From Siphonodentalium dalli (lineage: Eukaryota; Mollusca; Scaphopoda; Gadilida; Siphonodentaliidae), in NCBI GenBank assembly GCA_032622095.1, contig CP136067.1, positions 83,044,705-83,108,704 on the forward strand: a stretch of 64,000 nt of DNA. The letters are read 5' to 3'. Every line of letters begins with the position of its first letter. Position 1 is the first letter of the stretch. The translations under genes and the position numbers were made by a program. Of the stretch, positions 1-64,000 are shown piece after piece. Under the pieces are notes generated by a model. That model made no database searches. It worked only from the letters and a program-made list of their open reading frames with translations, and was not told the DNA's origin.

Positions 1-1739
1 AACGAATTTATTTTTCTTCTTCGATCAGCCTCCCCATAGCAACACTATTAAATTTGAAACACAAAATCAACCTTATTCAAAATTAAATGCTTAATGTGGA
101 TTTAGCTGACACGGGTGCATAGCATTCGGCAAACCTCGCCAGATTCCGTACCGTTAAAGTTTGAAAATTACGTCACCTGGCAGGCCATAGCAACGTTGGA
201 AATGATGACGTAATTTCTTTACAAAATGGTGGCGCTCTCTTATTTGCGAAATTTGAAATTGAATTGCTTGTTATTGTTATCGCTTGTATTTTAAATGTAC
301 AACGGTATCACGGCACGTAAGCGTTAAGAACAAACGAGAAAGCACAAGCGAAGATAGCACAACGAGCCCATTACTGGAATGACTTTAGAGTCAAAGCAGT
401 CAAAAGAAGAAGAATAACAACAACACTAGAACTTGTTTTGAACTTGGAAGTTTAAAAGTGAAAATCAGTCATTCGGAAAGAAACTCAATGACGAATCTGT
501 GACTGAAAAAAATATGAAAATGATGGTCACTGTAGTGGAATGTGGACTGGTCTGTGCAGACTGATCACCACGGCGATTTGACTTGTTCTGTTATTCTTCA
601 ATTTTAAGTCTGTTTCACCTGGACTGGTTAGACTTAGTCTTAGAGTTGCAACTGCAAGTGCAAGCGGCAAATTGTTCAGTCTACTAACTACTTCTCTAAA
701 TAGTAAATTTAATGGTTAATATCTAACACTGTCAGGCCAAGCCTCAACTTGGGTCAAGGAAATCAGAAAATGGACATTTTAGAGCTGACTGATAATGATT
801 TACTCATTTACTCAGTATAGACAGTAATGTCAGTATAGTTCAGTCATGAACCGTTTGAACGTAGCGCGTAGCTGGAACTTGTGGAAGCAGTATTCGGTGA
901 AAGCGGTCATGTGGCCTTCTAATCTAATAATATTAGGATTGTATTAGTCAATTTAGTGATTACAGATTAATAAATTTAGTTATCAACAACTTCAGACTCA
1001 GCCTCACCCACTCACTGTGAATGTGACTCAGGTCAAAATTCAATTCTAGCCATCTACAGAGCAGTCAACACACAGATGTAACAAACATGTAAAGCCCAGT
1101 GAATTGGTGAGTCGTTTATCTTCTTGTTGAGTGAAGGAAAAAAAGAACATCTCCCAATCCCACTTGGTCTCGGCACACTGCAGAGTTCATGCAGTGACTG
1201 GTTATAGGATATGCTTCTGGGCCAACTTTCCATCTGTGTGTATGAATTCTGTTTCCTGTGATGGACACATCAAGTTAAATATAATAATTATAATGCACGG
1301 TGATTAGTTTTAGCATTCTCACATATTAAATAATTCATGATTTTAACACTGTGTTCTCGATTTAAACCTTAAACATTAAGCGGGAGCTTGACCAGCATGG
1401 CTAGCATATATATTAACTAGTGGCTATTTGTGGAAAAATTATTAAATATAGCCCTGCGTACTTGCTATTGTCGACTTGACACATTGGGATTGGAATAATA
1501 TGTATGCTAAATATAATAATTCCAGGCCAACTTAGTTGAACTGTCACGACATTCTTGTTATACATGTACATGACTAATGAGGCAATCATATAAATGTTTA
1601 ATCTAGTAGAATTTTCTCAGACCATGCCATGAATATCTATGTATCTATGCCCATCAAGAATGATATATTCCACCAGTACAAAGTTTTTGCTGTTGCTATA
1701 GGGAAGTAACTAGTACAGTTAATAAATTATGAAGTACCT
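1..1739. other. No gene recognised
   Basis: AT-rich sequence with stops in all frames and no open frame of note. A CRE-like TGACGTAA lies at 206-213, but nothing shows it belongs to a promoter. I see no splice-bounded exon, RNA gene or intact repeat. Confidence 0.5.
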
Positions 1740-2525
1740 TTCATTAATAATGTGTGTCATAGAATGTGAAGATCCAACTTTGAAATGGCAAGATTTAAAT
1801 GACTTTGTGGTGGACTTTCCTTTGCGTCCCTTATACTAATGTCATTCCTCCTGGGCAATTATTAAATTGTTTATATACTATCAGATGCCTAACAATAGTG
1901 TCAGCATGTGCCGCATGATTAGTAATTTCAGATAAAATTCTCAACGATCATTAAGTTTTTTCGCATAGACATATATAGAATTAAATTGAAATAGAATTAA
2001 ATTTCCATCAATATTGTTAATTTCAGTCAGGTCTCCGCTATCACTATTATTGACCATCATAATGCTTAAGACATCTGAGAGTACGATATAAGGTCACAAA
2101 AGTCATGAACAAGCATGCAATCTCGAGCTGGGACCACCCTTAATACTTGTTTCTCAGCATCTACTTCACAGAAGGGGTCACCCCTAAGTAGTAACCGTAT
2201 AGGAAACACACCGAACATACCACTATTGCACAATGACATCAGTTTGTTTGATCTAAATTATTTAGCCCCAAAACAATAGTCATTTGGCAAATTATCTCAT
2301 TCTTTTTCGAAGTGCCTGTCATCTACTGAAGATGGATCCTACCAGGGACATAAATTATGTCTCATTGAGCCATTGTGTCCCATCCATGTAAATCGCTGAA
2401 AGTCAAGCATACATAAACCTCTATAAATAAATCCGATGTCGCTTTGTGAAATATGCAATAAATCCCCGTTTTCATAAAAATGCATTCAGTATTATATGTA
2501 AATTTATCCAATAAAGATATTTTTC
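1740..2525 (+). repeat. Diverged duplication, copy 1
   Basis: Non-coding block that aligns by eye, with many substitutions and indels, to 4440-5785 in the same orientation. Shared landmarks are the GAGAGTACGAT stretch (about 2078 and 5190), the CTGGGACCACCC stretch (about 2128 and 5238) and the GCATACATAAA stretch near 2408 and 5652. This copy serves as the empty site for the insertion at 4487-4937. Nothing shows whether it is a dispersed repeat or an old segmental duplication. Confidence 0.65.
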
Positions 2526-2531
2526 CCTTGA

Positions 2532-2975
2532 AGGTCCTCAAACGGAATCAATAGTCCCCATATCATCAGATTCCAACAACAAAAAGATTTTTTGAAATGC
2601 CGCTTCAGTTGACAGAATTAATTGCTCGAAAATAATGATAACTGCAGTCAATTATGGCATAAAATTGACAAAAACCTGTAATTTATCAACTTTTTGCTCA
2701 ACGAATATTGCTGGTTTGTTAAACATAATTCTGACACACACAAAAAAAACCCAGTTGATTTTAAAGTTATCCATCTCCATCTGCAATTTGGTCAGAGAAA
2801 GTATTCTCGTCTGCTGTTGGCTGGGCCACGTAAAATTAAAATGATAGATTTTAAAAATCGGTATCTGATCACTCTGAGCTTTGATGTTGTGGGTTCCTCG
2901 ACTTGAATCAAATATGTTTCACCTCCGAAGTCAAGGAAATAGTAATCTGCGAGGGTTAATTCGGATTGAGTACCT
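2532..2975 (+). mobile_element. TTAA-type MITE, copy A
   Basis: Non-coding element of about 444 bp that aligns to 8586-9074 over its whole length and to 3661-3868 over its 3' half. The right terminus, GGATTGAGTACCT followed by TTAA (2976-2979), is the inverted form of the left terminus AGGTACTCAATCC seen in copy C. The left end is worn (TTGA then AGGTCCTCAAACGG). TTAA flanks with short inverted ends suggest a piggyBac-like mobiliser, but the ends do not begin CCC, so the superfamily is inference. Confidence 0.65.
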
Positions 2976-3324
2976 TTAAGATTGCAAAAACTAAATTAAA
3001 TAATTTTGCCTTGAAAATTGGTTGCTTGGCCAGATTCAACCTTCACCTGATGATTGCATTTTGAAGAAATATAGTAACATGTGCTATATGGCTAATATCT
3101 CTTGACTGGCGCCATGGATATTGGTCTGGAAATTAGAGAAATGTTAGAGGCAATATCTCACTCTGACCCATGTCTAACTGTGGCCCACATTCCCACATTC
3201 CTCTATATCTGGTGCTGCAACATATTCTCGTGCAAATAGGTTTATTTGTACCTAAATATTCACATATGTTCATACTTTTTTTATTTATTTAAATTTGTTT
3301 AAATAAAAATTTAGAAAAACTAAC

Positions 3325-3400
3325 GCCATTATACACTCTGCCAGGGCACCATGAGTCACCACACCAAATTTCGTTGAAATCTGAGCACCAATATTAACAA
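3325..3400 (-). repeat. Worn Helitron-like core motif
   Basis: Contains CACACCAAATTTCGTTGAAATC, the invertebrate repeat core also found in the Helitron-like units downstream, here without microsatellite or hairpin. A better preserved relative is at 9362-9468. Only the core is recognisable. Confidence 0.4.
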
Positions 3401-3514
3401 AGACATGTTGGTCTCAACTTTACTCCAGTCTTATATATGTATATATAAACAGTCCCATGAAACATGTATACATGTATTGATGGACGTGTCATGGGCTCTT
3501 CATACAGGATCGGG

Positions 3515-3606
3515 TTCATTATTTCGAAGGTTCCATATTCCGAAGGGTCGCTGTTCCAAAGGTTCTTATTCAGAAGGTTCGCTATTCTGAAGGTATGCTA
3601 TTCTGG
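3515..3606 (+). repeat. Minisatellite, TTCGAAGGTTCGCTAT type
   Basis: About six imperfect copies of a 16-17 bp motif close to ATTCCGAAGGTTCGCT. The same motif occurs in reverse orientation at 3893-3988, so the two tracts form the arms of a foldback. The intervening loop holds a MITE fragment. Confidence 0.7.
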
Positions 3607-3660
3607 GCGTATTTAACCAGAAAAGATGGACAACTCTAATACCAAGTAGTTATTATTACC

Positions 3661-3868
3661 ACGATTTTACAGTTATCCATCTTTATCTGGAAGACCGCCC
3701 GTTTGACCTCGTCCTGGCAAAATTAGGCCCAGAAACAATAAAAATAGCAAACATCGATATCTAATTACTCTGAGCTTTGATGGGTGGGTTCGACACTAAT
3801 CAAATATTTTTTTCCCACCGAAGCCAAAGAAAGAGTAATTTAGCAGCGTCGTATCGGATTGAGTACCT
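3661..3868 (+). mobile_element. TTAA-type MITE, copy B (5' truncated)
   Basis: Matches the 3' half of copies A and C from the TTATCCATC stretch to the terminal GGATTGAGTACCT followed by TTAA (3869-3872). The left half is missing. It lies between the two inverted minisatellite arms. Confidence 0.6.
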
Positions 3869-3892
3869 TTAAGTTATTTCCTTCATAAAAAG

Positions 3893-3988
3893 AGTCTTAG
3901 AAAAACCTTCTGAATATTGCGGAATATAGAGAACCTTGGGAATAGCGAAACTTCGGTATAATGAACCTTGGGAATAGCGAACCTTTGG
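3893..3988 (-). repeat. Minisatellite, inverted partner of 3515-3606
   Basis: Five or so copies of AACCTTGGGAATAGCG and variants, the reverse complement of the motif at 3515-3606. Related sequence around an ATGGACGT box flanks the pair as direct repeats (3453-3509 and 4074-4142), so the foldback may sit between duplicated flanks. Confidence 0.65.
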
Positions 3989-4125
3989 ACATAGAGTGAC
4001 ATGCCGCCGTCCTATGGCCCATACGCACTGGCGTGATCGTATATCCCAAGTTGGCCAGAAATACAGGCACTCATATGAAACATACATTTATCATTTTATA
4101 GATGGACGTACGTGTTTTGGGTTGT

Positions 4126-4350
4126 CCATACGTACTGACGTAATCATATTATTAACTGACAGTGTGACAGAAAGATAGTGATATCAGGGAATATGCAATG
4201 TATATGGATAGTTTTGTTCCAGAAATCCTAGGTTACTTTATAAGGCGTCTGGCAAATACGAAAGTTGAATGTTCTTTGTTTTAAACACCCCCTACCCCAT
4301 TCAAATTCTTGAACCCACCATGCACTGAAGCTGCATGCTCTTAATCACAA
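4126..4350 (+). repeat. Isolated monomer of the ~187-bp satellite
   Basis: Single copy of the repeat that forms the array at 10191-12235. It shares, in order, a TAATCATATTATTAAC start, a TATCAGG box, TATATGGATAG, an AGAAATCCTAGG stretch, GGCAAATACGAAAG, a CCCCCTACCCCATTC stretch and CACTGAAGC. Finding a lone monomer 6 kb upstream argues that the repeat also disperses, or is part of a larger element. Confidence 0.7.
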
Positions 4351-4439
4351 CCCACATGTTGTTTTACGGTTCAGGAGCTACGCACGTATAGTTGTGACGT
4401 TACAATTTATATAGTCCATCAACCTGAATTTTTTCAGTT

Positions 4440-5785
4440 TTTATATTGCATACGTGAAGGTCCAAACTTGAAATTGCATGATTTAAAGGGATACTGTACC
4501 CATATGTTGTTGGTTTCTTTAGTCTCTGAGTTGTAGAATAAGGTAACCAGATTTCCATTATTTAAAAATCTGTTGAGTACGAAGTAATGCTACGGATGGC
4601 AGATTAGCCGGAATGCGAAAATACCCATTGTCGTTGTCAGTAAGTTTTAGTCAGTTTTCAAGCAAATGTATCAAATAAATGTTATAGTATATGCATGCTA
4701 GTCCCATATACTCATTAAGTCATTGTATAGTCACTAGTTAGTGAGTGGCTTGAGTTTACGCCCCGTATCAACATAATTTCTTAAACGCTTTGCCCAATCC
4801 ACTATCCGTGAATTATTATGATTACGTCTTGTACACGGAAATTCGTAATTTAATTTATGACTCCAGCCATAAATTAAATTTATATCAAATTATTAGCTTT
4901 GATTTTACGATATTAGATCGTTGTTATCACTGGGAATTTAAGTTTGACTTTGTGAAAAAATGATTTTGCTTTCCATCCCTTACACTCATGTAATTTCTCC
5001 CGGGCATTTAATTAAATGTTATATACGCTAAGCCTAACAATAGTGTCAGCATGATTATTAATTTTGGATACAATTCTCAACGATCACTATATCATTTGGT
5101 ATTGATACATGTATAGAGTTAAATTGCCATCACTATTATAAATTTCAGCCTAAATCCCCACAATCACTATTTGACCATCACAATTATTAGGCACCTGAGA
5201 GTACGATGTCAGCTCATATAAGTCACAAACAATCTCGGGCTGGGACCACCCCTACTGTGAAGTAGATTACTGAGGAACAAGTATTAACAATTAAGAGAAA
5301 TATATGCACTGCCCTGTTTGTTCCTAGTTATAAAGTTCGCTGTCAGAATAGGTCAGAACATAAAACAGTCCCCATGATTTGTACTTTGTAATATGATCTC
5401 TACGGGCACAGCTAGTGCACATGGTATTATCTTTAAGTCATATGACCTTCGTTTCTATGTGAATCCGTAAATGTGCAAGTTTGTTTGATCTTAATTATTT
5501 ATTCAATCCAGCCCACAAACAATTGTCAATTGGCAAATGATATCATTCCTTTTCGAAGTGCGTATCATCACTGAAGGTGGATCCTACCCCATGTCGAAAT
5601 TGTGTCTCATTGGTTCAGTGTGCCCAATGCCATCTAACTCGCTGAAAGACAAGCATACATAAATTTCTATAAATAAATCAGATGTGGCTATGTGAAATAT
5701 GTGACGAATCCCAGTCTTCCACTTCACCTAATTGTATTCTGTATTATAAGTAAATTTGGTGTAAACATATTTATTTCTCTAAAGC
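4440..5785 (+). repeat. Diverged duplication, copy 2 (with insertions)
   Basis: Second copy of the block at 1740-2525, longer because of insertions. One is bounded precisely (4487-4937). Other extra sequence lies near 5285-5450. No coding potential seen. Confidence 0.6.
4487..4937. mobile_element. ~451-bp insertion with an empty-site paralogue
   Basis: Flanked on both sides by ATTTAA (4481-4486 and 4936-4941). The paralogous sequence at 1793-1798 has a single ATTTAA followed directly by the downstream flank. The TTAA core suggests the same target preference as the other MITEs here. The ends (AGGGATACTG and CACTGGGAAT) are only weakly inverted. A 13-bp-arm hairpin, AATTTAATTTATG and its complement, lies at 4848-4881. 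Confidence 0.6.
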
Positions 5786-6740
5786 ATGCACATGAATTAA
5801 CAAAATAATTGTATTATATAACAACATAAGGACAATTATATTAGAGAATGGGATTTGGCAGAAATAATTACGCTTATATCAGCCATGTCCCCATCTTTAG
5901 CATTCACATATTGTGTCTTTATTGGTTATTCATAATGTTCTTTTCCCAGTTAGGTTTTTATTTCATGTTCAATGTTTCTTATAATTATATAGAGTTACGG
6001 TTCTAGAATTTGTGTAGAGAAACTCGAGTCGGCATAAAACAGACATCTGGCATAGGCCGTCAAACAGTAACGTATAGTAATGAGTTACTTTCGGGCAGTC
6101 CATGCATCAGATGACCTGAACTGTTACTTGTGTGTGACCTGATCCTTGACCCCACCCATCAGTTTCCAGTAATAGTAGCTCAAAGTTCAAATTTCGAAAT
6201 CATAACAAGAGAGATGTATCTTACGTACGTATTATTTGCAAATCCAGATGTTCGTGTCCGAGAAAAATATAATGTAATGCATGTATACCGAAATATGTGA
6301 TATTTTTCCACTTTTCTAAATTTTCTGTATATTTTGTCTCTTCGGTGTGTGATTTTTACACGTTCACGTTGTTTCATATAGGCAGGATTTGTATTTATTT
6401 ATACAGGGAGAGACTTAGGGAAAGTTCAATTTGAAAATCGTTTGGACATCACTATGATTTTTTGGACCCTGAGAAAAAAAATCTATATTCTCTTCCAGTG
6501 ACAGTTCACGGTTTCCATGTAGCAAGTTTTCTACTCCTGTCGTGTTATTTATCCTCCAAAGCATGCACCTATTTCTTTCAATAAGAAATCTGCGACAATA
6601 GTAGAGGTATAATCATTTATTAACGTGGCATGTGCATTTTCGAAAAGACAAAGAAAATGGCGGCAAACTAATAAACACAATTTTTGCTGCGCATGTTTTT
6701 CGTTCGAGACGGGATTTACGAGAATATATGTTTAAGTATG
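5786..6740. other. No gene recognised
   Basis: AT-rich, stops in all frames, no clear repeat structure. A 65-codon open stretch on the minus strand (6180-6377) has no recognisable motif. Confidence 0.4.
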
Positions 6741-6806
6741 CATCTGTTTGGGCTGTACATCTGTTTGGGCTGTATAACTGTTTGGGCTGTACATCTGTTT
6801 GGGTAT
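6741..6806 (+). repeat. 17-bp minisatellite
   Basis: Nearly four tandem copies of CATCTGTTTGGGCTGTA, the third starting TAAC and the last cut short. Copies are almost identical, so the expansion is recent or conserved. Confidence 0.85.
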
Positions 6807-6911
6807 TTTGGTAGTGACTGTAGTGGTACAATTTAAGTGACAATTTTGCCAAAGATCCAACTTTGGGGGAAGGATCAATTAGTTTCCGAAGTCTAACAAA
6901 GAGATTTAATT

Positions 6912-7010
6912 TGCAATACAATGGTGAGCGCGGTAGGTGTGAAAAAATGCCAGGTGCGGACTGCGAGGTGCGAAAATGAAAACAATGGGATACGATACCG
7001 GTGTAGGTGT
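6912..7010 (+). repeat. 5' segment shared with the CR1-like element
   Basis: About 90 bp that aligns, in reverse complement, to 48212-48310, the 5' part of the young CR1-like element. Shared words include CCAGGTGCGG, GAGGTGCGAA and GATACGATACCGGTGTAG. Being upstream of an ORF1-like remnant (7251-8320), it looks like a 5' leader used by more than one retroelement family. That reading is inference. Confidence 0.55.
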
Positions 7011-7250
7011 GAGATATAGATTGCTGTTGGCTGGAGAGAGAAATGCTATAGAAATCGACATCATATTGTTGTATGTATATAAGTGAACGACGACTACAAA
7101 AGGTACACGATCCATGAGATTTCTGACTTTATATTTGTGTTTCTGCTCAGGAAGCTCCAAGTTCTATAAATATAAACAAAACGAAAAGTAAACAAAGATG
7201 GCGGATACGGAAAAAATGTTTCTCTGCAAGATAAGATAGATAACTGTGAT

Positions 7251-8320
7251 ATGGAATATGGTCATACCCAACCACCTCATGTATGTACTGATGATACAAT
7301 TTCACAAGTTATCAACGAAGTTGCCGATGTTAGGTATGCTATACCACCAAGCCAGAACTCCACACCAATTTGCTATGCCAAACTAACACCTTCGACTCAT
7401 CAAAGTATTCCAAAAGGTTTCATATCTGCATTCAGCTCAGTTTCTGAAAGAATGAGGGACCTAAGGGCCAGTAAAAACAAAGGCGAAGAAATGGCTATGA
7501 TGAAGATAATTATTAAGATGATAGCATTAACAAGACCACAAAAGAGCAAATCAGCTGCTGCATGCATGGAGAATTGAAAACACTCACCGATCAGCTGAAA
7601 ATCCTTACCAACATGTTCAGGTCAATGAACAAAACCATCGAAGTGTCAGCATTAGCACCTCAGTCAAAGGTGAATTAACCAATATGAAAACTGAAACAAA
7701 TTCCCTTAAAACAGAACTCAGTGTACTAAAGACAGAAAATTCAGACCTAAAAGCCAAATCAGAGCAATAATCACATGCCCACTTAGAACAAAGTTATCTT
7801 ACATGGATAAACAACCTTGTCGAAAGAAAATTCCTAGAGGCCGTAAACCACAGTGACCAAAGGCGAACAATATAGCAGAAATAATTGTCTAAGGTTCCAT
7901 AACATTCAAATTCCTAACGGCATTAGCAACTCTAGATACACCAATGCCAAGCAAATAATAATGGATCTAGAAAAACTAGGACTCACACTTCAGCCTCGTG
8001 ATATCAGGAATGCACAATGCAATAAACACAGTATCCACCAACTTGAAAACCTGTTAACTAATAGCTCGATTCGGTAATTGGTACGCCATAAGACTGCGAA
8101 GAGACGTATATAACAACAAAAAGAACCACTTGGAGGGGAAAGTAAAGTGGTCATCACTGAATACCTCACCAAACCAAGGCGTGCTGTTGTCAAAGAGCTG
8201 TCAGACAAAAAGCGAGGAAACAAAATAAACTCTTACTGGACCTTCAAGGGCAAAATATATGCAACGTTGTCAGAAACCTCATCAACGGTTAAGATAAAAA
8301 CCCTTGCAAAGCTTTAAGCT
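7251..8320 (+). pseudogene. Decayed ORF1 of an L1/Tx-type non-LTR retrotransposon
   Basis: ORF1 proteins of this type bind the element's RNA and form trimers through a coiled coil. Reading across frames on the plus strand I see a coiled-coil run near 7680-7765 (heptads with LKTELSVLKTEN), then an RRM-like stretch near 7880-8070, then near 8140-8300 a C-terminal segment with EYLTKPRRAV and KINSYWTFKGKIY. That last piece resembles the C-terminal domain of L1-type ORF1 proteins (an NLT.. run, then a W-x-x-x-GKI motif). The frame is broken at least twice (stops near 7575 and 7768, and another after 8070). The first open part is 7251-7574. A shared 5' leader lies just upstream. Dead copy. Family assignment is by motif only. 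Confidence 0.5.
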
Positions 8321-8585
8321 AAACTCTTTTGTTGTCTATTGATTTATTGTAACCGCATATTTATAATTGATTCAATCCCCGATATATTCACTATTGATCC
8401 TTTCATCCCAGCATTCCCACGACAGTGTAAGCACATTCAGGGTTAGAACTACATCACATTTCCCCCGTCCAGATCTATCTATCTATATTCAAATACAATA
8501 TTTATTGTATGTTGTTCATGTACTCGGACCACAAAGCTGTAACTTAAATTGCCTAATTTCTTCTTGGGCTTCCCTCAGACATTAA

Positions 8586-9074
8586 AGGTACTCAATCCGA
8601 TTTGATGGTCCCCATATCATCAGTTTCCAACAATTTTTGTTTTTGAAATTCCACTTCAGTTATCAGAATCGATTAATTGCCAAAACATAATGCTAACCAC
8701 AGTCAAATATAGTATAAAATTGCCCAAAACCTGTTATTTATCAACATTTTGTTCAACGAAATTTTGCCTGGTTTGTCATATATCTGACACAAAATGTCAC
8801 TTGATTTTAGAGATATCCACCTTCATCCGCAATTTGGTCCGAGATCGTCCTCTCGTCGATTTTTTACTGGGCCACTAAAAAGCATCGGTGGTATCAAATA
8901 ATATATTAAAATAATAGACAAAAATGTACATATCTCGGGAAATTACTAATTTCAAAAATCGATATCTCATCACTCTGATCTTGTATGGGTGGGTTCCTCG
9001 ACTCGAATCAAATATTTGTTACCCCGAAGCCAATGAAATATAATTTTGAGAGCTTTAATTTGGATTATGCATCT
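8586..9074 (+). mobile_element. TTAA-type MITE, copy C
   Basis: Best delimited copy: TTAA (8582-8585), left end AGGTACTCAATCCGA, 489 bp non-coding, right end GGATTATGCATCT (a worn inverted repeat), TTAA (9075-9078). It aligns to copies A and B throughout. Confidence 0.75.
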
Positions 9075-9361
9075 TTAATGCCGGAATTCATTTTAGACTT
9101 TGGATACTCAATATACTGACTAGTGGTAGAGGTATGCCCTTGAAACTAATTGAAATCAACTTACTGTGGTATAATCTGTTAGTTATTACCATAAAGCAAA
9201 CAAGTAAAAATAAAATAAAATAAAATTTTTAATTTGTATTTCAATGTTCTTAATTTTCTTTTAAAATTTTTCGATTGAAACTTCTTGCTCAACAATTTAA
9301 AATTTTGAAAAACAAATGAAATAAACATTTTATTTGCTTAAAAATATAGATTTTTTTAAAT

Positions 9362-9468
9362 GAGGCCGTTACAACATCTGCCAGGGAACTCCGAGGCACC
9401 ACACCAGATTTGATTGAAATCGGTCAAGGGCTGTGGAAGAAAAATCACGAACAGACTAGAACAGACAG
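9362..9468 (-). repeat. Worn Helitron/mini-me-like core with GACA tail
   Basis: CACCAGATTTGATTGAAATCGG, then a short spacer, then ACAGACTAGAACAGACAGAC. A GAAATCGG core beside a degenerate GACA/GTCT tract is the layout of the Helitron-like units at 23.7, 28-39.7 and 60.7-64 kb. Confidence 0.45.
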
Positions 9469-9779
9469 ACCTGAACTCTTTAATATATTCAAACACGAGA
9501 ACATACATTCGTTTGCCTTCAAATGTGAAAATTATGACAAGTGGCTAAATGTAAAAATTGCTATAATCACAAATAAATTTATAACATCATGGCGCAAATA
9601 TAAATCTCAGTATATTAAGATTTGATTTTTTTTTAATATAGCCAATTTAACACTGAATGTATCCATTGATATCAAACTTAGGGTGAAGAAAGATGGCAGC
9701 AGAATTTCCAATGCAGCCATTGGCCGGCTCGGTCGCTGGTTGGTCGAAAATATCCGCTAATAACTATATGATTGACAAC

Positions 9780-10170
9780 TGTGGAAAGGTCCATTATGGA
9801 GTTCGCGGGAGAACTTTGAGATGAATAGAGGACTACCTTCGTAAACGACAACAAAGAGTTTTATAAATAACACCTTTTCTGAGGATGAGATCATCCAAGC
9901 TGGTGTACCACATGGCTAATTTTATGGACCCTTTCTCTTCCTTGTCTATACCAGACAATATTCTTTCTTTTACGATGATGTACGCCGACGACACATGTTT
10001 TAAAGATAGGCACTATGACCTATATGTATTAGGCCGCGTCATGAATAGTGACCTCCAAATCAGACCACAATGGTTCGAAAACTGGCTAGTAAACTTCAAC
10101 TTCTGAGGAAGCTCCCGACTGAACCTTCAAACATGATCCAATCTCATTTGTTGAAACACATAAACATCTC
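9780..10170 (+). pseudogene. Decayed non-LTR reverse transcriptase fragment
   Basis: Fragment of a reverse transcriptase domain spread over several frames. In order: YGVRG near 9795, a DYLRKRQQRVL run (9831-9862), a QAGVPHG block matching RT motif B (about 9895), and MYADDTCF, the RT catalytic YADD motif (9978-10001), followed by a WFENWLVNFN stretch as seen downstream of YADD in Jockey/CR1-group enzymes. Several frameshifts and stops make it non-functional. The satellite array begins about 20 bp downstream. It could be the ORF2 relic of the same element as 7251-8320, but the intervening 1.5 kb does not prove it. Confidence 0.7.
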
Positions 10171-10190
10171 GGTCTTCAACTCCAAGATAT

Positions 10191-12235
10191 TACGTACTGA
10201 AGTAATTATATTATTAACCGACAGTGTGAAAGAACGGTATTGCTATCAGGGATTATACAATTTATATGGATAGTTTGGTTTCCCGAAATCCTAAGGTACT
10301 TTACAAAAGGCGGCTGGCAAATAGGAAAGTTGACTTTTCCTTGTTTAAGCAACCCTATGTCCCATCAAAGTCTTAAACACACCATGGACTGAAACGATAT
10401 GCTCCCAATATTAACTGAGGATGTGGACAAATGGTTTTTATATCAGGAAATAGACATATGTAATGGATAGGTTGCCTCCAGAATGTCTGGGACACTTTAC
10501 AAAAAGCAAACGAGAAAGGCGAATTCTTACTGTTTTTTTATGGGGAACCCTTAACCAATTTGAACTGAAGTTATGTGCTCTCAAAGTTAGCTTAGTTTGT
10601 GAAAGAAATATAATGCTATCATGGAATTATCAACTGATATGGGCGGTTTGGTTCCCCAGAAATCCTGGGGCACTTTTAAAAAGCGGCTGGTAAATACGAA
10701 AGGTGATTATTTATGTTTCGAGGACCATTATCCCACTTGAAGTTTTAAACACGCCATGGACTGAAATGAAATGCTCTCAATTTTAACTGATGGTGGCGAT
10801 AAATAATATTATTATCAGGAAATACATATATTTTATGGGTGGGATGGTTCCCGAAAGCCTATCGAATTTTACAACAAGCGTTGGCAAACTAAAACGGATA
10901 ATTTTCACTGTCTTAGTGGATGTCAATCACTATTTGAAGTATTGAACACACTACTAGATGAAAAAGGATATGCCACCCGAGATTTTGGCCGAATTGCTGT
11001 TCTATCAGAAAAGGTGCAATGTTTAATGATAGGTTGGTCCATGAAAGCATGTAGCACCGTAGAAAAAGCAGATGGCAAACGATAAAGGCGAATTTTGACT
11101 GTTTTGATGGATCACCTACCCCATGTAAACTATTGAACCCATCACGGACTGAATGGATGTGCTCCCTATGTCAAACGACGGTGTGGACAAATGGCTATTC
11201 TATCAGGAAAGACACAATTGTTATATATGGGTTGGTACCGACAACAGGGACATTTTACTGGCAAATAAAAACATCCGATTTATTACCCCATACCCAATTT
11301 GAAGACTAGAACATACCGCGAACTGGAACGATATCCTCTCACTATTAACTGAGTGTATGGAATGGGCAGTTGTATGGTGAACTACACAACATATATAGAT
11401 GGATTGGGTTCAGGCACCACGAAAAGTGGCTGCCAAATCAGAAAGGCCAAATGTCAGTTTTAAGGACCCACTACCCTATTTGTCTTGAATAAGTCACATG
11501 CTGAAATGATATGCTCTCAATATTAACTGAGGGTGCGACCAATTGTTAGTTTGTATCATGGTATACACAACATGGATGTGTTGGTTCCCTAAAGGTTGCA
11601 CTATGTGGCACTAAGGCGATATTGCAGGCGATTTTTCAGTTTTATGTACCCCTACCCTATATGAAGTCTTGAACACACCACGTACTGAAGGGATTATGCT
11701 CTCAGTATAAACAGAGGTTGTGGCCGAATGGCTATTCTATCAAGCAATTTGCGATCTATATGGCTGTGTTGGTTTGTGGCAGCCTGCACACTTTACAAAA
11801 ACCGCTAGCAAATAACAAAAAATGCAATTGTTACTGTTATTGTGACCACCAACGCTATTTCAAACCATAACAACACCACGAACTGAAGGTATTTGCTCTC
11901 AGTTTTAACTGAGGATGTGCACAGAAGGTAGTTCTATCAGGAAGTAAACAATTTATATGGATGGGTTGGTTCTTGAATCCTGGGAGTCTGGGACTATTTG
12001 CAGTTATCGGCTGGCAAATACTAAAGGCGAATTTCCACTGTTTTTTGGGGGTCCCTACTTTACTTGAAATCTTGAACGTACCACAAACTAAAATGATATG
12101 CTCAGGAATATACACTTACTGGTGTGCTTGTTTCAGAAAAAGCGAACGGCAAATAAGAAAGATCATTTTCGATTGTTTGGAGACCACTTACCCTAATTTA
12201 AGTTTTGAGCACCCAAACAAACTGAATATATGACA
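10191..12235 (+). repeat. Degenerate satellite array, ~187-bp monomer, ~11 units
   Basis: Anchoring on the TATCAGGAAAT box gives starts near 10226, 10441, 10617, 10811, 11004, 11209, 11374, 11553, 11739, 11935 and 12100; spacing is 165-215 bp, mean about 187. Each monomer carries in order the TATCAGG box, a TATGGATGGGTTGGTTCC box, CACTTTACAAAAAGCGGCTGG, an AAATAAGAAAGGCGAATTT stretch, a CCCCTACCC box, GAACACACCA and ATATGCTCTCAATATTAACT. Units differ by many substitutions and small indels, so the array is old. No coding potential. Confidence 0.85.
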
Positions 12236-13150
12236 ACCATGACAACGTTCTCCCAGCTGCACATCACACTTATTTTGCTTTTGATTTAGATACACTGGCA
12301 TATAAAACTGAGAGAACAGCCACCTTGGTGAGACTATAGTGGGGATTTATTTAAACATAATATTTATTTTCTATATCTCGTATTATTTGGAGGGAAACAA
12401 ACAATCACTTTGGCAACAATAGTGAATTTGCTTGATATTTGTATATATTGTATGTCATGTCGTTTATAACAAATATTTCAGTCCTACAAAGTCGACGTCG
12501 ATGCATGTTTATGTACAGCTGCTATCAATGAAATGTGTTACTGTTGTTGTAACTGGGGTCTGGAAGCCTGAATACATCTATCATCACTTCAACAATATCA
12601 CGGGCCCAGCTTTGAGCAACCGAGTCATGTTATGTCGCATTATGATCAATTGGGAATATTTTTAAAGCTGTTATACAAAAAACGTGTTTGGGGAGGGGTA
12701 GCTAAAATCCAGTATCTTGCAACCCGTTCAAAACTTCTTTCAACATGTGCTTGTCAGATAACTTCTACACCGTATGGATTAAATATTTCGGAATTACTGC
12801 AATATCAATTTGAATGACAATGTTTGCAAAACTAATATTGTTGTGAAAAAAGAGCGATTTTTCAGCAAAAATGAAATATTTCGGCTCCAAATGGCAGGAA
12901 CTTCCAAATTAACTAACACTGTTTTCATATGAAGTAGATATATGGTATAATATAGTGTTTAACCCCGAAAATATTCGCAAAGAAGTTAGGATTTAGCCAC
13001 ATTGCTCGCTTTACCAAGATCGTTAATTTCTAGAAAAAGTCACTGGTGGGTACCGTTTATCTCGAAAACTAGAGCTCTTTTTCCATTTGGCCGCTGCACT
13101 AAAGTCTTTCTGTGGCATATAAAGTCCGTAGAAGAGTATCTAACGCATTA
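12236..13150. other. No gene recognised
   Basis: AT-rich, with short open stretches (12432-12665 and 12632-12817) that show no motif, splice context or codon pattern I can support. Confidence 0.4.
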
Positions 13151-13359
13151 CCGATTTATATATATATATATATATATTAGCGAATGTCTGTCTGTCTGTC
13201 TGTCTGTGTTCTATAGAAATTCACAGGGGACCATCTCGATGATGCCAAAGGGGTCTACTAGGAGTAGCTTTTTACGAGAAAGATAATGGTCGGGGCTAGA
13301 ATTTTCTAAAGTGATGCCGTTGTTGTCAGGGACAGAAAAGGGGGAGGGGCAGAAAAATA

Positions 13360-14660
13360 ATTTGTCGCCGATTGCCACGAAACTTATATATAATCATCGC
13401 CATAATATGAAGAATCGAACGGTGTGGTTTAAATATGGCAAAAGTGGCGTCGTTTGAGTCAGGGATGAACGGAAGGGGAGAGGGGCACCAAAATTGATAA
13501 AAACTAATTTTAGCGCTGATTTCCACCAAATTGATATATATTCTTCTTCATGATACAAGGAATCTAATTGTCCTTTTTGGATGAGAGATTGAGAGTGGGT
13601 GGGCACTAAATTTGATAATAAGTCGCCGATTGCCACCACACTTATACACAATCATCCCCATGGTATGAAGAGTCTAATGGTGTGGCTTTTATCTGTCAAA
13701 TGTGGCCTCATTCGAGTCAGGGTTGCATTGAAAGGGACAGGGGCACAAAAATTGATGCACAATTTTTTTAGCGCCAATTTCCACCAAATTGTGACTTAAA
13801 GACGCCATAGTGATGCTGTTTGGGTGAGAGATGGAGAGGGGATGGATTGGCACCAAATTTGATAAAAAAATTGTTTAGTCGCCGATTATCACCAAATTTA
13901 TAAACAATCATCTCCATGATATCAGGAGTGTAATCGTGTGGTTTAAGGATGTCACAAGTGGGGCCATTCGAGTCAGTGGTGTATAGAGATGAGAGAGACA
14001 CAAAAAATTATATCTATATGTTTAGTGCCGATTTCCACCAGATTGATACATATTCTTCTCCGTGATACGAGGAATCTTATCGTGTGGTTTAGATACACCA
14101 AATTGGTGCTCTATGGGTGAGAGATATGGGGACCTTAAATTTGATACAAATTTGTATACTCGCCAATTTTCACCAATTTCATATATATGCATCTCTAATC
14201 TCTAATGAGTCTTAGTGTGTGCAGCTTGAGTCCGAAATAGGGACGGGAGGGTCACCAAAACTGATACAAAATATTTTTAGTACCAATTACCATCAAATTC
14301 GGACACGTTCTTCTCAAATGATACAAGAAATAAAATCGTGCTGTCTGTCTGTCTTTCTGTCTGTCTGTGCGCGTTCTATATATCACTTCACGCGGTACAA
14401 TCGAGATGGCACCAAGGCGTTCTAAGAGGGATAACTTTTTACAAGGAAGATAATGGTGCGGGTTAATATTTTCCAAAATGACGCTGTTGGTGGGAGGGGA
14501 AATTAAAAAAATATGGTGAAATAGTTTTGTCGCTGATTTCCACCAAACGAATACATAATCACCTTCGCAATATGGCGTTCGAGTCAGCGTTGCATCAACA
14601 ATTGATTTAATAAACCAAATTCCACCAAATTCATACACGTTTTTTTCTAATGATATACCA
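13360..14660 (-). repeat. ~128-bp tandem repeats with a TTTGGTGGAAATCGGC core
   Basis: Two alternating half-units. One has GCCGATTGCCACCAAACTTAT (13367, 13624, 13880, 14161, 14532). The other has GATTTCCACCAAATTGATA (13511, 13771, 14023, 14279, 14611). Half-unit spacing is about 125-145 bp early in the array. On the minus strand the core reads AATTTGGTGGAAATCGGC, the counterpart of the CAAATTTCGTCGAAATCC core elsewhere in the window. Confidence 0.75.
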
Positions 14661-15762
14661 TAAATGAAATCACATTTGGTGTCGTCACGGATAGCGAGCG
14701 GATATGCACTATCATTGATAAGATTGCTATTCGCCGATATCCACATATAAGTTATATGCAGTCACCAGGCCATCTCCATATCATTTTAAGTAGTTGGGCG
14801 TCCACATTTCACAATCCCAACATATGGTGACCCACATAAGTCACTTGAACAATTATATCTTCTTAACAGTCATATTTATATGGGAATGGCAATCAAGGCA
14901 TTCACACAATGAGCTAGCAAAAAGAGATAACTAGAAGAAGCATTAAACGTATATTTATCATTCTATTGAAGAGATACATATATTCGTGCAAACTGAGAGA
15001 CCTCGAACCGTCAAAGGATTGCATATATATAATAACAAAATTTAGTCTGTTCCATTCAATACAGTTTCCACAAAAAGTTACAATTTGTCAAGAGATATGG
15101 AAGACCTGTTCAAAAATAGTGGTCACAGTGTGCAGTCACATACAGTTTCTTCTGATATATAAGAAAATGCAGTTAGTAGCACAAAACTTTTCAGGATCCT
15201 ACCAATACTGACATCTGACAAGGTTTTTAGAACAGACTCATCGACTGACATAAACAACTCAAAATCTCGCTCTGTGCCTGGCACATGTAGCTGATATATG
15301 TGCGCAGCAACATTTCGTTTAAACTAAGAATATTTAGCCAATATACAGCACCATGAACAGAGGAGCACATGGAAATTTCTGTGAAACATATGTATCTTCG
15401 TGGAGATATGATAGCCAGGTGTCCTCGAGATATTAGTCCAACCCACTAGATTGATTGATACATCTCAATATGTAAAACCCAATTATCATCTTTTATCGAA
15501 CTAATGTGTTTATGATGTTCATGTATCATATTATAACGTCTAATATATACGCATTTGTAAATAAATAAATACTTCATTATTGGTAGAACGGATTAATCGC
15601 GATAAACAGAATGACAATTGACAAAGTGAGCCACTACTTATATTCCATGACTGTAATAATCATGTTTTGTTATGCTATTTGAATATACAATTTATGAGAA
15701 AACGTATAACACTTTAAGCAAGAGCATTCTCTATTCCCAACAAATATCCACAGCATACATTA

Positions 15763-15790
15763 ACCCGGGCAACGCCGGGTAACCCTGCTA

Positions 15791-15791
<1 letters not shown>
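15763..15791 (+). other. Helitron-type 3' hairpin and CTAG terminus
   Basis: ACCCG pairs with CGGGT, one G is bulged, GC pairs with GC, and the loop is AAC. CTAG follows 8 bp later and then T. The terminal hairpins at 61.2-63.0 kb have the same bulged-stem and AAC-loop layout. Confidence 0.65.

Positions 15792-15793
<2 letters not shown>

Positions 15794-15834
<41 letters not shown>
15794..15834. repeat. TA microsatellite
   Basis: Uninterrupted TA run of about 40 bp directly after the Helitron-like CTAG terminus. It is the probable insertion target, since Helitrons insert between A and T. Confidence 0.9.
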
Positions 15835-16252
15835 GCTCAACAGTGAATTATAGAAAAAAACGAGTTTAGATAAACATCGATATCGATATACTTTCACACT
15901 AGCTCGCGCGTGCGACCGATTCACTTGCGTGTACCAATACTGTTTCCTGTTTGTACCGCTGAAGAAGGATAAAATGAAAGAACCCATTGTGATATTCTAA
16001 TTTATATTATATTCACTGATATTACATTTATAATTAAAATCGGTTTTATGTTGAAATTCGACATATTTATGGGGGGGGGGGAATAAAGGGAAAAATATGG
16101 AAATAATATATTTATATTCTGCGGATGGTGAAGTAGCATTGCGTGAACAGGCAGCTGATGGCTTCAGAAATGATGCATCGATTGAAGAGGATTGTGAGAT
16201 CATTTAACGTCGTAAATGGTGAATTTCATTTGATATGCGTATAATAAAAAGA

Positions 16253-16369
16253 ATATCTAGTGTTTTTTTGAGTGGATACCTAAAAATACGTCATTCGTGA
16301 CCGAAACAAATGTTTATTTTCGCTCACTCATGACATATTTTTCGGTATCCACTCAAAACACTAGATATC
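16253..16369. repeat. 117-bp foldback
   Basis: Arms of about 34 nt: ATATCTAGTGTTTT..GAGTGGATACC (16253-16287) and its complement GGTATCCACTCAAAACACTA (from 16344, to 16369). The short loop holds ATACGTCATTCGTGACC. Possibly a tiny MITE. No clear target duplication. Confidence 0.65.
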
Positions 16370-17055
16370 CTCTATATATTTATTACATGACTCGATCCTT
16401 ATTCCAGTCATTAAACCCGTTCTGTAATAATGATATACAACCGTCATTGCATAATAGGAAATAATGCCAGGTGAACCCAACTGTATTATTGTTGCGCCAA
16501 CGTGACAGTTGACTTCCGGTGTGTCGTCTGTTTATATTCCGTGCGCTATATGGACGAGGAATGAAGACGAATCTGTGTCTGTGACTGATATTAATATAGT
16601 TTTTAAAATTATAGATTCTATTTATTACTTTATCCAAAACCTCCATAAAACATACTTAAATGTAACATACTCGTTGTAGATCCACTATATATTGCGATTA
16701 TGTCCATGGAATACGAATAACAGATTTCCAGTATCAATATACCAACTAAAAATATGGATAAATAAATAATTAATAGAAAACTCAATATCAAACACGATGA
16801 TGTCGTTAATGTGCCAACATTTTATTTGACACGACATGGAACTCATAATACATTGTAAATTATCGATATACATGTTTATCACATAATTTGGCCATAAAAG
16901 CAGTTTCATAATTATCGGTAATAGACACGTTTAATATCAGCGCGTGCGATGACGTCACGGCGTTCTTCAAATAACTTGCTATCGCTGTAGTTTATGATTG
17001 TTGTTTTCGATGAATATTTCGCGTTGCTTCGGGTTTATTTGATCATGTGATAAAA
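16370..17055. other. No gene recognised
   Basis: This interval lies upstream of the lectin exon and should be intron or intergenic. I found no exon coding the N-terminal half of a C-type lectin domain here. Confidence 0.4.
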
Positions 17056-17201
17056 GGTATCTCACACTCGTCCTATTTTATACGTAATTTATCAACCTCG
17101 TCCTCTAAATTCTATTTGAGCCTCGGTAAACCTCGGCTCAAATCGAATTTAGTGAACTCGGTTGATAAATTCCGTATAAAATAGAAACTCATGTGAGATC
17201 C
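17056..17201. repeat. 146-bp palindrome
   Basis: GGTATCTCACACTCGTCCTA at the left pairs with the right end TCATGTGAGATCC. The arms continue inward through TTTATACG, AATTTATCAACC, TCTAAATTC and ATTTGAGCC to a centre near CCTCGGTAAACCTCGG. A few mismatches. It lies about 190 bp upstream of the lectin splice acceptor, so probably within that intron. Confidence 0.75.
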
Positions 17202-17374
17202 TCTATATATGTATATGCGGCCTCGGTGAATATTAACTTCCTCGGGTTGATAAATCCTCATGTCAACCTCGAAAGCATGCAATAAATGTATATTATACTA
17301 CATGTGCATGCACGTGTTGGTGTGTGCCGATATGTACAGTGGCGCGTTGTCTGGTGTTCTGCTAATCATTAGAG

Positions 17375-17389
17375 TTGTTTTACTTGCAG
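17375..17389 (+). other. 3' splice site of the lectin exon
   Basis: Polypyrimidine-rich GTTGTTTTACTTGCAG ends at 17389, where the open frame becomes lectin-like. The exon then begins with the second base of a codon (phase 1 intron). Confidence 0.65.
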
Positions 17390-17643
17390 TCATGAAAGCG
17401 AATGGTGTTTATCACGTTGGTGGTTTCTATGGCAATGGTGTGGGTGCTCACTGGTTTGATGGTTCGCCTCTCCTGGAACCACTTTGGCAAAGTGGTCAGC
17501 CATCTCCAATGTGCAACGCATCGTTCAACTATCTGGCAATCTTTGATGGTTTCGGCACAGATAGGTACTTGCTGGACGACGTCTGTGAATATTGGGTCTT
17601 TCATTTCATATGCCAACGGGATATCGGAAAACGGAGTCGCTGA
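17390..17643 (+). CDS. C-type lectin-like domain, terminal exon (C-terminal half)
   Basis: Codes the second half of a C-type lectin fold, an extracellular ligand-binding domain. Visible landmarks in order: GVYHVGG, HWFDGSPL (the W-x-DGS strand), PLWQSGQP, then three cysteines in the expected order, in PMCNAS, DDVCEY and FHFICQ, followed by a short tail and TGA. In the family the CEY and MCN cysteines pair with each other, and the ICQ cysteine pairs with one in the upstream exon. The Ca2+/sugar motifs EPN or QPD and WND are not seen (QPS and LDD instead), so classical sugar binding is doubtful. The frame stays open 5' of the splice acceptor, but that part lacks lectin features. No partner exon was found within the window. 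It could be an intact gene whose other exons lie upstream, or an exon relic. Confidence 0.75.
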
Positions 17644-17825
17644 CAGATAAATCAACACCACGGGCTTGGGAGCTGCGCCAGCGTGTTCGACTGTTGGCCG
17701 GATGTTTCGCTCCGATCCCAAAAAACAAAACTCGGGAGCTCTGAACGAGCCTATATACCATGTGTGCCTCACTGAGGTTGTCGTTGATATTATTTTTGAA
17801 CATTTCATAGTATAGTGCAACACCA

Positions 17826-19018
17826 AGAGTCAACCCACACCGGGCGCGAGCGCGCAATTTTTACGGCCGTTTTCTGTCGTCCATAGAGGTTCAAAGCGCG
17901 CGATTTTTATGTTCACACCGAACGCGATTGGATCGCTTCGTCGCTCGCGATGGTTTTGGGTAGATAATCGTTTGAGTGCATCATTTACAGGCATGTCACA
18001 AATACAATGTATATGGACATTTTAATCCTAATTTGCTAAACAGGTACATGTAAGGGTTTTTCAAACAAATATAGTATGTTAACCTCTTTTCTGCTATGAC
18101 GTCCGTAACTATTACGGACGTAAAAGTGCACGCCGTGTGCTATATGGTCGTAGGTACTACGGACCTACTTCAGCACACTAGAAGTAGGCCATTATATACA
18201 TAACTGGAACTCAGAGATTGGTGTATCGGAATGACTGTATCTCCAAGTTTCTAACAGTGTATGATGTTCCACGATTGTGAACGATAATAGCCTTTCAACC
18301 GAGTCAGTTTTATAGTTCTTGTGGTATTCCCGTTATAGTTTCCCATTGGAAAATGGCAATAACGTCAACAGCCCAGCACACGACGTCATAACGTCATTTA
18401 GCAGCGAAGATGTTAAGTGGAATGGTGCATGGGCTTCCTATATTCTAATTGCGTTAAATTTAATTTCATTCTATAATTCCAGTTTGTGAGTTTTTATTAT
18501 CGATGGTGAGGTACAAATTGTGGCCAAAGCGACTTCACAAGCCAGGAGTGTTCTCTTCTCTTGTTATTATTGTATATATACTATTTTGACAATCGGGGGT
18601 GGGATTGTGGGCAAAGTGACTTCACAAGCTTGGAATGGATTGGGACCAAAAATTAACCAGACGATCCTGTTATTACGTCGAGCTCTTGTCGGGCATTTTC
18701 TCTTCTCATTTATCCTTGCACTTCAGTTATCATCATGTCGCTAAAGTCCTTGACCACCTTTGTTATCGCGACGACTAATGAATGTGTCGCCTTCAAATAG
18801 GAGGAATACGCGCGTATAATATCCTATTTGACAGCGTTCCAATTATCCCGCTGGTTTGCCACAAAGCGAGAAATCGCTGCTGTAATCGCCTCGTGGTCAG
18901 CGATTCAGTCGCTTGCGGTGTGAATATAAAAATCGCGCGCTTTGAACTGCTACGGAAAACAGAAAATGGCCGTTATAATCGCTCTCTCTCTCTCTCTCGC
19001 GTCCGGTGTGGATTGACC
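17826..19018 (+). mobile_element. Foldback DNA element E1 (left arm of the 2-kb palindrome)
   Basis: Terminal inverted repeats of about 115 bp: 17830-17953 and, inverted, 18905-19018. Each holds GGCGCGAGCGCGCGATTTTT-type sequence, CGGCCGTTTTCTGTCG and AAAGCGCGCGATTTTTAT. The interior has no transposase ORF. The right end meets TTAA (19019-19022), shared with E2. The interior is also an inverted copy of E2's, so E1 and E2 form one long palindrome centred on that TTAA. A second element is nested at 18083-18412. Confidence 0.7.
18083..18412 (+). mobile_element. 330-bp TTAA MITE nested in E1
   Basis: TTAA (18079-18082), CCTCTTTTCTGCTATGACG, 330 bp, then CGTCATTTAGCAGCGAAGATG, TTAA (18413-18416). 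The ends are imperfect inverted repeats. The other palindrome arm lacks it: on its minus strand the flanks meet directly at TATGTCAAATGG. An inner hairpin ACGTCCGTAA-CTA-TTACGGACGT lies near 18099-18121. Target and end structure fit piggyBac-type mobilisation. Confidence 0.85.
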
Positions 19019-19022
19019 TTAA

Positions 19023-19801
19023 GTGTCAATTCACACTGAGCGCGAGCGCGCGATTTTTACGGCCGTTTTCTGTCGTCTGTAGCGGTTTAAAGCTCGCGAT
19101 TTTTATATTCACACCGAACACTACCGTATCGCTTACCACGTAGCGGTCACAGTCGTGGTTTTATGCTTCGTCGATTTCTCGCGTTGTGGCAAACCAGCGA
19201 GATTATTGAGTCGCTGTCAAGTAGGATGTTTATCCGCGCGTATTTGTCCTATATTTGAAGGCGACATTTTTCATTTGTCGCCGCGATAACAAAGGTGACG
19301 GAGGACTTTATACGACAGGCTGATAACTGAAGTGCAACACCATATGTGTCTCAGGTGTCTGTATGACAAGAAGTCGAAATTGTATACAATAATAACAAGA
19401 GAAGAGAAAAGTCCTGGCTTGTGAAGTCACTTTGGCCGCAATTTGCACCCAACCACCGATAATAAAGACTCACAAACTGCAATTAACGAAATTGCTATGA
19501 AAATTTGGGAAGTCCTTGCACATTTCCATTTGACATATTATATTTGATAATGAAATGAATTTGAAAAACTCTTACCTGCACATGTTGAGCAAATTATGAT
19601 TAAAATGTCCATATACATTGTATTTGGGACCTGTCTGTAAATGATGTACTCAAACGATTATCTACTCAACACCATCGCGAGCGACGAAGTGATCCAATCG
19701 CGTTCGATGTGAACATAAAAATCGCGCGCTTTGAACCGCTATATACGGACGACAGAAAACGGCCGTAAAAATCGCGCGCTCGCGCCCGGTGTGAATTGAC
19801 C
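19023..19801 (-). mobile_element. Foldback DNA element E2 (right arm of the palindrome)
   Basis: Inverted, shorter copy of E1, with the same terminal repeats (19023-19135, and inverted at 19690-19801) and TTAA on both sides (19019-19022, 19802-19805). Stretches matching E1 include GACTTCACAAGCCAGGA-type sequence (complement near 19413-19430) and TGTCGCC..AAATATAGGA near 19250. It has no transposase ORF. Confidence 0.7.
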
Positions 19802-19805
19802 TTAA

Positions 19806-21127
19806 AGTGATACGAAACACTCCGGTGGGGTGATCAAATAGAAATGGATAATATTCTTGCTAAGTTGTTCTCTTTACGAATATTAATCCAAATTGACAAC
19901 ACACACCGCCATTCTTTTTTATTAATTAGATGCAATGACTCTCGATGGCGAAATCACTTGTGTTAGTTTATCGCCGATAGTTGCGTCCCGAATCGAGATG
20001 TAAATATTGATAATTGAGCGTAGTTCAAACGATGTTATCTAAGGAGTGTTATGGTCGATTTCTTTGAAATTTGCGGAATTTTTAATAGAATTATACATTC
20101 ACCAGGTTGGCGTAACGTCTGTGTATTAAGTTATTAGATGTCTGAAGCGTACCGAACAAGTGCAAGAACCGTTGCCCGTTTGGCGATCACCCACCACAAG
20201 GCAGTGATTAGTGTTATTTGCGTAAGCTGTGGTCATGCTTACTGAGTGAGCCGGTCTTTCTCGCAAGGTGCACCTATCAAATTTGAATTTACATCAAAAG
20301 GAGTATACGTGGATATTTTAAATATATGAACTCACTTAAATGTGTTTGTAACACGGTCTGATATACGAAACGGAACTCTTCATGTATTTCTAACATGAGT
20401 AGTCATTCCATTCAATTCGCAAGAGCTTATTTGATAATAAATAAATATGTTATAGAAACAATAACATGATCCCACCAAATCATAGCTCATATTGTGCTGG
20501 GCCTTGTGCAAATATATAATAGCGAGTTTGCGATACCCGTTCGACGGGTACGGGTACCGGTAGATTCTGGTAGATTGGTGAAATTCGTCACGGTCATTTG
20601 CGTACTTTGAATGCAGCACATAAAGCGATAGGGATTTGGAACGGGTAGATGTATCCCGTTGACTGGTAGTCTTTCACTAAAGTTTTCTCACTCAAAAGTA
20701 CATTAGTTCTATGAAATAACAATCAGCTATGTATTAATATATTTATTGCACGATTACGTGGCCAAATCTCATTGATACATTTGTCATTTAAGCCATGTTT
20801 TATGTTCAAAGTGTCGAGGCGACTTCTAGCACTAAGATAACTATGGAACGCCGATTTGTTTACTGACAACGGTCTTCACTCAAGTAATGACATGCTATGA
20901 TTAAGAGAGTTATTTGATGGTGCTATACGCAGTCTCGGCACAGGGAAGTGATTATAGAGGGTCTCCGCGTTGAGAAGGGGTGTCCACCTTCACATTCCCT
21001 ACCAATTGAACCACACCAAACAGAGGTTTGTGCGGAATTCCAATTATGCACCCCGTTGGGCTCTGATCCCCCCAACTGATCCTTCACTGTCCTGAATATT
21101 ATTCTAGTCTGTTCTAAATGGATTAGT
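19806..21127. other. No gene recognised; one GGTACC-rich box
   Basis: Non-coding. GCGAGTTTGCGATACCCG followed by GGGTACGGGTACCGG lies at 20521-20563. The inverted form occurs at 23640-23705, where it abuts a Helitron-like unit. Confidence 0.45.
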
Positions 21128-22125
21128 AGTCTCAGAGGCGGACTGGGCCAAGAAACCGGCCCGGGAAATTAATATAATACCGGCCCATCTGTTTGGGTGG
21201 GGGGGGGGGCGTCCACAGTCCACCTTGGAAAATTCCAACTGCACCCCCCCCCCCCTTGAATCAGAATCAGACCAAATAATACATATTTTTGCATAATTCC
21301 ATTTGCACCCCCCCCCCCTTGAATCAGATGCAGACCAAATACATGTTTTTGCATAATTCCCCATTTGCACCTCTGGTCTAATATCATATATATTCATAAA
21401 CCATGGTTCTATATATTCCCGGTATGAGACCATTCAGATATTTTTACCTGAAAAATTGCATAAAATCTAACATCTAGCGGTCTAACTCCAGACAAATGCA
21501 CACGGCTACGGACAAGAGACCAGGACACACCGGGCTGTTCATGGTTGTTCGGCCCGGGGTGAGAACATTTTGAAAACTATACAAGAAAATCTCGAATCCG
21601 ATAAACTAGACTGGCATCAACTGAAGCGTTCCTATTTTCTTGTAAATTTCAATTGGGGGAGGGGTGCGTAAGATTTTTTTTGGGATTTACAGCTGGGAGT
21701 TACCGTTAAAATCTCGAGATTAATGGGGTCTTTACGTGGTGTTATATGATGCCGACAAGTTCATTTAATGTCAAAATTACGATTAGCCAATTCGGCTGGT
21801 TAAACAACACATGTGGCGGCCCACGTCCGGAATTTTCCCGGTCTCCCGATCGGCCATGCAGTCCGCCTCTGCCCTCATGAATTTATGTGAGAAGAGTACC
21901 ATCTTATTGGATACACGGCTGGTTAAACAACACATGTGGCGGCCCACGTCGGTTTCATTTGCGGCCCAAGTTGTGGCCCAACCACATATACCCCCCCCCC
22001 CAAACCGTAAAAAAAACCCTCGGATTCTCGCTTGATAGAAAATCACGTGGAATCAGAATTTTTCCGGCCTCCGGCCCATCGGGAAATTTCCCGGTCTCCC
22101 GATCGGCCAGTCCGCCTCTGAGACT
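21128..22125. mobile_element. hAT-like non-autonomous element with nested terminal repeat
   Basis: Left end AGTCTCAGAGGCGGACTGG (21128-21146) is inverted at the right end, CCAGTCCGCCTCTGAGACT (22107-22125). The CAGAGGCGG-type terminus resembles hAT ends. A 7-bp GTAGTCT lies before CAGAGG (21126-21132) and again at 22126-22132, close to a hAT-like 8-bp duplication but offset by AGACT on the right. An internal copy of the right terminus ends at 21873. A 34-bp block with GGCTGGTTAAACAACACATG is repeated at 21795 and 21918, so two elements or a partial duplication are merged. Long G and C runs are present. No transposase. Confidence 0.6.
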
Positions 22126-23640
22126 GTAGTCTTGTTAAAGAAGTCATGTAATGAAGGGTCCACCTCGCCGACCAGAACGAGAACAATTTTGTAGATATGA
22201 ACCTGGAAATTGCAAAATCATAACATCTAGTGGTCTAACACAAGGCAAATTCACGCCCTATATTGTTTTTAACAAATTCATTATCAGTTTTGACGACCCA
22301 CTGAATGTGGATAGACCAGGACATACCGGGTCGACCATGGTTCGGTCTGCTGGGAGAACGTTTTGAAATCTGAACATGAAAATTGATCAATTATAGACTT
22401 TCCTCAAGCTTTACATTTGTTGGATATTTCCAACATAACTGTTGGCCATATAGCCCGAATTCTTTCTACCAAAAGTAGGTATATTTGCAAATGTTGGTCA
22501 AAAACTATAAAAAAAATCCCCACTAATACATTTTTGGAAAATCATACGGAATGACAGAATAATTTCAACGTATGTTTGGTGTGTTAGGTATATACAATTT
22601 CCAACTGTTGAACAATTTGACAGAAGTTGGGGTGAAACACCACAACCCTCTCGCCGCGTCCCCTATCGACCCGTTGTGCGTGGGCATAAATACACCGTGA
22701 ATGTGTTACACGATTGAATACAACCGTTCAGTTATTATATATTATGTGGTGACTGATTTCTCATTTTAATATAAGATATTTGACATTTGAGCGGACATGG
22801 CGCATTTGAACCTCAAGACTGTTGTATATTTGTAGTGGCCGATAGTGACACAAAATACTGATATACACAGATATACACACCTCATACTCAGCACAATCTT
22901 ACCGTCGTCAGAGCGACTTTTATCTGTTTTCTTTGTTTGGCATACAAGTAAAGCAAACGTGAACGCTCTTTATTCAAACCATATAATGAATATTGTACCA
23001 TTAAACACCCTTTATATTTAACAAAGTTTAATTGTTCTACCTATACATCCGGATTTAGACCCAGACAAATATCCGAGTTCTTGGGATAAATATTCCCTTG
23101 CCAGACCCTTCGAAAGATTCCAACCAAGTATCAATTATATGACTATATATTCCCCAACTAATATAAGTAAGGGGCAATTTCGGTCTTATATCTGACTAAA
23201 AGTACATGCATGTAGGACATTCTTGGACCCTGTGTCTAAACCAACATATTTTACACCGAATAATGGTTGGATTATTAAATTAGCGTAATTGTATATTTGT
23301 GCTATCATAACATATTTTCTCAGCCTGAAAATTCCATCTGTTCTAGACGAAACTAGAACGGTCTGGGAAATTACTAATGAAAGCCAATTATTGAAAATGT
23401 TACCAAAATGAGTCAAAGAAAGACGCCAATCCATTCCATTTTGGCCTCGTCCCATGCAGGTGAATGCAATTCATTATCCTCGCAGAGGTCCATCATATGA
23501 CCATAACATCAAGTATAACGTCGAATGCGGATAACAATTTCTCTATCTGACATATATATTTTGCTGCAATTGGCTCACCATACATTACCCGTCGATATGC
23601 TTAATTCTACCCGTAAAACAGTTTGCGATTTCAAAACGTG
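22126..23640. other. No gene recognised
   Basis: AT-rich, non-coding. Short open stretches at 22151-22366 and 23186-23455 show no motif. Confidence 0.4.
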
Positions 23641-23711
23641 TACCGGTACGGGTAGCTACCAGTACCCGTACCGGTACCCGTACCCGTTTGAAATCGCAAA
23701 CTCGCTAATAA

Positions 23712-24364
23712 CTAGCAGGGTGACCCGACTTCGTCCGGGCTGTTTCCGCTCTGCTTTCATCCGTCAAAAGGCGCGATTTGACCTTGAATTGACCATTCTG
23801 AAGGTCAAGGTCAGGTCGGGTTCACGATTTGACCCGTCCAAAACACTCCCCGGACAAAAGAACTCCTAGGTATCAAATTTCGTTGAAATCCGTCGAAAGG
23901 CGCGATTTTACCTTGAATTGACCATTTTGAAGGTCAAGGTCAGGTCGGGGTCACGATTTGACCCGTCCAAAACACTCCCCGGACAAAAGTAACCATATGT
24001 ATCAAATTTCGTCGAAATCCGTCGAAAGGCGCGATTTGACCTTGAATTGACCATTTTCGAGGTCAAGGTCAGGTCGGGGTCACGATTTGACCCGTCCAAA
24101 ATACTCCCCGGACAAAAGTCACCCTAGGTATCAAATTTCGTCGAAATCCGTCGAAATGCGCGATTTGACCTTGAATTGACCATTTTGAAGGTCAAGGTCA
24201 GGTGGGAGTCACGAGTTGACCCGTCCAAAACAATCCCCGGACAAAAGTAACCCTAGGTATCAAATTTCGTCGAAATCCGTCCAGCAGTTTTCCCGGCCAT
24301 TGCTAACAAACAAACAAACAGACAGACAAAACAAACAGACAGAAGTCCCAAAATATACAGTAGA
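23712..24364 (-). mobile_element. Solitary Helitron-like unit
   Basis: Read on the minus strand it begins TCTACTGTATATTTTGGG, has a GTCTG/TTTG tract, four tandem repeats of about 130 bp (starts near 23770, 23900, 24028 and 24160), then a hairpin with GGACGAAGTCGGG and CTAG (23712-23715). Each repeat carries TGACCTTGA or a variant, TCAAGGTCA and the AAATTTCGTCGAAATCCGTC core. It is the single-unit relative of the array at 28-39.7 kb. No ORF of its own; apparent ones are repeat translations. Confidence 0.75.
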
Positions 24365-25024
24365 CAACCATGTTTACGCTTGTAGTATTTTACAACATGT
24401 ACAAAATAGTGATATTCATAGCTAGTTTAAACATATTTTATTGTATCATGTATGTACAATTGGGATTGACGCAAAAGCTTAGATCTACCCTCTCTGCATA
24501 CGATTACAACAAATAGTGACATGTTTAAAATGTTTTGTGTGTTACCAGATCCAGGATCGATGTATGCATTCATTTTATTGGATTACTGAATATGGTCATT
24601 GGAGAGATGAGTTAGTTTATTTTAGTTGTTTTTGTGTAATATAACAGCCTGTCTCCAGTAAAAAAGCTCATATAGAACTTATTTAAAACACACTAAATAG
24701 GCCCATATGGGGATTATATGAATCTCAATTAAGCTCTACATGAACCTAAATGGGACACGATCAAATCAGTCGTATATGAGCTTATTTCAATTCGAAATAA
24801 GCTCATATATATAGTTACTATTTAATCAACTTTTTTAATCGACTCGACGTACCAGATTATCGCTCTGTATAGTGTGTTTTCACTGCGGCCCGCGCCATTC
24901 AACGAAATTGTTACATTATATTACATGTAGGAAGTGATTTGGTTTAATTGGGAAAGCGGTTTGTAGCAAATATATATTATTATATATATTATTATTGCTG
25001 ACGTTTGGAGTACATTTTAGTTGG
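24365..25024. repeat. Non-coding, with a perfect 16-bp-arm hairpin
   Basis: TATATGAGCTTATTTC (24773-24788), loop AATTC, complement at 24794-24809. Related AGCTCATATAGA and AGCTCTACATGA words occur just upstream. No gene seen in the rest. Confidence 0.7.
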
Positions 25025-25029
25025 TCAGT

Positions 25030-25155
25030 GGGGTGCAGGACATTTCGGCACCTCGTTTTCAGGACGTTTCGGTACCTTAGTTTTCAACACTTGGTTGTTT
25101 CGGCCTAAGCACTTGGATGTTTCGGCACTCATCGAAGACCGTTCGGCACATGGTT
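25030..25155 (-). repeat. GGTGCCGAAACGTCC-type minisatellite
   Basis: On the minus strand there are five or so spaced copies of GTGCCGAAACGTCC variants. The same motif in plus orientation is at 58716-58815. No coding sense. Confidence 0.65.
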
Positions 25156-25388
25156 TATTCTTTAATTTTTTACAATACTTCTTGTGCATCAAATCTCTAG
25201 ATACGCTCATGGGATTACTTAAATCATAAACTGAACAGTCATGTTGATAAGCGCTATCATTGACATTCGTTCATGAATCGAATCGATTAATTTTCCGACA
25301 CCCTATATTCACTTTCTGAGTTACACTGTACAGCTTCGCGTTCTTGTGAACAAATATAAACAAATTTTCATGATGGCATGCTTGTTAA

Positions 25389-25781
25389 CCCTTTACCCAA
25401 CAAAAGGGCCCTGTGCCAATGCATTCTCTTATATATGCGAGTCGACCATAGGTCGCCTCGCATATATAAGAGAATGCATTGGTTTAACACATTACAAATT
25501 ATAAAATTGTTAAAGAATGTAAGAAAAAATGGTAGAAAGTGTTAAAAAAAAGATTTGTTTTAGGCCAATGCATTCTCTTATATATGCGAGGCGACCTATG
25601 GTCGACTCGCATATATAAGAGAATGCATTGGCACAGGGCATAACTGTAACTATCACAATGTGGTCAAGGAGCCGATTCCAATGATATCCATATTTGTATG
25701 GTTCTATTGAGACAGACCGAAGATATTTTAGGCTGTTGAAGCTTTATTTGGCCGGTTTTGGCCGGTTTGTTGGGTAAAGGG
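25389..25781. mobile_element. 393-bp piggyBac-like MITE with twin hairpins
   Basis: TTAA (25385-25388), 16-bp perfect inverted ends CCCTTTACCCAACAAA / TTTGTTGGGTAAAGGG, TTAA (25782-25785). CCCTTT ends with a TTAA target are typical of piggyBac-type elements. Inside are two perfect 26-bp-arm hairpins, 25416-25482 and 25565-25631, each with a 15-nt loop. The second is the exact reverse complement of the first, loop included. No ORF, so it depends on a transposase elsewhere. Confidence 0.9.
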
Positions 25782-26419
25782 TTAATGGCACACAGCAGTT
25801 AGCTACTCGGATTCATAATGCGCGTTTTATCGACAAATATTCAACTTGAATTAAAATAAGATACTTGATAATTTGTATATGATGCCTGATCGGAGTTACG
25901 TTACGTAATAATTACCTCATAATTTATAGGTAGTCGCTTGCCGCGAAACATTGTTAATAAATCGATAGGCACCATTAGAGAGTGGATCTATTGACGCCAT
26001 TTCCATTGTGCTCATTTTCAAAAGCGTATACCCTTCTACAACGATGTGGACACCTCCGAAGAAAAATATTAATTGAATCAATATGTTATTTCTATATAGT
26101 TTGGTGGTATACAACAAGCGACGTGATGATACTTGACACAACTTTAGTTCAAGATGAATTATTTCGATTCCGCGAAGTTGTTTGCTCTCTTTGAAGTGTT
26201 GCTCAACATATCTTGTCGCCGCGCGGTGTCATGGCGTCTCGTCGCCTGATTTTACGTTTTCTCGACAACTTTCCCGTATTTTGCTCTATTCTTTTTGAAA
26301 TACTAATTCCCATATCAATCAAAAACTTATCTAATTGACTAAATTGAAACTGGTTTAGAGACATCATATATTTAACAAAGAATTCAATAACTTGAGGATA
26401 AACAAGTAGTCGGATTACT

Positions 26420-27105
26420 TATGTCGAAAAAAATTGTCGAGCGTTTTCGGAATGTTAAAAGCGATATGACAACGGTTTCTATACCACCAGTGTGTCTATT
26501 TTCAGAATCTACCTGTTTCCAGCTTGATATTTTAGTGGAAACAGGTTTGTGTGAGGCTTTTGGTTGTGTACCCCTCTATTTTTCCCCGTCCACCTGGTAA
26601 TAAAAACCATGCTATTACGCATAGCAAGTTCGGTAGGTGGCTTTCTTTGTTGTTGGAAATCGAAAAACAGACAGAGATCTTTCCACAAATTGCATAATTA
26701 CATATCTTAATGTGGAATTTTATCATAAAATCATCAGATGAATTGTATTTATGACTGAAATTTCAATTTTCTTTCCAAAATATTAAGGTATTGTATATAC
26801 TTAAAATCAGCTACATCACAGATAGACGAACATGGACAATCTACAAGGATATCTTGATCATATGTCACAAACAAAACTGCGATACATCGATTTTTGGTAA
26901 AGATATCGCAGAAAAGCTAACCCTACCCCCATCATCGCTGATTTCACGACAAGTCAGATTCCTTTTGTCGAAAAAAAAGGTCGCGCAATTTCGGAATGTC
27001 AAACACGACATGCGAACGGTTTATTTATCAATAGCGTGTCTACTTTCAGAGTCTACCTGTGTGCAGTTGAAATTGTATTGGAAAAAGTGTTTTTGAACTC
27101 TTTTA
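26420..27105 (+). repeat. Pair of ~145-bp direct repeats 540 bp apart
   Basis: 26420-26565 and 26960-27105 align with about three quarters identity by eye. Shared words include TGTCGAAAAAAA, TTTCGGAATGT, CAACGGTTT or CGAACGGTTT, and GTGTCTA..TTTCAGA. Neither copy keeps an open frame that I can assign. Confidence 0.6.
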
Positions 27106-27597
27106 AGAATTTAAAGAGCGTTTACTTATTATACAAATAGTAATCCTCATAACTAACCTTCTGGTGGACTGTAACGCGTTCTCCGTCCACCCAATACATC
27201 CCCCGGCATACATGTTTCACATACTAAATTAACACCTTAGTCAACATAACAAATCACTCCCTCAAATCCTTTGCCACAAGAATAAAAATAAATTGTCAGT
27301 ATAAATAGGCAAGACATCTCTGGACACTTTCTAAGAGAGAAATAAGGAGAAATATATGTGCATTATGTGCTTGGTCTTATATATAGTAAAACACATTAAG
27401 AAGCAAGTGACACAGTGCGCGGACAAAGCTTAAACAGACTTGCATATGAATCACAATTAATGGGATAGAATAATAATGACACGACAGTGGTGTTGTCAAT
27501 TTCACCATGTCTACTACAAAATTAAAAGTAATAAATTTATATTTATGTTATGTGTGAGAACTGTGGGTTCTAACAAAAACAAAGACATTGTTGTATT
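27106..27597. other. No gene recognised
   Basis: AT-rich non-coding spacer without recognisable motif. Confidence 0.4.
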
Positions 27598-27960
27598 ATT
27601 ATATATATATATATATCTTTATTTTCCTCCATATAATGAAGAGATGTCAAATACAATCACGAAAATTATATACAATTAGAAAACATGACCACACAAAAAG
27701 TATAAATATGTCATATCTATACAAATAACAATTAGAATAATAACACAACACACGCAGCATCTATTTACATAATTTCATTCTCATGCACACCTACCATTGC
27801 ATTAGTTATAGGCATACACATAGTCCTTCTGTCTGACACGCGCATACAGACGACGTCCCCATACACGACACATGCATACATATATACATACATACATACA
27901 CACATACATACATACATTCATACATACATACTTACATACGTACATACACATACAAAACAT
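27598..27960 (-). mobile_element. 3' fragment of a CR1-like retrotransposon
   Basis: The plus strand shows a TA run (27600-27615) then CTTTATTTTCCTCCATATAA. The young CR1-like element ends the same way at 43830-43870 (TA run, then CTTTAATTGTCCTCCATATG). On the minus strand both end in GGAGGA..AAAG followed by an AT tail. Only 3' untranslated sequence remains, which is the usual 5'-truncated product of target-primed reverse transcription. A CATA microsatellite follows at 27890-27960. Confidence 0.6.
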
Positions 27961-28035
27961 ACATCAATTCACACACACATTAAAATACTTACAAACATAT
28001 ATATATAAAACAATATATATATATATATATATATA

Positions 28036-28944
28036 CTAGAAGGTGACCCGACTTCGTCCGGGTTGACCTTGAATTGTCTATTTTGAAGGCCAAGGTCAAG
28101 TGGGGTCACGATTTGACCCGTCCAAAACACAGTGCCCGAACAAAAGTACCCGATAAAAGTACCCGTCGAAATCCATCCGGTTTTACCCGATTTGACCTTG
28201 AATTGACCATTTTGAAGGTCAGGTGGGGTCAAACACCAACACCCCAAAAATGGTGGAAATCGGGCCAGCGGATACCGGGAAATCGGCCCAGCGGATACCG
28301 AGATACCCTATGCATCAAATTTCGTCCGTAAAAATCCGTCAGTTTAACCCGATTTGATTTCCACTCAAGTATATAAACGCGCCTCATACACACACGCTCA
28401 TTAATTATCAAGTTTCAACGTAAAGATAAATTACCATCGGTGCCCGAGATATCGCCAAGACGTCTGAAACAGTCAAATGCATCGGTCGGTTAAGCGTTAA
28501 CGTGATCTAACGTTATGACCTCTAACGACGTCATAGAAGTTACGCATTGTTTTTATCCTGATGGAAGATAGTACCACTTCTTCTTGATAATTGAGGCAGA
28601 TAACTAAAACGGATACATACGCATTATATATCGTTGGAAAGAGGAAACACGAAAGATTCTCACAGTGTCATTATTATGACTGGCATTTTATTATTCGCGC
28701 TGTTTCGAATCGATTTGTAAGCACCGAACTCAAATGAAAGTCCCGTAACACAGCGTAAAAACAGATTTGACCTCGGCACGTGAAAAGTTGACATCGGATC
28801 TGAAAATCAATAGCCCTATGTTACTCCTGACCCGAAAATACCCCCACATACCAAGTTTCATCGAAATCGGGTCGGCCGTTTTCGAGTTCATCGATTACAC
28901 ACACACAAACACACAAACAAACAGATCTTCCAAAATATATAATA
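28036..28944 (-). mobile_element. Array unit 1
   Basis: Carries the GACCTTGA repeat block, an AACACCCCAAAAATGG box, a GACGTCATAGAAGTTACGC box and a CA/AAACA tract at its 5' end (right). Highly similar to units 3, 14 and 15. Confidence 0.7.
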
Positions 28945-29625
28945 CTAGAAGGTGACCCGACTTCGTCCGGGCTATTCAAAAACCAAATTTCAAGTCGATA
29001 GCTCCACCCGTTTCCTAGATCTGGTCTGCGCATGCGCGAAGCTGGTGTCGCACGTGCTCGGCGACCCGATAAAATTCGTATCCGGGGCAAGATACATTCA
29101 CATACCAAATTTCAAGTCGATAGCTACACCCGTTTCCGAGATATATAGCCCAATGTCATTTGCGGATACCTCGGCCGGTGATGAGTTAACGCGACACAGT
29201 CAAATGCATCGGCAGGGTGAGAGTTAACGTAATCTAACTTTATGACCTCTGACGACGTCATAGAAATTACGCATTGATTTTATCCCGATAAAAGCATCGG
29301 ACCACTTGTACCTAATAATTGAGGCAGATAACTAAAACGGATACATACATATTATATATCGTTGGAAAGAGGACACGCCACAGATTCTAACCGTGCAAAT
29401 TATATGACTGGCAATTTATTATTCGCGCTATATCGAATCGATTTGTGAGCACCGAACTGAAATATATTAGCGCAAAAACGGCGTAAAAACAGATTTGACC
29501 TCCGCACGTGAAAAGTTGACCTCGCACGGACAAATAAATATGCCTATGTTCGTCTCCGGCCGAAAACACATCCAAATACCAAATTTCATCGAAATTGGCT
29601 TAGTCGTTTTTGAGTCCATCGATTT

Positions 29626-29661
<36 letters not shown>

Positions 29662-29692
29662 AACACACAGATCTTTCAAAATATATAATAGA
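28945..29692 (-). mobile_element. Array unit 2
   Basis: Different 3' half: repeats with CAAGTCGATAGCTCCACCCG and one TGCGCATGCGCG palindrome (near 29030), then the shared GACGTCATAG..GCATTG box and a CA tract. Confidence 0.7.
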
Positions 29693-30928
29693 CTAGAAGG
29701 TGACCCGACTTCGTCCGGGCTTTGACCTTGAATTGTCTATTTTGAAGGCCAAGGTCAAGTGGGGTCACGATTTGACCCGTCCAAAACACAGTGCCCGAAC
29801 AAAAGTACCCGACAAAAGTACCCGTCGAAATCCATCCGGTTTTACCCGATTTGACCTTGAATTGACAATTTTGAAGGTCAAGGTCAGGTGGACCAACACC
29901 CCAAAAATGGTGGAAATCGGCCCAGCGGATACCGGGAAATCGGCCCAGCGGATACCGAGATACCCTATGCATCAAATTTCGTCCGGAAAAATCCGCCAGT
30001 TTAACCCGATTTGATTTCCACTGAAGTATATAAACGCGCCTCATATACACACGCTCATTAATTATCAAGTTTCAACGTAAAGATAAATTACCATCGGTGC
30101 CCGAGATATCGCCAAGACGTCTGAAACAGTCAAATGCATCGGCCGGAGAAGAGTTAACGTGATCTAACTTTATGACCTCTAACGACGTCATAGAAGTTAC
30201 GCATTGTTTTTACCCTGATAGAAGATCGTACCACTTCTTCTTAATAATTGAGGCAGATAACTAAAACGGATACATACATATTATATATCGTTGGAAAGAG
30301 GAAACACGAAAGATTCTCATAGTGTCATTATTATGACTGGCATGTTATTATTCGCGCTGTTTCGAATCGATTTGTAAGCACCGAACTGAAATATATTAGC
30401 GCAAAACGGCGTAAAAACAGATTTGACCTCGGCACGTGAAAAGTTGACCTCGTGGTACCCGTCCTCCCCGTCCTAAACTTCAGAGCGGACAGTCAATTAA
30501 TCCCGTCGTGAAATCCCTCTGCATAATATTTCGAGCTCTTAGATCAATTCTGCCTTTTTAGTTGCATTTCGTCCGCATCCGTATTTCGGACGCATGGGGT
30601 CAGTCGTTTAGCCACGTCCATTGGAATCCGCATCGGACGCATGGGGTATCGTTTAGCCACGTCCATTGCAATAAAGAGCGTTAATTGTTAAAACCTCCGT
30701 ATAAGGTATAGATAAAGAGCGTTATTGCCTTAACCTCCCCGAAGTGCCTTTGCGGTGATTTGGGAGTGGATAAAGGGTGCTCAGAGCTTCTAGAAAACAC
30801 GACTACGGCGGTGTCGGTAGGATTTTACACTTACATACGAAATTTGATCTCAATCTGTACACGCGTTTTGGATTATATGAAGTACACACACACACACACA
30901 CATATACGAAGTCTCAAAATATATAGTA
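29693..30928 (-). mobile_element. Array unit 3 (composite)
   Basis: The left part is nearly identical to unit 1. From 30452 it continues into a segment (30452-30925) repeated almost exactly at 31198-31668 in unit 4. It ends with a CA tract and the CGAAGTCTCAAAATATATAGT variant of the 5' terminus. Confidence 0.65.
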
Positions 30929-31672
30929 CTAGCATGTTAGCCCGCCACTGGCGGCATTCGTCTCATGGCTTTGTTTCAGAAACATGACATTTTTTTAATT
31001 TAACCAAATTTCAAGTCGATAGCTCCACCCGTTTCCGACATCTGGTCTGCGCATGCGCGAAGCTGGCGTCGCACGGACTCGGCCACCCGATAAAATTTGT
31101 ATCCGGGGCAAGATACATTCACATAGCAAATTTCAAGTCGATAGCTCCACCCGTTTGCGAGATAACGCATTCTATGTTTTTCAATGAGTTAATTCATGGT
31201 ACCCGTCCTCCCCGTCCTAAACTTCAGAGCGGACAGTCAATTAATCCCGTCGTGAAATCCCTCTGCATAATATTTCGAGCTCTTAGATCAATTCTGCCTT
31301 TTTAGTTGCATTTCGTCCGCATCCGTATTTCGGACGCATGGGGTCAGTCGTTTAGCCACGTCCATTGGAATCCGCATCGGACGCATGGGGTATCGTTTAG
31401 CCACGTCCATTGCAATAAAGAGCGTTAATTGTTAAAACCTCCGTATAAGGTATAGATAAAGAGCCTTATTGCCTTAACCCCCGCCGTGCCTTTGCGGTGA
31501 TTTGGGAGTGGATAAAGGGTGCTCATAGCTTCTCGAAAACACGACTACGGCGGTGTCGGTAGGATTTTACACTTACATACGAAATTTGATCTCAATCTGT
31601 ACACGCGTTTTGGATTCTATGAAGTACACACACACACACATATATACGAAGTCTCAAAATATATAGTATAGA
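30929..31672 (-). mobile_element. Array unit 4
   Basis: 3' terminus variant: GTTAGCCCGCCACTGGCGGC hairpin with CTAG. It holds a TGCGCATGCGCG palindrome near 31048 and the second copy of the 30452 segment. Confidence 0.65.
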
Positions 31673-32708
31673 CTAGAAGGTGACCCGACTTCGTCCGGGC
31701 TTTGACATTGAATTGACCATTTTGAAGGTCAAGGTCAGGTGGGGTCACGATTTGACCCGTCCAAAACACTCCCTGGAAACAATTACCACTATGGTCCACT
31801 AAGTATCAAATTTTGTCAAAATCCGTCTGGCAATTTTCCAACACCAACACCCCAAAAATGGTGGAAATTGGGCAAGCGGATACCGGGAAATCGGCCCAAG
31901 GATACCGAGATACCCTATGTATCAAATTTCGTCCGTAAAAATCCGCCAGTTTTACCCGATTTGATTTCCACTAAAGTATGTAAACGCGCCTCATATACAC
32001 ACGCTCGTTAATTATCAAGCTTCAACGTAAAGATAAATTAGCATTGTGTAGTAAATTTTAACTAATTATTTTCTCGCAGTCAAAGTTGAACAATTTCGAT
32101 GTTGTTGACATTGACGGCTTGGGGCCACCGGTAGATTCCATTTCGCAACAACGAAGTATCATTTCAGCTAAATGGATTCTTGGATGAGATTCCAGACCCG
32201 CGGGGTAAATGTAAACAGCTTGAGCCTATGCGTGGTGTGAATATACACAAAATAAATCTATCGACAATAGACCTAAGAATATTAGCTGTAACAAAATTTA
32301 TATATCAGAAATTGTAATAAATGATATATTTTGGGATAGATGCACGATTTTTAATAGCCTGCAAATTGACAATATATATTGTAAATGTTATAATTTTGGG
32401 AAAAATACACGATGCGTAATTGCATGCCTGCAAATTGCTAACGTTCGTCGACGTATGAATATAGAGTTATCCTCCCTGCATCGCAGTGCTAAATCCGGCG
32501 TGATAGCACTGCGGATCCCGAGATATGAGTTTTGAAGGTCAAGGTCACGTCGCAAGGGCAAATCAATAGGCCTATGTTAACCCCCGGCCGAAAACACCCC
32601 CACGTACCAAGTTTCATCGAATTCGGGTCGGTCGTTTTTGAGTTCATCGATTACACACACACAGACAGACACACACACACACACAGATCTTTCAAAATAT
32701 ATAATAGA
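31673..32708 (-). mobile_element. Array unit 5
   Basis: GACCTTGA-type block at left. The middle (about 32010-32520) matches 63260-63790 in reverse complement, so unit 5 and the last plus-strand unit are the same subtype. Ends in a CA/GACA tract. Confidence 0.65.
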
Positions 32709-33324
32709 CTAGAAGGTGACCCGACTTCGTCCGGGCTTTGACCATGAATTGTCCATTTTGAAGGTCAAGGTCAAGTGGGGTAACGATTTGACCAGTCCAA
32801 AACACTGCCCGGAAAAAAGTACCCGACAAACGTGCCCGTTGAAATACATCCGGTTTTACCCGATTTGACCTCGAATTGATCATCTTGAAGGTCAAAGTGA
32901 GGTCGGGGTCACGATATGACCCGTCCAAAACACACAGTGGACAACAGTAACCCCATGTATCAAATTTCGCCGAAATCCCATCAAAATTGGCGATTTGACC
33001 TTGAATTGACCCGATTTCAAGGTCAAGGTCACATCGCACGGGAAAATTAATATGCTTATGAGACTCCCCGTACGAATGTAACCCCACATACCAAGTTTCA
33101 TCGAAATCCCGTGATATTTGGGCGTTTGACCTTGAAATGACCCGATTTGAAGGTCAAGGTCACGTCGCACGGGCAAATCAATAGGCTATGTTAACCCCCG
33201 GCCGAAAATACCCCCACGTACCAAGTTTCATCGAAATCGGGTCGGTCGTTTTTGAGTTTATCGATTACACACACACACACAGACAGATACACACACACAC
33301 AGATCTTTCAAAATATATAATAGA
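32709..33324 (-). mobile_element. Array unit 6
   Basis: Four tandem repeats of about 130 bp, each with TTTGACCTTGA-type and TCAAGGTCA words and the TTTCATCGAAATCCC core. CA/GACA tract at the right. Confidence 0.7.
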
Positions 33325-34067
33325 CTAGAAGTTGACCCGACTTCGTCCGGGCTTTGACCTTGAATTGACCATTTTGAAGGTCAAAGTCAAGTGGGGTCAC
33401 GATTTGACCAGTCCAAAACACTGCCTGGACAAAAGTACCCGACAAACGTGCCCGTTGAAATCCATCCGGTTTTACCCGATTTGACCTTGAATTTATTATT
33501 TTGAAGGTCAAGGTCAGGTCGGGGTCACGATTTGACCCGTCCAAAACACTCAGTTGACAAAAGTACCCCCATGTATCAAATTTCGTCGAAATCCCATAAA
33601 AATTGGCGATTTGACCTTGAATTGACCCGATTAAAGGTCAAGGTCACGTCGCACGGGCAAATGAATATGCTTATGAGACTCCATATACGAATGTACCCAC
33701 GCATACCAAGTTTCATTGAAATCCCGTGATATTTGGGCATTTGACCCTGAAATGACCCGATTTCAAGGTCAAGGTCACGTCGTACGGACAAATTAATAGG
33801 TTTGTGCCACTCCCCGGCCGAAGATAACCACACATACCAAGTTTCATCGAAATCCCGTGATATTCGGGCGTTTGACCTTGAAATGACCCGATTTCAAGGT
33901 CAAGGCGACGTCGCACGGACACATTAATATGCCTATGTTCGTCCCCGGCCGAAAATACCCCCACATACCAAGTTTCATCGAAATCGGGTGGGCCGTTTTC
34001 GAGTTCATCGCGAACACACAGACAGACAGACAGACCGACACACAGATCTTCCAAAATATATAATAGA
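33325..34067 (-). mobile_element. Array unit 7
   Basis: Same subtype as unit 6 with one more 130-bp repeat. GACA tract near 34015-34040. Confidence 0.7.
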
Positions 34068-34780
34068 CTAGAAGGTGACCCGACTTCGTCCGGGCTATTC
34101 AAAAACCAAATTTCAAGTCGATAGCTCCACCCGTTTTCGAGATCTGGTCTGCGAATGCGCGAAGCTGGCGTCGCACGGGCTCGGCGACCCGATAAAATTC
34201 GTATCCGGGGCAAGATACATTCACATACCAAATTTCAAGTCGATAGCTCCACCCGTTTCCGAGATATATAGCCCAATGTCATTTGCGGATAGCTCGGCCG
34301 GTGATGAGTTAACGCGACATCTGCCGGTCAAGAGTTAACGCGATCACGTCACGATCTGTTGATGGCGTAATATATTTACGCAATGTTTTTCGATGAGCGA
34401 AGCACGGTCCTGTTCTTCCCGATAATTAAGGTAGAAACTTTAAACGTACACAGGCGTGTGATACATCATTGGAAAGATGAAGCGCCACAGATTCTAACCG
34501 TGCAAATTATATGACTGGCAATTTATTATTCGCGCTATATCGAATCGATTTGTGAGCACCGAACTGAAATATATTAGCGCAAAACGGCGTAAAAACAGAT
34601 TTGACCTCGGCACGTGAAAAGTTGAGCTCGGATCTGAAAATGAATAGGCCTATGCCACTTCCCGACAGAAAATACCCCCACATACCAAGTTTCATCGAAA
34701 TCGGGTCGGCCGTTATCGAGTCCATCGCGAACACACAGACAGACACACACACACACAGATCTTCCAAAATATATAATAGA
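34068..34780 (-). mobile_element. Array unit 8
   Basis: Unit-2 subtype. Its GCGCATGCGC palindrome is mutated to GCGAATGCGC near 34150. Confidence 0.7.
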
Positions 34781-35159
34781 CTAGAAGGTGACCCGACTTC
34801 GTCCGGGCTATTCAAAAACCAAATTTCAAGTCGATTGCTCCACCCGTTTCCGAGATCTCGTCTGCGCATGCGAGAAGCTGGCGTCGCACGGGCTTGGCGT
34901 CCCGATAAAATTCGTATCCGGGGCAAGATACATTCACATACCAGATTTCAAGTCGATAGCTCCACCCGTTTCCGAGATCTCGTCTGCGCATGCGCGAAGC
35001 GGGCGCCGCACGGGCTCGCCAATACGACAACGACGACCGCCTGGTCAAACTACACACACGTACCAAGTTTCGTCCCGATCGGTCGAGAATCGTAGATTTG
35101 TATTAATGACAGACAGACAGACAGACAAACAAACAGAGGTCTTCAAAATATATATGAGA
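34781..35159 (-). mobile_element. Array unit 9
   Basis: Two 124-bp repeats with GATAGCTCCACCCGTTTCCG and GCGCATGCG, then a GACA tract and the GAGGTCTTCAAAATATATATGA 5' end. Same subtype as the plus-strand units at 60.7-63.0 kb. Confidence 0.7.
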
Positions 35160-35998
35160 CTAGCAGGTTAGCCCGCCACTGGGGGCATTCGTCCCATGGC
35201 TTTGGTCGATCCATTAATTTTAGTTTTTCAATGTAACCCGTACAGGACCGGGCTACTCAAAACCCAAATTTCAAGTCGATAGCTCCACCCGTTTCCGAGA
35301 TCTGGTCTGCGCATGCGCGAATCTGGCGTCGCACGGGCTCGGCGACCCGATAAAATTCGTATCCGGGGCAAGATACATTCACATACCAAATTTCAAGTCG
35401 ATAGCTCCACCCGTTTCCGATATCTCGTCTGCGCATGCGCTGCATGGGCGTCGCACGGGCTCGCCAATACGACAGCGACGACCACCTGGTCAAACTACAC
35501 TCACGTACCAAGTTTCGTCCCGATCGGTCGAGGTGTTGGTATCTGATGTAAAAGACGAAATTGTGAGTGTTGGTCAATAGTCCCCGCCGTGAACCTCATC
35601 GTCGCAAAGAGCGGACAGTCAATTAACCCCGTTGTGAACCTCAATCACCAACGCGACGTAAACATGTGTTGCGTTCTAAAAATAGGAAAGCACTTTCTCT
35701 CTGCATAATTCTGCAGATGCTAATAACGTTGCTTCCCGTAGGTAGCAATATCGTTGTTGTTGATATTTACGGCTTGGGGGCTATTTTATTATTTAGCAAG
35801 TTTGAGCTCAATCGGTTCGAGTCTATAAAGGACACACTCATATATATGACACTTCCCGTAGGTAGCAAGTTTGAGCTCAATCGGCATTCCCTGGAATTTC
35901 CCGTAGATTGGCAGATTCCAGTAGCTTTATAACGGTATATCTGGGGAGAAATCTGATGCTATATTCGTGATTATGTGGGATGATTTCTCGTCTGATTT
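35160..35998 (-). mobile_element. Array unit 10 (composite)
   Basis: Begins with the GTTAGCCCGCCACTGGGGGC terminus and has two 124-bp repeats. From 35505 it carries a block repeated nearly exactly at 36462-36905. It lacks the microsatellite 5' end. Confidence 0.55.
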
Positions 35999-36128
35999 CT
36001 AGCAGGTTAGCCCGCCTGCGCTGCACGGGCGTCGCACGGGCTCGCCAATACGACAGCGACGACCACCTGGTCAAACTACACTCACGTACCAAGTTTCGTC
36101 CCGATCGGTCGAGGTGTTGGTATGATTT
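35999..36128 (-). mobile_element. Array unit 11 (130-bp remnant)
   Basis: Only the CTAG end and the block with GGGCGTCGCACGGGCTCGCC through GGTCGAGGTGTTGGTAT remain. Both borders read GATTTCTAGCAGG, suggesting recombination between identical ends. Confidence 0.55.
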
Positions 36129-37330
36129 CTAGCAGGTTAGCCCGCCACCGGCGGCTTGTCCGAAACATGACATTTTTTTAATATTTTTTTTTAATTTTTA
36201 GCTCCACGCGTTTCAATAAGAACAATTTGTACCCGGTAGCTCCACCCGTTTCCGAGATCTGGTCTGCGCATGAGCGAAGCTGGCGTCGCACGGACTCGGC
36301 GACCCGATAAAATTTGTACCCGGCGCAAGATACATTCACATAGCAAATTTCAAGTCGATAGCTCCACCCGTTTCCGATATCTCGTCTGCGCATGCGCTGC
36401 ACGGGCGTCGCACGGGCTCGCCAATACGACAGCGACGACCACATGGTCAAACTACACTCACGTACCAAGTTTCGTCCCGATCGGTCGAGGTGTTGGTATC
36501 TGATGCAAAAGACGAAATTGTGAGTGTTGGTCAATAGTCCCCGCCGTGAACCTCATCGTCGCAAAGAGCGGACAGTCAATTAACCCCGTTGTGAACCTCA
36601 ATCACCAACGCGACGTAAACATGTGTTGCGTTCTAAAAATAGGAAAGCACTTTCTCTCTGCATAATTCTGCAGATGCTAATAACGTTGCTCCCCGTAGGT
36701 AGCAATATCGTTGTTGTTGATATTTACGGCTTGGGGGCTATTTTCTTACTTAGCAAGTTTGAGCTCAATCGGTTCGAGTCTATAAAGGACACACTCATAT
36801 ATATGACACTTCCCGTGGGTAGCAAGTTTGAGCTCAATCGGCATTCCCTGGAATTTCCCGTAGATTGGCAGATTCCAGTAGCTTTATAACGGTATATCTG
36901 GGGAGAAATCTGATGCTATTCGTGATTATCTGGGATGATTTCGGTATATAACTATATACTGTAAAAACAAAGCGCGCCATCCGTGCTCGCAGGGTTGGTC
37001 AGAAACAAATGTTTTTTAAATTTAATGTATGTTCCGTATATCTCTCTGCAGATGCAAATAACGTTGAATGGCAAACAGACGCTCTTTATAGAGATGCGTC
37101 AAAAACAAACGCTCATTAAATAATCACTTGATTAACCCACGCCGTGCCTTTGCGGTGATTTGAGGTTGGAGAACGGGTGCTCTGAGCTTCTCTAAACCGC
37201 GACCACGGTCGTGTCGGTGTGATTTGACACTTACATAGGAAGTTTGAGCTCAATCTTTACACGCGTTTTGGATTCTATGAAGTACATACATACATATATA
37301 TATACGAAGACTCAAAATATATAGTATAGA
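36129..37330 (-). mobile_element. Array unit 12 (composite)
   Basis: GTTAGCCCGCCACCGGCGGC terminus, two 124-bp repeats, the second copy of the 35505 block, then a block like that in units 3 and 4 ending in CATA/TA and CGAAGACTCAAAATATATAG. Confidence 0.6.
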
Positions 37331-37494
37331 CTAGAAGGTGACCCGACTTCGTCCGGGCTTTGACCTTGAATTGTCTATTTTGAAGGCCAAGGTCAAGTGG
37401 GGTCACGATTTGACCCGTCCAAAACACTGCCCGAACAAAAGTACCCGACAAAAGTACCCTTTGAAATCCATCCGGTTTTACCCGATTTGACATT
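37331..37494 (-). mobile_element. Array unit 13 (3' fragment)
   Basis: 164 bp matching the start of unit 3, cut where unit 14's terminus begins (GTAGAAGG instead of CTAGAAGG). Looks like an internal deletion joining two units. Confidence 0.55.
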
Positions 37495-38234
37495 GTAGAA
37501 GGTGACCCGACTTCGTCCGGGCTTTGACCTTGAATTGACCATTTTGAAGGTCAAGGTCAGGTGGGGTCAAACACCAACACCCCAAAAATGGTGGAAATCG
37601 GCCCAGCGGATACCGGGAAATCGGCCCAGCGGATACCGAGATACCCTATGCATCAAATTTCGTCCTTAAAAATCCGCCAGTTTAACCCGATTTGATTTCC
37701 ACTCAAGTATATAAACGCGCCTCATATACACACGCTCATTAATTATCAAGTTTCAACGTAAAGATAAATTACCATCGGTGCCCGAGATATCGCCAAGACG
37801 TCTGAAACAGTCAAATGCATCGGCCGGTTAAGCGTTAACGTGATCTAACGTTATGACCTCTAACGACGTCATAGAAGTTACGCATTGTTTTTATCCTGAG
37901 GGAAGATAGTACCACTTCTTCTTGATAATTGAGGCAGATAACCAAAACGGATACATACGCATTATATATCGTTGGAAAGAGGAAACACGAAAGATTCTCA
38001 CAGTGTCATTATCATGACTGGCATTTTATTATTCACGCTGTTTCGAATCGATTTGTAAGCACAGAACTCAAATGAAAGTCCCGTAACACAGCGTAAAAAC
38101 AGATTTGACCTCGGCACGTGAAAAGTTGACCTCGGATCTGAAAATCAATAGGCCCATGTTCGTTCCCGGGTCGAATTACGTGTCCGTACCAAGTTTGGTC
38201 GAAATCGGTCCAGCCGTGTTCGAGTCCATCGCGA

Positions 38235-38268
<34 letters not shown>

Positions 38269-38300
38269 ACAAACACACAGATCTTCCAAAATATATAATA
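37495..38300 (-). mobile_element. Array unit 14
   Basis: Near identical to unit 1 through the GACGTCATAG box. Ends in a long CA tract (about 38236-38278). Confidence 0.7.
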
Positions 38301-39086
38301 CTAGAAGGTGACCCGACTTCGTCCGGGCTTTGACCTTGAATTGACCATTTTGAAGGTCAAGGTCAGGTGGGGTCAAACACCAACACCCCAAAAATGGTGG
38401 AAATCGGCCCAGCGGATACCGGGAAATCGGCCCAGCGGATACCGAGATACCCTATGCATCAAATTTCGTCCGTAAAAATCCGTCAGTTTAACCCGATTTG
38501 ATTTCCACTCAAGTATATAAACGCGCCTCATATACACACGCTCATTAATTATCAAGTTTCAACGTAAAGATAAATTACCATCGGTGCCCGAGATATCGCC
38601 AAGACGTCTGAAACAGTCAAATGCATCGGCCGGTTAAGCGTTAACGTGATCTAACGTTATGACCTCTAACGACGTCATAGAAGTTACCCATTGTTTTTAT
38701 CCTGATGGAAGATAGTACCACTTCTTCTTGATAATTGAGGCAGATAACTAAAACGGATACATGCGCATTATATATCGTTGGAAAGAGGAAACACGAAAGA
38801 TTCTCACAGTGTCATTATTATGACTGGCATTTTATTATTCGCGCTGTTTCGAATCGATTTGTAAACACCGAACTCAAATGAAAGTCCCGTAACACAGCGT
38901 AAAAACAGATTTGACCTCGGCACGTGAAAAGTTTACCTCGGATCTGAAAATCAATAGGCCTATGCCACTTCCCGACCGACAGGACCCTCACATACGAAGT
39001 TTCATCGAAATCGGGTCGGCCGTTTTCGAGTTCATCGCGAACACACAGACAGATACACAGACAGATCTTCCAAAATATATAATAGA
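38301..39086 (-). mobile_element. Array unit 15
   Basis: Near identical to units 1 and 14 over about 600 bp. GACA/GATA tract at right. Confidence 0.7.
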
Positions 39087-39689
39087 CTAGGTGACCCGAC
39101 TTCGTCCGGGCTTTGACCTTGAATTGACCATTTTGAATGTCACGGTCAGGTGGGGTAACGATTTGACCCGTCCAAAACACTGCCCGGACAAAAGTACCCG
39201 ACAAACGTGCCCGTCGAAATCCATCCGGTTTTACCCGATTTGACATCGAATTGATAATTTTGAAGGTCATGGTGAGGTCGGGGTCACGATATGACCCGTC
39301 CAAAACACACAGTGGACAGCAGTAACCCCATGTATCAAATTTCGTCGAAATCCGATCAAAATTGGCGATTTGACCTTGAAGTTACCAGATTTCAAGGTCA
39401 AGGTCACGTCGCACGGGCAAATGAATATGCTTATGAGACTCCCCATACGAAAGGACCCCCACATACCAAGTTTCATCGAAATCCCGTGATATTCGGGCGT
39501 TTGACCTTGAAATGACCCGATTTCAAGGTCAAGGTCACGTCGCACGGACAAATTAATAGGCCCATGCCACCCCACGGCCGAAAATACCCCCACATACCAA
39601 GTTTCATCGAAATCGGGTCGGCAGTTTTCGAGTTCATCGCGAACACACACACAGACACACAGCCAGACAGATCTTCCAAAATATATAAT

Positions 39690-39692
<3 letters not shown>
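39087..39692 (-). mobile_element. Array unit 16
   Basis: Unit-6 subtype with four 130-bp repeats. Its terminus lacks AAGG (CTAGGTGACCC). The 5' end meets the TA run that ends the neighbouring retroelement. Confidence 0.7.
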
Positions 39693-39730
<38 letters not shown>

Positions 39731-40382
39731 ATGTATATTTTAATACAAGCAACATCTCAGACATCCCTTACACACCTACACATGTCAGCATACATGAACA
39801 AAACAAACATAAATGTACGTTCTTACGTGCACACAGCTACCACTCACCAGATATACAAAGTTACACGGGCGTCAAGGCACGTAGATTGGACGGACAGACA
39901 TAACTATATATAGATGACATCATAGATCATCATACAGTCAAGTAGACATATATTTTAGTTAAGCATCATTCATTAGGGTACGGTTACTGAAACCATTGGT
40001 GTTTGTTCGATTCTACGATAGGCTTTCCATAAGCAAAATGTGCTATTTACCATGAAGTTTGTGAACAGGTCTGGCTCTTCAATTTCGTCGAACAAATCCG
40101 GCGGACGTGCAGTTAAAAATACTTCCAGTTGTGTACGCGGATTGTAGCTATCCATTTTAAGTGAGCACGGAATACCGAAGAGATTTAGTAATTCATACCA
40201 TATGTCATTTCTAAGTTCCAGAATCATAGGACAATGTATGATTACATGTAAGGGCAGATCGTCAAACTCCGCACCACATCTGCAGTTACAATGTGTCTGT
40301 TCGGTACAGGCTATTATGTTTGCAACAGTTAGGTATGCCGCCTTGTTTGTCGGAAACTTGCGACAGGACTTCCACAGGCACG
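39693..40382 (-). pseudogene. Old CR1-like element, 3' piece
   Basis: On the minus strand it is open from 40382 to 39973 and aligns to the C-terminus of the 1161-residue ORF2 at 44294-47779: CLWKSCRKFP against LLWQTCRLYP, a cysteine/histidine cluster HCNCRCG..LHVIIHC against CLLCN..IEHTIINC, and NDIWYELLNLFGI against NNIWYDIINTFGI. A non-coding 3' tail follows, ending in a TA run (39693-39723). It continues directly from the piece at 43283-43829; the two were parted by a 2.9-kb insertion. Dead fragment. Confidence 0.85.
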
Positions 40383-40743
40383 TTTAGGAGAGCTGTTTTC
40401 CGGGTCTAGTAGAAATTTAGTAGAGCCTCTTTAGAGCTCTAAGCTTTCGGGATCTGTATAAGAATGAAACACAGACTGTTGCGTAGAGTGTGTTCCGTGT
40501 CCAGTAGAAGATTTTCCGTGTAGATGTTCCGGGTTAGAAGAAGTGTACAAATCTTGAGGAATTAGTCGTTTTAATTTGTACATGGATAAACAGATGTAAC
40601 AGCAGCAACAATATATATATATACACATAACATCTGTCTAGCATATAATGACCCCGCCGGACCGCATAGCATGCAGCCCGACGGGTAAACTTGTCCGACA
40701 GCAATCTTCCAAATTCTGAATCTCTCTAGTGTTTTTTTTATCC

Positions 40744-41771
40744 TCCCTACCCTTGTTGTTGAGTCGTTTCCGGCCGAAGGCCGGGTAGGGTGGTCGGACT
40801 GCAGTGTGCAAGTCCCTTCACCCTTCCTTGGTTTTTCCGATGAAAATCGAACATGTTGGCTGTCGTAGGTGTTGTGGTTGGAGGCAAGGCGGCGAAAGCG
40901 TGGTGGAGGAGTCTTAGCGGCGGTTGTTTTGTTTCTTTCTATTTCTCTTTCTCTTTTTTGGCGGTGGTTCGGATGGTGATGTTTGCAAACTTGGAGTCGG
41001 ACGATTCATGATCTTTTCGGTTTCGGCTTGTACTAATTCGGATTTTCTTACTGCTTCTTGTGCTCTCGCTACAATTTCCATTAAGTTCTTTTGTCTTTCT
41101 TCTTTTTCGGAGTCGGATGTGTCGTCGGATTCGGGGTCGCAGTCAGAGTCGGAATCAGATGTGTCGTCGGGGTTGGAGTCAGAAGTGTCTTCGGGGTTGG
41201 AGTCAGATGTGTCTTCGGAGTCGGAGTCAGAAGTGTCGTCGGAGTCGGATGTATCTTCGGGGTCGGATGTTGGTGCTTCGTTTGCTGTAGGAGAGGCAGG
41301 TGAAGACTCCGGTTCGGTGTAATCCGGCGTCTTCGGGTTGAAAAATGAGATGTCCGCGTCTATCCGTGGCGATGGGGAGTCCATTACCACTTCGGGCGGT
41401 GAATCGATCACGGCTGCGCGGGAGGTGTCGCCTGGTGTGGCATCAGTCGATTTCCTCTTTTTCCGCGCAGCCAATCTCTCTGTGTCTCTCTTTTTCCTGG
41501 ATGGAGTCTTTTTCTTTCGCTTCTTCCTAGCTGGTTTGGTAGTTTCCAGACCTCTCCCGGTAGAGAGCCCTGATAAGGGATTTGCCGGGCAGGACTGGAA
41601 GTCCAAAACCAACTGGTATCCGCCTTTGTGTGCATGGAGTGACCAGCTCACTCAAGGCGCGACATGCATGGAGTCCAGCATTGTTGTGATAGCATTCGGG
41701 ATTTTCGGTGGCGTAGTCATCCTGAGAGGTGGCGATCCTAACTCTCTGGTGGTCCGACTCGAAATCTGTGT
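40744..41771 (-). repeat. 1028-bp tandem duplication, unit 1
   Basis: Direct repeat of 41772-42770 with roughly 97% identity by eye. Differences are concentrated in the acidic-repeat coding part. The 3' side of each unit holds the hairpin CCGGCC-GAA-GGCCGG (near 40770 and 41798). Confidence 0.9.
40914..41651 (-). pseudogene. Acidic DTSDS-repeat protein, duplicate copy with a nonsense codon
   Basis: Same product as 41943-42731, but TGT has become TGA at 41652-41654, just before VSWSLHAHKGG. The frame has no ATG there (it opens at GTG), so an N-terminal segment is lost. The rest stays open to TAA at 40914: a basic run (KKRKKKTPSRKKR), serine/proline-rich spacer, acidic repeats (six or seven copies of DTSDS with SNPE/SNPD linkers), a helical segment near NLMEIVARAQEAV, and a nuclear-localisation-like tail PPKKRKRNRKK. 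No promoter elements lie just upstream, unlike the other copy. Probably inactive, or at most downstream sequence of the other copy's transcript. Confidence 0.6.
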
Positions 41772-42770
41772 CCCTACCTTTGGTTGTTGAGTCGTTTCCG
41801 GCCGAAGGCCGGGTAGGGTGGTCGGACTGCAGTGTGCAAGTCCCTTCACCCTTCCTTGGTTTTTTCCGATGAAAATCGAACATGTTGGCTGTCGTAGGTG
41901 TTGTGGTTGGAGGCAAGGCGGCGAAAGCGTGGTGGAGGAGTCTTAGCGGCGGTTGTTTTGTTTCTTTTTATTTCTCTTTCTCTTTTTTGGCGGTGGTTCG
42001 GATGGTGATGTTTGCAAACTTGGAGTCGGACGATTCATGATCTTTTCGGTTTCGGCTTGCATTAAATCGGCTTTTCTTACTGCTTCTTGTGCGCTCGCTA
42101 CAATTTCCATTAAGTTCTTTTGTCTTTCTTCTTTTTCGGAGTCGGATGTGTCGTCGCAGTCAGAGTCGGAATCAGATGTGTCGTCGGGGTTGGAGTCAGA
42201 TGTGTCTTCGGGGTTGGAGTCAGATGTGTCTTCGGAGTCGGAAGTGTCTTCGGAGTCGGATGTATCTTCGGTGTCGGATGTTGGTGCTTCGTTTGCTGTA
42301 GGAGAGGCAGGTGAAGACTCCGGTTCGGTGAAATCCGGCGTCTTCGGGTTGAAAAAGGAGATGTCCGCGTCTATCCGTGGCGATGGGGAGTCCATTACCA
42401 CTTCGGGCGGTGAATCGATCACGGCTGCGCGGGAGGTGTCGCCTGGTGTGGCATCAGTCGATTTCCTCTTTTTCCACGCAGCCAATCTCTCTGTGTCTCT
42501 CTTTTTCCTGGATGGAGTCTTTTTCTTTCGCTTCTTCCTAGCTGGTTTGGTAGTTTCCAGACCTCTCCCGGTAGAGAGCCCTGATAAGGGATTTGCCGGG
42601 CAGGACTGGAAGTCCAAAACCAACTGGTATCCGCCTTTGTGTGCATGGAGTGACCAGCTCACACAAGGCGCGACATGCATGGAGTCCAGCATTGTTGTGA
42701 TAGCATTCGGGATTTTCGGTGGCGTAGTCATCCTGAGAGGTGGCGATCCTAACTCTCTGGTGGTCCGATG
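41772..42770 (-). repeat. 1028-bp tandem duplication, unit 2
   Basis: Promoter-proximal unit of the duplication. Homology with unit 1 stops at GGTGGTCCGA (42770). The spacer between the units is about 13 bp of unshared sequence. Confidence 0.9.
41943..42731 (-). CDS. Uncharacterised basic/acidic-repeat protein (262 aa), intact copy
   Basis: I do not recognise a family. I chose ATG at 42731 as the first in-frame Met; the frame extends to 42827 without another ATG. In order: MTTPPKIPNAITTMLDSMHV, then CVSWSLHAHKGGYQLVLDF (residues about 19-37), a compact W..GGYQL.LDF block like short domains in some invertebrate mobile-element ORFs (inference). Then come a basic run near residues 56-72, Ser/Pro-rich sequence, acidic DTSDS repeats (about 145-190), a predicted helix NLMEIVASAQEAVRKAD, and a basic tail PPKKRKRNKKK typical of nuclear import or nucleic-acid binding. 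No catalytic motif, signal peptide or membrane segment. A TATA box lies about 105-120 bp upstream. GC content is clearly higher than the flanks. It could be an accessory protein of the inserted element, or a captured gene. Confidence 0.55.
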   Translation of the reverse strand: MTTPPKIPNAITTMLDSMHVAPCVSWSLHAHKGGYQLVLDFQSCPANPLSGLSTGRGLETTKPARKKRKKKTPSRKKRDTERLAAWKKRKSTDATPGDTSRAAVIDSPPEVVMDSPSPRIDADISFFNPKTPDFTEPESSPASPTANEAPTSDTEDTSDSEDTSDSEDTSDSNPEDTSDSNPDDTSDSDSDCDDTSDSEKEERQKNLMEIVASAQEAVRKADLMQAETEKIMNRPTPSLQTSPSEPPPKKRKRNKKKQNNRR

Positions 42771-42832
42771 CTGAATGATGGAGGTTGAGGTTGACGAATG
42801 TCTGTTTGAAAATGATCGACTACCCAAAATTA

Positions 42833-42881
42833 CCGTAGCTTTTTATATTTTTTTCGATGCAGGTCGCGATTGGTTATAACT
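42833..42881 (-). promoter_or_regulatory. CCAAT and TATA boxes upstream of the repeat-protein gene
   Basis: On the minus strand, ACCAATCGCG (about 42866-42876) is followed some 20-30 bp later by AAATATAAAAAGC (about 42838-42851). Order and spacing fit a Pol II core promoter for the ORF starting at 42731. No experimental support; AT-rich sequence can mimic TATA. Confidence 0.45.
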
Positions 42882-43282
42882 GGTGTGATTTCGTTACCAA
42901 TCCGTTACCCGTTGTTACAACATAGGTGATTGCGTAATTACACATATGTAGAGAAAGCCGCTAACAATATATTCCCATGAATTATATGTTTCGATAATCT
43001 GGATCTTTTTACACAATATATTCTTAATTCGAGCGACTATTCATAAATGGGCTTTTTGCGATAATAACTATGACGCAACGAGACTCCATTGTATAATGTT
43101 TTAACAGGTTTTAGAAATTTGCCGAAGGCTACCCATTTACGACATATGTTGTAATTAGCGCTAATTATGTCAAAATCGACGTACGTGGTATTGTTATCGG
43201 AGCGTGAAATTATCCTACGAGAAATACTCAGTTTATGGAATCGTGATCAATTTGAGCAAGGGGGGATTTATTCACTCTGACA

Positions 43283-43829
43283 CACGACAGTGAGAGTGTA
43301 GGGTGAATATTATGGAAACGGTGGAGTGTTGGATCCGCGTTTCCAGAGAGTTCCCAGATTGAGTTAGAGGTTTCGACGATTGCATTTCGAACGATTAGCT
43401 TCCATGATGACCTTTCCGGAAATGCACATTTTTATACATACTTTGTTAAATAATGCATAAGTCGGTGATTTGCAAGGACATCTGCGATATCGGCAATGAA
43501 TGAATCGGCTGATACGCCGGAGATAAAGTATGAGTGTAGCCTAAGTAAAAATACAGATTTCGCTGCCTTGTCTGTAGATAAATGACATAGACTGCCCAGA
43601 AGTAGGAGTTTTTTCTTATCCATAAAGCTTTTGACATTGCCGATACCCAGGAGTCCTTCCACTACATTAGTGCGCGTGTGCATACGAAGACAAAAACGGT
43701 GAGATCTTTCCAATGATAGGGTGTCTGAGTCTGACATGCCACATAATAGTTCACACCCAAATAGGCCTCGTGACACAATGATTGACGTGTACATTTTTAA
43801 ACTGCTAGTGGGTGTTATTCATCCAGCAT
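43283..43829 (-). pseudogene. Old CR1-like element, middle piece
   Basis: Minus-strand open part 43794-43432 aligns to the post-RT region of the intact ORF2: YTSIIVSRGLFGCELL against YKSIVLPKALYGSELF, RSHRFCLRMH against RAHRFCLKHI, VEGLLGIGNVKSFMDKKKL against VQGLLGCGGLESYIDKRKL. Stops lie near both ends (within AG-stop-ITPTSS near 43825, and after KYV at 43432), with a frameshift, after which alignment resumes (SSWKLIV against KSYWKNIV) to TLSLSC at 43283. The upstream boundary is the 3' end of the young CR1-like element; the downstream one is the CACG insertion site. Confidence 0.85.
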
Positions 43830-44293
43830 TATATATATATATATCTTTAATTGTCCTCCATATGTGAAGAGTTATTGAATACAGAACATATACACACAGA
43901 AACATGGACACAAATATGTCAACATATATACAAGTACAAGTTTATACAAAACAAAGTTACATCACAAGGAATGGAATAACATACAGTCGCTACTCATTCG
44001 TGTATTATGCATTTAGGCACACGTACACGAGTCCACCCAAACTCTCTCAGTTTCTCCCTTCTCATTCGATCTCTCTCTCTCTATCTCTATCTCTGTGATA
44101 TCTCTCCCTCTTTCTTTTGCTCTCTCTCTCTCTCTCTCTCTCGCACTCATGCTCGAGTTTCTGTCGCACACGCATCCACACTCTTTAACATATAAACATA
44201 TTTAAAAGTATTTCAATATGCCTTGTCGAATACAGTCACTTGGAAGCTATATTTATTATATATTGCTCATGTTTAATAAGATGTAATTGTCAA

Positions 44294-47200
44294 TCAATTT
44301 CTTAACAAGGCCAAGCAATACCATAGCTTGAGACTTGATTTGGCGAAAAAGTGTACTGCAAATGGTAATGAACAATTTCCCATTTCTACTAAAGAAGATG
44401 GTATATTCCCCAGAAATATGGATAACTGCTTTGCCCCTGTCAACTCGTCCATATACATAAAAGCATCTATTCCGAACGTGTTAATGATATCGTACCAAAT
44501 ATTATTCCTTGTATTCGATATGGAAGTGCAGTTTATTATGGTATGTTCTATAATGCATTGATATTGCGTATTACATAGTAGACAAAGCCCGTTATCTTTA
44601 TATGCGGTGTGAGCGATAAGTCTAGCAATCATAAGAAATGTAAATTTTTCATCTGGATAAAGCCTGCATGTTTGCCACAGTAACGAGGAATTGAGTTTGG
44701 TTTGTGTAAGTCCATATTGTGCCAGATCACTATTTGATTCAATACTCTTTCTCCACTCAAGTGCATTTATAGTGTTAATCTCAGTTTTTACGATATTCTT
44801 CCAGTATGATTTGGTGGGAAACGTGCTTTCGAGCGTATAGCGTTCTAGGTACTCATATAAGTTATACCTCTTTAGAACTGTAGAAATATCTGCCATGAAG
44901 GATTGTGGGTGAGAAATTCCAAGAATATGACTATGAAGCCGCACTAGGAACACGGATTTAGCGGTCTTATTTGTATTTAGTCTACATAATGTTGCTAGTA
45001 AGCTTAATTTCCTTTTATCAATATAGGATTCAAGCCCACCGCACCCCAGAAGCCCCTGTACGATGCAAGTTCTGGTTTGTTGTGGGAATCCTTGAATATG
45101 TTTTAGGCAAAATCTATGTGCTCTCTCCGTGTATGCATGAGAAACATTAGATATATTCCAGAACAGTTCACTACCGTACAGAGCCTTAGGGAGGACGATG
45201 GACTTGTAGATACTGAAACAACTGTATGGGGTGATACCGCCTGCGTATAATCCTGCATTGGTCAGCGATAGATATGTGCCTTTGAGTTTTGTGCAAATTT
45301 TGTTTGCAAGTTTTGAGTTAAAGCTGAATTTCTCAATAGGGATTCCCAAGTGTGTTCCAGATTCCACTTCATGTATTACACTGTTGCCAAATTGCCACGA
45401 TCTCTGTGATTTAATGAATTCACGTTGCGTTTCGTTGAAAACAATGATGAATGTCTTGGATGAGTTATAAAGGTATCTCCATTTCAAGCTATATTCTAGA
45501 CAAATATTATACAAAGTACGTAGGCCTGACTCTGAAAGTGATAGAAGTACCATGTCATCCGCCTGTACTGGCGAAGTGCACTTTATATCATGCATGTGGA
45601 GGCCACATAAAGAATTTTCCAACTCGTATATGAGGTCGTCTACATACATCATATAAAATAGAGGTGAGAGGATAGAGCCTTGTCTAGCTCCTTGAAAGAT
45701 GCCAAACCAGTCTGAGAAAGTATTTCTATACCGTACGCAACATTCGATACCCGTCAGGAGTGCTTTGAAAGTGTGCCATATAATACCATTGAATCCTCTT
45801 TTATGCAATTTGTACAAAAGACCATTTAACCAGACGGAATCAAACGCTTTTGAGACGTCTAGAAAACAGGCGAATAATTTACTGTGCGTCTCTTTAGTGT
45901 AGGAAATGCACTCCTGTAATAAGTACGAAGTTGCCATACAGCTTACTCCGCTCTGAAAACCATGTTGGAGTGGGTTGATGGCTATATTGTTTGGCGTGTA
46001 TGATTGCAAGCGCATGAGTATCACTTTTTCATATAGTTTATATAAAGCAGGCATGATTGTAATTGGTCTGTAGCTGTCAAATGCTTGTTTTGACTTTTTA
46101 CCGCCTTTATATAGAGATATCATCACTCCTTTCTTGGCATTGTTAGGAACATATGAAAATTCTAACATCTTACTGAAAAGGTGGCACAATTTACAAACTA
46201 TGCACGGTGCGCTATAAACAATGTGTTCATTTGTTATCGAGTCATGTCCCGCTGCTTTATTCCTGTTGAGTTTAGGTATAATATCGGTCAACTCTGATTC
46301 ACTAACTGGACAGCAGAGAATTTTATCAAGGTCGGTATATTTGTCTTTTTTAATAGACGATACATATGAATTAACCGATTTAAGATGATTAGCGTCAAAC
46401 TGCTCATTTTGTAGTGGTATGAATAGGTTTCCATAGTATGATGCCCATGCATTAGATATAGACTGGTTAGTACGGAGAGTTTCACCGTTGTGCACGAAAT
46501 GTGACGGCGATAGCGTGTTACGTTCTCTGTGTTTGTAATTGACCAATCGATAGAATGTATTCTGATCTATTTCTGCGCACTTGTCGATTTCGGCATCACG
46601 GTCCCGCATAAATTGTTCTGAAATTTTGCGATGTGTACGTCGAAAAGAGCGTTTTGCTTCTTTATAATGGCGATATGAATTTGAACCTTCGTAATGAGGT
46701 TTGCCTTCTGCCAACCAGCATCTGCGACACTCGCGCATATTAAAGTGGACGGATTTTAACGATTTGTTCCAATATGGTTTAATATGACTACGGAATTTAG
46801 ATTTAGGAACAACTTCTGAGGCTGCATTACTGAGAGCAGAAACTAAGGAATTATAATAGTTATCAATCGAAGATACACTATCTATTTCAACAGTAGGGCA
46901 ATTTTTACCCACGTTTGTCGCAAACGTACGAGCGAGTGTCGGATTTGAATTCAGAGCTGACCATTTTAATTTTGACGAGCACTGTACATGGGAGGCCTGA
47001 GGCTGAAGTACTTCGTCATTCATACATAATACAATGGGACGATGCGTTGATACGTCGATGCTATCATCTTGTAAAATATCAACTGTTTGTATTTTGTGGC
47101 TCATTGCTTTATGAATAAGGAAATGGTCTATAATTGAACCGGAATCAGGATATGTCGGTGGTACGAATGTTTTTACCGTGGTAGTTTTGAACGATTTTTC

Positions 47201-47779
47201 AATTGGAGAGCAAACACCTTTGTCCATAAACATATTTGTCAATAGCGTGCCTCTGTAATTTGGGCGAAAGGAATTTACGTTAAAGTCCCCCATAACGATT
47301 ACAGTTCCCAACGAACTATAATAGTCAAATAAATTTGACACTTTCTCAATATACTTTGAGAAAAAATCGTCAGAGTAATTGCTGGAAGGAAGATATACTT
47401 GGAATATGTAGTAAAATGTCCATTGATTAATGTATAGTTGAATTCCAATAATTCTATCATCTTCAGTGTCGATAATTGATACATTATCATTCCACTGCTT
47501 ATGCCAAAAAATAGCTACTCCGGCTTTTGGTCGACCCTTTTTATCAGGAGGGCCGGGTGTTGCGTCACATACAGTGTAGGAGTTATAGTATTGTGATATA
47601 TGGTCCATGAACGATATATTGGATTCCTTCAGCCAATGTTCTGAGATGCCACAAACGTCCACTCCCTGCCTATCGAGAAATCTAGATAAGTAGGAGGTGG
47701 ATGAAAAGATGCCAGTGGCATTCCATGACATAAAGGATAACATGCTGAAAATAAAATATGTATAAAGAAGTGACATCAT
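44294..47779 (-). CDS. CR1-like ORF2: endonuclease plus reverse transcriptase, 1161 aa, intact
   Basis: Nicks the target and copies the element's RNA into it. N-terminal exonuclease/endonuclease/phosphatase-type endonuclease: SWNATG (residues about 17-22), SEHWL (about 43), MGDFNVNS (about 164), IIDHFLI (about 217), and STHRPIV where SDH is usual. Reverse transcriptase: HGFQSG, CFLDVSKAFDSVW (about 640, first catalytic Asp), FQGARQGSILSPLFY (about 700), and VQADDMVLLS (about 740), where Q replaces the usual F or Y before ADD. After the thumb comes a C-terminal zinc-like cluster CLLCN..IEHTIINC (about 1070). No RNase H seen. Two ATGs open the frame; no stop or frameshift in 3.5 kb, so this copy is young and could be active if transcribed. 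CR1/Jockey group placement rests on motif order only. Confidence 0.9.
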   Translation of the reverse strand: MMSLLYTYFIFSMLSFMSWNATGIFSSTSYLSRFLDRQGVDVCGISEHWLKESNISFMDHISQYYNSYTVCDATPGPPDKKGRPKAGVAIFWHKQWNDNVSIIDTEDDRIIGIQLYINQWTFYYIFQVYLPSSNYSDDFFSKYIEKVSNLFDYYSSLGTVIVMGDFNVNSFRPNYRGTLLTNMFMDKGVCSPIEKSFKTTTVKTFVPPTYPDSGSIIDHFLIHKAMSHKIQTVDILQDDSIDVSTHRPIVLCMNDEVLQPQASHVQCSSKLKWSALNSNPTLARTFATNVGKNCPTVEIDSVSSIDNYYNSLVSALSNAASEVVPKSKFRSHIKPYWNKSLKSVHFNMRECRRCWLAEGKPHYEGSNSYRHYKEAKRSFRRTHRKISEQFMRDRDAEIDKCAEIDQNTFYRLVNYKHRERNTLSPSHFVHNGETLRTNQSISNAWASYYGNLFIPLQNEQFDANHLKSVNSYVSSIKKDKYTDLDKILCCPVSESELTDIIPKLNRNKAAGHDSITNEHIVYSAPCIVCKLCHLFSKMLEFSYVPNNAKKGVMISLYKGGKKSKQAFDSYRPITIMPALYKLYEKVILMRLQSYTPNNIAINPLQHGFQSGVSCMATSYLLQECISYTKETHSKLFACFLDVSKAFDSVWLNGLLYKLHKRGFNGIIWHTFKALLTGIECCVRYRNTFSDWFGIFQGARQGSILSPLFYMMYVDDLIYELENSLCGLHMHDIKCTSPVQADDMVLLSLSESGLRTLYNICLEYSLKWRYLYNSSKTFIIVFNETQREFIKSQRSWQFGNSVIHEVESGTHLGIPIEKFSFNSKLANKICTKLKGTYLSLTNAGLYAGGITPYSCFSIYKSIVLPKALYGSELFWNISNVSHAYTERAHRFCLKHIQGFPQQTRTCIVQGLLGCGGLESYIDKRKLSLLATLCRLNTNKTAKSVFLVRLHSHILGISHPQSFMADISTVLKRYNLYEYLERYTLESTFPTKSYWKNIVKTEINTINALEWRKSIESNSDLAQYGLTQTKLNSSLLWQTCRLYPDEKFTFLMIARLIAHTAYKDNGLCLLCNTQYQCIIEHTIINCTSISNTRNNIWYDIINTFGIDAFMYMDELTGAKQLSIFLGNIPSSLVEMGNCSLPFAVHFFAKSSLKLWYCLALLRN

Positions 47780-47816
47780 CAGAGAAGAACTATAGTTCTG
47801 ATCTCAATGATGCAGT

Positions 47817-48305
47817 TTAGTGCCAGCTAGGGGCGCGGCTGCTGTTCAGTTGTTCACGAGAACAATCCAGTCTGGTAGTATCCATCCGAGTGCATGTCAT
47901 ACCCACCGGCCAGAAGTCTCTGTCCAGAATAAATTCAGAGTGGTCATTTAATACATTTATCCTGGCAGTAGAAGTTCCATTCACACTTGGATAGAGGCGA
48001 ACTATAGAAAATTCCACTCTGTTGTCATACATGTATTTCTCAATGTCGTCTGAAGAGTAGTTACTGTCTATGTCTCTCAGAAGTACTCGGTCGGTCTTAA
48101 TTGGGATTCTAGAACTATAATTCGACTTTGGAGTGCGTCTAGCACGACTATTATTTATACCATTTTGTTGTCCGTTGTTCCATCGCTGGCCTATCGGCCT
48201 ATCTAACGCCTACAGATCTTCTCTACACCGGTATCGTATCTCTTTGTTCTCACTTCGCACCTCTGCGCCCGCACCTGGAATTTTCACACCTCGCTCGAGC
48301 TCCAT
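47817..48305 (-). pseudogene. Short ORF1 of the CR1-like element, one amber stop
   Basis: One frame runs from ATG at 48305 to TAA at 47817, 37 bp before ORF2, with a single TAG at 48210-48212 (codon 32). Downstream of the stop are a basic Asn-rich stretch (SRARRTPKSNYSSR), KTDRVLLRDIDSNYSSDDI, then an RRM-like end VRLYPSVNGTSTARI and FWPVGMTCTRMD. The last resembles the F-W-P-x-G-x-x-C/V-R end of ORF1 RNA-binding domains in several non-LTR families. The N-terminal 31 codons overlap a leader shared with 6912-7010, so the true start may lie after the TAG and no defect need exist. Function inferred: RNA binding. Confidence 0.5.
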
Positions 48306-48439
48306 TGTAACGTTGCAACGCCTTACACCGCAATTAACATACATGTAGGGCCTATTGTTTAGTGAGCTGACATCGCAAGCTCCTACTTCAAACTTTTACA
48401 ACTTTGTCACCGAATTTGACCAATACATCTGCAAGCGAA

Positions 48440-50038
48440 ATGGATCCGATATCAAATAATCCCATGTATATAAGACTACAAAAAGATAACGATGACTTAA
48501 AAAACGAAATTAAAGGCCTTAGACATGAATTAGCCGCAATACGAATTTCAAACGAAAAAGCAATAGAAAATCTCATGAAAAAAATCGGCGGAAAGAGGGA
48601 CACCTCGGAAAACAAGAAAGAGAAAGAAAGTAAGAAGAAAATCTCAACCGACAAAGGAAAGGGTATTCAACCTATTCCAAAACGCACCTGCACCACACCC
48701 AAACCAGCATCAAAGCCAGCCCCAAAAATAAATCAATCAATTAGCAAATCAGCCAATCGCACCTGCACCAAACCCAGCACTCTCCCGGATTTTCAACCAT
48801 CAACGAGCGCTATCGATTTCAACCCAGCCACTCCAAACTTCAGTTCAAAACAAAGGTCCCCCTTAAATAGCCCTACAAGCAGAACTTCATCCCCCAAAGA
48901 CAATACGAGCATGGATTATACAAAACAAGCCACTGATTCCTTTATTAACATTGATAAGGAAGATGTCAACCCTATCGCATGGAATCTTAAAACTAATAAC
49001 AAACGAGCAAAGAGGAAATTGGACAATGAATTCGAAAGCAGTAACAAAAACCCACGATTCAACAATAGCCAGCCCAGTCAAAGTCATAGTCAAAGATTAT
49101 CCCTCACAACAGGTCAACCAATTCAAAAACTAACCCTTTTCGCAGAAAATGCTACATCCGACATGAAAAATAGCCCATTTTTTCTTTAAAAAATCGTGAA
49201 TGATCAAAACTTTGAAATTCAATTGACAAAAAGTGGAAACTTATTAATATATCCAAGCGACATTAAGACAAAATTATACTTCATGAATCAGGCTTCCAGG
49301 GACCACCCCATCCTTTCTAAAGTTACATTCCGCCCAACAAGAGGAAAAAGGGAATCGCCTATTAACCGACATGTAGTAATATGCGGGGTCAACCCAGAAA
49401 TCCCAATTGAGGAAATCCAATGGGCCATAGGACCACAGTACGAAGCAAAAAGAATGCACTCTGCCAAGCATGATGACGCTCCTACACGAAAAATTAAAGT
49501 AACATGCCCGGATGAACCCAGCAAAGAAAGAATGCTAAAGGGGGTCCAACTTGGCGCCTATAAAAACTGGTTTAAAGTAGTAGAGTACCAACCCCCAGCA
49601 CACATCACTCAATGCCTGAGGTGCTTCGGCTATCGACACAAAGTAGCCGGGTGCACAGCAGACAAGGAGTTATGCAAGAAATGCGCAGAACAGCATAACT
49701 ATAAAACCTGTGAGTCGGAAATAAGGAAATGTATTAACTGCAATGGGGACCATCCAGCCTCCTTCAAGGGATGTATAGCATATAAAGCAGAAGCAGAATT
49801 AAAGGAAAACAGAAAGCTGACATACGCCGCCGTGGCAAAAAAACCAGTAGAAACAAGTGAAGCCATCAGATTCGCAGCCACAATCGTGGAATGCCTTATA
49901 GAATTCAAAACTTGTAATGACAGCAACGCTATTGTACAAAAAGTCACCGAAAAAGTAAACCAACACTTCAAAACAAATATCCACAGTTCCTGTGTAAGAG
50001 ACTACACCCGTGAAATAAACAAAATTAACCAGAACTAA
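48440..50038 (+). pseudogene. Jockey-like ORF1 (Gag-like, three zinc knuckles), one in-frame stop
   Basis: Nucleic-acid-binding protein that packages the element's RNA. ATG at 48440 opens MDPISNNP. Then come a coiled-coil region (LQKDNDDLKNEIKGLRHEL, residues about 12-30), a basic Lys-rich run, a long Pro/Ser/Asn-rich linker, and NSPFFL followed by TAA at 49187-49189. The same frame continues to 50038: QLTKSGNLLIYP and VVICGV (the domain preceding the knuckles in Jockey ORF1s), then three CCHC-type knuckles starting at CLRCFGYRH (about 49613), CKKCAEQH and CINCNGDHP (about 49737). One base change (AAA to TAA) would account for the stop. No other defect. Confidence 0.85.
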
Positions 50039-50101
50039 AATTAATTATTCTTCTCAAAACAATATCTACATTCAACAATATTTACATTCAATAGTCAAAT
50101 A

Positions 50102-52823
50102 ATGGAAGATTTAAAAATATCTCATATCAATATTAATGGCCTCAGAGGTCACAAACAAGAAATAATAGAATATATCGAAGATTACAAACCACATATAATA
50201 GCACTTAACGAAACAAAATTAGATCATAAATCAAAAATCCGTTTTCCAGGATTTAACTTAATACGAAAAGACCGAAATTGCCACGGCGGAGGTGTTGCCT
50301 TCCTTATCCAACACGGCCTAAAATACAAACTTGTAGAAAATATCGCACCTATTGATAGTGATGGAAATGTTATTAATGATGAAGTTATTGCTATAGATAT
50401 CACTATTGACAACAAAAAAGTCACCATTATCTCCCTGTACTACCCTCCACAAATTACCTCTTCACCCAATCTAGAAACACTTAAATTCTTTAAAACAAGA
50501 AACAAACAATGTATATTTTTAGGGGACTTCAACGCCAAACATCAAATTTTTAATAGCAAAGCAACAAACAAACATGGAGACATCCTATTTGATATTAAAG
50601 AAGAACTAGAGCTTATTCACTTAAACGATGCTGGTGAGCCAACCCATTGTTCAACTCTAACAAGGGTATGGGATGTAATAGATCATGCGTTCGCTACGGA
50701 GGAAGCTGCCAAACTCTGCATCGAAACTACCATAGGTGCTGATGTTGGAAGCGATCACCTCCCGCTCGAACTAAAAATAACAAAATTCAAAAGCAGCAAA
50801 GCAAAAGTCAAACTAAGAAGAAACATAGGCAAAGCCGACTGGCAAAAATTCAAGCAAGAAATCATTTCAAACCTGTCAAACTCTGACTTAAATTCACCCA
50901 GAGCTCTAAAATTAGCTGCAATAAATATATCGGAAACACTTAACAACGCACTTAAAAAAGAGGTAAAAGCTCATACGTGGAGGGTGTCCAGAGATACACT
51001 GAATCTTATAAGGTTCAAAAGGAAAATACGGAGACTCTCAGCGAAGAACCCCCATGACAATGAATATAAAACACTGTATAATAATCTCAATAGACAAGTT
51101 AAACAAAAAATCAAAGAAGAAAAAAATGAATCCTGGAAAAAAATAACATCCAGTCTTAACGACCAAAACATGGATAGAAAATTCTGGCAAACATTCAAAA
51201 CGCTTACGGGCCAAGGGAACAATGCAGCATCAGATAATTTTAAATCACTAACTGACCAAAATGGAAAAAAATCTAACAATGACCAAGAAAAAGCCCAAAT
51301 CTTCGCGGAGAGTCTACGCAAAATCCACACCACCCATGAAGGCGATATATTTAACAAACGTTTTAAACGTTTCGTCAACGATTATATCGATGACAACTCA
51401 GAAATCTTCGCACCTCTGCTAAAAGATAAAGTCGAACCAGGCGACGACGATCTCCTAATGACCGAAATCGATTTGGAAGAAGTGAGAAGGAATCTGAACC
51501 GGGGAAAACCTAACAAAGCACCCGGTGACGATGATATCACGTACGGCGTAATTAGACAGGCGCCGAACGAGCTATTTATTCGTCTGACTAACCTATATAA
51601 CAAATGCCTGAGACTGGGTTACTTCCCCAAAACATGGAAAACTGCAATCGGAACAATGATTCCTAAACCCGACAAGGACCATACTATCCCAACCAACTAT
51701 AGGCCCATCAGCTTATTAAAATGCATAGGCGAACTTTTTGAAAGGATTATTAGCACACGTATAAAGACTCATTTAGAGAGCATTAATTTTTTCAACAAAC
51801 ATCAACGGGCTTATAGGAGCGGGAAAGAGGGCATAGAACATGTATATCGATTAACGGAAGATATTAGAACGGCAATAAGCAGACGCTGGGAAACTGGGGC
51901 CATATTCCTCGACGTTGAAAAAGCTTTTGATTCTGTATGGCATAATGGGCTCAGATACAAACTCAGAACACGCACAGAACTACCACAAAAAATAGTTAGA
52001 CTTCTATCATCGTTCTTAACACACAGAAATATAGCGGTTAAAATAAATGATGAAATTTCCGAAACAGTCAACCTTAAAGCCGGTACCCCCCAGGGGTCAG
52101 TCTTAAGTCCTCTCCTTTTTTAATGTACGTAAACGATATACCTTTAGAGTCTACACACAATGTACATGCTTCACAATTTGCAGACGACATGGGCATATGG
52201 ACACTAGCAAAGGGAAATAAATTAATTGAACTTAGACTGCAAAAACAACTCACAGAACTTGAAAAATGGTGTTCCAAATGGAGAATAAAACTAAATGCAA
52301 ATAAAACACAGTTGGTAGTATTTGGGAACCTAACTCATAGATCAGAGCCAAAACTCACGCTATTTAACGAACCAATAAAACAAAATATAGAAGCAACTCT
52401 ATTAGGATTCACTATAGATGAGAACTTCAGACTTAAAAAGCATATTAAGAATATTTCAACTAAAGCTTTACAAAGAACCGCACTCCTAACGAGACTTCGG
52501 GGCACGGGGTGGGGGTAAACCCAAGCACCCTAATCAAATTATATAAACAATTCATTCGCCCAGTCATGGAATACGGGGCAATAGTTACTTCAAAATGCAG
52601 TCAAACAAACCTATGCAGATTGCAGCGGGCCCAAAATGAAGCACTTAGAAGAGCCCTTTTCGAAATAAGGTCAACACCTATTTCTGCCCTTCATTTGACT
52701 GCAGACGTCCCATACATAAAACAAAGGCTTCAAGAACTGGCGGACCGAACTTTAACCCGTATCAGTAACTCCAGTCTCATAACCGAACTAAATCTAAGAA
52801 AGTTACTCCTCAACAAGGACTAA
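50102..52823 (+). pseudogene. Jockey-like ORF2 (endonuclease plus reverse transcriptase), two frameshifts
   Basis: Endonuclease at the N-terminus: HININGLRG (residues 7-15), ALNETKL (about 34), GDFNAKH (about 140), SDHLPL (about 216). Reverse transcriptase: KAPGDDDI, NYRPISLL, IFLDVEKAFDSVW (about 600), AGTPQGSVLSPLLF (about 660). The frame breaks at 52121 in a run of six T; the next frame holds MYVNDIP, FADDMGIW (catalytic ADD) and WRIKLNANKTQLVVF. It breaks again near 52515 in a run of five G, and the third frame carries VNPSTLIKLYKQFIRPVMEYG to TAA at 52823. Each break fits loss of one base in a homopolymer, so either decay or sequencing error. Motif C and the ORF1 type support a Jockey-like assignment. 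Confidence 0.9.
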
Positions 52824-52881
52824 CCACCTAACACCTATTATTACTAAACTTGTATTTATTGAATATATGCATATTATTACA

Positions 52882-53228
52882 TTGACTAACACCAAAATCA
52901 AAACATAGGTTAGCGGGCGCAAGCCCTAGATGACTCCTTGGGCGCTGATGAATGTCCTCGGGCGGTGTAGATACGCTTGTCGTGGCCGTAGTATAAGTCA
53001 TCGAATAATTATCTCATACAAACATAACTAACACTCATTGTATACCGGCATTCGCCAAAAAAAAACCAAAAAAAAACAATTTGACTAACACCAAAATCAA
53101 AACATAGGATATCGGGCTCACGCCCTAGATGGCTCCTTGGGCGCTGATGAATGTCCTCGGGCGGCAATATACGCTTGTCGTGCCATAGTATAAGCCGTCG
53201 AACAATTATCTCCTCCAAAATCAACTAA
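52882..53228 (+). repeat. 199-bp tandem repeat in the Jockey-like 3' UTR
   Basis: TTGACTAACACCAAAATCAA starts at 52882 and again at 53081. Each copy continues through CATAGG, a GGGC..GCCCTAGATG arm, CTCCTTGGGCGCTGATGAAT and GTCCTCGGGCGG. The GC-rich part can fold into short stems in an otherwise A-rich 3' UTR. The second copy ends near 53228. Confidence 0.8.
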
Positions 53229-54344
53229 CACTACTAAATTGACAACACTTCCTTTACAGAAATTGTGTATATATATTCAATATTTTTACAAAATATATTA
53301 AAAACAACCCAAAAAAATCACAAAAACCAAAAAAAAATATTCACTGTATATATATACATCCACATATACCACTGTCTACCATCGTACATATTTTTTCAAC
53401 CAATAAACTACAACAAGAACATGAAGATGATTTCACTTACGCCCGCGCCCTGGGAACCCATTCAAACTGTGGGAAGACGCAACCATTTCTATAACAGGGC
53501 ACTGCCCGCCACCAATATAATTACAAATTCACTTTCAGAAGCTAGCGCTCATGTCATACACATTCCACTCACCTAACAACACCAACTAAGCGGGATCCGG
53601 CTTGAAAACCGACCCAGCACTAGCTTGGGGTGGGGTGCAGGATCTACATACCCATAAGTGGTCATAGCTCTCAACGAGTTAGGAACGACATATACCAAAA
53701 TATGATCGTCCCGCTTGCCGCTCTGACGTTTTCTTTGGGAGTAGGGCGGTTCACGGCTCAAGAACAGAACACACTGAAATGTACAAAATGTATACAAATT
53801 TTAACAAAATAAAGAAATTACCAAAAAATATAAAACCAAAACAATCTATTGAATGTAACCATGTAATCATATATATCTCTGTACAAAACCATTCACATCG
53901 TCAACAATTAAAGTCTATCTTGTACATAATCTTCAGATTTACTTCACTTATCGGAACCCAAAAACTCTGCACATAAAATTGTCAGTGTCAGTGTCTTCAC
54001 CTACGCCCGTGCTATGGAATGCAGGGCGGCCCATCCAGAAACAACGAAATAAACAAAACATACTGTCTCTGCGCATTTGGCTATAGCATAATAGCGGTAT
54101 GATGGCGCATTGAATCACATTGAATCACACGCTCTGCCTTGCGGTTGGTTGTTTTTTTAAACAACTAACAAACTAACACTATTTTAAAACTATAACACGG
54201 GCCCCGCTCCTTTTTCAGCGCACTAGATGACACGCTCAGCTCAACCATATATTAAAGGGACCCACCGGGTCACCCCTCACACCCCATATTAAAGCTCGTG
54301 GGCTCTTCCCCAAATAATCCATCCAATCAATTCAATCAAAGAAA
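53229..54344 (+). other. Rest of the Jockey-like 3' region
   Basis: A-rich tracts (53280-53340), two related boxes, CACTTACGCCCGCGCCCTGG (near 53434) and CACCTACGCCCGTGC (near 53998), and a CCATCCAATCAATTCAATCA tail near 54320. No coding sequence. Part may belong to a second small insertion. Confidence 0.45.
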
Positions 54345-54505
54345 TAACATTAATTCATTATGTCCGCTTTTGCCGTGTTCGGACATGACTATTTTTCTGT
54401 GTGCTATATCTCCAACAACAACAAACCGTGGGGTGAAGGAGAAGATCACTCGATCTTTTCGACCATCCCGGGCGCTTCGCGCCCATCCACTCACTTCTCT
54501 CTCTC
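54345..54505 (-). mobile_element. 5' end of the young CR1-like element
   Basis: Minus strand starts GAGAGAGAAGTGAGTGG right after the 13-bp duplication, contains the perfect hairpin GGGCGCGAAGCGCCC (54468-54482), and runs to the Jockey-like insertion. It serves as the leader of the element whose body is 43830-48340. The assignment rests on the target duplication and the interruption of the old element. Confidence 0.65.
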
Positions 54506-55240
54506 ATTCCTCCAGCATACATGCCTACGTTTGTTAGTGCGAAATAGCTTGAACGGAGTTTTTGTTTAATTTCTGTTGTGAAGTTACTCGTCTGGTTATA
54601 TTTATGGAGCGGGATTCCAAGGTGTGTCAGATTATCGACTTCAGCTACATGTTTGTCACAGAGAATCCACGATCTATCAACTGAAGCCTTTGCGTGTTCA
54701 TTTTTGTTTTCATTAAAGACGATAATTACTGACTTTTGCTCGTTGTACTTGTATCTCCATTTACGACTGTATTTAGTGCAAATATTCATAAGGTGTTGTA
54801 AACCACTTACAGAGACCGAGAGCAATGTCATATCGTCCGCTTGCGTTGGGCATGAACAATTTACGGAAAACATATTGAGCCCAGCTCCAGATACGGATAA
54901 TTCTGACAATAGTTGATCTATAAATAGCATATAAAGTAGAGGGGAGACGACCTCTCCCTGTTTTGTTCCTTGTGCTATTGGAAACTGCTTAGAGGGAGTA
55001 TTTCCATACTTTACTTGACAGGATGTTCCTTTAAGCATTTGGTAAAAAACAAACCAGGTTTTCTGATCAAAGTCTAACATGTAAAGTTTATAAAGGAGAC
55101 CATTTACCCAAACGGTATCAAATGCCTTATGAACGTCTAGAAAGCATGCATATAATTTACTGTTATTTTCACGTGCGAATATCTTTGTCGATATTGTGGA
55201 TTGTACAGCATTGTTTATTTTGTGAGGAGAGGGTTCAATA
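54506..55240 (-). pseudogene. Old CR1-like element, reverse transcriptase piece
   Basis: Minus-strand RT core: SKLYACFLDVHKAFDTVW (motif A), AQGTKQGEVVSPLLYMLFID (motif B), CPTQADDMTLLS (motif C, again Q before ADD), KWRYKYNEQKSVIIVFNE, HLGIPLHKY, and FALTNVGMYAGG at 54510, where it stops. Alignment with the intact ORF2 resumes at the next residues in 43283-43829. About half the residues match the young element, so they are different families. The reading upstream of motif A (55235-55320) does not align and marks the 5' end of what survives. Confidence 0.9.
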
Positions 55241-55479
55241 TATCGTAGGCTGACATGATAATGGTGCGACAAGATCGCGAAGAGACAGGAAGTTGTACAT
55301 GGTGGTTTCGTGAAGACCACTTATTGATACTAGCAACGTTGAAGAACATAGTTGAGGGGACCCTTCCATCATCCTTCATAATGTATCACGACTCCATCTG
55401 TTGTGAACAAACCATCGGCTTAGCTTAATGGATCGTTCTATACTTGGGCTTTGAATCGTGACGTCCCATGGCGATCAAC

Positions 55480-56065
55480 CATCTGGGTCGTGGTATTTTC
55501 CCGTAAATTAGATAGTGTCTATAGTCGGATGGTATGGGTTATGTTCAAATGGTGACACAGGTATGAAACTGTACAGGTTTGTGCCCCATGGGCCATTGAT
55601 CATTATAAGATCGAGAAACTTAGCCTATATAGGCAACTACCGGGAATTGACTGGAACTTGCAATTATAGCTTATATCGTCGTAATTCAACGCCAGTGTTT
55701 GCATTTCCGATGCAGTTGATACCCAAATGTGAAATATGAGATATACCTGACCATCAGAGTGAACCAAATGTCTTAGTTAAGGTTAGCGACAGTTGCTAAT
55801 CAAATACCACAATTGTGTACTAATCATTCATTGGTATTTTTGCTTAATTTAGTCAGTGTCTAATCACATGGTGCTGGTTTTGTTCCAAGTTGGGCACATG
55901 TATTTCGAAAACTATGCAGGCATCTTCTGCATAGCCCACTGATCATTATAAGAGCGGGAGACTTTGCCACCCGATAGCTCCTTAGTAACGGTTTTACTAA
56001 GCACCTACTGAGAATTTGCAGGAAAATGCAATTATAGTTTATATGTATTTTACTCATTAAGCTCT
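55480..56065 (+). repeat. Degenerate tandem pair, period ~353
   Basis: TGATCATTATAAGATCGAGA (55590) and TGATCATTATAAGAGCGGGA (55942) anchor two blocks that also share a TAGTGTCTA or CAGTGTCTAATC start and a GCAATTATAG..TTATAT end. No coding signal. Confidence 0.6.
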
Positions 56066-56639
56066 ACTTTAGTGGAAATTCGAATTTACTTGATTATCAC
56101 AGCTATACATGAAGCGTGAAGATTAATTGTGGTTAGAATATTGATGGTGAATGTAGGTTTCAGTCGCTGTACTGAAGTTCGCCAAATGTAATTGGCGTGG
56201 GAAGTGTGAAAGCAAAGCCTATACTGCTATAGTAAAGATCTCACTGAAATGTCCATTTGTCAGTAGAACAAATCCTGCGAATACACAGAATCTCCCAGTG
56301 TATGTGGGATAGACTCCGATGACAACGGTGGAGTTAATGAATATGAACAATTAACATCTATACATGTGTATTTGTGACACTACATCCGTTATGATCAACA
56401 ACGTGGCTTCAAAAACTAGTCAGTGGACAACAAGACGAACAGTATCAAATAAAACAATAGTTTAATATGTAATCACATCGTGAAACTTCAGTCTTGTTGG
56501 GAATAGTTTCGTTTGACTCAACAAACTGCATATTATCGAAATTACAAAACCATTCGACACTTACTTTTGCCAATTACTGTATATTGAGGCATAACTATAT
56601 CATATATTGCAACTATTAAATCACGGATAGGTATAGTGA
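56066..56639. other. No gene recognised
   Basis: AT-rich, non-coding, no repeat boundaries visible. Confidence 0.4.
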
Positions 56640-56724
56640 GTCAAAAACGAGTGTTAATCTTCATATATAGTTGCACAGGATCGCCAATAAGTGATATTAC
56701 AATCAACATTTGAGCATAACACGA

Positions 56725-56985
56725 AATTCTCCATAGGGTTCAGTGTTAAATTTTGATCGCAACTGTAGCCAGCAAGAATAATCTGATCACATCCAATCTT
56801 TTTAAAACTATGTCTGTGTTTCATACTTAGTATTTTTAGGAATATCAGTACGCGCATATCATCATACGCAATATGGCGCCATTTATCCAAAATCCTAGAA
56901 TCTCCATAGGGATCAGTGTTAAAGTTTGATCGTAACTGTAGCCAGCAAGAATGAACTGATCACATCAAAATTTTCAAAAATACAC
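56725..56985 (-). repeat. Tandem duplication, period ~171
   Basis: CTCCATAGGG(T/A)TCAGTGTTAA starts at 56730 and 56901, each followed by TTTGATCG(C/T)AACTGTAGCC and AGCAAGAAT. A short ATGG(C)GCCATTTATC box follows both (near 56872 and 57045). Confidence 0.7.
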
Positions 56986-57060
56986 GTAAGGGTAATAGCT
57001 AGTAGTTTTGAGAACTTTCAAATCGCACGGATCACCATACGCCAGATGGCACCATCTATC

Positions 57061-58715
57061 GTTTTCTGCAAATACGAAACGCTCTTTAAACTATGTTGAC
57101 CCCGATTTAGGCCGACCCGCCAAAATTAAAGAATGGAAACAAGTCAATCCCGAAAACACACCTGCTAGGCATACAGAATCCGTTTTCAGATCGCTTTTAA
57201 CAAACCAAAAATGCAAAATGACATAAGGAATCCTACTCTTCACTTTGTGAGATGTGATCATAATTATGACGACAAGCACAGGAATACCATATGGATTCCC
57301 ATTAATTTATTTAGACATTCTGGCTGGACAAAATCATGGTGTTTCTATAGTTCATGTTACACATGTGTGTGTATTATTTGAGTTAAATAAAGTATCAAGT
57401 ATCAAGGTGGCTCTCCGGTGCATGTATACAGAGATCTACGTGTCGGAGCTGTTTTGTGTAGAAATTACTATTACAGTGGTATTAGTTCAATAACATACCA
57501 AAGTTAAATGAAAACTTGTCAGTTAGCGTTGGAAATTGTCAAGCATTGAAACTAATATTCATATTCTGACACCCAAATAATGAAAATTCTCAATTTCGAT
57601 ATGATCTATGCTGTATAATAAACTAATAATGGGTTATGTAGCTTTGTCGCGAGGCATACATTAAGTGACAAACATTTTATAGCAGTGACGACATTGTGAG
57701 ACCGACTGTTATTTATACGGTAATTTATTCAAATTTATATATTTGTTAAAGGCACGTGCGGTCTTTATTGTCGAAAATATTCATATTTGTTCCAAACACC
57801 GTAAACAGAAAAACATTAAAACGCATACAGTTCCGTTCATATATACCATGACCATCGCGTAAATATTTTACCTAAGCAAGAGCCTGATTGTGTTACAGAA
57901 GACAGCACAATGCTACTGGCTAATCACACACAAATGGCATAAACGCTCTTTATTAGTTCCATATCAGGTATTCACCAACAAAGAACGCTCTTTATGTTTA
58001 CCATCATAATATAAACAAACACCAGAAAAGTAACTTTTTATGCTTTTGTTTACATAACAATGGTCAAACATATGACCATAACATACTGTTTATGCGATTT
58101 TTCTTATTTGTATTCGGCAAAGGCTATCTACATTTTGATGTTCTTTCTGTTTGTGGCGGCTTTTGACGGGTGGAGATATTTTCACAGGATACCCACCGCC
58201 AAGGCCAACCGTGTCTTTAACGTAATCATAATATGTTCATGTCTCGATGGATATCTATACCGATAGCTCAGGTACATGTAATTTCAAAGACAGAGGCAGA
58301 TATATCTTAGAACTACTAGAAAAGTAAATCAATTCTTACTAATACGCGGATTGTCTATTCCACGAGAAAGCTTAAAGTAATACAAATGCATCAATGATTT
58401 CAATCAGTTCAGACAGATGACATGCACGCGCTATGTATTGTCTCAATTACATGCATCGGGAATAGTTTAGACGTAACATGTGACGCTCTTTATTGTTCCG
58501 TGCACAACGAGAAGCTGGGTTTTCTGTCTCTAAGTGGGCACTTTGAATGGGACCAGATATTGTCATACCTTAGTATGTATGACTCGCAATATGCATATGT
58601 TCACCGCCATCGTTATCATTTGTTCCACTTTATATGTTTTATAACATTTTATTGAAGTAAAGAATAAAAATCACTTCTAGTCATCACTGATTGCTTCGTT
58701 GATCCGACAATTAAC
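57061..58715. other. No gene recognised
   Basis: Short open stretches (57008-57226, 58060-58266, 58422-58655) lack motifs or splice context. An ACGCTCTTTAT word recurs (57948, 57985, 58482), hinting at a decayed repeat. Confidence 0.4.
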
Positions 58716-58815
58716 AGGTGCCGAAACGTCCGAAATGCCGAATAGTCGGGTGCCGAAACGTCCAGGTGCCGAACCGCAAACCCAAGTGCTGAAACGTCTA
58801 GATGCCGAAACGTCA
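58716..58815 (+). repeat. GGTGCCGAAACGTCC-type minisatellite, second locus
   Basis: GGTGCCGAAACGTCC at 58717 and GTGCCGAAACGTCC at 58752, with variants AAGTGCTGAAACGTC and GATGCCGAAACGTC, spaced 15-40 bp. Same motif as 25030-25155, opposite strand. Confidence 0.75.
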
Positions 58816-59281
58816 ATTCAATTCTTTATTCTCATGACCTATTTATAATACATAGGTATCGAAATGACATTTGTACAGTCCAGCTATCGGTCAGTGGTAT
58901 TATATACAGTAATGCCGTTTGTTCTAAGCCCATTGAAAACCTATACTCGTTGTGCTTGTTATAGGGAACATTACAACAACAAAAAAATGGCCTAAATCGA
59001 TTAGTTGGTATGAGGTCCTGCGCCCCGGTAGATAACCAGATTGGTGGTGGCATATGAGGTAGTGCTAAGGTCTTTTAGAACTAAATTTTCAGATATTTTT
59101 GCCAAGCAATGTAGTAGGGATAATATTTAGGGTAGTTCATAATTTTATTATCGAAGGGGTCGTCTTTTTTAAAGATTGGCGTTAGTTGGAAATTTCCATG
59201 TTTCATTTCCTTGCAAATGTTAGCACGAGTCGTGATGATTTCTTCACCTAGATACGCGTTTACCGAGGGTTCGAAGTGCGT
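58816..59281 (-). pseudogene. Probable 3' end of a retroelement
   Basis: Minus-strand frame open from 59281 to a TAG at 59081 (LGEEIITTRANICKEM, FKKDDPFDNK, PYYIAWQKYLKI), not recognised. After it the sequence turns UTR-like and ends GAATAAAGAATTGAATTGA (about 58820-58838), a polyadenylation-like signal with a short repeated tail, as at the 3' end of some non-LTR elements. A host terminal exon is the alternative. Confidence 0.3.
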
Positions 59282-59459
59282 TTATTGGCCGAGCATTACT
59301 ACACATGTACACGAAGGAACTATGATGCAACATGGATATTCTCTAATAAATCGTAGGCAGTATCGAAGTTTTCATGCACATTTTAGGCACGCGGTACATG
59401 TATATAGGCGTGGTCCTATCATACGATGCTGCTATCATTAATGTAGCGGAAAGTAATCA

Positions 59460-60699
59460 AGAAATTTATGTTAATTAATCTTAATTAGATAGATGAAAAC
59501 AATATGAAAATATATCGGAATGGCGTATCCAAACCCGTTGTGCGATGTACAAATATGATGTTATGTGTAATGGCTACACCAAACACTGGTCTTAATGTCA
59601 CTCTACCAGAGTCGCAGAGAGTCTGGCTGAAATATTATAGATTTATATGGGGAAAAATGAAAGCCTTTAACAAAATATAACTGTTTATTGTGTTCATTGA
59701 TTATAAGGCAAAGTTTACACATCGTCAAGCCAGATTGCAACGTGAACATAGCAGGCTTATTGCTATCAATTAACAGCGGTGGGGCTCATGTCGTGTTCAA
59801 GGGCATATAGTCCGTGGGCCAAGCAAGATATTTTTCAAATTGGCTGCACCCCCTCCAACAAAGTTTTCTATATATCAAATTAAAGGTAATCATATGGCGC
59901 ATCAGATTTTGCTTGTTGCCCGTTTCAGAAAGTGTCCCAAAATAGTTTTTCCGGGAATGCATCTCTTACCCCTAAAATAAAATTAAAATTTTCTCGAGTA
60001 CAAGTGTCAGAACATAAACAAAATATTGCAGTTATAAACTGCACAATATATCGTTTATATTAATAAGAAATGATTATAAAATGACATGAGATACAAAACT
60101 AGACCAATTTATGAGCTAGTTAGAAAAAAATGCGATAAATATTTTGAAATCGCGAAAAATTACTTGCATTTTGAAAAACATTGTCACTTATAAATGGCTA
60201 TGACTTGTGAACAGCATGGGCTATTGATCCGCAACATGGCTAAAAATTGCCCCAATGACATCCCAAAACGATTTTAATAATGGAATGCCAAGAGTATTGC
60301 TGTGAAAATGTGATATGAGTTTATACTTAACCCGACCCCTAAAATATAAATTTTGCAGAAAAACGAATTATGTAGTTTACACTTAGAATGCTGGATGTCA
60401 AGTTGGTTTTAGAAGCATAAACTGAAACAGTATAGAGAGTGATGAAGGGAATTATAAATAACGGTGTCTGAACGTGATCTAAAATTAAAATTTGATAAAA
60501 AAATGGGAAAAATGAGAAATTTTACTAATTTATGTAAAACTTACAACATTGTGATGAAATTTTGACAGGCTATGGTATAACATCGCGATAACACTGGTCT
60601 AGAATCAGTAAGTTCATAAAACCTCATATGATCACCTTTCTGGCAACTATTTCGTATATTTATCAATTTTTACTTTAATTTTTACGGACAGATTATATA
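59460..60699. other. No gene recognised
   Basis: AT-rich, stops in all frames, no repeat structure I can delimit. Confidence 0.4.
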
Positions 60700-61254
60700 T
60701 CTCATATATATTTTGAAGACCTCTGTCTGTATGTATGTTTGTTTGTTTGTTTGTTTGTCTGTCTGTCTGTCTGTCATTTATACAAATCTACGATTCTCGA
60801 CCGATCGGGACGAAACTTGGTACGTGTGTGTAGTTTGACCGGGCGGTGAACGTTGTCGTATTGGCGAGCCCGTGCGGCGCCCGCTTCGCGCATGCGCAGA
60901 CGAGATCTCGGAAACGGGTGGAGCTATCGACTTGAAATTTACTATGTGAATGTATCTTGCCCCGGATACGAATTTTATCGGGTCGCCGAGCCCGTGCGAC
61001 GCCAGATTCGCGCATGCGCAGACCAGATATCGGAAACGGGTAGAGCTATCGACTTGAAATTTGCTATGTGAATGTATCTTGCCCCGGATACGAATTTTAT
61101 CGGGTCGCCGAGCCCGTGCGACGCCAGCTTCGCGCATGCGCAGACCAGATCTCGGAAACGGGTAGAGCTATCGACTTGAAATTTGGTTTTTGAATAGCCC
61201 GGACTTGAAATTTGGTTTTTGAATAGCCCGGACAACGTCGGGCTCATCGGCTAG
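60700..61254 (+). mobile_element. Plus-strand Helitron-like unit P1
   Basis: After A, starts TCTCATATATATTTTGAAGA, then a GTTT/GTCT tract, a CGACCGATCGGGACGAAACTTGG core, three 124-bp repeats each with one GCGCATGCGC, hairpin AGCCCGGACAACGTCGGGCT, and CTAG (61251-61254). The stem is AGCCC/GGGCT plus GAC/GTC with a bulged G and an AAC loop. Confidence 0.75.
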
Positions 61255-61638
61255 TCTCATATATATTTTGAAGACCTCTGTCTGTTTGTCTGTATGTCTG
61301 TATGTTTGTCATTTATACAAATCTACGATTCTCGACCGATCGGGACGAAACTTGGTACGTGTGTGTAGTTTGACCAGGCGGTGGACGTTGTCGTATTGGC
61401 GAGCCCGTGCGACGCAAGCTTCGCGCATGCGCAGACGAGATCTCGGAAACGGGTGGAGCTATCGACTTGAAATTTGGAATGTGAATGTATCTTGCCCCGG
61501 ATACGAATTTTATCGGGTCGCCGAGCCCATGCGACGCCAGCTTCGTGCATGCGCAGACGAGATCTCGGAAACGGGTAGAGCTATCGACTTGAAATTTGGA
61601 TTTTTAATAGCCCGGACAACGTCGGGCTCATCGGCTAG
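61255..61638 (+). mobile_element. Plus-strand Helitron-like unit P2
   Basis: Joined directly to P1 (CTAG then TCTCAT). Two 124-bp repeats, the second with GTGCATGCGC. Same hairpin and CTAG end (61635-61638). Confidence 0.75.
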
Positions 61639-62458
61639 TCTCATATATATTTTGAAGACCTCTGTCTGTATGTTTGTCTGTCTGTCTGTATGTTTCTCTG
61701 TATGTTTGTCATTAATACAAATCTACGATTCTCGACCGATCGGGACCAAACTTGGTACGTGTGTGTAGTTTGACCAGGCGGTGGACGTTGTCGTATTGGC
61801 GAGCCCGTGCGGCGGCCGCTTCGCGCATGCGCAGACGAGATCTCAGAAACGGGTGGAGCTATCGACTTGAAATTTGCTATGTGAATGTATCTTGCCCCGG
61901 ATATGAATTTTATCGGGTTGCCGAGCCCGTGCGACGCCAGCTTCGCGCATGCGCAGACGAGATCTCGGAAAAGAGTGGAGCTATCGACTTGAAATTTGCT
62001 ATGTGAATGTATCTTGCCCAGGATATGAATTTTATCGGGTCGCCGAGCCCGTGCGACGCCAGCTTCGCGCATGCGCAGACCAGATCTCGGAAACAGGTAG
62101 AGATTATCGACTTGAAATTTGCTATGTGAATGTATCTTGCCCCGAATACGAATTTTATCGGGTCGCCGAGCCCGTACAACGCAAGCTTCGCGCATGCGCA
62201 GACCAGATCTCTGAAACGGGTGGAGCTATCGACTTGAAATTTGGTATGTGAATGTATCTTGCCCCGGATACGAATTTTATCGGGTCGCCGAGCTCTTGCG
62301 ACGCCAGCTTCGCGCATGCGCAGACCAGATCTCGGAAACGGGTAGAGCTATCGACTTGAAATTTTGTTTTTAGCCCGGACAACGTCGGGCTGGGTAGAGC
62401 TATCGACTTGAAATTTTGTTTTTTCAATAGCCCGGACAACGTCGGGCTCATCGGCTAG
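61639..62458 (+). mobile_element. Plus-strand Helitron-like unit P3
   Basis: Five 124-bp repeats, then a truncated terminal hairpin (62374-62393) followed by a second complete terminus to CTAG at 62455-62458. The doubled end suggests read-through or recombination at the terminus. Confidence 0.75.
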
Positions 62459-63036
62459 TCTCATATATATTTTGAAGACCTCTGTCTGTTTGTTTGTATG
62501 TTTGTCTGTATGTTTGTCTGTATGTTTGTCATTTATACAAATCTACGATTCTCGACCGATCGGGACCAAACTTGGTACGTGTGTGTAGTTTGACCAGGCG
62601 GTGGACGTTGTCGTATTGGTGAGCCCGTGTGGCGCCCGATTCGCGCATGCGCAGACGAGATCTCGGAAACGGGTGGAGCTATCGACTTGAAATTTGGTAT
62701 GTGAATGTATCTTGCCCCGGATACGAATTTTATCGGGTCGCCGAGCCCGTGCGACGCCAGCTTCGCGCATGCGCAGACGAGATCTCGGAAACGGGTAGAG
62801 CTATCGACTTGAAATTTGGTATGTGAATGTATATTGCCCCGGATACGAATTTTATCGGGTCGCCGAGCCCGTGCGACGCCAGCTTCGCGCATGCGCAGAC
62901 CAGATCTCGGAAACGGGTAGAGCTATCAACTTGAAATTTTGTTTTTGAATTGCCCTGACAACGTCGGGCTGGGTAGAGCTATCGACTTGAAATTTGTTTT
63001 TTGAATAGCCCGGACAACGTCGGGCTAATCGGCTAG
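62459..63036 (+). mobile_element. Plus-strand Helitron-like unit P4
   Basis: Three 124-bp repeats. Again an incomplete hairpin copy (near 62952-62975) precedes the true terminus ending CTAG at 63033-63036. Confidence 0.75.
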
Positions 63037-64000
63037 TCTATTATATATTTTGGAAGATCTGTGTGTGTGAGGGTGTGTGTGTGTGGGGTGTGGGGGTGTG
63101 TGTGTGTGTGAGAGAGAGAGGGTGTGTGTGTGTGTGTGTGTGTGTGTGATCGTGATGAACTCGAAAACGGCCGACCCGATTTCGATGAAACTTGGTATGT
63201 GGGGATACTTTCGGTCGGGAACTGGCATAGGCATATTAATTTGTCCGTTCGACGTGATCTTCAAAACTCATATATCCGGATCCGGCGTGATTGTCACCCG
63301 ATGCAGGGAGGATAACTCTATATTCATACGTCGACGAACGTAAGCAATTTGCAGGCAATTACGAATCGTGTATTTATCCCAAAATTATAACATTTACAAT
63401 ATATATTGTCAATTTGCAGGCTATTAAGAATCGTGTATCTATCCCAAAATATATCATTTACAATTTCTGATCTATAAATTTTGTTACAGCTGATATTCTT
63501 AGGTCTATTGTCGATAGATTTATTTTTTGTATATTCACACCACGCATAGACTCAAGTCGTTTACAGTTACTCCGCGGGTAAAAGTTCGATAAATTATTAT
63601 CATGTTTATGGTCTGGAATCTCATCCAAGAATCCATTTAGCTGAAATGGCTTCCGCGTACGAATCTACCCGTGGCCCACAAGCCGTCAATGCCAACAACA
63701 TCGACATTGTTGAATTTTTGACGGCGAGAAAATAATTAGTTATAATTAGTTAAAATTTACCACGCAATGCTAATTTATCTTTATGTTGAAGCTTGATAAT
63801 TAATGAGCGTGTGTATATGAGGCGCGTTTATATAGTTGAGTGGAAATCAAATCGGTTAAAACTGGCGGATTATTACGGACGAAATTTGATACATAGGGTA
63901 TCTCGGTATCCGCTGGGCCGGTTTCCCGGTATCCGCTGGTCCGATTTCCACCATTTTTGCGGTGTTGGTGTTGGTGTTGGAAAACTGCCAGACGGATTTT
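63037..64000 (+). mobile_element. Plus-strand Helitron-like unit P5 (runs off the window)
   Basis: Starts TCTATTATATATTTTGGAAG, then a GT/GA-rich tract (63060-63150) and the GATTTCGATGAAACTTGG core. From 63260 it matches minus-strand unit 5 in reverse complement. At 63790-63960 come ATTAATGAGCG, GAGGCGCGTTTATATAG and the GGTATCCGCTGG repeats. No 3' hairpin before the end of the window. Confidence 0.7.

Follow-up and report, generated by a model that had tools for sequence, protein, structure and literature searches.

A 2.9-kb insertion in a CR1-like element of Siphonodentalium dalli is a solo LTR enlarged by two nested retroposons

Which kind of element interrupts an old CR1-like reading frame in the window (the whole stretch of 64,000 nucleotides analysed here), and to which element does the 262-amino-acid repeat protein encoded within it belong? 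The 2.9-kb insert at 40383-43282 is a solo LTR that derives from a non-autonomous LTR element and has grown by the insertion of two retroposons. Our explanation of the locus as a composite, in which a solo LTR received two LINE-type retroposons that inserted downstream of TATA-like boxes, is in our judgement very probably correct; the positions of its parts are given in Table 1.

A solo LTR within a CR1-like reading frame

The disruption of the CR1-like ORF described in the initial annotation is confirmed by tblastn with a related intact CR1-like ORF (44294-47803, minus strand) as query: the joined flanks gave one match of 308 columns and 181 bits, which in the filled sequence splits into two of 120 and 67.8 bits. 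With CR1 relatives as queries, 36 of 98 matched and 33 crossed the junction, and the joined sequence outscored the filled one in all 33, an alignment free of gaps within 14 residues on either side of the junction being found in only 15 of them. The insert had been called defined to the base. From the window alone its base-exact ends are insecure, because a run of at least 4 bp at a fixed offset within 25 bp would arise by chance with a probability of 0.07 and another matching run, GAGAG, lies at the same offset as CACG, 6 bp beyond it; the ends at 40383 and 43282 are nevertheless fixed by copies in the genome. A mismatched target duplication of 14 bp (CACG.....GAGAG; chance 0.03) was rejected, as the genome copies gave 4 bp.

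Copies with the same termini and differing 4-bp duplications, which had been proposed as a check of mobility, were found in all 10 insertions whose two outer ends are visible: the window, L030, L032, L033 (an LTR pair), L035, L039, L041, L043, L053, and L044 together with L045, whose LTRs have the common flank TTTG and represent the outer ends of one element. Further copies in the same assembly (L031, L040, L046, L048-L050, L052, L009, L029) have the interior on one side and hence no second outer end. The empty LTR measures 831 bp in L031 (TGTCAG...CTAAA), and among 40 scored places positions 1-463 of the insert, in gene direction, were exact in 25 and near-full (ending at 448-463) in 14, the remaining one being the window itself. 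L053 is a complete element, with LTRs at 162-996 and 2828-3666 around an interior of 1.83 kb, and L030 contains an LTR pair around an interior, in which the 5' LTR end and some of the interior are lacking. The suggestion that the insert might be a fragment of a larger element was thus correct, and the statement that it has no LTRs was mistaken, the insert being an LTR in its own right. The interior of the window element was presumably lost by LTR-LTR recombination.

Table 1. Positions of the insertion, its parts and its target duplication in the window
Feature	Position	Strand	Remarks
Solo LTR	40383..43282	-	5' end TGTCAGAG at 43282, 3' end CTAAA at 40383; same ends in other copies
LTR upstream (U3-like) segment	42826..43282	-	CCAAT 42869-42873, TATAAAA 42841-42847
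LTR downstream (R/U5-like) segment	40383..40752	-	gene 2531-2900 abuts gene 1-463 in empty LTRs
CACG target duplication, left copy	40379..40382	.	paired run at fixed offset; 4-bp duplications at 9 further LTR insertions
CACG target duplication, right copy	43283..43286	.	paired run at fixed offset
GGGTAG, 5' copy; retroposon insertion site, LTR position 458-463	42820..42825	-	compared with empty site in L031
Leader of retroposon 1, variable 5' end	42769..42819	-	
Retroposon 1, TATA-proximal, core unit ending ...CGACTCAACAAC	41783..42768	-	dispersed copies: common ends, no common adjoining flanks
Intact 262-aa ORF of retroposon 1, basic tracts, DTSDS repeats	41943..42731	-	
Hairpin CCGGCCTTCGGCCGG near retroposon 1 3' end, within LINE-shared part	41798..41812	-	
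Retroposon 2, TATA-distal, own 3' junction on GGGTAGGGA	40753..41757	-	
ORF of retroposon 2, one early in-frame stop	40914..41720	-	

A candidate primer site, TTGGT(G/A)G, follows the 5' LTR in L009, L031, L040, L044, L046 and L053, and a purine tract, GGTAAGGGGGTAA, of which no fewer than the final 12 bases are present, precedes the 3' LTR in L009, L029, L030, L045, L048-L050, L052 and L053. Two observations speak against the LTR reading. The LTR termini are TG...AA and not TG...CA; the latter is usual, but exceptions exist, and LTRs beginning with TA are described for one element (PMC3701649). The interiors that came into view yielded no pol; their longest forward ORFs span 133 (L009, L053) and 131 (L029) amino acids, and the L009 interior ORF, the sole one scanned, had no Pfam match, so that the Gag-Pol coding expected of an autonomous LTR retrotransposon was not found in them. 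The CCAAT and TATA-like region reported for the insert is present, in minus orientation. Inverted ends are indeed absent, terminal inverted repeats of the insert not rising above shuffles (951 of 1000 score as well), and neither do direct terminal repeats of the 2.9-kb insert (803 of 1000 with equal score). The GC content is, as noted earlier, higher than in the surroundings (48% versus 40% for the window), an excess confined to the retroposon units (52%; arms 37% and 40%). A 50-amino-acid ORF in the left arm was rejected as coding, as this arm is the LTR downstream segment.

In its LTR-interior-LTR organization without pol, its primer-site- and purine-tract-like signals and its solo LTRs, the element resembles TRIM/Helenus elements (PMC10886601); the same source gives 4-bp target duplications for animal Helenus, as found here. 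In contrast to Helenus as described there, the LTR ends in AAA, the interior measures 1.83 kb, and the LTR is loaded with ORF-bearing retroposons; moreover, Helenus LTRs contain a tRNA-like gene according to the same text (PMC10886601), and none was found in the window. An origin of the insert from tRNA or an Rfam RNA was rejected, as there was no tRNA gene in the window and no Rfam match near the gathering score.

Two nested retroposons and their LINE

About 2.0 kb of the 2.9-kb insert, overlooked in the initial annotation, is a head-to-tail duplication whose copies are 96.7% identical. The intact ORF for a 262-amino-acid protein with basic tracts and DTSDS repeats has been borne out, yet the protein is not the LTR element's own; it is encoded by a distinct family of LINE-dependent retroposons, which entered this LTR twice. 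The two ORFs differ by 13 substitutions, and with 6 of these at codon positions 1 and 2 no clear constraint is apparent between the window copies; for the A and B types of the retroposon, dN/dS is 0.45 over 100 N-terminal codons. In the window as well as in L009, the younger-looking copy is the one nearest the TATA box.

The family is abundant, with at least 172 protein matches (146 scored of 7893 candidates), and no adjoining flanks are held in common among 20 retroposon loci. Outside the LTR, target duplications of at least 8 bp were present in 17 of 22 fetched copies (none of this length in 5); an earlier count gave target duplications in 15 of 20 loci, L009 included, versus 2.5% of 400 mismatched pairs. 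Part of the family, at least, looks young: the 20 fetched copies, a sample chosen from the strongest matches, share 95-99% identity with the window unit, and an ORF of at least 240 amino acids survives in 19 of the 20. The retroposon 3' end (~155 bp) is common to a LINE in L030, with 86-88% identity to the dispersed units, and this LINE encodes an endonuclease according to Pfam and a reverse transcriptase according to tblastx against the window LINE. Target duplications of variable length, the absence of shared flanks, and a 3' end in common with an endonuclease- and reverse transcriptase-encoding LINE are the features expected of a LINE-dependent retroposon, and the family is probably moved by the enzyme of the LINE with the same 3' end. 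Entry would have proceeded by LINE-type target-primed reverse transcription. The remaining collections that were searched yielded no relative of the retroposon.

For the 262-amino-acid protein, nothing significant was detected in Pfam or PDB. Searches for a viral or phage origin of this protein or of the left-arm ORF revealed no relatives in IMG/VR, in phage records (protein search) or in GTDB contigs, and PHROGs yielded weak matches only (E 0.13 and 0.44). The protein database likewise contained no relatives of either (one search used residues 1-140 only); this absence is informative, if not proof, because the database does hold animal LINE proteins, as evident from 98 matches to the CR1-like ORF. 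An AlphaFold model built from two sequences suggested a helix at residues 9-17, a hairpin at 24-41 and a C-terminal helix at 197-232, and with a mean pLDDT of 57.6 it is too weak for a fold search.

LINE derivatives of the HAL1 and HeT-A type, which keep only ORF1 or Gag, retain one ORF and borrow the reverse transcriptase of another element. The retroposon is similarly non-autonomous, has one ORF and relies on a foreign reverse transcriptase; it differs in being only 1 kb long and in that descent of its protein from ORF1 is a candidate reading. We regard it as quite possible, if tentative, that the 262-amino-acid protein corresponds to the N-terminal portion of ORF1 of the partner LINE and that the retroposon is a HAL1-like, ORF1-only derivative, given the common 3' end and a weak similarity (score 84) to ORF1 of another, related LINE found in the window. 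However, 2 of 300 shuffles reached this score and 14 of 300 that of the B type, and the LINE copy in L030 is without an ORF1 start.

Insertion at a fixed distance from TATA-like boxes

Ten retroposon or LINE insertions were found in 7 LTRs, all at one LTR position, and 8 of the 10 have an identical 3' junction, 22 nt from the LTR TATA box; filled LTRs make up 5 of 26. The GGGTAG site in the window lies 22 nt after the T of this box. Outside LTRs, TATAWA with 0-1 mismatch occurs at -26 to -21 in 13 of 17 loci, compared with a mean of 1.5 and a maximum of 6 in 60 control windows, and exactly in 6 of 17 (controls: mean 0.15, maximum 1); neither count was reached in 20000 random draws. Including L011, which was re-anchored by hand, the target duplication is preceded at 21-24 nt by a TATA-like box (0-1 mismatch) in 14 of 17 loci, the dispersed copies without one being L012, L014 and L026. 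The sequence data thus support well an insertion spacing of 21-24 nt downstream of TATA-like boxes, and point to a fixed distance from a promoter mark, a trait also of TRE5-A, the promoter role of the boxes outside the LTR being putative.

It is unlikely, but must be weighed, that the signal at -21 to -24 arises because the endonuclease or the chromatin favours AT-rich DNA a set distance away, or because chromatin is open at start sites. Further AT motifs are also enriched at this position, among them the antisense motif (exact in 4 of 17 loci, with 0-1 mismatch in 12), the reversed motif (3 and 8) and one of two scrambled motifs (0 and 10, against 1 and 3 for the other), so that the direction of the motif is unproven. 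The AT content at -34 to -8 is 0.63, and when position is ignored no 6-mer stands out in this window: TATAAA and TATATA lead with 4 of 17 loci, a count also reached by random sets (mean top count 2.6, maximum 5). Against this explanation, the exact sense motif is the commonest of the five (6 of 17 versus 4, 3, 1 and 0) and the distance is tight; in L036, the insertion is located in an apparent zinc-finger coding exon with TATAAA at -23, and an active start site therefore seems to be unnecessary.

Rather improbable is a single retroposon insertion ancestral to an LTR subfamily, followed by sequence exchange and involving no site preference. All fills indeed sit at a single LTR position, and gene conversion could swap A- and B-type units; however, the two LTRs of one element (L030) hold different fills, the duplications flanking the fills vary from ~4 to 14 bp, L039 and L051 show 13-14 bp duplications of their own LTR letters, and the TATA spacing also holds outside LTRs. 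The undescribed class proposed in the initial annotation, be it an unknown DNA element or a captured viral fragment, has next to no probability left: no inverted ends above shuffles, no enzyme and no significant protein relative were found, but the same ends bound an 831-bp LTR flanking an interior (L053, L030, empty LTRs), and LTR ends were what that annotation itself had named as refuting it.

According to the composite explanation, a small, non-autonomous LTR element integrated with 4-bp duplications, and two copies of an unrelated ~1-kb retroposon encoding the 262-amino-acid protein entered one LTR site successively. The retroposon inserts 21-24 bp 3' of TATA-like boxes, as does its LINE, at least in this LTR, and the site might be recognized via TBP or a TATA-binding protein of the element. 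Whether the LINE/retroposon pair homes in on TATA boxes of RNA polymerase II and makes its cut 21-24 bp downstream of them, with new copies thus born just 3' of a TATA box and, in an LTR, hijacking the promoter, we consider an evenly balanced matter. An insert at this spacing could be transcribed from the host TATA box and would thereby gain a promoter. Transcription ~30 nt from the box would start inside the upstream target duplication, each round lengthening the 5' leader by several bases of host origin, and the hypervariable leaders might thus be a record of earlier addresses.

Related targeting systems and implications

Tx1L in Tx1D, R1 and R2, and other site-specific LINEs insert time and again at a single site within a repeated target; here, in contrast, the target is apparently marked by a short motif away from the cut and not by a fixed host sequence. 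TRE5-A of Dictyostelium is described as LINE machinery acting at a fixed promoter distance, with a non-autonomous partner, possible tandems at used targets, and binding of ORF1 by TBP in vitro (PMC5391098). The targets of TRE5-A are genes transcribed by RNA polymerase III, with insertion ~47 bp upstream of tRNA genes (PMC5391098), whereas the mark proposed here, a TATA-like box, lies 21-24 bp 5' of the insertion and occurs in the LTR, at other sites and in an apparently coding exon. In the literature searched for TATA-targeted LINEs and more broadly, as far as its text was accessible, no such element was found.

The locus carries a warning, in that a seemingly new element with clean ends and a target duplication may be a solo LTR carrying younger passengers. 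As part of the family, at least, looks young, the targeting rule, the role of the 262-amino-acid protein and the growth of the leader should be directly testable. Retroposons that lack an internal promoter are usually silent at their landing sites, and Ty3 is known for its targeting to RNA polymerase III. If the proposed targeting is true, arrival at a set spacing from a TATA box would remedy the lack of a promoter, and the LINE/retroposon pair would represent a polymerase II counterpart to the polymerase III targeting by Ty3 and TRE5-A.

The insert as a solo LTR in a CR1-like frame

The insert had been described in the initial annotation as a mobile element interrupting a CR1-like ORF, and removal of the insert and one CACG indeed restored a single match of 308 columns in this decayed frame, whose relative is open in the same window. 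The joined sequence outscored the filled one in all 33 CR1 relatives that cross the junction (36 of 98 relatives gave a match at all, and 15 of the 33 were gap-free near the junction). From the window alone the insertion is less exact than had been stated, as a GAGAG run at the same offset fits too.

The same annotation saw no LTRs; the insert sequence, however, borders an interior at both ends in two further loci, L053, whose LTRs show 17 differences over 830 aligned bases, and L030, in which part of the 5' LTR and of the interior is lost. TTGGT(G/A)G follows the 5' LTRs and GGTAAGGGGGTAA precedes the 3' LTRs. The LTR 3' end is AAA, unlike the usual CA. Identical termini with differing 4-bp duplications, proposed earlier as a sign of mobility, were found in 10 of 10 LTR insertions for which the two outer ends could be seen (window CACG, L030 CAGT, L032 ATAA, L033 AGCT, L035 CCTT, L039 CTTC, L041 TCAG, L043 CCGG, L053 CAAT, and TTTG for one element bounded by the LTRs L044 and L045); LTRs with mismatched sides are those that border an interior at a single end. 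The interiors of L009, L029 and L053 yielded no pol; the LTR element is therefore non-autonomous, and the window insert is a solo LTR.

Our search space was the assembly that contains the window (2.23 Gb in 9 contigs), and all counts from it are lower bounds. Both insert arms recurred at one further locus (L009, at C3), and the 1-kb unit alone was present in many copies. For the right arm alone, 40 of the 221 candidate places were scored, namely the window, 25 with exactly gene positions 1-463 (numbered in the minus orientation of the insert) and 14 with most of 1-463. We fetched 26 of the 40 (L029-L035 and L039-L054, of which L034 and L039 denote one place). The remaining 14 are the window, the C3 locus and copies in the arrays at C8:860xxxxx and C7:679xxxxx. 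L051 was one of the 40 places, although a unit-protein match beside it was known beforehand. The 26 LTRs are not 26 independent events, as local or segmental duplication relates some of them (L029; L033; L048 with L049). In 21 of the 26, positions 1-463 are directly followed by 2531 onward, yielding an empty element of about 831 bp, which is truncated on the 3' side in four cases (one each in L029, L033, L042 and L054). At the C7 and C8 arrays, tandem amplification seems to have carried the LTR element along; a repeat of 4038 bp is present in L029.

Coordinates of features in the window and at related loci of the assembly
Feature	Location	Strand	Remarks
Solo LTR with two 1-kb units	window 40383-43282	-	gene position 1 = 43282, 2900 = 40383
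CR1-like open frame	window 44294-47803	-	1169 aa with EN and RT domains; next to the decayed, insert-bearing copy
LINE	window 48371-52518	+	ORF1 with CCHC-like knuckles (by eye), EN-RT domains; tblastx kin of L030 LINE; reading frames broken in places
Fragment of another LINE reverse transcriptase (RVT_1)	window 54358-55320	-	
Dense related direct and inverted repeat arrays	window 28000-39700 and 60650-63970		partly complementary between regions
LTR pair	L053 162-996 and 2828-3666		interior 1831 bp
ORF of ~130 aa at interior end	L009 6882-7280	-	Pfam without match (L009 copy); similar ORF in L029 and L053 interiors
Evenly spaced LTR matches (~2.67 kb and ~4.04 kb)	C7:67907924-67966445 and C8:86023176-86031714		

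The 1-kb retroposon family and its probable partner LINE

The repeat protein noted in the initial annotation is encoded by an intact ORF; overlooked was that the bulk of the insert consists of two head-to-tail copies of a ~1-kb unit, which are 96.7% identical and each contain the ORF, with one early stop in the copy further from the promoter. For the 262-residue protein, searches of Pfam, PDB, IMG/VR, the GTDB contigs and a protein database gave no significant relative.

The unit is a family distinct from the LTR element. No adjoining flanks are common to the first 20 fetched copies, which are best matches and not a random sample, and the longest repeat between upstream and downstream flanks reached at least 8 bp in 15 of these loci (L009 counted) versus 2.5% of 400 mismatched pairs. 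Under a tighter rule, which took in three distant members and excluded L009 for its position inside the LTR, a target duplication (TSD) of at least 8 bp was present in 17 of 22 loci. An ORF of at least 240 aa is found in 19 of the 20 copies, its C-terminus differing in L022, L025 and L027. Of 7893 candidates in the protein search of the assembly, 146 were scored and yielded 172 matches, with identities among the matches listed of 100% (the window itself), 98% and down to 59%; by eye, about 40 of about 165 listed rows, many of them partial, contain an internal stop, and most do not. The diverged B type in L009 clearly encodes the same protein (score 414 versus 100 for the best of 300 shuffles), and dN/dS between the window-like A type and B is 0.45 over 100 N-terminal codons. 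At L036 a copy lies in an apparent C2H2 zinc-finger gene, where one open frame fuses zinc fingers and the 262-aa-type protein.

The last ~155 bp of the unit, including the hairpin CCGGCCTTCGGCCGG, are common to a LINE in L030 at 86-88%. In this LINE, ORF1 shows CCHC-like knuckles by eye (Pfam without match) and ORF2 an endonuclease domain, and its reverse transcriptase part was identified through a tblastx match with the window LINE. For the distant members L036-L038, no LINE ORF was found in the ~5 kb fetched downstream.

Insertion at a fixed distance from TATA-like boxes

Outside LTRs as inside them, an AT-rich, TATA-like box at a constant distance upstream of the retroposon is well supported. 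Among the 17 loci with a TSD of at least 8 bp, 13 have a TATAWA (no more than one mismatch) that begins at -26 to -21 from the TSD start, and 14 do after manual re-anchoring of L011, where the TSD is part of a local repeat (mean 1.5 and maximum 6 over 60 control windows from these loci); exact TATAWA occurs in 6 of 17 (controls: mean 0.15, maximum 1), and neither count was reached in 20000 random draws. The best boxes of the 14 fitting loci are at -21 to -24; L012, L014 (a copy directly behind another copy) and L026 do not fit. The direction of the box (sense) is only likely, because other motifs are also raised at the same place (exact/at most one mismatch: antisense 4/12, reversed 3/8, scrambles 0/10 and 1/3) and, with position ignored, no 6-mer stands out (commonest in 4 loci; random sets: mean 2.6, maximum 5). 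The L036 copy lies in an apparent C2H2 zinc-finger exon and has TATAAA at -23; this points to the sequence alone as sufficient for targeting, an active promoter not being needed.

Within the LTR, fills were present in 5 of the 26 fetched copies (both L030 LTRs, L039, L047 and L051); adding the window and L009 brings the total to 7 filled LTRs with 10 insertion events, comprising A-type units, B-type units and LINE copies. All 10 events lie between LTR positions 448 and 470, and 8 share the identical 3' junction base (first G of GGGTAG, LTR 458), the exceptions being window unit 1, off by one, and L047, with deletions. Since the duplications vary from ~4 bp to 13-14 bp (L030, L039, L051) and the two L030 LTRs carry different fills, the fills arose separately at a single point, which lies 22 nt from the T of TATAAAAA in the LTR. 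The TATA-proximal copy has an intact ORF in the window and is A type in L009 (98.7% to a window unit); the TATA-distal copies at both loci are stopped or diverged.

A possible mechanism

From the insertion pattern, the TSDs, the shared 3' end and the fixed distance, all of which are observed, we infer the remaining steps. The LINE endonuclease might be brought to TATA-like DNA by TBP or an element protein and would nick the bottom strand 21-24 bp downstream of the box, and the nicked strand would prime the copying of the retroposon RNA into DNA. This would put the new copy at the position at which the TATA box would direct initiation. Transcripts beginning about 30 nt from the box would have their first bases in the upstream TSD copy, so that each generation would gain a few new host bases ahead of the unit. 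L015, L016 and the window copy have in common the leader stretch CATTTTCAAACAGACA, whose first base is ~33 nt past the TATA box in the window; this fits such growth, although the same pattern would be expected of a native 5' end. A gain of host bases in each generation would account for the variable leaders of the family.
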